DNA from: Tepidisphaeraceae bacterium
GTDB taxonomy: Bacteria > Planctomycetota > Phycisphaerae > Tepidisphaerales > Tepidisphaeraceae
Direction: 5' to 3'
Assembly (NCBI GenBank): GCA_035998445.1
Contig: DASYHQ010000038.1
Location: 1 to 36,870 of the forward strand
DNA: 36,870 bases
The notes below the pieces were generated by a model. That model saw nothing but the letters and a program-made list of their open reading frames with translations. It was not told the DNA's origin and made no database searches. Shown one piece after another: positions 1-36,870 of this stretch (position 1 is its first letter; every line of letters begins with the position of its first letter). Both the position numbers and the translations under genes were made by a program.

Positions 1-3000
1 GCCGCGATCCTCGGCGAGCGCCCGCACTTGCTTCATGAACTCGTAGCCGTCTCGCGTCGGGAGGCCGATGTCGCTCACCACCACGTCCGGCCGCTCGGCC
101 TGAAGTACCTCCATCCCCTCGGCTGCGGTCGCGGCGGTAAAGACGACGGCGTTGCAATCCTCCAACAGCCGCCTCACCAGCGTCCGCGCGTCCGGCTCGT
201 CGTCCACGACCAGCACCTTCACGCCCGCGATGTCGGCGCACATGTCGGTCAGCAATGCCTGCGCTTCCCCCCCGGCCTTGGGATGGCGGCGATCGGGTTC
301 GGGTTGCGACTCGGGGTGGATCACGGCCAACGGCAGCGAGACGATGAAGGTCGCGCCCTGTCCCTCGCCTGCGCTCTTGGCGCGGACCGAGCCGCCATGC
401 AGTTCGACGAGTTGCTTGGCGATGCTGAGGCCGAGGCCCAGCCCGCCGTGCCGCCGGGTGGTGGAGGCGTCGGCCTGCCGGAAGCGGTCGAACACGTGCG
501 GTAGGAACTCTGGTGCGATTCCCTCGCCCGTGTCGGCAACGCTCACCTCGAGGTGCGAGTTCACGCGTTCGAACACCACCTGCACGCGCCCGCCCCTCGG
601 CGTGAACTTCACTGCGTTGGTCAACAGGTTCCAGAAGACCTGTTGCAGCCGGGCCGGGTCGCCGTTGACTGGCCCGGCCAGCGGGTCGAGGACCGCCTGA
701 ACCCGAATCCCCTTGGCGTCTGCCGCTGGCGTGGCCGACTCCACGGCCGCGCGGAGGATCGGTTCCAGCGAGAGGCGCTGAACGTCGAGCCGCACCTTGC
801 CGCTGATGATGCGGCTCATGTCCAGCAGGTCTTCGATGATCTGCGCCTGCGCCCGCGCGTTCCGCTCGATCACGCCGATGCCCTGCGCCATATCCTCGGT
901 CGATGCCGACGGCCGCTTGACGATCTGCGACCACCCGAGGATCGCGTTGAGCGGCGTGCGAAGCTCGTGGCTGAGCGTGGCCAGAAACTCATCCTTCATC
1001 CGACCGGCCCGCTCTGCCTCGGTGCGCGCCGCCCGTTCAGCTTCGAGCAACCGGTCGCGGTCCGCCTCGGCCCGTTTGCGGTCGGTGATGTCCACGCTGG
1101 CCGCGATGACCCCGCTCGGTTGACCGTCGCGGTCCTTCATCAGCGAGACGCTGTTGCTGACCCAGACCTCCGACCCGTCCGGCCGGACGTACCGCTTCTC
1201 GATCACGAACGGTTTCCCGTCGCCGACGGCCGTCTGCAACAGTCCGAGGTTCCGAGACAGGTCGTCCGGGTGCGTGATGTCCTGCATGCGCAGGTCGAGC
1301 AGTTCCGCGTGGGAGCGGCCGACAATCTGGGCGTACCGGTCGTTGGCGAGTACGAAGCGGCCCGTCAGGTCCGCCTGCGCGATCCCCGCCTCGGTTTGCT
1401 CGAACACCGCGCGCAGCCGCTGCTCGCTCTCCCGCAGCGCCGCCTCGTCCCTGAGGGCGTCGGTCACGTCCCGAATTTCGATCACGGTGGAGACCGGTCG
1501 GCCGTCCCGGAAGATCGGGCTGGCCGCGACGAGGACCGGGAACGCGCTGCCATCCTTACGGAAGAATAAGTCCTCGTGCGCCCGCACGTCGAAGTTCTCC
1601 GGCAGCGCCCGGTCAATGGGGCACTCGTGCATCGGGTAGGGTCGCCCGTCCGGGTAGTGATGATGTACGAGGTCGTGCAGCGGCCTCGATCCGATCTTCT
1701 CGGCCGAGTACCCGGTCATGTCGAGCCACGACTTGTTCGCGTAGGTGCAGTACCCACGCTCGTTCATCATCGCCAAGCCTTGCGTCGAGTTCTCGGCGAT
1801 GGTGCGGACGAGTTCCTCGCTCGAACGCAGGGCACCCTGTGCCCGCCTCTGCGCGGTCACGTCGTGCAGGGTCAGCACGGCCAGCACGACCTGCCCGTGG
1901 TCGTCCAGCACCGGACTTCCGCTATAGCTGATCACGCGCTGAAGTTCAGCGTCCAGCCGTCGAACGCCGACTTCGTAACCTAAGAAAGTCTCCCCGCGTA
2001 GCACCCGTGACATCGGCCACTCCCTGAGCGGCACGACCCGGCCATCGTCTGAGGTGAGTTCCAAGACCTCCGGGAAGTCATTCAAGTGCTTGCGAACTTC
2101 ATCTAGGCTGGCGTAGCCGTGCATTTCCAACGCGGCCGCGTTCCATTCGGGGAGGTTTCCCGCCGCGTCTGCGACCACGACCCCATCGGCCATACATCCG
2201 ACCACGGCCTGCCATCGGGAAAGGGCCGCTTCGGTGGCCTCGGTCGCGTGCCGTAGTGCCGCCTCCGCTCGCTTCCGCTCCGTCAGATCACGCAGTTGTC
2301 CCCGGAACAGTTGGACGCCGTCGACGCTGACCGGGCTGATCGTCAACTCGACCGGGAACTCGTCGCCGCTCTTTCGTATTGCTGTCAGTTCGATTCGCCT
2401 GCCGAGGATCGGCCCCTCGCCTCTTGCGAGGTAGCGGGCGAGTCCATTGCGGTGTGCCTCGCGAAGCGCGGGCGGGATGATCAACCTAGCCATCTCCTGC
2501 CCTACGGCCTCGGCGTGCGAGTACCCGAATGTTTGCTCTGCGGCGGCGTTCCACGCCGTGACTCGCCCCGCGTGATCCATGCCGACGATGCAGTCGAGGG
2601 ACGCTTCGAACATCGCCGCGAAACGGGCCTCGCTCTGTCGAACCGCCGCCTCTGCTTCCTCACGGGCCGCAGACTCTCGCGACTGTGCAACGAGCGCCCG
2701 CCGAAGTTCCAGTTGGCTCATCACCTGTCGTGCCAGTGCTCGAAGCGCTTCCTGTTGGCTATCGGTCAGGTCACGCGGCCGGTGGTCCAGCACGCATAGC
2801 GTGCCCAGCGCGTGCCCATCCCCTGTTTTGAGTAACGCCCCCGCGTAAAAGCGCAGGTACGGCTCTCCGACAACGAGCGGGTTGTTCTTGAACCGCTCGT
2901 CCTCCTGTGTGTCGGGGACGATGAGCAATTCGCGTTCGAGGATGGCATGGGCGCAGATGGACGCGTCGAGCGGCGTCTCGCGCACCCCGAGGCCCAACTC

Positions 3001-3198
3001 GCTCTTGAACCACTGCCGGTCCCGGTCGATGAAGTTGATCACCGCGACCGGCGTCTGGCAGACGTGGGCGACCAACCGCACTAGGTCGTCAAAGGCCTGC
3101 TCGCCCGGCGTGTCGAGGATGCCGTATCCGCGCAACGCCTCGAGGCGGTGCTCGTCAGTGCATGCGGGGGTGAAGGGGTGTTCGGAAGGTAAGGACAG
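1..3198 (-). CDS. Hybrid sensor histidine kinase (GAF, four PAS, HisKA, HATPase, receiver), C-terminus cut by window edge
   Basis: Cytoplasmic-type hybrid sensor kinase that should autophosphorylate on His and pass phosphate to its own receiver. From the N-terminus the translation shows a GAF domain (about residues 20-155, starting RLEALRGYGILDT), four PAS/PAC units (about 180-305, 330-445, 455-575, 590-705), a HisKA H-box (FLATLSHELRTPLN, near 735), an HATPase domain with N-box (NLLTNAVKFTP), G1 (DTGEGIAPEF) and G2 (GGLGLGLSIAK), then a receiver starting VLVVDDEPDARTLV with phosphoacceptor Asp in VVVSDIGLPTRDG. The receiver runs off base 1. No transmembrane segment is seen, so input is probably through GAF/PAS. 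The frame is closed upstream by a TAG at 3220-3222, and no ATG, GTG or TTG lies between it and the GAF domain. I place the start at a CTG (3198), but a start-region indel is equally possible. The ligand is unknown. Confidence 0.92.
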   Translation of the reverse strand, partial: MSLPSEHPFTPACTDEHRLEALRGYGILDTPGEQAFDDLVRLVAHVCQTPVAVINFIDRDRQWFKSELGLGVRETPLDASICAHAILERELLIVPDTQEDERFKNNPLVVGEPYLRFYAGALLKTGDGHALGTLCVLDHRPRDLTDSQQEALRALARQVMSQLELRRALVAQSRESAAREEAEAAVRQSEARFAAMFEASLDCIVGMDHAGRVTAWNAAAEQTFGYSHAEAVGQEMARLIIPPALREAHRNGLARYLARGEGPILGRRIELTAIRKSGDEFPVELTISPVSVDGVQLFRGQLRDLTERKRAEAALRHATEATEAALSRWQAVVGCMADGVVVADAAGNLPEWNAAALEMHGYASLDEVRKHLNDFPEVLELTSDDGRVVPLREWPMSRVLRGETFLGYEVGVRRLDAELQRVISYSGSPVLDDHGQVVLAVLTLHDVTAQRRAQGALRSSEELVRTIAENSTQGLAMMNERGYCTYANKSWLDMTGYSAEKIGSRPLHDLVHHHYPDGRPYPMHECPIDRALPENFDVRAHEDLFFRKDGSAFPVLVAASPIFRDGRPVSTVIEIRDVTDALRDEAALRESEQRLRAVFEQTEAGIAQADLTGRFVLANDRYAQIVGRSHAELLDLRMQDITHPDDLSRNLGLLQTAVGDGKPFVIEKRYVRPDGSEVWVSNSVSLMKDRDGQPSGVIAASVDITDRKRAEADRDRLLEAERAARTEAERAGRMKDEFLATLSHELRTPLNAILGWSQIVKRPSASTEDMAQGIGVIERNARAQAQIIEDLLDMSRIISGKVRLDVQRLSLEPILRAAVESATPAADAKGIRVQAVLDPLAGPVNGDPARLQQVFWNLLTNAVKFTPRGGRVQVVFERVNSHLEVSVADTGEGIAPEFLPHVFDRFRQADASTTRRHGGLGLGLSIAKQLVELHGGSVRAKSAGEGQGATFIVSLPLAVIHPESQPEPDRRHPKAGGEAQALLTDMCADIAGVKVLVVDDEPDARTLVRRLLEDCNAVVFTAATAAEGMEVLQAERPDVVVSDIGLPTRDGYEFMKQVRALAEDRG

Positions 3199-3267
3199 GA
3201 GGATCTCCGCACAAGGTATCTACCTGGCGGACACTATCGCCTCCGCAAGGCAGGTCTACCTAGCCAT

Positions 3268-3462
3268 CTAATCGAGGGCAACGATAACGATATAGACGAT
3301 ATCTTCGACCATCTGGTGACTCCACAGGATGATCCTCTCGCGGCACCCGATCCCGCAACGGCTAAAGTACTTGTGGATTGTTGCTTCTAAAGAGCCCAGG
3401 CGGACGCTGCAGCTCTCTACGTCATGTAGAGCGAGCGCACCGCTTAATAGTAAGCGCAGCAT
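3268..3462 (-). pseudogene. Possible degraded LuxR/GerE-type HTH fragment
   Basis: A 64-codon frame whose middle reads LGSLEATIHKYFSRCGIGCRER. Its spacing resembles the recognition-helix part of LuxR/GerE domains (pattern S-x-x-T-[VI]-x-x-[HY]-x3-[IF]-x-[RK]-x-G-[VI]-x-x-R), and the preceding LRLLLSGAL resembles the helix before it. No receiver or full N-terminal helix can be read upstream, where the frame meets a stop at once. It lies just upstream of the sensor kinase on the same strand. This may be a chance match; a homology search of all three minus frames over 3250-3560 would decide. Confidence 0.3.
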
Positions 3463-3934
3463 GTGACCTCATGGCCCAAAGGGGGTACGTCCGGCGTGTC
3501 TCGTTCCCCGCCTTCCCTTGCCGCCAACTCCAACCACCTCACCAGCCCTCGAACCACGAGCACTTACCTGCCGGCGTTTGGTGGATGGGCGGGTTGTCTA
3601 GTAGCACAGCCTCCCGCGGCCGAACTCGCTCGATAATCCGCGCCGCCGTCTTGCCACCAGAAACAGCTGAAGTCGGCCAGCACGCCCAGCACGCTCGCCG
3701 GCGCGGTGCCGGTGCCGAGCGACCCGTCCAGCGCGTGCGTGCCGTTGTTGCCCACGACCGTGTAGCTGCCGCTGCGGTACGATTTATTCCAACTTCTCCC
3801 GCCCCTTCCTCCCGCCAACCCGGTAGGTAACCGGTAGGGGACCTCACGTTGGTCCCACCAACCCGTTGCCAGGCAGCCCACCGGTCCCAGCAGGGAAGGT
3901 CGTTGCGGGCATCACCTCCTTTATAGGAGTCCCG
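3463..3934. other. Stretch with no recognisable gene
   Basis: Short open frames exist on both strands, but none shows a recognisable motif, a good ribosome-binding site or a convincing composition. A minus-strand reading around 3680-3800 (SYTVVGNNGTHALDGSLG) looks slightly protein-like and could be the remnant of a surface protein, but I cannot support it. The region lies next to the DUF2924 remnant and may be recombination debris. Confidence 0.4.
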
Positions 3935-4153
3935 ATGTCGTACCTCGACCCGACCGACCCGTCCGCCATGACCGTGGAAGACCGCCTCCGCGAGGTGGCC
4001 GCGATCCTCGCCCGCGGCGTGCTGCGCCTGTACCGCCGTGGTGCGCTCGGCCCGGAAGACCACTCAAATCCCGGCCCGTCTTTCCACTCGGAATCAGCCC
4101 AGGATCGACTTGATGTGTCGGCCCGGATGCAGCACATGGGACACCACAGTTAA
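3935..4153 (+). CDS. Small hypothetical protein of the type found before DUF2924/recombinase genes
   Basis: A 72-residue frame with a ribosome-binding site (TAGGAGT, 3924-3930) just ahead of ATG 3935. The core reads PTDPSAMTVEDRLREVAAIL followed by ARGVLRLYRR, an amphipathic N-terminal helix. From memory this resembles short proteins that sit before DUF2924 and serine-recombinase genes in planctomycete and proteobacterial genomes. The next gene here is indeed a DUF2924 remnant, 25 bases downstream on the same strand. Function unknown. The start is chosen at 3935 rather than 3866 because of the ribosome-binding site. Confidence 0.6.
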   Translation: MSYLDPTDPSAMTVEDRLREVAAILARGVLRLYRRGALGPEDHSNPGPSFHSESAQDRLDVSARMQHMGHHS

Positions 4154-4178
4154 CGCACCCAGAGCAAAGGAGATAGGC

Positions 4179-4320
4179 ATGAGCATCAACGCGAACGCCG
4201 AGCTGGCCAAGCCAACGCAGATGAGCCCTGCGCAGCTACGGCAGAAGTACGTCGACGTGTTCGGCGAGCCATCTAGGTCGGGCAACAAGGACTTCATAGT
4301 CAAGCGCATCAGCTGGCGGG
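4179..4320 (+). pseudogene. Truncated DUF2924 gene
   Basis: ATG 4179 has a good ribosome-binding site (AAGGAG, 4167-4172). The first 46 residues match the DUF2924 start as I know it: MSPAQLRQKYVDVFGEPSRS then GNKDFIVKRISWR. After about base 4317 family resemblance stops, and the frame reads on as the antisense of the beta-helix gene until 5507, so the real gene is broken after its first third. DUF2924 proteins usually precede a large serine recombinase; none is present here. This looks like the left remnant of a DUF2924-recombinase cassette whose remainder was lost when the sequence now at 4320 onward was joined. Confidence 0.72.
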
Positions 4321-4340
4321 TTGGCTGGGTTCGGCCGGCG

Positions 4341-6419
4341 TTATCCGCGCGGCAGGCGTGCGGGGAAGTCGGCCTTCAGGCCGATGCGGTTCACGTCGAT
4401 CGGCTTGAAGCCCAGCTCCAACGCCGGCGAGTTCGGTCGCAGGCGGTAGTCGTGGATCTCCGGGTCGACGAACAGCGGGTCGGCCACGACGCTGTGGCGC
4501 TCGTAGCCGCGCGGCATCGCCCGCCATTGGTCCCACGACAGCCGCCGGCCACCGATGCGGAAGACCGGCGCGTCGCCGCTGGTGTCCCAGATCAGGTTGT
4601 GGTCCGACTCGATGATGCGGTCAGGGTCCCAGCGCTCGTCGATCGGGGCGATAACGGCCTTGGCCTCAGCGCGCTCGGCGGCGGTCCCGGTGAAGTAGAA
4701 GATGTTGCGCCGATAACGGTGGTGGCTCGTGCGCTCGCCGGCCATCGCCAGCGAGCCGATGCCGTAAACGATCGGCGGGCGGGCGACGAGGACGTTGTTG
4801 TCGATCGTCACGTCGACGCCCTTGGCGAAGACGCACCACAGTCCGCCGCCGTTGCCACGAACGTTGTAGACGATGTTGTTGGTGACGGTGAAGCCGTGCG
4901 ACGCGTCGTCGAGGTAGATCGCCTGCTGGGTATCCCACTCGGGCGTGCCGGTGTCGTGGATCAGGTTGTGATCGTAGACGTTGCCGCGACCGGGGCCCCA
5001 GGACTCCATGGCGCCGGTGTCCTGGCTCTCGAGGTTGACGTGGTGGATGTGGTTGAACGCGATCAGGTTGTCGCGCGAGTGGTTGCGGCTGGCGCGCTGG
5101 TCAAGATCTTCAATCGCCGGGTCGCCCGCCGGCAGGTGTCCGCCGTGCGTGCCCTTGATCGACGTGCCGTAGCGCGGCAAATCGTGGATGTGGTTGTGCA
5201 GGACCTTGTTTCGTCCGCTCCAGGTGATCTCGACGCCATAGCCCGGCCCCTCGGCGTAACCGCAGCGGCGGATGTGGTTGTTCTCGACGACGTGACCGTG
5301 GTTGACGTCGGGCGTGTCGTACCCGAGGCCCGCGAGGCGCACGCCATGACCACCGTGGTCCTCGATCAGGTTGCCGTAGATCGTGACGCGCTGGGCCGCC
5401 CCCTCGGCGTGCACGCCGTTACCGTGCGCCACCGCGAGGCGGCTGAACCGCACCGAGCAGTCGGCGGCGTTGCTGAAGTAGACCAGGTCCCCGTTGGCCC
5501 CGACTAGGTCGAGGCCGCGGAAGTGCACGTTGCGGATCGTCTCGCCGTCGTCGGCGGCGAGGCGCAGCAGGTTCGCGGCAGTGGTCGCGATGATCTCGCG
5601 CGACGCCACATCACCATCACCATCGCCACCGCGCGGCCAGACGTACGCCCGGCCACGGCTGTGGGCGATCTGGCACTGGCCCGGGCGGGTGAGGAAGGCC
5701 AGCACGTTGCGCAGGTAATACTGATCGCCGCCACCACCGCGCAGCGTGTAATCGCGATCGTCGCCGAGGGCGAAGGTGCGCATCTGCGGGTCGATCGAGA
5801 CGATCCGCTTGTCGAAGCTGAACCACGGGTGGCCCGGCCAGACGAGCACCGTGGCGTCGGTTAGGTCCCAACCGCTCGTGTCGAGGTCACCGGCGCGGTA
5901 GTGGAACGCCGTGTGAGATCGGTCGGGAGCCCCGGCGGTCTTGAGGTAGCCCTAGGCCGGAAAGCGCGCGACCCCCAGCGGCGCGCCGTTCTCGATCAAC
6001 CGCCGTGGCGCGATGCCGTCGGGCAGCGGACACCACGAGATCTCACCCGCGTGCGGCCGCCAGTCGGTCAGCCGAACCCCGCCCACCAGTCGGGCGACCT
6101 CGCCGTCGAACGAGGCCCACGTGATCGAATGCTCGGCCGTGCCCGAGTCGAGCTGCGTCAGGCTCAGGCCCTGCGGCAGCGCGTAGGTGCCGCCGCGCAG
6201 CAGCACCTTCACGTCGTCCTCGAGCCCACCGGCCACCAGGCCACGTACTGCGTCGCGGGCGCGCTGCAGGGAATGGAACGGGCGCTCGGCGGTGCCTGCA
6301 TCTGCATCATGGCCATCGGGCGAGATCACAAAGGTCGTCGTGGCGATCGTGGTGGTTGCGGTCATGGTCATGAGCATCAACAGAGTGGCCGCGAACGGCA
6401 GCGAGTGGGGGCGCGACAT
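4341..6419 (-). pseudogene. Secreted right-handed beta-helix glycosidase candidate (GH141-like), interrupted by an in-frame TAG
   Basis: One frame of 693 codons with a single internal TAG at 5952-5954. The N-terminus has a hydrophobic, threonine-rich signal-like stretch (MSRPHSLPFAATLLMLMTMT) followed by FVISPDGHDADAGTAERPF and HSLQRARDAVR, the opening typical of secreted parallel beta-helix enzymes. Beta-helix turns follow (NGVHAEG, NLIEDHGGHGVRLAG, NHIRRCGY, NHIHDLPRYG, NIVYNVRGNGGG) and the C-terminus reads DPLFVDPEIHDYRLRPNSPA. The layout resembles GH141 (alpha-L-fucosidase/xylanase) proteins, but I cannot assign substrate. The TAG sits in RFPA-stop-GYLKTAG, where relatives usually have PNEGYL; GAG to TAG would explain it. 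A GTG at 5849 could start a shorter product lacking the signal. It is the last gene of a minus-strand series with the prepilin-like and PEP-CTERM genes. Confidence 0.85.
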
Positions 6420-6635
6420 CGATGCTCCATCGAACGTGCCGTGTCACCTGATCGATGCGACAGGCAATCCAGCCAGCCAGCGGAGGCATGGCCCGGTGAG
6501 ACCACGGGTACCCAGTTCTATCAATCACGATCGCCCCCATGTGACCAGCACGGGTGCCATGGCTCGCGGGCGCTTGACTGTCGATGTCTCGATTGCTCGT
6601 CGAGCCGTGCCGTGCGCGAGCGCGACGCTCGCGAG
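6420..6635. other. Spacer between beta-helix and prepilin-like genes
   Basis: About 215 bases on the minus-strand path from the prepilin-like gene to the beta-helix gene. I see no gene, no clear terminator hairpin with T-run and no obvious ribosome-binding site directly before 6419. The two genes could be co-transcribed or separate. Confidence 0.4.
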
Positions 6636-7514
6636 TCAGTCGTTCGTTTGGACCGTCCACATGCCACCGGGCGACCAGCCCTCGTCGAGGTGGTAGATGC
6701 CCCACCAGGCCCGGGTGGGGTGGCAGGTTTCCACGTCCGTGAGGGTCTCGACGTGACCGTCGGCGAACAGGTAGTTCCACCGGCCGGCGTACCCTTGCGA
6801 GGCCCCGCCCCCGCTGGCGAGCCGCGTGGACGCCTTGCCATGCGGGTAGTCGCGGAGCATCGCGAACGAGTTCGCCTGACGCTGGAACGCCGGGCGGTTG
6901 GTGATGTGGCTATAGCCTTGGCCGAGGAAGTTCTGTTCCTGGGGGCGTTCGACGAGGAGCAGCGCCTGCGACGAATTGCGGACGCGGGCGAACTTCACCA
7001 GCCCGCCGCCAGGGTTGCCCGTGCTGACGACGCCGCTGCCCGACACGTAGGCCCAGATGCCGGTCCCGGACGTCGGTCCGAACGGGTCACCGGCAGAGGG
7101 GTAGGCGTGATACGTCATCGCGTACGAGCGGGGCCCAGCACTGCCGGCCGGACCCCGCCGTGTCGGAAACGGGTCGACCGGGCAGAGCCAGATCTTCGCC
7201 TGCAGGTCCGCGTGGGCGTCGCCTGCCTTCTTGCCACCAATGTAGGGGTCGATCAGGCGGTCGAAGGTGAAAGTTGGCCGGTTCTGAGCGACGTCGTTGT
7301 CATACTGGATGGACGCGGGCACGATCTGGTCACCGTTGGCGTTCGCGTACATGCGCATGGCCAGCCCGACCTGCCGCATGTTCGATGCGCAGGTAACGCG
7401 GTACGCCGTCTGGCGGGCCTTGTTCAGGCTCGGCAGCAAAATGCTGATCAGCAGGGCGATGATGCCGATGACCACGAGCAGTTCGACGAGAGTAAAGGCA
7501 TTGCGGCGTCGCAT
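6636..7514 (-). CDS. Prepilin-type N-terminal cleavage/methylation protein, DUF1559-like
   Basis: 292 residues. The start MRRRNAFTLVELLVVIGIIA is a textbook class III prepilin signal: charged leader, cleavage before F, Glu at +5, then a hydrophobic helix to about residue 30. The rest is a soluble head, with LNKARQTAYRVTCASNMRQV after the helix and WNYLFADGHVETL near the C-terminus, the planctomycete H-X9-DG arrangement. Such proteins are processed by a prepilin peptidase and are thought to belong to type II secretion or pseudopilus-like structures; planctomycetes carry dozens of paralogues of unclear role. It lies between a PEP-CTERM gene and a glycosidase candidate on one strand, suggesting a part in export or surface display for this locus. 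Confidence 0.93.
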   Translation of the reverse strand: MRRRNAFTLVELLVVIGIIALLISILLPSLNKARQTAYRVTCASNMRQVGLAMRMYANANGDQIVPASIQYDNDVAQNRPTFTFDRLIDPYIGGKKAGDAHADLQAKIWLCPVDPFPTRRGPAGSAGPRSYAMTYHAYPSAGDPFGPTSGTGIWAYVSGSGVVSTGNPGGGLVKFARVRNSSQALLLVERPQEQNFLGQGYSHITNRPAFQRQANSFAMLRDYPHGKASTRLASGGGASQGYAGRWNYLFADGHVETLTDVETCHPTRAWWGIYHLDEGWSPGGMWTVQTND

Positions 7515-7616
7515 GATGTGAATCCTTCCAATAGATCCTTCGAAAACTGACCACCCGGCCCCGGTCGGCCGTGTCTGGGAGCCTCGGGACCGGGGGCCCG
7601 TGAAACTCGGGGCGAC

Positions 7617-8419
7617 TTAGGTCCCGCGGCGGCGACGAAGGGCGGTCAGGCCAGCCAGACCGAGCAGGCCGAGCGTCGCGGGCTCGGGCACGGCCGTCAC
7701 GCTCACGCTGTTGAAGAACTGGTCGTTCGAGGCTGAGTCACCGTAACCGGCGTTGTTGTTGAACAGGGTGAACCCGGTCAGGTCCCCAGCGCCAGCCAAC
7801 GTGCCGCTCTGCGTGAAGGTCGATGGCGTGCCGCCCGCCAGGCGGGTGATCGTGGTGCTGTAGGTATCGGTCCCGGTGAGCGTGAACGCGATGTTCAATC
7901 CATCCAGGGTATAGGCGAGCCCGGCGCTCGTCCCATTGACCCCGTAAGTGCCACCGCCGTTAAATGGAATGTGAAGCGGCTGCCGGTGTCCGACACGAGA
8001 CTGACACCGACGGCCGAGCCTCCGTTGATGTAACCGTTGTCAAAATTGATGGAGAAGGTCTGACCGACGCCCAGGGCCCCACCCGAAAAGCTTCGGTTCG
8101 CCGCGGTGTTTCCACCGTTGTCCGAGGCGATGCCCCAACTGCGACCCGTGGTCGTGCTTGGGGTGTCGATGTCCGTGTTCAATGCGCTGGGAGATTGATT
8201 CCCGTTATCGCCGGGCTTGCCGGTGAAGATGAACCCTTGGCCAACAATGCTCCGAGTGAACGACCAGGGGCCAAAGCCCGTGCCGCCGTTGGAGCCGGTG
8301 GTCCAGCCCCCGTTGTAAGCGGCGTCGGAGGCATTGTCGGCGGCGATCATGGCGGCGTTGGCCGAACCGATGCTGACGAGACCGATAACGGCAGCGACCA
8401 TCGAGTGCTTCTGCAACAT
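7617..8419 (-). pseudogene. PEP-CTERM protein, one-base frameshift in the middle
   Basis: Start ATG 8419 has a perfect GGAGG ribosome-binding site (8426-8430). The first frame gives a signal peptide (MLQKHSMVAAVIGLVSIGSA then NAAM) and a Ser/Gly/Asn-rich secreted domain. Near 7960 the frame breaks: the reading ...SRFTFHLTAV runs to a stop, while the neighbouring frame continues naturally as NGGGTYGVNGTSAGLAY, LDGLNIAFTLTG and the C-terminal anchor VPEPATLGLLGLAGLTALRR. Adding one T to the TTT of CCATTTAAC restores the whole protein (about 267 residues). The tail (VPEP motif, hydrophobic helix, Arg cluster) is the PEP-CTERM sorting signal recognised by exosortase. It is the first gene of the minus-strand series with the prepilin-like and beta-helix genes. 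The shift may be a homopolymer sequencing error. Confidence 0.88.
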
Positions 8420-9295
8420 TCCGTTCCTCCAATTGCTATTCGCTATGAACGACTCAGCCTTGGCCGGCGCGACGCCTTCCAAGTCGCTCGTCGTGCCTAC
8501 TTTGCCGCCGGACGGAAGAACAATACATCAGGCAGACATTCGATCAGCGGCAATAATTATTTCCTTTCGCGACTGTTCGCCCTCCCGAGGCGGTTCGGGT
8601 GCTGCTCGCCGCGGCTGCGTGGGGCCCTGGTCAGAAGTATGGGGCGGCAAAACGGACCAGCAGAGAAGGGACGCCGACCCGCTGCTGGGCACGGCGCGGT
8701 GCGGGGGCCATTGACCGCGACAGCGCTGCGGGCACGGCCCGCCTTGACGAAGCGGAAACCGCGAACGTGCGCCACGTGAGAAAGGGTAACCTTCAAGGTG
8801 CTGACTGAGCGCATGGACTACCTGAAACCGGTCGACCACGCTACGGCGTCGTGATGCTTGGAACGTAACCCGCGCCCACGCGCGGCGCACGGTGAAAATT
8901 CTTTCGTCCAGCGACACGGGCAAGGGGTCGCCAGCACGCGGCGCGGGCTGATCGCACCATCGATCCGATTGGGTTTAAGCCGCCGGTGGATTTTGAGAAT
9001 CCCCCAAAATCAGACGGTATGGAGCGAAATATCTGCGGAAGCTCGCTTCCGGTGACTGTGAGCGGCAGCCTGTCATCGTCACGCGAACGCGTGACTGCCA
9101 TCGCTTCGCCGCGCCATATCCTTCGGCACGGCACGAGTTCAACAAGCGATTGTGAAACAAGTATGAAGGGCCCAAGGGCGGACGCGCAAACCACCCGACG
9201 TGCGTGCGCTCCGTGCCGAACTGCGCGGCGAACGATCTCCTCCGCGGCGCGCCGTCCCTGGTCGGCGCGTGCCGGTCACCCGATAACGAGGCATC
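8420..9295. other. Long divergent intergenic region
   Basis: About 875 bases between the divergent PEP-CTERM gene (minus) and the GH2-type gene (plus). Frames present look non-coding (Arg/Pro/Ser-rich, no motifs). It holds an AT-rich patch at 8549-8571 suitable for a minus-strand promoter, a perfect 8+8 palindrome at 9078-9095, and an inverted repeat GATTTTG...CAAAATC around 8990-9013. It probably contains both promoters and operator sites of the sugar locus. Confidence 0.55.
9078..9095. promoter_or_regulatory. Perfect palindrome, candidate operator
   Basis: GTCACGCGAACGCGTGAC has 8-base arms around a 2-base centre. It lies about 200 bases upstream of the GH2-type gene in a gene-free region, which fits a dimeric repressor or activator site. 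The regulator is not identified; the nearby AraC/XylR-type protein would more often bind direct repeats. Function is inferred. Confidence 0.4.
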
Positions 9296-12200
9296 ATGAA
9301 TCACCCTCTGACAGCGGCCGCACTCGTCGCGATGATCCTGTCCACCGGTCTGTTCCCTCTTGCGCCGCACGCGCGCGCCGCCGAGCAGGTCGCCGACCAC
9401 GACTTCTCAGACGCGCCCGTCGGCGGAAAGCCCGAAGGATGGAGCGTTCCGAACTTCATGACGCCGGGGAAGTCGCAGGTCGTCGGCGGCGAGAACCCGT
9501 TCGTGCGCTTCCGCAACGGCGAGGTGACCCAGGTGGTCGCCATGGAGCGCACCGTCGCGCTGCCGCCCGGCACAACGTTCGTCATCCTCTCGCTGAAGAT
9601 GCGCACCGAAGGCGTGCGGCTCGGCAGCGAGGGCTGGCACGAGCCGCGCGTCTCGATGCGCTGGTTGAACGATGCCGGCGAGCAGGTGGGCGGCTACCCG
9701 CAGATGCCCAACCAACGCGCCGATGGCGGTTGGACGACCAAGACGGTCGAGATGGACGTGCCCGCCGGCGCGACAAAACTGAACCTCCAGCCGGGCCTGT
9801 GGCTGTGCGCCGGCACGCTCGACATCGACGATTTATCCGTGCAGGCCTTCCCCAGCCGGGCCGACCAACTGCGCAGCAAGATCAAGGCCTACTTGCCCGA
9901 CTTCGCGATCGGCTCATTCGATACCATCGGTGCATCGGGCGGTCCGGAGGGCTGGGAGGTTGGCGCGGGCATCACGACGGTGTCGGCCGCGGATTCGCTG
10001 CAACAGCGCGTCGACCAGCACCCGGAGAACAACCGGCCGGGCAAGCCCGGGGCGCCAACGGGCCGCGTGCTGGCCATCTCGAGCGAGAAGGGGGACAACG
10101 ATCTGCGCGCCCGCGCGCAGTTCGCGGTCGACCCCGCGTGGCAGGAGGTGCGCGTCGAGCTGGAGATGAAGGCAGAGCGCCTGATCCTCGGCCCGGAGGT
10201 GCGCTCACCGTCGCCCACGAAGTGGCGCCAGGCGGGGGCGCTCGTGACGTTCCTCGATGCCAGCGGCAAGGAGATGACCGACGGCGCCGGGCTGTGGGTG
10301 ATGCACCATCGCGACTGGACCGAGTTCGCCGTCGAGGCGGGCGTGCCGGCGGGCGCGATCGTCTGCCGGATCGAGCTCGGCACCTGGTGGGCGGGCGGGC
10401 GCATCTACTACGACGACGTGCGCGTGACCCCGATCACCGAGGCGCGCGTCGCCGACGCGGCGCTGTCGCCCGAGCACGCGGCTCTGTTCGCGCAGAAGCC
10501 GGTGAAGGAGATCACCCCGCAGCGGGCGGAGATCGACCTGAACGGGCTGTGGATGTTCGTGCCCGCCGCCGGCGCGACGCTGAAGGAGCCCAAGGGGTTC
10601 GGGTACATCAAGGTGCCGGGCGCGTGGAACCGGGATGACGCGATAGCCGCGCGCGGCGTGGGCCGGGGCTGGCTGATGTTCAAGGGAGACGAGGTCGGCC
10701 AGGCGTGGTACGAACGGCCGATCACCGTCCCGGCAAGCTGGAAGGACCGGGCGGTCGTGCTGGACCTGGACCGCGTGAGCACCGATGCCGTCGTCTACTT
10801 GGACGGTCAGGAACTTGGCCAGGTGCAGTGGCCTGCCGGGCAGGTCGACTTGACACCCGCGGTGAAACCGGGGGTCGAGCAGACGCTGCGCGTGCGCGTG
10901 CTGGCGGTGGACGACAAGACGGAAGTCGTCTCGTACATGGGCTACCTGAACGAGCCCAAGGGCAAGGCGCAGCTGGACAACCGCGGCATCATCGGCCGCG
11001 GGTTGAAGCTGATCGGCCGACCCAAGGGTGGGCACGTCGCCGACGTCTACGTGCGCCCGAGCACGCGGCAGCAGAAGGTCGACGTCGACGTGGAACTGGC
11101 CGGCGTCACCAGGGCCGGCGAGGTGAAAATCGTCGCGGAGATGCACGACGAGCAGGGCAAGGTCGAGAAGACCTTCAACGCGACCGCGAGCGTGACGGCC
11201 GAGGCTGAACAGAAGGTGACCGTGTCGTGGCCGTGGACCGACGCGCGGCTGTGGGACTACCGCCAGCCCAACCGGTATACGATGCGCCTTTTCGTCGCGG
11301 GCGACGCGCTGACCGACGCGGTCGTTCAGCCCTTCGGCTTCCGCGAGTTCTGGATCGACGGGCGCGACTTCTACCTGAACGGCACGCCTTACAACTTGCG
11401 GCCGAACAACTTGCAGTACGGCGCCAAGCCGTCCGGCATCGTCAAGGAGGGGTACAACTTCGCCGAGCTGTGGCCCGACGACCGCGGTCGCCGCGGCACC
11501 GATCTGGAGTACGACGACGCCTGCATCACGGAGGCCGACCGCATCGGCTTCCCGATCGCCGCCAAGCTCGTCCACCTGGGCGACTGGGCGTCGGACATCA
11601 AAAAGTGGGAGAAGCCCGAGGCCCGGGCCGACTACGAGCGCCTGATGGCCCACTCGGTCCGCCGGTGGCGCAACAGCCCGGGCGTGGTGATGTGGGCGCA
11701 CAGCGCCAACGTCTTCCAGTGGACCGGTGACGGTGAGCCGCGCCTGCTCGGGCAGCGCAACGTCAGTAACGCGCAGGAGCTGGAGCGCCGGCGCGACAAC
11801 GTGTGGGAAGCGATCGCGATGGCCAAGACCGTCGACCCCATCCGCCCGATCTACGCCCACCACGGCGCCGACGCCGGCGAGGTCTACACGAGCAACTTCT
11901 ACCTGAACTTCATCCCGCTGCAGGAGCGCGAGGAGTGGATGGCGCACTGGGCGCGGCACGGCCAGATGCCGTTCATCGCAATCGAGTTCGGTACGCCGCT
12001 CTACGCGAGCCTGATGCGCGACGAGGACGGCTACACCGCCCAGGGCCATTCCGAACCGAGCCTGACCGAGTGGATGGCCGTCTACCAGGGCCACGACGCC
12101 TACCGCGACGAGGCCGACGACTACCAAAAGATCTTCACTGAGCGGTACAAGGGCAGCGCCAACCACCGCAATGAGTATCAGCCGCACATCCGTCACGGGC

Positions 12201-14588
12201 GGTACGAGCACATTCTGACGCACAACAAGTCGTTCCGTGCGTTCCAGAACCTGTTCTACCGCAACACGTGGCGCAGCTGGCGCACGATGGGCGTGAGCGG
12301 CATGGGCATCCCCTGGCACCAGACCGACCCGGCGATGTTCCCCGAGCTCCCCGCCAACAACGGCGACACGCTCGCCTGGATCGCCGGGCCCGCCGGCGAC
12401 ACCGGTGCCGACACGCCCACCGATCCCGCGGTGCCGAACTTCACGCGCAAGGACCATCACTTCGCGCCCGGGCAGGCCGTTCAGAAGCATGTCGTGCTGA
12501 TCAACGATGCCCGCGTCTCGCAGAAGTACAGCGCGACGTGGAGCGTGAAGATTGGTGATGCGGCCGTCACCGATGGCACCAAAGACGGCGAGCTGGCCGT
12601 CGGCCAGAAGCTGTTCCTGCCCGTCGACTTCACGGTGCCGCAGATCGCTGGCGACCGCGCCGACGGCACGATCGCGCTCACGAGCAAGATCGGCGAACAC
12701 GCGCACACCGATGCCTTCCCGTTCACCGTCTTCGCGCCGCCCGCCAAGGCGCAGGGTCGGCTGGCGGTGTGGGACCCGGCCGGTGACACAACGAAGCTGC
12801 TCGCGTCGCTCGGGTACGCGGTGACGCCCTGGACCGACGGCCAACCGACCGAGGCGGTGGCGGTCATCGGGTGCAAGGCGCTCTCCGACCGCCACGTGCC
12901 GCCGGGCGACCCTGCGACATTTGTGAAGGCGGGCGGGCGGTTGATCGTCTTCGGGCAGGAGAACGACTGGACGCGCCTGTCGCTGCAACTGCGCACGGCC
13001 CCGCACGTCAGCCGACGCGCCTTCGCGGTGACCGCGGACCACCCCGTGCTGACCGGCCTGTCGAACGACAACCTGCGCGACTGGGCCGGCGAGGGGACGC
13101 TGGTGGCGGCCTACCCGCACCGGCCGGGGGCCGAGTGGCTCAGCGCCTACGGCTGGCGCTGGGGCAACCGCGGCAGCGTGAGCAGCACGCCGATCGAGAA
13201 GCCGCACCGCAGCAGCTTCCGGCCGATCATCGAGAGCGAGTTCGACCTCGCCTACTCGCCGCTGATGGAGATGGACTTCGGCAAGGGCCGCGTCACGCTC
13301 TGCAGGCTGGACCTCGAAGGACGCGCCAACGGTGACGATCCCGCCGCGATGAAGCTGGCGGCGCAGATGATGAAGCACGTGGTGAGCGGGCCCATTGCAC
13401 CGAAGGTGGACGAAATCGTCTACGTCGGTGGCGAGCGGGGCGCGAAGGTGCTGGACGATCTGGGCATCGCGTACCGCAAGGCCGACGCCATCGATTCAGC
13501 CGCGAAGCTGGTGGTGGTCGGTGAAGGCGCCGACGCCGCCAACCTGACCGATTACGTGAAGCAGGGGGGCAAGGCGCTCGTGCTGGCCCGCGATGCCGGT
13601 GCCGCGCTCGCGGGTCTCACGATTGAGACGAAGGCCAACTTTCAGGGCTCCCACAACGTGCCCACTTGGCCCGAGGCAGCCGGGCTGAGTCCGTCCGACT
13701 TGCACTGGAAGACCAAGTTTGATGGCCGGGGTGCTGACCGGTGGCGACGGCGTCGAGATCGCCGCCGACGGCATGCTCGGTCGCTTGATCGGCGCTGACG
13801 GTGGCGTGGCGATCTTCGCGCAGGTTGACCCGACCTACCTGCCCGCCGACGCCAAGCATTACTTCCGCTTCAGCCGCTGGCGGCAGACGCGGGCGCTGTC
13901 GCAGTTGCTAGCCAACTTGGGCGCCACGTTCAGGCAGGACGCCGCCTTCATGGCGCTGCTGCAGCGCCCCGAGCAGGGGTACATGCTCGCCGGCGAGTGG
14001 GACGCGCGCAAGACGGTCTCGCTAAAGGAAAGCCTGTACCGCCAGTGGCACTCGGTTCAACCGGTCAGCGACGGCGCCAGGCAGTTGATCGCCCGCGGCG
14101 CCGAATCGACCGAGGGCTGGCAGAAGGTCTCGGTCCCCGCCTACCTCGAAAGCTACGGCCACGAGTGGAAGTGGACCGACGGCGAGACGCTGTTCCGCAA
14201 GGTGATCGACGTCCCCGCCTACATGGCCGGGCGCGACATGTTCCTGTCGGTGGGCCGGGTCGACGAGACGGAGGAGACGTTCGTGAACGGCATTAGCATT
14301 GGCTCAAGCAAGAGCTGGCTCTTCCCGCGCGGCCGCCGGGTGCCGGGCGCGCTGATCAAGCCGGGCAAGAACGTGATCGTCGTCCGCAACTGGGACGAAT
14401 GCATCCACGGCGGCATGTGTGGCGCCGCCAACGCCATCTTCCTGCGCAGCGCCGCGCCGGACGCCGGCTTTTACCACCCGGACTACCTGTCCGATCAGGT
14501 CGATGAGTCCACGACCGAGGAGGGCTGGAAGGCCAGCTACGAACGCTGGTTCATCGCCGACAACCCGTACCGTTACACGCGTTGGTAA
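9296..14588 (+). pseudogene. Giant secreted glycoside hydrolase family 2-type protein, frameshifted near 13722
   Basis: Residues 1-28 form a signal peptide (ATG 9296, CGAGG ribosome-binding site). Two jelly-roll-like N-terminal domains (about 30-380) precede a GH2 sugar-binding domain (from about 411, IDLNGLWMFVPA), an Ig-like domain, and a TIM barrel from about 680 (FREFWIDGRDFYLNGTPYNL). A likely nucleophile is Glu897 in MPFIAIEFGTP. At the usual acid/base place the sequence reads VVMWAHSANVFQW, with Asn-Val (about 805-806) instead of Asn-Glu, so canonical retaining activity is doubtful. The first frame ends 13798 in an Arg-rich tail. The next frame continues convincingly from 13722 (VLTGGDGVEIAADGM) through another jelly-roll-like domain (MFLSVGRVDETEETFVNG) to 14588. 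Removing one G at GATGGCC joins them into about 1763 residues. Expected outside the cytoplasm, acting on a plant or algal glycan; substrate unknown. Confidence 0.88.
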
Positions 14589-14671
14589 ACGGCGCCTGGG
14601 CAGATGCGGCACGCCGGCGTCGCGGCCTTCAACGTAAGTCGGTCTCGGGGAACACCGCGCCGCCCCTGCGA

Positions 14672-15820
14672 TCAACGGCGCCCCTTGCGGTAGGCGGCGG
14701 GCGTGGTGCCGGTGAGTTGGCGGAAGACGTGGCCCATGCGCTCGCGGCTCATGAAGCCGCTCGCCTTGGCGACGGCGGGGAGCGGGAGGTCGGTCTCCGC
14801 CAGCAGCTCGCGGGCGCGGGCGACGTGGACCCGCTGGACCTCGTCGTGGGGCGTACGGCCCAACGCCCGTCGGAAGCGCCGTTCCAGCGCGCGGCGGCTG
14901 ACGGCGGTGGCGCGGGCCACGTCCTGAACGTCGATCGGCTCGCTGGCGTGCGCCGCGATGTACCGCACGGCGGCGGCGACGTCGGGGTCGTCCACCGCCA
15001 GCACGTCGCTGCTCCGCCGGACCACGACGCCGATCGGGTCGATCAGGATGCGCTGCCGCGGGGCGGCCTCCCCCCGCATCAGTCGGTCGAGCAGGGCGGC
15101 GGCCTCGAACCCGATGCGGCGCGTGCCCAGCGCCACGCTGCTGAGTGGCACCGGCGCCAGCTCGCAGCGGATGTCGTCGTTGTCCACGCCGACGACGGCC
15201 ACGTCCTCCGGAACCGCCAGCCCGTGTGCTTTGCACTGGTCGATGACCTGTTCGCCCCAGTCGTCGTTGCACGCCAGCACGCCGAGCGGCTTGGGGAGCG
15301 ACGCGAGCCATCGGCCCATGTCCGCCGGCACCGGGTTGCCCCGCGCCCCAGAGCCGGCGGTGGTGATCGCCGACGGGTAACAGTGCCACGACCCACCCGC
15401 GGCTTCCACAGCGCGCATGAAACCGAGGCCGCGCTCCATAAAGCTGCCGCCGCCCCAGGGCAACATCACGTAGGCGAAATGGCGAAAGCCGCGCTCGATC
15501 AGCGAATGGGCCACGAGCGCGCCGACCCGCGCGTCGTGGTTGGTCACCACCGGCCACGCCGGCTCGAGCGGGTAGTTCGAAACGTTGACCCAAGGCACGC
15601 GCCCCGTCGACATCGCGGAGGCGACGGCGCCATCGACCACGTGCCCGATCGCGCCGGCGGCACCTTCGCTGACCAGATCCGGCACAGGTTGCGGCGCGCG
15701 GAACGAGATCAACCGCAGGTCCCAGTCCGGCACCGTCCGGCCGTACTCGGTGATCCCGTGGAAGATCTGACGCGTCAGTGACAACTCGGTGTTCAGAATG
15801 AGAAAGATGGATTTCATCAT
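14672..15820 (-). CDS. AraC-family sugar regulator with LacI/periplasmic-binding sensor domain (XylR type)
   Basis: About 382 residues. The N-terminal two-thirds is a LacI-like ligand-binding fold without a LacI HTH (MKSIFLILNTELSLTRQIFH, VLACNDDWGEQVIDQCKAHG, VAVVGVDNDDIRCELAPVPL). The last 100 residues are a double AraC HTH (IDVQDVARATAVSRRALERR then RFRRALGRTPHDEVQRVHVA, and VAKASGFMSRERMGHVFRQL). This architecture is that of E. coli XylR and many planctomycete regulators that activate sugar-use genes on binding a sugar. Start placed at ATG 15820 (MMKSIF); an ATG at 15832 is also possible. It is convergent with the GH2-type gene and divergent from the PEP-CTERM/enolase pair, as expected for a local regulator. 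The ligand is unknown. Confidence 0.92.
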   Translation of the reverse strand: MMKSIFLILNTELSLTRQIFHGITEYGRTVPDWDLRLISFRAPQPVPDLVSEGAAGAIGHVVDGAVASAMSTGRVPWVNVSNYPLEPAWPVVTNHDARVGALVAHSLIERGFRHFAYVMLPWGGGSFMERGLGFMRAVEAAGGSWHCYPSAITTAGSGARGNPVPADMGRWLASLPKPLGVLACNDDWGEQVIDQCKAHGLAVPEDVAVVGVDNDDIRCELAPVPLSSVALGTRRIGFEAAALLDRLMRGEAAPRQRILIDPIGVVVRRSSDVLAVDDPDVAAAVRYIAAHASEPIDVQDVARATAVSRRALERRFRRALGRTPHDEVQRVHVARARELLAETDLPLPAVAKASGFMSRERMGHVFRQLTGTTPAAYRKGRR

Positions 15821-15966
15821 CAACCATGACATCCTAATTAGTGCCGCAAAACATCTCAAATTAACCGCAATACATCCTGGCTGACGTCGATTTCGGAGGT
15901 ATGTTCCCCCTGAGTCATTTCTGACTGCCAACGGAAAAATACCTTCATTAAGGCTTGGAGAAACAC
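15821..15966. promoter_or_regulatory. Divergent promoter region between regulator and PEP-CTERM gene
   Basis: About 145 AT-richer bases separate the two divergent starts, so both promoters must lie here. It contains CAATACATC at 15868-15876, a string also found at 8521-8529 upstream of the other PEP-CTERM gene, with further similarity after it (TGGCTGAC...TCGAT against AGGCAGAC...TCGAT). It could be a shared operator. No exact promoter boxes are claimed. Confidence 0.45.
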
Positions 15967-16686
15967 ATGCACAAGATCCTACTTGCAGCCGCCGTTGCCG
16001 TTTCGTCGATCGGGCAAAGCGGCTATGCGGCCCCCTTCTTAAACGTCGAGTTCGGGCCTGGCAACAGCGCGACGGAGTCAGGCTTCACGAACGTCACGGC
16101 GGCCGGTGGGCCGGTCGTCACGTCCGCGGGTAACGTGACGGTCGCGCTCACCAATGCCCCAACTGGCAGTCAGCGAGACCGCGGGGTGCTCTCAGACAGC
16201 GGCGCGTTCACCTACGCGGACCTGTACGACGACTTCGTGCGGTCGGACGGTGGCAACACGCTGACCGTGGCGCTCAGCGGGGCGGGCATCCTGCCCGGCA
16301 CGAGCTACGTGGTCACGCTCTACGGTTTCGACCCCCAGGGGACCGGCAGCGCGACCGGCTCCACCGTCGTGTCGAACGTTCAGGGCTACAAGCAGACGGG
16401 CGGCGCCTCGTTCGGCACCATCACTTACGCGGTCGTGAACGGAAATCCCGGTGCGTCGGCCCCGACGGCGAACGAGCAGTATTCGATCACCACCACGCTG
16501 AACTCGGGCGCGGGCGGACTGCTGAGCGTGGACATCACGCCCGTGTCCTCCACGAGTGGCTACACGTCCGCGATCCTGAACGCGATCCAGGTGTCGCAGG
16601 TGACGATGGTGCCAGAGCCGACGGCGCTCGGACTGCTGACTGTGGGCGGCCTCGCCGTCCTCCGCCGCCGCCGCCGCCAAGCCTAG
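15967..16686 (+). CDS. PEP-CTERM sorting domain protein
   Basis: About 239 residues from ATG 15967, chosen for the GGAG six bases upstream (15957-15960). A signal peptide (MHKILLAAAVAVSSIGQSGY then AAP) leads to a Thr/Ser/Gly/Val-rich beta domain (FLNVEFGPG, YADLYDDFVRSDGGNTLTVA, SYVVTLYGFDPQGTG). The C-terminus MVPEPTALGLLTVGGLAVLR followed by an Arg cluster is the PEP-CTERM signal. The product should be exported, processed by an exosortase and placed at the cell surface or in extracellular matrix. The body resembles short planctomycete surface proteins of unknown role. It is followed on the same strand, 131 bases on, by the enolase-type gene. Intact, unlike its counterpart at 7617-8419. Confidence 0.92.
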   Translation: MHKILLAAAVAVSSIGQSGYAAPFLNVEFGPGNSATESGFTNVTAAGGPVVTSAGNVTVALTNAPTGSQRDRGVLSDSGAFTYADLYDDFVRSDGGNTLTVALSGAGILPGTSYVVTLYGFDPQGTGSATGSTVVSNVQGYKQTGGASFGTITYAVVNGNPGASAPTANEQYSITTTLNSGAGGLLSVDITPVSSTSGYTSAILNAIQVSQVTMVPEPTALGLLTVGGLAVLRRRRRQA

Positions 16687-16817
16687 TGAGTTAGTTCATC
16701 GCATCGCTAACGCGCGGAACCCTCGGTCTCGCGCGCAGAGGGTGTGTACCACGACACGGCGCGAAATGTTCGCATAGCGAATTCGGGCCGGTTGCGCTTA
16801 ACTGAAAGGAGCCGGGT

Positions 16818-18049
16818 TTGACGTTGGTGGACGATCATCGCGAGGTGGGCGGGCAGATCCCGATCGTGCGGGAACTGGACGCGAGTAGTGCGGACGCCGC
16901 TACGGACCCGCACCGGCCGGCCATCTTCGCCGACGCCCCTGGGCGCGTGGAAGGCGTGGAACTGTACCGCGTCGACTGCACGAAGCCGCGGCACTTTAGC
17001 TTCGGCACGTGGCACAACCGCCAGCACCTGGTGCTACGCCTGCGGTGCGGCGCGCACAGCGGGTGGGGGGAGATGATCGTCGGCAAGAACGACCCCGGTT
17101 TCGACATCGCGTCGAAGTCGGCTGAGTTCGGGCAGCTGGTCGGGCTGGCGTTGCCGCAGGCGATCGCCCACGTGCGGGCCGCCGTCGGCCAGGGGGGCGC
17201 CAACGAGACGGAGATCGCGGAGATGGCGCTGATCGACCTGGCGGGCCGAACGATGGACCGGCCGGCGGTCGAACTGCTGCGCCTGAACGGGACCGATCCG
17301 GTGCCGGGGTTGTATTGCGTCCTGGACGACCGCCCGGACCGCGTGCGCGACGAGGCGCGCACCGCGCTTGCGCAGGGATTAACGACGCACTTGAAGGTGA
17401 AGCTGTTCGGAGAGCGGGAAAAGGACCTCGGCGTGGTGCGGGCCGCACGCGACATGTACGGCCCGGCCGCGTACGTCGTGGGGGACGCGAACTGCGGGTA
17501 TCGCCGGCCATCGATCGACGCGCTGGCCGTCGACCTGCTCGCGCTGCACGCGGCGGGCCTGAGCGGGTGCGAGGACCCGGCCAGCCTGTCTAACGAGGAT
17601 TGGGTGGCGTTGCAGGCGAAGGTGGGCGCGCTCGGCCTCGTTCCCGACGCGCCGGTGAAGAACGCCGCGCGCGCGCTCCGCACGCTGCTGCCGGGCATGG
17701 GCCGCGTTTACAATATCCACCCCGCCAACACGGGGTCGATCTTCGACGCCGTCGCGCTGGGGCGCAAGGTGCAATCGTTCGGCGCGAAGCTGATGATCGG
17801 CGACGACAGCCTCCTTGGTCCCGCCTGCCCGCGTGGGAGCAACTGGCCATCGGCCTCGGCGCCGACTGGGTCGAGGCGATCGAGAAACCGCAGGAGTGCG
17901 ACGCGTTCCTCAACTGCCTCACTGGCCAGGCCACCGGGCGCACGGCGGACGGGCGCTTCGCGATGAACGCGCGGCGGCCCGGCTTCGGGCTGACGGTCGA
18001 CGCCAGCGCCCTCGCGGCGGCAGCGGCGCAAAAGCACGTTCTGGCGTGA
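16818..18049 (+). pseudogene. Enolase-superfamily (mandelate racemase/muconate lactonizing) sugar-acid dehydratase, frameshifted near 17829
   Basis: Start TTG 16818 follows AAGGAG by seven bases. The capping domain includes FGTWHNRQHLVLRLRCGAHS. The barrel shows a catalytic Lys-x-Lys (THLKVKLFG, about 190), metal-site candidates VVGDANCGY (about 220) and LSGCEDPAS (about 250), then RVYNIHPANTGSIFDA and LMIGDDSLLGPA near the C-terminus. Most members of this layout dehydrate acid sugars or racemise acids; I cannot choose the substrate, though the context favours a hexonate or deoxy-hexonate. After GPACP the frame turns into an Arg/Ser-rich tail ending 17966. The adjacent frame continues properly as AWEQLAIGLGADWVEAIEKP to 18049. 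Adding one C to the CCC at 17828-17830 gives one protein of about 410 residues, so this is either a recent pseudogene or a homopolymer error. Confidence 0.85.
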
Positions 18050-18372
18050 CACGGCACGCGGCGTGCTCGCCTCGATCGAACGGAGCGCAGGGGCTTCACG
18101 CGAGGCTCGTCATCCTGATACGAATCCGGATTGATTCTTGCGTGTTCGTCATCCCGAGCTACCCCGAAGGATCTCTTCGTCTTTCACAGGTTTCAAGAGG
18201 TCCTTCGGAGTACCTCAGCATGACGAACACGCGGCAACGTTGTGTTTAGTACGTACGCGATAATTCAAACGGTCGCAGAACGAAAGAACTTTCGACGCTC
18301 ATCGATAGCGAAAGTGAGATATAGCTTCAGCGTCCGTCACGCGCGTCGCGGCCGCCGCCCATCAGGCGAAGC
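18050..18372. other. Gene-free stretch containing a palindromic repeat
   Basis: No coding frame is supported. The main content is the long imperfect inverted repeat listed separately at 18141-18231. The rest, 18232-18372, has no structure I can name. Confidence 0.5.
18141..18231. repeat. Long imperfect palindrome, REP/MITE-like intergenic repeat
   Basis: Arms 18141-18177 and 18195-18231 are inverted copies matching at 32 of 37 bases, around a 17-base loop. The outer parts (CGTGTTCGTCAT and ATGACGAACACG) pair perfectly. The arm core (CGTCATCCCGAG...CCGAAGGATCTCTT) resembles a palindromic sequence seen between genes in many bacterial genomes, which I recall in forms such as TCATCCTGAG...GAAGGATCT. 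It may be a non-autonomous mobile repeat, and could also end transcription from the enolase-type gene. Copy number in this genome is unknown from one window. Confidence 0.7.
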
Positions 18373-19197
18373 CTAACGATCATTGCCTTCAAGCACTGAC
18401 CGCTGCTGCGGCTGGGTCGTCGGCATCGATGTCGGAACCACTAGTGTGACCGGTCCAACCTTCCGACCCGTGATCATGATCGAAGGATCTTCACCGAGCG
18501 TGACGAAGTGCAACGCGTGCTGGACTGTCGCAGGCACCGATCCGAATGGCGCGCCGATCGCTTGGTTCTCGTAGATCCTAAAGACCACCATCGGTGGATT
18601 CGTGTTCAGCACCGCAAGCCCACTTTTCGTTGCGGCGAAATGTCGACCTATCAAGAACGCACAGGCTAGGCCGAGCAGTAGCCAGCTAAAGGCCCAGATC
18701 ACCCGATCGCCCGCGAACTGCCGAAGCAGGAGGAGCGACGTGACGGGCCGGAACGACACTCTACTGGTCAGCGGCGATGCGAGCAGTAAAACCACGACCC
18801 CGATCGCAAGGTACGCCCATTCCACGCCTTTCGCACCAAATGCTTTGAAGGTAATCGCGGCGGCGATGACAATTTGCATCAGCCGCATAAGGTCTAGGGG
18901 CAATCGTAGTCCGGCCGCATTGATGAGCGCAGGTATCCACTCGACCAGCGGCAGTAGGAATAGAAGAAGGATCAGCGTCGCCAACGCCCCTAACAACACA
19001 TCGGTTAGCTCGAGGTGAATTAGCTCGGCGGGGATTCCGAACGTGGTGCATTAGCCTAGTTCGTACGTGAATGGGACAAGGTATGCCACGGTCGACAGAA
19101 CGGCCAGAACGACACCGTCGGACAGCCAGCTGGGCTTGTCGTCTTGCGTCGGGAGATTGCGTTCGGTTCTTGGCCCGGATCCGAAGAGTCGTCTCAT
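18373..19197 (-). pseudogene. Multi-pass membrane protein interrupted by an in-frame TAA
   Basis: Start ATG 19197 has an AAGGA ribosome-binding site (19202-19206). The first 48 codons end LAVLSTVAYLVPFTYELG at a TAA (19051-19053). The same frame then goes on without a gap as CTTFGIPAELIHLELTDVLL and GALATLILLLFLLPLVEW. Joined, the protein has about 274 positions with a first helix near 30-45, further helices (GALATLILLLFLLPLVEWIP; EWAYLAIGVVVLLLAS; VIWAFSWLLLGLACAFLIG) and a soluble C-terminal tail (FRIYENQAIGAPFGS). TAC or TAT (Tyr) changed to TAA would explain the stop. A GTG at 19002 could restart a truncated product. Family unknown; no transporter or enzyme motif is visible. Confidence 0.7.
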
Positions 19198-19441
19198 TGA
19201 TAATCCTTGTGCGGCAACGGCAGTAGTCCTAGAGCAGAATATCTGCGCCGTCGGAGTGACACGCGTTCTAAATTGCTCGATCTCTTCAACCAACGTTGTT
19301 CCGTCGGAATCAACTTGCTGTCCTCCCCCACATACCACACTGTGTCCCCAGCGCACGGCGATGTGCTGGGCGCAAACAAAATGGCCTCGCGGTGCTATCA
19401 ACACCCGAGGCCGTGGCCATACCTTTCTAACGAGGTACGAC

Positions 19442-19714
19442 ATGCCAGAGCATACCGAAGAGTCCCCGTCCGTTCACGACCTGCACACCGACGCGTACGT
19501 GCCGACGTGCCGCTTCCATCCGGGCCGCCGGGACTACGACCTGAGCCAAGACCTGCTCGACGAGCAGGAGTACCGCCAGACGCACTGCGATTGCTGCGGC
19601 GGCGTGACGCCAAGCACGGTCGTGGCGGGGGTGCACATGCAGATGTGCGATTCATGATTGCGGGCGGCGCTGTGGGAGACGCTGGCGGAACTGGAGGAGG
19701 GGAGGGCGGCGTGA
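19442..19714 (+). pseudogene. Small Cys/His-rich hypothetical protein with in-frame TGA
   Basis: ATG 19442 is preceded by CGAGG. Seventy-one codons (VPTCRFHPGRRDYDLSQDLL, then THCDCCGGVTPS and HMQMCDS) reach a TGA at 19655-19657. The same frame continues with LRAALWETLAELEEGRAA and stops at 19712-19714. That ending is repeated at 27477-27527 in WETLAELEEGRAA form, so it is likely the true C-terminus of a small family, and TGA may be a changed Trp or Arg codon. The Cys/His spacing suggests a zinc-binding fold, but this is not a recognised domain. Function unknown. Confidence 0.55.
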
Positions 19715-19793
19715 GGGGATTGACCCTGCCATTGGCCCCGTCGGGGACCCGGCGGGGGCTTCCTTCGTCCCTCACTCCAAAAGGAGTCCACCC

Positions 19794-19960
19794 ATGCGCC
19801 GCTTCGCGAACAACCTGCACGTCACCCCCTACATCCCGGCCCCTGTCCTCTGCCACGCGGTCATCACGCACCGACAAGGCCCAGCGCGACGCGATCGACT
19901 CGGTCCTGAGCATCGAGCTTCATCGCCTAACCGCGTCGTTCAATTTGACGGACCGAACGG
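19794..19960 (+). CDS. Small hypothetical ORF, possibly frameshifted
   Basis: ATG 19794 has an excellent ribosome-binding site (AAAAGGAG, 19779-19786). It begins MRRFANNLHVTPYIPAPVLC then HAVITH. Around 19875 another frame becomes more protein-like (TDKAQRDAIDSVLSIELHRL then TASFNLTDR), so one base may be missing or extra. A strong terminator follows directly, supporting a real short transcript ending here. No family recognised; the end coordinate is approximate. Confidence 0.45.
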
Positions 19961-19962
19961 TC

Positions 19963-20008
19963 ACGAGGCCCACCCCGCCCGACGCGCGCGGTGGGCCTCG
20001 TCGTTTTT
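19963..20008 (+). terminator. Rho-independent terminator
   Basis: A perfect 12-base stem (ACGAGGCCCACC at 19963-19974 with GGTGGGCCTCGT at 19990-20001), a 15-base loop, then CGTTTTT. It closes the small-ORF unit before the large surface-protein gene. Confidence 0.88.
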
Positions 20009-20230
20009 CCCGAACGACCCGCTTGGAAACTCATTGTCTTCTAATGCGCAACTGATATCGTACATGATCGCGGCGAGGGCCAGAACGCGGGGATGCGTCT
20101 GGACTTCGATGCGGGGTGAGTGGTCGAGGGCATCGCGATGCCGTCATTCACGTCCACGTTGGGGTTCGAACTCAGGTCCGGAAAATAAAGTCGATCTCGG
20201 CCAGCAGGTGGGACCGACGAGAGGGCTTCA

Positions 20231-23200
20231 ATGCAAGTACGCCGAAATTTCAAGAGCACCAAACTTCATCCGGTCTCGCGGGCGGTTTTTGAAACGTTGG
20301 AGGAGCGTCGGCTCCTGGCGGTCGACCTGCTGGTGGACCTGAACACGAACACCGAGTCGTCGTCGCCCGCTCAATTTGCCCGCGCGGCCGATGGGACGGT
20401 CTACTTCCGAGCCAACGACGGTAGGACCGGAGCCGAACTGTGGCGCACCGACGGCACCGCGGGCGGCACGGCGCTCGTCGCGGACATCGCGCCAGGTTCG
20501 GCCGGTTCGATGAGCACCGATCCGACGAGCAGTAACCCCTTAAACCTCGGCATCCTGGACAACCAGATCTTCTTCGCGGCGCGCAGCGTGGACAGCGACA
20601 CCGAACTTTGGACCAGCGATGGCACCGAGGCCGGCACGCGGCGACTGAAGGACCTGAACGCGGGCCCCGCCAGCAGTTCACCGCGCCTCTTCACGACGGC
20701 CGGCGGGAAGATGTTCTTCGTCGCCAACACCGGCGGCGTCAGTGGCCAACTCTGGCAATCGGACGGGACGGCCGACGGCACGTCGCTCGTCAAGCCGATC
20801 AGCGCCAGCCCGAACGGCGCCGGCATCACGGCGCTCGTGCCGTTCGGCGACCGCGTCGCGTTCGTGGCGTCGGACGCGAACGGCCCCGAACTTTGGGTGA
20901 GCGACGGCACGGACGGCGGCACCTACATCGTTCAGGACATCGCGCCGGCGGGCAGCGCCGCGTTCGTGCAGAACCTGACGGTCGTCGGCGACCAGCTGTA
21001 CTTCACCGCGCGCGATTTCTCCGACCCCGCGCAGTCGCCCTTCGCGCTGTACAGGACGAACGGCGCCGCGGGTAACCTCCAGCGCCTGCACACGTTCGCC
21101 GGCAGCGCCACCTCGCCGTCGGCCATGACGGCGGTCGGGTCGACGCTGTATGTCGCGCAGCCAGGCTATTCGGCGGGAACGACGCTCTTCAAGAGCGACG
21201 GCACCTCGGCGGGCACGGTGGCGCTGCGGGGCTTCTCCTCGCTCGCCTGGCTGACCGCGGCCGGTGATACGCTCTACATGACGGCCAACGGTAGTGCCCT
21301 GGAGGGCGCAGAACTCTGGAAGAGCGACGGCACCGAACAGGGCACGCAGCTCGTGGCGGACGTTGTCGGTGGCGCGGTAGGCAGCAGCCCGAGCAACCTC
21401 ACGGTCGCCGGCGACACCCTCTACTTCACGGCCAACCCGATCGTGTCCGGCAAGGGGCAGACGCTCTACCGCTCCGGCGGCACCGCGGCCACCACGGTGG
21501 CGCTGGGCACGACAGGCGTGGTGGGCAGCAGTTCTGCGGCGCGGGCCCCAAGCCAGCTGCTTGCCGTCGGCGACGGCGTGATGTACGCCGGTTCCGACAA
21601 CGCCACCGGCACGGAACCGTGGCGCACCGACGGCACCGCGGCCGGCACGGCGATCGTGCGCGATATCAATACGATCTCGCTGCCGTCGACGCCGGGCAGC
21701 GCCGTGGTGCTGAACGGCAAGGCAATCTTCGCCGCCGCGGGCCCGCTCGGCCGCGAGCTGTACAGCTCGGACGGCACGACCGCCGGCACGACGCTGTTGA
21801 AGGACATCTTCACGCCCAACACGCTGCCCAACCACTTCGGCGCCATCGGCGGCAGCTCGCCTGCCAGCCTGACGCGCGTCGGCGACGTCGTCTACTTCGC
21901 CGCCGCCAGCATCGAGAAGGGCTACGAGCTCTGGAAGACCGACGGGACGACCGCCGGCACCGTGCTGGTGACGGACATCAACACCAGCGGCAACTCCTCG
22001 CCCGCCAACCTGGTGAACTTCAATGGCACGCTGTACTTCAGCGCCGACGACGGGACCAACGGCATCGAGCTCTGGAAGAGCGACGGCACCGCCGCCGGCA
22101 CGGTGCGCGTGACCGACCTGGCGACCGGCGACGCCTCGGCCGGCCCGACGTCGCTCACCGTCTTCAACAACCAGCTTTACTTCTCCGCCGTCAGCACGCA
22201 GTTCGGGCGCGAGCTGTTCCGCAGCGACGGCACGACCGCCGGCACGGTGATAGTGAAGGACATCAGCGCCAGCGGCAACTCCTCGCCCGCCAGCCTGACC
22301 GTCGTCGGGGGCTTGCTCTACTTCGTCGCGACCGACGGCAGCACGGGCAACGAACTGTGGCGCACCGACGGCACGACCGCCGGCACCGTGATTGCCAAAG
22401 ACCTTAGCGTGGGGTCGGCCAGCGCCAGCCCTGCGCAATTGACGGCGGTCGGTTCGACGCTGTACTTCACCGCCTTCACCTCGGCCACGGGCGTCGAGCT
22501 CTTCAAGAGCGACGGCACCGCCGCGGGCACCGTGCTGGTGAGCGACGTGCGCGCCGGCACCGGCAGCTCGTCGCCGACCGCGTTGTTCATGGTGGCCGGT
22601 CGTCTCTACTTCGGCGCCGACGACGGCGCGAACGGCCGCGAGCTCTGGACGAGCGACGGCACCGGCGCCGGCACGGTGCTCGTGAAGGACATCAACCCCG
22701 GGGCGGGCGCCAGCTCCGCGCCGCAGGGCTTCTTCTCGTTCAACGGCCGCGTGTACTTCGCCGCGACGACGGCGCAGGCCGGCAGCGAACTGTGGGCGAC
22801 CGACGGTACCGCCGCCGGCACCGTGCTCGCGGCCGACATCAACCCGTACCTCTCGACGGCGACGGGGGGGCCGATCGGCAGTTCCCCCTTCCTGATCGCG
22901 ATCGTGAACGGCGCGGCGATCCTGTCGGCCAACGACGGTGACCATGGTGCCGAGCCGATGCGCTTCGCGCCGCCCGCGCTCCCCCCGAACGCCGCGCCCG
23001 TGGCGATCGTGGATGGCCCGATCGGGTTCACCGAATCCAGGACGAGCGGCCCCACGTTCAACGGGTCGGCGTCGTACGACCCCGACGGGACGATCGCCTC
23101 GTACGAGTGGGACCTGAACTACGACGGCAAGACGTTCGCGCCCGACGTGTTCGGCTCGCGGTACACCTTCGCCTTCGTCGATGGCCCGGCCACGTTCACC

Positions 23201-26200
23201 GTGGCGCTGCGCGTCACCGACAACGCCGGCGGCACCGCGATCGTGTCGCGCACGATCACGGTCACGAACACGGCCCCGCTGTTCAGCGCCACGTTCGGCA
23301 ACAACCCATTGGAGGGCCAGAGCACGGCGCTGAACGTAAACCCGTACTACGACGCGGGCTTCGACACCGTCACGAGCTGGACCGTCGACTGGGGCGACGG
23401 CCAGACCGCGACGTTCAACGGCGGCCTGCTGTCGCTGACGCACGCCTACGCCGACAATGGCGCCTACGCGATCACCGGCACCGCCACCGACGAGGACGGC
23501 ACCTACGCGTTCGGCCCCTACAACGTCAACGTGCGCAACGCCGTGCCCACCAATATCGCCACCAACGGCCCCGCGACGATCGACGAGGGGCAGTCGGCAA
23601 CCTTCAACGGCTCGTTCACCGATGCGGGCGTGCTCGACACGCACACGCAGTCGTGGAAGGTGCTGACCGGGTCCGGAACGCTGCTCGCCACCGGCAGCGG
23701 ATCGAGCTTTGAACACACGTTCGCCGATAACGGGTTCTACGTCGTCCAGTACCAGGTCACCGACGACGATGGCGGCGTCAGCTCGATCGCGAGCCGGTCC
23801 ATCACCGTCTGCAACGTCGTCCCTGCGCTTCGGGTCGCGGGCGCGTCGACCACCGATGAGGGGGCGACCTACACCCTTGTCATGTCGGCCAGCGACCCGG
23901 GGCAGGACACGATCGCCTATTGGACGATCGACTGGGGCGACGGCGTGACCGAACGGGTGGATGGCAACCCCTCGACCGTCACCCACGTCTACGCCGAAGG
24001 CGCCGCCGCACGGCGCGTGCGCGCGACGGCGACCGACGAGGACGGCACGTGGCAGGCGAGCGGCGCTTACGGCGGTACGGACGGCGTCCCCGATAGTGCG
24101 TTTGCCGCAAACGGTAGTGCCGTCACCGGCATTCCCGGCTCGACGTACAACCAGAACTTCCGGTCGCTGTTGGGTGGAAAGGTCATCACGCGCAGCGATG
24201 GCGGGGCGCTCGTCCTGTACACCTACTACGACCAGCCGGCGTCCGTGTCCCACGCGATCGTCGGCGCCTATCGGCCGGACGGGTCGCTCGACACGTCCTT
24301 CGGCGTCAACGGACTTGCCAGGCACGCCTTCGGTGCCCCGAGCGCGTTCTTCGACGCGCGTGACCTGGCGATCGACGCCAACGGGAAGATCGTCATCTCG
24401 ATCTACGCCGGCAACAACACCGGCGGCGTCGCTCGGTTGAACCCGAATGGGACCGTCGACACGACCTTCGGGCAGGGTACCGGTTACGTCAGCACGGGGT
24501 CGATCTACAGCTCCACGGCCGTCCACATCCTGCCCGACGGGAAGATCCTCTCGCTGCACGCGGCCGCCGGCACGTCGGCGAAGGTGGTGCGGTGGCTGCC
24601 CGATGGCGGCATCGATCCGTCGTTCGGAGACGCGGGGTCGGGGACCGTGCAGATCGTCGACGCGAACGGTTTGGCGGTGGGGCCCGATGGGGCGATCGCG
24701 GTAGTCGGAAAGGCGCTGATCAACATCTCCCTGCCGTACGAACTGGCGTTGGCGCGGTTGACGGCCGATGGCCGCCTGCCCGCGACCAACGCGCTGGTCA
24801 GGGAGGGCGGCTTCCCGTACAGCGACGTGTATAACGCCGTCGCCATTCAGCCCGACGGCAAGATCGTCGCCGTGGGGGCGGTCGGCACCGCGGGGTCGAA
24901 CCCGACCACGGCCTACGACGGGATCGTCATCCGCTACAACGCCGACGGCACGCGCGACACCGCGTTCAACGGCTCAGGACAGCGGCAGATTCGCTTCAAC
25001 GCCGCGACCGCCAACGCGTTGCACGACGTGACGATTCTGCCCGACGGAAAGATCCTGGTGACCGGCCACAACACCGGTGACTTCGCGGCCGCGCGCATCA
25101 ACGCTAACGGTTCGCTCGACGACTCGTTCGGCGTCGGTGGCGTGCTCGCTACCGGCTTCGGATTATCGGCCAACGAAGTGGCCACCGGGCTGGCGGTACG
25201 ACCCGATGGGCGGTTCTACCTGACCGGCATTCGAACCAGCAGCGTCGCGGAACAGCTGCCCGACCGCATCCTGCTCGCCCGCTTCCGCCCCGCCGACCGG
25301 CTGCAGGTCAACAACGTCGCGCCGAGCGTGTCGCTCAGCGACGATGGCTCCTCCACCGCGACCGAGGGCGCCGCCATCACGCTGACCGCCTCGGCGACCG
25401 ACCCGTCGACCGCGGACGCCGCAGCCGGGTTCAACTACGCCTGGACCGTCACGAAGGACGGCGCCGCGTACGCCAGCGGAAACACCGCAAGCGTCGCCTT
25501 CACGCCAAACGACAACGGGACCTATGTCGTCTCGACCACCGCGACCGATCGCGATGGCGGCACCTCGAGCGCGGCGACGCGCACGATCGTCGTCGACAAC
25601 GTGGCGCCGATTGCGGCGCTGGCCAACGGGCCCGCGAACGGCACGAGCGTCGAGGGAACGGCCGTCTCCTTCTCGGCCAGCGCAACCGATCCCTCGCCGA
25701 CCGATACGGCGGCGGGCTTCGGCTACAGCTGGTCGGTGACGAAGGACGGCGCGGCATTCGGATCCGGCACCGGCGCCAACGTCGCCTTCACACCGGACGA
25801 CAACGGCGCCTACCTCGTCTCGCTGACCGCTGCCGACAAGGACGGTGCCACGGGGTCGACGTCGGTAACCGTCACCGTGACCAACGCCACGCCGACGCTC
25901 GACGTGAGCGCGTCGCCGACCAACGTGGTCGAAGGTCAGGCCGTCACCTACACCGCCGACGGCAGCGACGCCGGCGCCGCCGACCGGGCCACGCTCACCT
26001 ACGCGTGGAACGTGACGAAGAGCGGCAACCCGTTCCGCAGCGCCAGCGGCCCGTCGGCGTCGTTCACGCCGGACGACAACGGCACGTATGCCGTGTCGGT
26101 CACGACGACCGACAAGGATGGCGCGACGTCGGCTGCCGTCGCGCGCACGCTCACCGTCGCCAACCGCGCGCCGACCGCCACGTTCGCCGCGATCGGCGAC

Positions 26201-26749
26201 GCGGCACAGGAAGGTAGTCCGACGAGCTTTACGTTCTCCAATGCCGACGACGCCGCCGCCGACCTGGCTGCGGGCCTTCGCTACAGCTTCGACTTCAACA
26301 ACGACGGCGACTTCACCGATGCCGGCGACGTGCTGAACGCCACCAGCCCGACCGCCACCTTCGCGTTCCGCGACAACGGTTCCTACACCGTGCGGGGGCG
26401 CGTTACCGATCAGGACGGCGGCCTGACGAACTACTCGACGGTCGTCGCGGTCGTCAACGTGGGCCCGAGCGTCGCGGTCATAGCCAGCACGACCAACGGG
26501 CGGCGCAACAAGGCGATCGACTTCACCTTCCGCGCCACCGACCCCTCGGCCGCCGACCAGGCGGGCACGTTCAAGTATCACGTGGACTGGGACGGCAACG
26601 GGTCGGTGGACCAGGTCATCACCGGCACGTCGAAGGTGAGCGCGTCGCGCACGTACAAGTCGGGCGGGTCGTACAACGTCCGCGTGTATGCCGTGGATAA
26701 GGACGGCGGCATCGGCCCGATCACGCAGCTGCTGATCCGCATCGCCTGA
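20231..26749 (+). CDS. Giant surface protein: ELWxxDGT repeats, PKD domains, delta-60 repeats
   Basis: 2172 residues, intact. ATG 20231 follows GAGAGGG. The N-terminus has the planctomycete motif FETLEERRLLAVDLL in place of a classical signal. Residues about 40-915 carry about 17 copies of a 45-60 residue unit ending in forms of ELW-K/R-T/S-DGT-x-AGT (for example GIELWKSDGTAAGT, GRELWTSDGTGAGT). PKD-like domains follow at about 918-1280 (ASYDPDGTIASYEWDLNYDG; TSWTVDWGDGQ). Delta-60-type repeats occupy about 1285-1690 (PDGSLDTSFGVNGLARHAFG; ANGSLDDSFGVGG), and four further PKD/Ig-like domains fill 1695 to the end, including FNNDGDFTDAGDV. The product is expected outside the cell as an adhesin or matrix protein. 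Each repeat type is known alone; the combination is unusual. No enzyme motif is present. Confidence 0.93.
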   Translation: MQVRRNFKSTKLHPVSRAVFETLEERRLLAVDLLVDLNTNTESSSPAQFARAADGTVYFRANDGRTGAELWRTDGTAGGTALVADIAPGSAGSMSTDPTSSNPLNLGILDNQIFFAARSVDSDTELWTSDGTEAGTRRLKDLNAGPASSSPRLFTTAGGKMFFVANTGGVSGQLWQSDGTADGTSLVKPISASPNGAGITALVPFGDRVAFVASDANGPELWVSDGTDGGTYIVQDIAPAGSAAFVQNLTVVGDQLYFTARDFSDPAQSPFALYRTNGAAGNLQRLHTFAGSATSPSAMTAVGSTLYVAQPGYSAGTTLFKSDGTSAGTVALRGFSSLAWLTAAGDTLYMTANGSALEGAELWKSDGTEQGTQLVADVVGGAVGSSPSNLTVAGDTLYFTANPIVSGKGQTLYRSGGTAATTVALGTTGVVGSSSAARAPSQLLAVGDGVMYAGSDNATGTEPWRTDGTAAGTAIVRDINTISLPSTPGSAVVLNGKAIFAAAGPLGRELYSSDGTTAGTTLLKDIFTPNTLPNHFGAIGGSSPASLTRVGDVVYFAAASIEKGYELWKTDGTTAGTVLVTDINTSGNSSPANLVNFNGTLYFSADDGTNGIELWKSDGTAAGTVRVTDLATGDASAGPTSLTVFNNQLYFSAVSTQFGRELFRSDGTTAGTVIVKDISASGNSSPASLTVVGGLLYFVATDGSTGNELWRTDGTTAGTVIAKDLSVGSASASPAQLTAVGSTLYFTAFTSATGVELFKSDGTAAGTVLVSDVRAGTGSSSPTALFMVAGRLYFGADDGANGRELWTSDGTGAGTVLVKDINPGAGASSAPQGFFSFNGRVYFAATTAQAGSELWATDGTAAGTVLAADINPYLSTATGGPIGSSPFLIAIVNGAAILSANDGDHGAEPMRFAPPALPPNAAPVAIVDGPIGFTESRTSGPTFNGSASYDPDGTIASYEWDLNYDGKTFAPDVFGSRYTFAFVDGPATFTVALRVTDNAGGTAIVSRTITVTNTAPLFSATFGNNPLEGQSTALNVNPYYDAGFDTVTSWTVDWGDGQTATFNGGLLSLTHAYADNGAYAITGTATDEDGTYAFGPYNVNVRNAVPTNIATNGPATIDEGQSATFNGSFTDAGVLDTHTQSWKVLTGSGTLLATGSGSSFEHTFADNGFYVVQYQVTDDDGGVSSIASRSITVCNVVPALRVAGASTTDEGATYTLVMSASDPGQDTIAYWTIDWGDGVTERVDGNPSTVTHVYAEGAAARRVRATATDEDGTWQASGAYGGTDGVPDSAFAANGSAVTGIPGSTYNQNFRSLLGGKVITRSDGGALVLYTYYDQPASVSHAIVGAYRPDGSLDTSFGVNGLARHAFGAPSAFFDARDLAIDANGKIVISIYAGNNTGGVARLNPNGTVDTTFGQGTGYVSTGSIYSSTAVHILPDGKILSLHAAAGTSAKVVRWLPDGGIDPSFGDAGSGTVQIVDANGLAVGPDGAIAVVGKALINISLPYELALARLTADGRLPATNALVREGGFPYSDVYNAVAIQPDGKIVAVGAVGTAGSNPTTAYDGIVIRYNADGTRDTAFNGSGQRQIRFNAATANALHDVTILPDGKILVTGHNTGDFAAARINANGSLDDSFGVGGVLATGFGLSANEVATGLAVRPDGRFYLTGIRTSSVAEQLPDRILLARFRPADRLQVNNVAPSVSLSDDGSSTATEGAAITLTASATDPSTADAAAGFNYAWTVTKDGAAYASGNTASVAFTPNDNGTYVVSTTATDRDGGTSSAATRTIVVDNVAPIAALANGPANGTSVEGTAVSFSASATDPSPTDTAAGFGYSWSVTKDGAAFGSGTGANVAFTPDDNGAYLVSLTAADKDGATGSTSVTVTVTNATPTLDVSASPTNVVEGQAVTYTADGSDAGAADRATLTYAWNVTKSGNPFRSASGPSASFTPDDNGTYAVSVTTTDKDGATSAAVARTLTVANRAPTATFAAIGDAAQEGSPTSFTFSNADDAAADLAAGLRYSFDFNNDGDFTDAGDVLNATSPTATFAFRDNGSYTVRGRVTDQDGGLTNYSTVVAVVNVGPSVAVIASTTNGRRNKAIDFTFRATDPSAADQAGTFKYHVDWDGNGSVDQVITGTSKVSASRTYKSGGSYNVRVYAVDKDGGIGPITQLLIRIA

Positions 26750-26774
26750 TCGCGCGAGCGGTCGAATTCAGAGT

Positions 26775-26927
26775 ATGTCTCGAGTGCCACGGGTCCCGCC
26801 CCGGCCGTCGTCGAAGGCCAAGCCCAAGTCGTCGCCCGTGCGCGTCGCGCCGCCGAAGGTCACCGCCGCGGCCGCCATTCCCTTGGACGAGGACGGCGAC
26901 TTCGGGGAGTTCAACAAGGCGGCCTGA
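26775..26927 (+). CDS. Small basic/Pro-Ala-rich protein with acidic tail
   Basis: A 50-codon frame beginning MSRVPRVPPRPSSKAKPKSS and ending AAIPLDEDGDFGEFNKAA. A Lys/Arg/Pro-rich first half contrasts with the acidic end. It starts 25 bases after the giant surface gene and is followed by a perfect hairpin, so it may be the last gene of that transcript. The ribosome-binding site is weak. No family recognised, no transmembrane segment; function unknown. Confidence 0.5.
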   Translation: MSRVPRVPPRPSSKAKPKSSPVRVAPPKVTAAAAIPLDEDGDFGEFNKAA

Positions 26928-26942
26928 CCGCTCCTCCAGTTG

Positions 26943-26973
26943 CGGCCGCGCCGGTGAATAGCCGGCGCGGCCG
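26943..26973 (+). terminator. Perfect hairpin, probable terminator
   Basis: CGGCCGCGCCGG (26943-26954) pairs with CCGGCGCGGCCG (26962-26973) around a 7-base loop. Only ATTT follows, so termination may be weak or need a factor. It lies 15 bases after the 50-codon ORF. Confidence 0.65.
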
Positions 26974-27052
26974 ATTTGCCATCGCAGTCGTGGAACGCAT
27001 TGCGCGACAATCGAAGGGGCTAAACATCTCGGACGCAGGAAAGGATCAGCCA

Positions 27053-27352
27053 ATGGCGGAGACGGTTTCGATCAACGGCAGGCGGCACCACCTGCTGGAC
27101 GAGGCAGACTCCGAGCGCGTCATCGCGCGCGACGGCGGATCGACGGACTAGGCACGGTCGTCGCTCTCGCGAAGTGTGGCTGCCTTCCTGGGGGAGCGGG
27201 GGTGGTCCCAATCCGAGTTCGCGCGGCGCGCCAAGGTGTCGATCTCGGTGATCAACCGCTTGATGAGCGGCCGCAACGTCGGTAGTCCTCTAACCGTCAC
27301 GAAGATCGAACGGGTGCTAGCAGGGGAAGACGACGCTAGCTACATATCCTAA
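27053..27352 (+). pseudogene. XRE-type helix-turn-helix protein interrupted by in-frame TAG
   Basis: ATG 27053 is preceded by AGGAAAGG. The frame reads MAETVSINGRRHHLLDEADS, ERVIARDGGSTD, then TAG (27149-27151), then continues in the same frame as SVAAFLGERGWSQSEFARRA and KVSISVINRLMSGRNVGSPL to TAA 27350-27352. The second part is a clear HTH_3-like domain (WSQSEFARRAKVSISVINRLMSG). A GTG at 27176 could start a stand-alone HTH protein, so the downstream part may still be expressed. As one protein it would have 99 positions. It is a likely DNA-binding regulator or antitoxin-like protein; no toxin partner is seen next to it. Confidence 0.68.
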
Positions 27353-27670
27353 CGGCGCTGAACGCCCCCTCGCCATAGCTCCGCGTCGGACGGTTGAGCG
27401 ACGAGCTTTGTCGGCGCTGCTGCGGCGGCACTACTGGCACGTGGGATCATTGGGTGTGCCCACAAGCAATTGATTTTGTCGAAGGTGGGAGACGCTGGCG
27501 GAGCTGGAGGAGGGACGGGCGGCATAGCGATCGCATGGCCGTGCCATCACTCGTCCGAGACGATCCGCTCCGCCTCCTCCAAGAGCCGAGCGATCCGTTC
27601 GCCGCGCCGCGTGAGCGCGAACCGGTTGGCGGGGGTGCTGCGGTCGACGGCTCGTACTTAAGCACTGCCA
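27353..27670. other. Mosaic of gene remnants
   Basis: No intact gene. On plus, 27477-27527 encodes the tail fragment CRRWETLAELEEGRAA, shared with 19658-19714. On minus, 27549-27650 reads DRSTPANRFALTRRGERIAR then LLEEAERIVSDE-stop, a convincing C-terminus of some regulator or hypothetical protein, cut off upstream by a stop. Together with the RHS fragment that follows, this looks like recombination debris. Confidence 0.5.
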
Positions 27671-27970
27671 TTGACGCCTGCGCATCTGAACGTGGTGAAC
27701 GAGGCGCGCGTCGACCACGGCGGGTGGAGCCAGATCAAGAAGAGCTATCAGAACCAGAACGGGGCCGTCAACACGGCGACGACGCCGGCCGTCGAGTACA
27801 TCTACGCCGACAGCGGCACGAACTACCAGTCGATCTACGTGCGCCTGCGTGAGTATCAACTACCCGGACGGCCGCAACGTCTACTACCACTACGAGGGGA
27901 CGGCCGACAGCGACGACTGGGTGCTGGCGCGGCCGATCCGCATCGAGGACAGGACGGGGCTTGGAGAAGC
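27671..27970 (+). pseudogene. RHS/YD-repeat protein fragment
   Basis: The frame from 27671 contains VDHGGWSQIKKSYQNQNGAV and AVEYIYADSGTNYQSIYVRL, then breaks near 27850. The next frame continues SINYPDGRNVYYHYEGTADS followed by DDWVLARPIRIED. The YPDGRxVxYxY pattern and the surrounding text are those of RHS/YD-repeat polymorphic proteins of planctomycetes. Both ends are missing: no signal peptide, no core domain and no toxin tip. It is a frameshifted fragment, probably left by recombination between RHS copies. Confidence 0.72.
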
Positions 27971-28001
27971 GAATCGCGCTGAGCGGTGCGCGAGGGTCGC
28001 A

Positions 28002-29099
28002 CTACGGGATCGCGTCCAGCAGGGGTCGCGCGACCTGGTTCCATCCGAAGCGGGCAGCGAAGCGGAGCGAGGCGTCGGCGATTTCGGCGCGAAGGGCGGG
28101 GTCGTGGTACAGGTGATCCAGTCGGTCGGTCAGATCCGGCTCGTCGATGAGCGAGCGGGCCACGCCGCGCGCGTGGACCTCGGTGCCGCTGACGCGAACG
28201 CGCTGCAAGGGGTGGGGCAGCAGTTCGGTGCACGACGAGCAATCGGTGGCTAGCGTTGGCACGCCACACGCCTGGCTTTCCAGGAGGGGCAGTCCGAAGC
28301 CCTCGGCCATCGTGGGCAGGACGAACACGTAGAAACTGTTGTAAACGGTTGCCAGATCGTCGTCGCACAGTCCCACAAGCGGATCGTAGTTCAGAGTCGC
28401 GCGCGTGTGGTCGGTGACGCCGTGGTGGTCGAGGATTAGCTGCAGGTCCTGTTCGCCGACGATGGGCGTGTGCAGGTAGAGCAGCGCGTCGGGCTTGTCG
28501 CGCGCGAAGCGGGCGAACGCGGCGATCAGCGCGGGCAGGCTTTTCCGCCGCTGGTTGGCCGCGACGGTGCCGACGACGAACTTACCCGCTACGCCAACGC
28601 GCGCCTTGCATTGCGCTTTGTCCAGCGGCCGGAAGACTGTGTGGTCCACGCCGTGCGGCATTACGACCGCCGTTCGGCCTGCTTGCGCACGCACAATGCC
28701 GGCGGCGTACTCGCTGAAGACGATGGCCCGGTCGACCGCGTTGATCCAAGCCTTCCACGAGTCGGGCAACGGCTCTGAATCGATCGGAAAGCAGGCTATC
28801 CAGGGCAGGTTCATCGAACGCCGCAGCGTCGGAAGTTCATCGAACATCCAGGGGTCGCCGATGGTGATGAGCCGTTGCGGCGACCACTCGGCACGCACCT
28901 GCTGGACGGCACCGCCGAAGTCGTTCACGGCCGATGGCACGATCGGGAAGCCATGTGGGTTGCGTTCGCCAGCGTAGCCCGCACCGATGGCCCGCACCGC
29001 GTGGCCGGCATCCATCAGGCACTGCGCCAAGTCCCGCGTGACCCGCCCGTAACCGGTCGAGAGCGTGGGGCTGTGGCTGGCAAGCAGAACCTTGGCCAT
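28002..29099 (-). CDS. Glycosyltransferase family 4-type protein
   Basis: 365 residues, GT-B fold expected. ATG 29099 is chosen for AAGGAG (29106-29111) at ideal spacing. The N-terminus is MAKVLLASHSPTLSTGYGRV, with a glycine-rich donor/acceptor loop, then RDLAQCLMDAGHAVRAIG. The C-terminal domain has GKFVVGTVAANQRRKSLPAL and the nucleotide-sugar signature AEGFGLPLLESQACGVPTLA around 260-280. Such enzymes add sugar from an NDP-sugar to a glycan or lipid in the cytoplasm. Donor and acceptor cannot be read. It is divergent from the large CBM-bearing surface protein and could serve surface glycan synthesis. It is intact. Confidence 0.92.
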   Translation of the reverse strand: MAKVLLASHSPTLSTGYGRVTRDLAQCLMDAGHAVRAIGAGYAGERNPHGFPIVPSAVNDFGGAVQQVRAEWSPQRLITIGDPWMFDELPTLRRSMNLPWIACFPIDSEPLPDSWKAWINAVDRAIVFSEYAAGIVRAQAGRTAVVMPHGVDHTVFRPLDKAQCKARVGVAGKFVVGTVAANQRRKSLPALIAAFARFARDKPDALLYLHTPIVGEQDLQLILDHHGVTDHTRATLNYDPLVGLCDDDLATVYNSFYVFVLPTMAEGFGLPLLESQACGVPTLATDCSSCTELLPHPLQRVRVSGTEVHARGVARSLIDEPDLTDRLDHLYHDPALRAEIADASLRFAARFGWNQVARPLLDAIP

Positions 29100-29203
29100 C
29101 GGGTGCTCCTTGACACCCATTGTGGCGGGCGGGTGTAATTAGCCTGCAGCTCTCAAAAAGGGGGAGCTCGTTCCCTGAATATTTATCACAGAGACGGCAC
29201 CCA

Positions 29204-32200
29204 ATGTACAATTCGACCCGCACCACGTATGCCATCGAGGCGCTCGAACCGCGCCAACTGCTGACCACCTTCCTCGTGTCCAACACCGCCGACGCAGGGG
29301 AAGGTTCACTGCGCCAAGCGATCCTGAACGCCAACGCCGACGCCAACGCCGACAACATTCATTTCGCCATCGCGTCGCCCGGCCCGTGGTCGATCGCGCC
29401 GCTCACAAACCTGCCTACCATCACGGCACCGGTCGTTCTGGACGCGACGACCCAGCCCGGCTATGCCGGCAAACCGGTGGTCGAGATCAAGGGGCCGGAC
29501 TTGGCGTGGAACTCGGTTGGTTTTCACGTCTGGGACGGCTCGGATCATTCCCTGATCCGGGGCCTGGTCATCAACGGATTCCAATACGGCATCATTACGC
29601 GGGGCATCTCCGTACGGGTGGAGGGGAACTTCATCGGTACCGATCTCAGTGGCACCGCTGCGGTGGGCAATGGCATAGGCGTGCTCGCGATGGGTCGCAA
29701 CGCGATCATCGGTGGCTCCGTCGCCGCTGCGCGAAACGTGATTTCGGGCAACCGCGAAGGCGTCGGATTCAGCAGCGGAAGCGGTGAGGGCACGGTGATC
29801 CGTGGCAACTACATCGGCACCGATCACACCGGCACCACTGCGGTCCCCAATAGCACAGGCGTGTTCATCTTTGGCCGCTCAACGATCGTCGGAGGCACGA
29901 CTGAAAACGCTTCCGACTGGAACGTCATCGCGGGCAACAGCGGGTCGGGCATTTACGCACACTGGGATCAAAACGCACGAGTTCAATACAACCGCATTGG
30001 CATCAATGCAGAGGGCAGGGTCCTGCCCAACGGCGGTCCGGCCATCGAGCTTAATGCCGGAACGTACACCATCGCTCACAACGAGATCGGGTTTGGCGCT
30101 AGTCGGGGAATCAGCGTCCAGGGCGACGCCCGCGCGCTCATCTACGAGAATCGCGTCGACCGAAACGGGCAGTTGCCCACTTGGGCCGAGATCGACTTGG
30201 GCAACCAAGGTTCAAACTTCAACGACGCGGGGGATCTGGACAGCGGGCCCAATGACCTGCTGAACGCGCCGACCGTAACCTCAATCGAGGGCACGCCCTC
30301 GAGCCCAATCGTGCGCGGCGCGTACCACGGCTTGGCCAACACGTCGATCACGATCGACCTTTACCTGCGCGGCTCCGGCTCGTCGCGCGCGCACCTGGGG
30401 CGGACCACCATCGCCACCGACGCCAACGGTAACGGCAGCTTCGCCTTCAATTCTGACCCAACGTGGATCGCGGCGGGCGGCAGGATCTTCGCGACGGCGA
30501 GCATCATCGATGCCCTCGGCAATGGCGGCGTCACGTCGGAAATGTCGGAGGCGGGGTTGCCCATCGGCGGCGGCTTCATCAGCGGGTTCATCGGGAACGA
30601 TGTGAATGGCGACGGCGTGATCGACCTGGCCACCGAGAGCAACCTCGTGCCGGACCGGACGGCGTACATTGATGCCAACGAGAATGGCGCGCTCGATGCG
30701 GGCGAACGCCGGTTCGTCACCGAGGTCGATGGGTTCTGGTTCAACTTCCTTCAGCCCGGCCGCTACGTCATTCGCCAGGTCGTGCCGGCGGGGATGCGCC
30801 AGACCCGGCCCAGCAGCCTAGACCCCGCCGCGCAGGACGCGATCGTCATCGATCTGATCAACGGACAGCGGGCGCGGGCCGACTTCGCGACGACCGCCGC
30901 CCCGCTGACGGCCGACGCGGGTGGGCCATACACGGTGAGCGAGCGGGCGACCGTTGGCCTGAACGGTAGCGGGCACTCCGATTCGGGCTCGATCGTGAAA
31001 TACGAGTGGGACCTCGACTACGACGGCTCATCGTTCCAGGTCGACGCGACCGGCGCTCGGCCGGCGTTCTCGGCCGCAGCGTTGGACGGACCGGCCGCCA
31101 CCTGCACCGTCGCGCTGCGCGTGACCGATTCCGCTGGCGCAACGGCGATGTCGGCGGCGCGCGTGACCGTACTGAACGTGGCGCCAACGGCGACGTTCTC
31201 GATCAATGGACCGGTGACGGCGGGCGCGCCGGTCACCGCGTCGTTCACCAAACCGGTCGACGTGTCAGCCGACCTGCAATCGCTGCGGCACTCGTTCGAC
31301 TTCAACAACGACGGCGACTTCACCGACGACGGCGACGTGAGTGGTTCGACCAGCGCCACGGCCTCGTTCACCTTCGCGACCGCCGGCACGTTCAACGTGC
31401 GCGGGCGGATCGCCGACAAGGATGGCGGGTACACGGACTACACGACGGCGGTCACCGTCAACCCGGCCACGCCTCCGCCGACCACATCAGTCGTTCTCCA
31501 GGCGGAGGACGCGGTTCTCAGCGGCGGGGCCGCCAAGGCCAGCCAGCACGCCGGCTTCATGGGAACGGGCTACGCGGACTATGCCGGCAGCGGCTCGGCC
31601 GCCCAGTGGGCCGTCACGCGCACGGCCGCCGGCGCCGCGACGCTGTCGGTGCGCTACGCCAACGGCGGCACGGCCGACCGCCCGCTGACCGTCTACGTCG
31701 ACAACGTCGCCGTCGGCACGCTCGCCTGCGCCCCGACCGGCTCGTGGACCACGTGGTCGACCGTCTCGCTGGCGGCGACGCTGGCGGCCGGAACCAGCAC
31801 GATCCGCCTCGTCGCCAGCACGTCCGCCGGCGGGGCCAACGTCGACGCGCTGACGATCACCAGCGGCAGCGACCCGGTGCCGCCGCCGCCACCACCACCG
31901 CCGCCGCCAACCGACCTGGCGAGCGTGACGCTGCAGGCGGAGGACGCGCTGCTGTCCAACGGCACCGGCCGGTCGACCCAGCACGCCGGGTTCACCGGCA
32001 GCGGCTACGCCGACTACGCCGGCAACGGCTCGGCCGCCCAGTTCACCGTCAGCCGCACGGCGGCCGGCGCCGCGACGCTGCAGCTGCGCTACGCCAACGG
32101 CGGCGCGGGCAGCCGCCCGCTGACCGTATACGTCAACGGCGTCGCCGTCGGCACGATCGCCTGCGCCCCGACCGGCGGCTGGGCGACGTGGGCGAGCACC

Positions 32201-32719
32201 TCGCTCGAGGGCGTGACGCTGGCGGCCGGTGACAACGCGATCCGCTTGGTCGCCAGCACGTCGGCCGGCGGGGCGAACGTCGACACGCTGACGATCATCA
32301 ACGGCGGCGGCAGCGACCCGGTCACGCCGCCGCCGGTCCAGCCGTCGGTGACGGTGCAGGCGGAGTCGGCGACGATGGTCGGCGTGACGCGGCAGACGAC
32401 CAACGGCGGCTACACGGGGACCGGTTACGCCGACTTCGGCGGCGCCGGCTCGTACGTCCAGTTCACCGCCAGCCGCACGACCGCCGGGGCGACGACGCTG
32501 AAGCTGCGCTACGCCAACGGCGGCACGACCGCCCGCCCGGTCAGCATCGCGGTCAACGGCGCCGTCGTGCAGAGCAGCGTCGCCATGAACGGCACCGGCG
32601 GCTGGACGAACTGGCAGGAGCTGACGCTGACGCTGGACCTGCTGGCCGGCAGCAACGTGATCCGCCTGACGAGCACAACTGCCAACGGCATCAACCTCGA
32701 CGCCGTCACGGTCGGGTAG
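29204..32719 (+). CDS. Large surface protein: beta-helix, PKD domains and three tandem carbohydrate-binding modules
   Basis: 1171 residues from ATG 29204. The N-terminus YAIEALEPRQLLTTFLVSNT carries the planctomycete LEPRxLL motif, then NTADAGEGSLRQAILNANAD, an opening common to secreted parallel beta-helix proteins. Beta-helix turns follow (about 100-330: NFIGTDLSGTAAVGN, NVISGNREGVGF, NYIGTDHTGTTAVPNSTGVF). A region with NDVNGDGVIDLATESN and DANENGALDAGE looks like an SdrD-B/dockerin-type calcium-binding repeat. Two PKD domains lie at about 559-755. Three CBM6/35-type modules (about 764-888, 907-1034, 1047-1171) share VTLQAEDA, GTGYADYAG and LRYANGG motifs and are joined by Pro-rich linkers, one a run of ten prolines. 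It probably binds polysaccharide at the surface; catalytic residues are not identified. Confidence 0.92.
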   Translation: MYNSTRTTYAIEALEPRQLLTTFLVSNTADAGEGSLRQAILNANADANADNIHFAIASPGPWSIAPLTNLPTITAPVVLDATTQPGYAGKPVVEIKGPDLAWNSVGFHVWDGSDHSLIRGLVINGFQYGIITRGISVRVEGNFIGTDLSGTAAVGNGIGVLAMGRNAIIGGSVAAARNVISGNREGVGFSSGSGEGTVIRGNYIGTDHTGTTAVPNSTGVFIFGRSTIVGGTTENASDWNVIAGNSGSGIYAHWDQNARVQYNRIGINAEGRVLPNGGPAIELNAGTYTIAHNEIGFGASRGISVQGDARALIYENRVDRNGQLPTWAEIDLGNQGSNFNDAGDLDSGPNDLLNAPTVTSIEGTPSSPIVRGAYHGLANTSITIDLYLRGSGSSRAHLGRTTIATDANGNGSFAFNSDPTWIAAGGRIFATASIIDALGNGGVTSEMSEAGLPIGGGFISGFIGNDVNGDGVIDLATESNLVPDRTAYIDANENGALDAGERRFVTEVDGFWFNFLQPGRYVIRQVVPAGMRQTRPSSLDPAAQDAIVIDLINGQRARADFATTAAPLTADAGGPYTVSERATVGLNGSGHSDSGSIVKYEWDLDYDGSSFQVDATGARPAFSAAALDGPAATCTVALRVTDSAGATAMSAARVTVLNVAPTATFSINGPVTAGAPVTASFTKPVDVSADLQSLRHSFDFNNDGDFTDDGDVSGSTSATASFTFATAGTFNVRGRIADKDGGYTDYTTAVTVNPATPPPTTSVVLQAEDAVLSGGAAKASQHAGFMGTGYADYAGSGSAAQWAVTRTAAGAATLSVRYANGGTADRPLTVYVDNVAVGTLACAPTGSWTTWSTVSLAATLAAGTSTIRLVASTSAGGANVDALTITSGSDPVPPPPPPPPPPTDLASVTLQAEDALLSNGTGRSTQHAGFTGSGYADYAGNGSAAQFTVSRTAAGAATLQLRYANGGAGSRPLTVYVNGVAVGTIACAPTGGWATWASTSLEGVTLAAGDNAIRLVASTSAGGANVDTLTIINGGGSDPVTPPPVQPSVTVQAESATMVGVTRQTTNGGYTGTGYADFGGAGSYVQFTASRTTAGATTLKLRYANGGTTARPVSIAVNGAVVQSSVAMNGTGGWTNWQELTLTLDLLAGSNVIRLTSTTANGINLDAVTVG
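31494..32716 (+). repeat. Three tandem CBM-encoding repeats
   Basis: Three DNA units of about 370-385 bases (31494-31866, 31923-32306, 32344-32716) encode related modules. Units 1 and 2 are closest (VALRYANGG/LQLRYANGG, CAPTG-S/G-W, LVASTSAGGANVD); unit 3 has diverged. The pattern indicates duplication within the gene, and similar GC-rich units raise the chance of assembly collapse or expansion here. Confidence 0.8.
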
Positions 32720-33229
32720 ACATTGCACGTACTCTGGCGTGTGCTACATTGAGGTGAAGTGCCCAGTGCTGCGAGGTAGCAGAATGCTGGCCAACGCTCG
32801 CTAATGCTGCTCGACGCAGCCTCATCCACGCTTTTGATCTGAAAACGCAGAGAAAGTTCGAGGAGGGTCAGGCGCGGGGATCTTCGTAACTTCTTGTATT
32901 GCAAGGCGTTAGAATATATGACGGCGAGCCCTGTTAACGGAGTTCGCGGGGTTCGCTCGTTTTCGGGCTGGTTTTGCGGGGTTTTCGTGATGGGGCGGAT
33001 GAGAGAGGGATGGGGAGAGGAGTCTTGGCTTGGATCACTTTCACCGTCTCGGCCGCCTCAGCCCTGAGAACTCGCGGACTCTCTGCTCTATCTTTGGTCG
33101 CCAGTTAACAACCGCGTCGGGAATGGACCCCGTGGCTAACAGCGTTCGAAATGGTGCTAGGGCGGGCTGGCAACTAGCTAGCTGCTGGCCGGGCCGACGG
33201 CGATGACGCGGCCTCAAAGTGCTCAACGA
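32720..33229. other. Gene-free stretch
   Basis: About 510 bases after the CBM protein gene. No coding frame, tRNA cloverleaf or strong terminator was recognised. A weak hairpin (GCGAGCC...GGTTCGC) lies around 32924-32960 without a T-run of note. Confidence 0.45.
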
Positions 33230-33604
33230 TCACCCCCGATGCACTTCCCGGCGCGGAACGGCGCCGCGCCAGACGTACGACCGCGTGGCCGCGTCGAAGA
33301 CGTAACGGGAGACGCTTTCGCGGCCACGGGTGGTGGGAGGGGTCGGCAGTTCGGTCAGGCACGTTCGCTGGCGCGTCCCGTCGGGCATCTGCTCCCAGGG
33401 GCCGGGTTCGTAGTACAGGTCGTGCAAGGTTTCGCCAGCGGCCCAAATGATGCCGGCCACGGGTCCACCGACGAGTTTGTACCGCAGGCTTCGACCTCCA
33501 AGGCCGGGCGACGGATCGACGTTCTGCAGCCCGCCGCGCGACGGCACCGCGCGCCATCGTACCCGCTCGGCCGGGCGTGGGCTTGGGGATCGGATCGGCC
33601 CTAA
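33230..33604 (-). pseudogene. Hypothetical protein fragment
   Basis: The frame looks protein-like from LRYKLVGGPVAGIIWAAGET to HDLYYEPGPWEQMPDG, RYVFDAATRSYVWRGAV and the stop at 33230. The YKLVGGP start and the Tyr/Trp-rich end recall small planctomycete hypothetical proteins. No start codon with a ribosome-binding site is visible, and the upstream part is low-complexity, so the 5' end is probably lost. The given 5' limit is approximate. Confidence 0.4.
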
Positions 33605-33605
33605 A

Positions 33606-33635
33606 GGCCACCGGCACGTTTCCGCACCGGTGGCC
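33606..33635 (-). terminator. Hairpin downstream of the SEC-C gene
   Basis: GGCCACCGG (33606-33614) pairs perfectly with CCGGTGGCC (33627-33635). Read on minus it is followed by TTT only. It lies 37 bases beyond the restored stop of the SEC-C gene and probably ends that transcript. Confidence 0.55.
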
Positions 33636-33671
33636 GTGACTTCCCTGCTGTAGTGGCTGCGAAGGGCACCG

Positions 33672-33889
33672 TCAAAAGCGGCCCGATCGCATGCAGCACT
33701 TCTTAAAAGCAGCGGTTCGACCCGCACGGGCACGGGTCGTTGCGGCCGAGCTTCTCGACGAGTTCCTTGTCACCGTGGACGACGCGGAGGCCGCGCTTCA
33801 CGTGCGTCTCGGACGGGAAGCCGCGACGACGCTTACTGGTGCGCTCGAAAGCACGGCTGGTCGAAGTGCTGATCGTGGTCGTTGCGCAT
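33672..33889 (-). pseudogene. Small SEC-C motif (zinc-binding) protein with two frameshifts
   Basis: ATG 33889 has a full GGAGGTG ribosome-binding site, but its frame ([14 protein letters not shown]) stops after 18 codons. The adjacent frame holds the rest: [42 protein letters not shown]-stop. If one T of the TTTT near 33705-33708 is removed, the end becomes [12 protein letters not shown] with stop 33672-33674, completing the CxCx(n)CC pattern of the SEC-C zinc site. It would be a short (about 72-residue) zinc-binding protein. The SEC-C motif is known from SecA tails and many small proteins; the partner here is unknown. Two independent one-base changes are needed. Confidence 0.7.
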
Positions 33890-34000
33890 GGGACACCTCC
33901 GAATAAAGTTGCTTCTGACCACCTAACGTATGGCACCGGGTCGGCCCAAACCACCGGAAGCTTACCCGCCGACGCGGTCCGGTGCAGGGGTGGGCTATTT

Positions 34001-34025
34001 AGAGCAGCTATCAGATCATTGTAGC
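34001..34025 (+). repeat. Left terminal inverted repeat, element 1
   Basis: Inverted partner of 34975-34999, 22 of 25 bases identical. Confidence 0.85.
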
Positions 34026-34943
34026 CCATAGCCGCAGTGCGTGATGTAACTTTGGGCATCGTTTAGCGTGACGCGGGCGAGGGCCATGCCGATGGCGTCG
34101 AACAATCCACCGACGGTGCGTTCGCCCATGGAGCGCTGCACGCCTTTGACCTTCGAGAGCGCCATCTCGATCGGGTTGAAGTCGGGCGAGTATGGCGGCA
34201 AGAGCAGGAACTTGGCCCCAGCCGCCTCGATCAGCCGCCGCGCCGCCGGGGCCTTGTGGGGGCGAGGTTGTCCATCACCACCACATCGCCGCCGCGAATC
34301 GCCGGCACCAGGGCGTCCTGCGTGAACGCGACGAACGTGTCCGTATCGGTTGCCCCGTCGAAGCTGGCAGAGGCGACGACGCCCCGGGTGGTCATCGCGG
34401 CGATGGTGCTGATCGTCTTCCAGTGCCCGTGCGGCACCCGCGAGACGACCCGCTCGCCCGGCGGGGCCCGGCCGTGGGTTCGCCACCGTGCCGGAACCAC
34501 CGGAGCCCCGAACTCGTCGACGCAGACCAATTGGTCGAGCCGCACCCCGGCGAACCGGGCGAGCCAGCCCGCCCGGACTGCCGCCACGTCGGGGCGGCCC
34601 TGTTCGCTGGCATGCGTCGACTTTTTTTACGCGGCAGGTTGAGCCGCTTGAGCGTGCGGCTGACCGTCATCATCCCGGCTGGCGTGCCCAGGGCCCGGGC
34701 CACTTCGGCCAGCGTGGCGTCGGGCCGCGTTCGGATCAGCTCGCGGATCGCCCGCTCGTCGGCTTCGTCGTAGCGACGCAGGTCGGTGTGGCGGGCGGTG
34801 CTCCTGGGCTCGAGCGTGCCGCGTTCGCGTCCCTGCTGCATCAGCCGCCGCACCCACGACGCCGAGCAGCCGAACGCCACCGACACCTCGGTCGAGGAGC
34901 CGCATTGGTCGTACGCACGCGCCACGGCTTGTCGGTAGGCCAT
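34016..34943 (-). pseudogene. IS630 family transposase, read in three frames
   Basis: The N-terminal frame from 34943 is a double HTH (MAYRQAVARAYDQCGSSTEV; TLAEVARALGTPAGMMTVSR; LKRLNLPRKK). At 34622-34628 lies A7 (read on minus): a -1 shift there gives LPRKKKSTHASEQGRPDVAA then LDQLVCVDEFGAP, the first catalytic Asp region. A-rich slippery sites are known in IS630 relatives, so this shift may be programmed. The second break, near 34260, is different: VVMDNLAPTRPRRR stops early, while one more C in GCCCCCAC yields DNLAPHKAPAARRLIEAAGA and FLLLPPYSPDFNPIEMALSK, with the remaining catalytic residues, to the stop at 34016. As written the transposase is inactive unless that base is an error. Confidence 0.85.
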
Positions 34944-34974
34944 CGACGCAGCGTAACCAACCCGAACGAATAGC

Positions 34975-34999
34975 GCTACGACGATCTGATAGCCGCTCT
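34975..34999 (-). repeat. Right terminal inverted repeat, element 1
   Basis: Inverted partner of 34001-34025; it ends at the TA shared with the next element. Confidence 0.85.
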
Positions 35000-35024
35000 A
35001 GTGTTTCATTGCAACTGAGTTGAA
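34999..35024 (+). repeat. Left terminal inverted repeat, element 2
   Basis: Perfect inverted partner of 36199-36224. Confidence 0.92.
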
Positions 35025-36159
35025 GGGTAAAGTTTTCGGAGTTTGATGCGTGCGTCCGCGGTGGTGAAATGCCAGTCGACCCTCACGACGGCTTGATTTC
35101 GTCGTTGTTCCTACGCCACCACTCCGCGTTCAAGCGTTTGGCGGTCGGGGATGCGGCGGTCGAGGCACTGGCGGCCAGCACTCTCAGTCGCGACCTCCGC
35201 GACCTCCGCGACGTTGAGCCACGAGCCGTACCTTGGCGTGTGGTGCCACTCGAACCGTTGAGCCAGGCGTCGGGCCCCGGCCGGTTCGGACGCTTCGTAC
35301 AACGCGGCCGGCGCGTGCGTGGAGAGGTTATCGCAGACCAGCCGGATCCGCGATCGACGCCCGCGTAGAGTTCGCCACTGACGGACCTTCAGGAACCGGG
35401 CGAAGTCGATGCTCGTTCTTCGTTCGGTGACCTCGACGTGGCGGTGGCCCGCCAAGGGTTCGTTGGCCATGAACAGGTTTGCCATCCTTTGCCGCACGTA
35501 GTGGCAATCTGCCTTTGCCGGGGATGCGGGGCGCACGGGCAGGGGCTCGCGGACGTCGCGCCGATCAACTGCTTGCCGCCCTCGTCGACGCACACGACTG
35601 GATGTGCGGGATCGTACGGCAGGGCATACAAATCCAGCACGTCTTCCATGTTCGCTACGAACGCCGCGTTCGCTTTCGGCGGGATGACCCACTGCTGCTT
35701 AAGCCAGGGCTTGGGCTCGTTTTTTGAGCGTGCGCCACACCGTCGCCGGGTCGATCGACCCGACGACTTTCAACTCGACCAACTGCTCGGACAACGGCGA
35801 CATCGTCCAGCGGGCGTGGCCGTCGGGTGCCGGCGAACAGGCGACCGCAACGAGCTGCGCCTCCGGCCGGCCGTCGAGCTTTCGGTACTGGCGGCCCGTG
35901 GGACGTTTGCGGTGCAACGCCGCGTCGAGCCCTTCGTCGACGAACGGCCGACGCACGCGCCGCACCGTCATGAACGAACAGTTCAGCGTCCGCCCCGCAC
36001 GCGTGTCGCTCCAACCGTCCGGCCCGCCTTCGTCAACCTTCAACAGGATACAAGCCCGACGCAGCAACGCCGACGGATGCGTCCCCGTGTGCACGAGGCG
36101 ATTCAAAGTACGCCGCTGCTCATCGCTCAACACGACCGATACTTTGGAGCAATCGACAT
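35006..36159 (-). pseudogene. IS630 family transposase, multiply broken
   Basis: Start ATG 36159 has AAGGAGG seven bases upstream and reads MSIAPKYR, but a missing base near 36137 ends that frame; the next frame carries VVLSDEQRRTLNRLVHTGTH and the HTH. Another break near 35735 (A6 run) precedes LKQQWVIPPKANAAFVANME and VVCVDEGGKQLIG (first catalytic Asp). A third, near 35565, precedes DVREPLPVRPASPAKADCHY and LVCDNLSTHAPAALYE (second Asp). The third catalytic region WHHTPRYGSWLNVAEV runs into a tandem GCGGAGGTC repeat (35193-35216) and a shift. Finally TAG at 35111-35113 stands where relatives have Trp, and the frame continues VDWHFTTADARIKLRKLYPS to a stop inside the left repeat. The perfect terminal repeats contrast with this heavily damaged gene. 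Confidence 0.85.
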
Positions 36160-36198
36160 GCGTCCTCCTTGACGATCACGCCGATTCCATCACAACGG

Positions 36199-36224
36199 TT
36201 CAACTCAGTTGCAATGAAACACTA
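36199..36224 (-). repeat. Right terminal inverted repeat, element 2
   Basis: Perfect inverted partner of 34999-35024. Confidence 0.92.
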
Positions 36225-36233
36225 GCCCGGGCC

Positions 36234-36870
36234 TCACCCGACGCAAGCGACGTCCATGTTCAGTAGTTGTCCGAGCTTCTCGATGCGGTCGGCGACGTGG
36301 CCGACGCCGACGGCGCAGTGGTGGGCGGGGCCGTGGGCGTTCCAGGCCTCGACGAACCGCCGGGCGCCGCAGGCGAAGCGGTAGCGGCTGTTGGTGTTGC
36401 CGATCTGCAGGATCGGCCCCGCCACGCTCTGGCCCTCGGCCACCAGCAGCTTCAGCTTACCGCCAGCCGCCTCGACGACGCTTAGCAACGTCACCGGCCC
36501 GTGCCGCACGCTCATCTCCACGCTCAGCCCGCGACCGACCTTGCCGTGGTAGACGCCCAAGGGCCGCACCTTGGTCCGCCCCTGGGCGATGGCGATGTGG
36601 CCCGGGCCGTCGTGGCCCATCAGCACCACGTCCGCCGCGTAGTCCATCGCGTAGTACTCGGTGAAGCTGCCGCCGACGCCGAACGTGTCCAGGACCTTCA
36701 TCGCCTGCGCGTTCTTCACCTCCAGCTCACCGGCGACGGGGACGCCGCGGGCCGTCAGCAGGCTGTTGCCCAGGATGATCGAGCTGATCGCGTCCTCGTT
36801 GGCCGGGTTGCCGCTGCCCATGTAGTAGTAGGCCAGGCTGCCCAAGTCGTGGGCCGCCACCAGCTGGTCC
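36234..36870 (-). CDS. L-fucose/L-arabinose isomerase-type protein, C-terminal part
   Basis: The frame is open to the window edge, so the N-terminus lies beyond. About 211 residues are seen: DLGSLAYYYMGSGNPANEDA, ELEVKNAQAMKVLDTFGVGG, SFTEYYAMDYAADVVLMGHD, GPGHIAIAQGRTKVRPLGVY, NTNSRYRFACGARRFVEAWN and AHGPAHHCAVGVGHVADRIE. This is the C-terminal region of the L-fucose/L-arabinose isomerase superfamily; the conserved Glu of SFTEYY and the paired His in PAHHCAVGVGH are candidate metal/substrate residues. It would interconvert an aldose and ketose in the cytoplasm, fitting the glycan locus, but sugar choice cannot be read. The stop (36234-36236) is only 10 bases from element 2, so its native terminator has been displaced. 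Confidence 0.88.
   Translation of the reverse strand, partial: DQLVAAHDLGSLAYYYMGSGNPANEDAISSIILGNSLLTARGVPVAGELEVKNAQAMKVLDTFGVGGSFTEYYAMDYAADVVLMGHDGPGHIAIAQGRTKVRPLGVYHGKVGRGLSVEMSVRHGPVTLLSVVEAAGGKLKLLVAEGQSVAGPILQIGNTNSRYRFACGARRFVEAWNAHGPAHHCAVGVGHVADRIEKLGQLLNMDVACVG

Follow-up and report, generated by a model that had tools for sequence, protein, structure and literature searches.

The window, that is, the whole stretch of 36,870 nucleotides that was analysed, contains a GH2-like gene read from the forward strand and interrupted by a frameshift, and a regulatory gene that faces it from the opposite strand:

9296-13798, forward strand: open reading frame of the GH2-like protein, 1500 aa in its present form
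13743-14588, forward strand: C-terminal remainder of the GH2-like protein, in another frame beyond the frameshift, recognised by comparison with a paralog
14672-15931, reverse strand: AraC-type regulator with a periplasmic-binding-protein-like sensor domain (Pfam PF13377 and PF12833), tail to tail with the GH2-like gene

The GH2-like gene, its paralogs and its neighbours

The start of the 9296-13798 frame was judged by eye to be signal-peptide-like, and the protein is probably secreted. The frame common to the family is abandoned by the window ORF at about 13715-13740, and the last ~281 codons follow in another frame that closes at 14588. Of the five members of the family in the window's genome, one is the window gene, another lies on C45, and three lie on C13 in a span of about 78 kb. 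The C45 paralog (68% identity) is uninterrupted, with a 1831-codon open frame from stop to stop, and its C-terminal part ends in NPYRYTRW, the same ending that the window shows in the other frame. The DNA identity of 13416-14587 to this paralog is 76%, and the break near 13720 amounts to a net offset of two bases against it. Since the C45 paralog runs straight through, a protein of ~1760 aa appears to be natural in this family; thus, the 1760 residues reported by an earlier sequence-only reading hold as the natural length and not as one open frame at this locus, where 1500 aa and a frameshift are found instead. The window copy is split by this frameshift, real or from assembly, and the dN/dS of 0.15 for the downstream piece, window against C45 paralog, suggests either a recent break or an error of assembly.

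Homologues of the AraC-type regulator adjoin two of the four paralogs (L039 and L041), and the regulator is perhaps dedicated to the GH2-like gene, as far as gene order can tell. The paralog at L040:2632-6444 adjoins GH29 and GH95 fucosidase-type genes, another adjoins melibiase-type and epimerase genes, and another a GH42-type gene; such glycosidase-type neighbours point to glycan use and to no single substrate. Among 96 stretches surveyed with a crude ORF caller, no widely recurring carbohydrate-related neighbour was found; there are neighbour clusters of 8-15 loci, with examples that by eye may be of sensor-kinase, DnaJ/DnaK and other types.

Further genes were observed in the window. An enolase-superfamily protein with the MR/MLE C-terminal domain, possibly of sugar-acid metabolism, is encoded near the GH2-like gene at 16818-17966 (forward strand), followed on the same strand by a protein of 2172 residues that contains DUF5122 beta-propeller repeats and eight PKD stretches (20231-26749) and by one of 1199 residues that has CBM6/CBM35 stretches and a PKD domain and shows weak beta-helix matches (29120-32719). 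At the other end, the window edge cuts a hybrid histidine kinase (1-3135, reverse strand) that comprises GAF, a receiver domain and four PAS stretches.

Domain architecture and fold

Three regions were delimited in the GH2-like protein (q, residue numbering of the window protein):

10505-11365, forward strand: GH2 N-terminal sugar-binding and Ig-like domains, q404-690 (Pfam on the segment, PF00703 with E 5.5e-11 and PF02837 with E 1e-06; AF2 model)
11366-12400, forward strand: TIM-barrel domain, about q691-1035 (PF02836, AF2 model, GH2 structure matches)
12431-13714, forward strand: C-terminal region, q1046-1473, containing E1301 (AF2 pLDDT 89.9; Foldseek)

When the full ORF is compared with Pfam, PF00703 lies above its cut-off (42.3 bits, cut-off 23), and PF02837 (26.8, cut-off 28) and PF02836 (17.4, cut-off 21) both lie below; on the segment, PF02837 rises above its cut-off with 29.2 bits and PF02836 stays below 21 with 19.2. 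The latter domain is reached at E <= 0.001 in 50 of 58 family members. No Pfam domain was found in the N-terminal ~400 residues nor in the C-terminal fragment of the window protein, the two ends at which the sequence-only reading had placed putative jelly rolls. The AF2 model of residues 404-1085 (682 aa), obtained with the barrel alignment A2 (the window barrel and 57 relatives), has pLDDT 87.5 and pTM 0.90. Its best VIA match is 6b6l (Z 25.9, 456 aligned, rmsd 4.3), and all Foldseek and VIA matches listed are GH2-type enzymes (50/50 among the VIA matches listed), so the GH2-like barrel that had been proposed from the letters is confirmed by the model. The jelly-roll, Ig-like and TIM-barrel arrangement of GH2 is present in the window protein at fold level, and at that level, as modelled, the protein belongs to GH2.

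The C-terminal region comprises a beta-rich part and then an alpha/beta part, which may be GATase1/ThuA-like according to its model. The best Foldseek match of the region is the GH2 structure 8u01 (E 5.3e-08), with weaker ones to GH42, to the ThuA-like 1t0b and to others; 8u01, a GH2 TIM-barrel protein of Phocaeicola plebeius, is also the best solved sequence match of the window protein. Among curated names, the nearest are the beta-galactosidase/beta-glucuronidase models, with the cut-off reached by none: against the NCBIfam equivalogs for LacZ, GUS, GalA, GalB and exo-beta-1,4-galactosidase, the window protein scores at best 85.2 bits, the cut-off being 1500, and four other members likewise pass none of the listed models.

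The solved GH2 beta-glucuronidases and beta-galactosidases (6b6l, 5uj6/6d8g, 6sd0, LacZ, GUS) have the same domain order, in which a jelly roll at the N-terminus precedes the Ig-like domain and the TIM barrel, and the same nucleophile Glu on beta-7. Unlike them, the window family has no Glu after strand 4, and it possesses a conserved Q876-E877 loop and a longer stretch between beta-7 and beta-8.

The strand-4 motif and the clade without its glutamate

An Asn-Glu pair after strand 4, whose Glu is the acid/base, is a hallmark of clan GH-A and is general in GH2. This pair is absent from the end of beta-4 in the window family, where the following motif stands:

11690-11713, forward strand: beta-4 motif M-W-A-H-S-A-N-V (q799-806), with no acid/base Glu; ordinary GH2 proteins have W-x-x-x-N-E there

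N805 is encoded by 11708-11710, and the stretch MWAHSAN (residues 799-805) occupies 11690-11710, just where the sequence-only reading had located it. That reading had also held the acid/base Glu to be missing, and neither Glu nor Asp was found at the position.

Relatives were collected broadly. Apart from ordinary GH2 proteins, a search of 101 genomes yielded a compact group of full-length relatives, and phylum samples were drawn from the window's phylum (392 genomes), around a Verrucomicrobia genome (337) and around an Armatimonadaceae genome (251), with divergent members fetched on purpose and added. A contig scan with the single window protein gave no match; with an alignment, it gave 284 relatives, of which 80 were kept. 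No relative was met in viral contigs by the method applied to them, nor in plasmids at E 1e-20. The resulting 239 distinct rows, in which sequences identical over the motif region were merged and near-identical ones kept apart, include 232 that cover the motif and 7 that do not; all came from family-type queries, so that the collection is biased towards relatives of the window.

For the main count, the rows were sorted by their match to profile columns 421-600, which lie behind the motif, the motif itself being unused. Glu occurs at W+4, W+5 or W+6 in none of the 201 rows that match the family profile there, so that a different Glu at the acid/base position, sought by sequence against the earlier claim, did not appear; W+5 is Asn in 188 of these rows and another residue in 13, and Asp is found at W+6 in one. 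Among the 31 rows with no such match, Glu stands at W+5 in 30, and the only exception, L008, is a family member cut off by the locus end. The 30/30 of an earlier count is circular, as its "ordinary" rows had been defined by Glu itself. Sorting by score at a border of 160 bits, fixed beforehand, places Glu in 19/19 rows below and in 4/116 above (at 169-231 bits) in the first set, and in 21/21 below and 9/211 above in the wide set; another border, of 236 bits, was chosen after seeing the result and applies to the first tree and the W1007 count.

The register of the motif varies between methods. The phmmer alignment is ungapped, with the ordinary Glu opposite N805 and its Asn opposite A804; comparisons of the family profile with PDB GH2 chains are likewise ungapped where the motif is covered and pair N805 with the Glu that ends WGYMNE in 5uj6, and the profile-profile comparison with 12 ordinary GH2 sequences gives the same pairing. 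Many profile matches to ordinary GH2 stop at the acid/base motif. The closest ordinary (Asn-Glu) sister found to the Asn clade, L272-L274 from the Armatimonadaceae phylum sample, carries the ordinary motif WSVANE, shares with the window family the FGFREFWIEG signature and the N-terminal half, and has a distant match to its C-terminal domain; the profile-profile comparison with this sister introduces one gap, which pairs Asn with N805 and Glu with V806. Hence the description of the site as Asn-Val in place of Asn-Glu agrees with the sister comparison and disagrees with the ungapped alignments. As judged from these alignments, the absence of the Glu holds in either register, whether N805 is the replaced Glu or the old Asn shifted by one.

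The division is also seen in trees built without the motif columns. In that of the N-terminal half (153 rows; 222 sequences thinned at 65% identity and grouped by residue), the 24 rows with Glu and the 129 others are split by one branch with SH-aLRT 98, and the earlier tree of 117 rows, grouped by profile score, has the same split with SH-aLRT 95, both trees being quick searches with no bootstrap; the 153-row tree is unrooted, and many branches are long. The missing acid/base Glu is, on the sequences sampled, a property of the whole clade. Because the Asn-Glu pair is general in GH2 and clan GH-A, we infer that the strand-4 Glu was lost in the Asn clade, and once.

The 80 titled loci of the family belong to eight named phyla, i.e., Cyanobacteriota (31), Planctomycetota (14), Verrucomicrobiota (13), Bacteroidota (5), Armatimonadota (4), Acidobacteriota (3), Lentisphaerota (3) and Spirochaetota (2), with 5 carrying no phylum, and since many are MAGs, single phylum placements may be wrong. 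This breadth bears on the alternative by which the protein would be an ordinary GH2 enzyme whose normal Glu is hidden by a slip of alignment or sequencing. The frameshift at about 13720 in the window copy and the shifting register of the motif speak for such a slip; however, it would have had to recur in all 201 rows, these 80 loci among them, and is extremely improbable.

The conserved pocket and the possible origin of an acid/base

The rest of the pocket was counted in 200 of the 202 non-Glu rows with H855, Y869, E877 and E897 all aligned, the stripped paralog described below (gap at Y869) being excluded:

11858-11860, forward strand: H855, closing strand beta-5 of the model; His in 192/200
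11894-11902, forward strand: N867-x-Y869 on beta-6; Y869 in 200/200, N867 in 182/200
11921-11926, forward strand: Q876-E877 just after beta-6; Q876 in 195/200, Glu/Asp at 877 in 199/200
11984-11986, forward strand: E897, nucleophile-like Glu on beta-7, within FIAIEFGTP (11972-11998); 199/200
12068-12070, forward strand: E925; 197/200

In the same rows, N805 is conserved in 188/200 and E920 in 151/200, and position 877 is Glu in 190 and Asp in 9; the strand-8 Trp, W1007, occurs in 109/115 rows (236-bit border). In the AF2 layout, strand 4 stops just before N805, H855 ends strand 5, N867 and Y869 lie on strand 6, Q876-E877 and a short helix come next, and E897 lies on strand 7. In the profile-profile comparison with 12 sequences, E897 falls in the column of the ordinary GH2 nucleophile, so the Glu of FIAIEFGTP is kept as the sequence-only reading had it, at the beta-7 place of a GH2 nucleophile. 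Its lone exception, L245, reads PLILEEV, with Glu present there in another alignment, and was dropped as a second nucleophile-less member; the lone exception at E877, L270, reads PLQSREEW, a true Ser, and keeps E897. Such a near-invariant remaining pocket argues against decay of the site, and the barrel dN/dS is 0.29 between the window copy and the C45 paralog.

In the profile-profile comparison, the closest ordinary sister (L272-L274) has a gap at Q876-E877 of the window family, and between the Arg of DPTR and the nucleophile, no column is invariant or nearly so among the 12 ordinary GH2 sequences, the alignment of the second half of the barrel to ordinary GH2 being weak. One ordinary GH2 protein that was compared has Glu-Glu a few residues past its beta-6 Tyr, and E877 may therefore not be wholly new.

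A coupling of N805 with H855 was considered and not retained: it is 3/4 versus 1/107 in the first set, tabulated by hand with kinship ignored, and in the wide set, 4 of the 12 rows lacking N805 and 4 of the 188 with it have lost H855. L251, L253 and L254 are devoid of N805, yet keep H855, E877 and E897, and L098, L252, L255 and L261 are devoid of H855, yet keep N805, E877 and E897, so neither residue is indispensable.

One member, the stripped paralog, has lost N805, H855, Y869, E877 and E897 together. It was fetched three times as one gene (L013, L046 and L128), lies at L046:6867-11624 on the reverse strand in a Phycisphaerales genome, and was left out of the AF2 structure run (as L128). The joint loss suggests that these residues serve a common function in the members that retain them. 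E920 and E925 are still present in it. E925 (197/200) was rejected as the acid, since the stripped paralog retains it and the ordinary sister has a Glu in the same column; its role is probably structural. E920 was rejected at its conservation of 151/200.

A non-catalytic role, in which the barrel would bind a glycan without cleaving it, fits the stripped paralog, which lacks the nucleophile too, and the absence of the canonical acid/base from 201/201 family rows would be in keeping with the same role in the whole clade. However, E897, Y869, Q876 and E877 are near-invariant clade-wide, beyond the expected need of binding alone, and the joint loss of pocket residues in a single lineage suggests a single function elsewhere; binding without cleavage is thus less likely for the clade than for this paralog, and as a general account it appears quite improbable.

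A second source of the acid was considered in the C-terminal domain, where E1301 (13196-13198), in the motif I-E-K-P-H-R, would serve the core family. Glu was found there in 103 of the 105 rows with data (116 examined), and the two exceptions, both Ile, are two lineages that have also lost N805 and H855. After wider sampling, though, the divergent members L249, L257, L269, L271 and L275, with N805, H855, E877 and E897 intact, were found to have Lys, Leu, Arg, Gln and Arg, respectively, so that E1301 cannot be a general solution and was rejected as the relocated acid; even for the core family, this origin is highly improbable.

The enzyme may also be active with no acid/base of its own, by means of a good leaving group, an acid of the substrate itself, or a cofactor acting as base. 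Plant myrosinase (GH1) is a clan GH-A barrel that keeps its nucleophile, has Gln in place of the acid/base Glu and uses ascorbate as cofactor; N805 would then stand at the place of this Gln, although myrosinase differs from the window family in its Gln, its family and source and its ascorbate. The ungapped alignments, which show an amide residue where the Glu would be, and the nucleophile present in 199/200 rows are consistent with such chemistry. Amides acting for a missing carboxylate are described for GH45 subfamily C (Asn) and GH43_24 (Gln) (PMC5829257, PMC7939473) and for GH139 (Asn; PMC12282258), all of other families and other folds than the window clade; however, the amides described there replace the catalytic base, and GH139 and GH45 are characterised there as inverting. 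Moreover, the register may be shifted, which would make N805 the ordinary Asn, and the second conserved carboxylate, E877 (Glu/Asp in 199/200), would be left with no role. Catalysis by this route seems unlikely.

The reading preferred here, at a probability of about 0.47, i.e., somewhat short of even odds, is that of an active retaining glycosidase or transglycosidase with E897 as the nucleophile and E877, with or without H855, as the acid/base. E897, Y869 and W1007 keep the retaining clan GH-A layout, so a glycosyl-enzyme would still be formed on E897, and with the strand-4 Glu absent, the acid/base would have to come from elsewhere. Proton transfer to and from the leaving group may be effected by groups located behind the two strands adjacent to the empty site, where E877, in the loop after beta-6, is the best candidate because it is conserved like the nucleophile, comes after strand 6 and coincides with the gap of the ordinary sister. 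H855, between N805 and E877 in strand order, would be either the acid itself or the partner of E877, and N805 might hold the substrate or H855. Among the options left by the sequence-only reading (another acid, different chemistry, or binding only), another acid is accordingly favoured, on the grounds of the nucleophile-like conservation of E877 and of its place opposite the gap in the closest ordinary sister.

A broader and more tentative proposal, doubtful as yet, is that the N805-H855-E877 set replaces the strand-4 Glu with the strand-7 nucleophile kept, as a rewiring of clan GH-A catalysis with a single origin. In the openly available full-text literature searched, no description of a GH2 clade devoid of the acid/base Glu was recognised. 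A clade that lacks this Glu at a site otherwise nearly unchanged has either a different proton route or the function of a strongly conserved, non-catalytic glycan reader, and the ordinary sister L272-L274 and the stripped paralog L046 are the natural comparisons for both readings. If the rewiring is true, it would represent a new catalytic layout on the GH2 scaffold that merits a family of its own.
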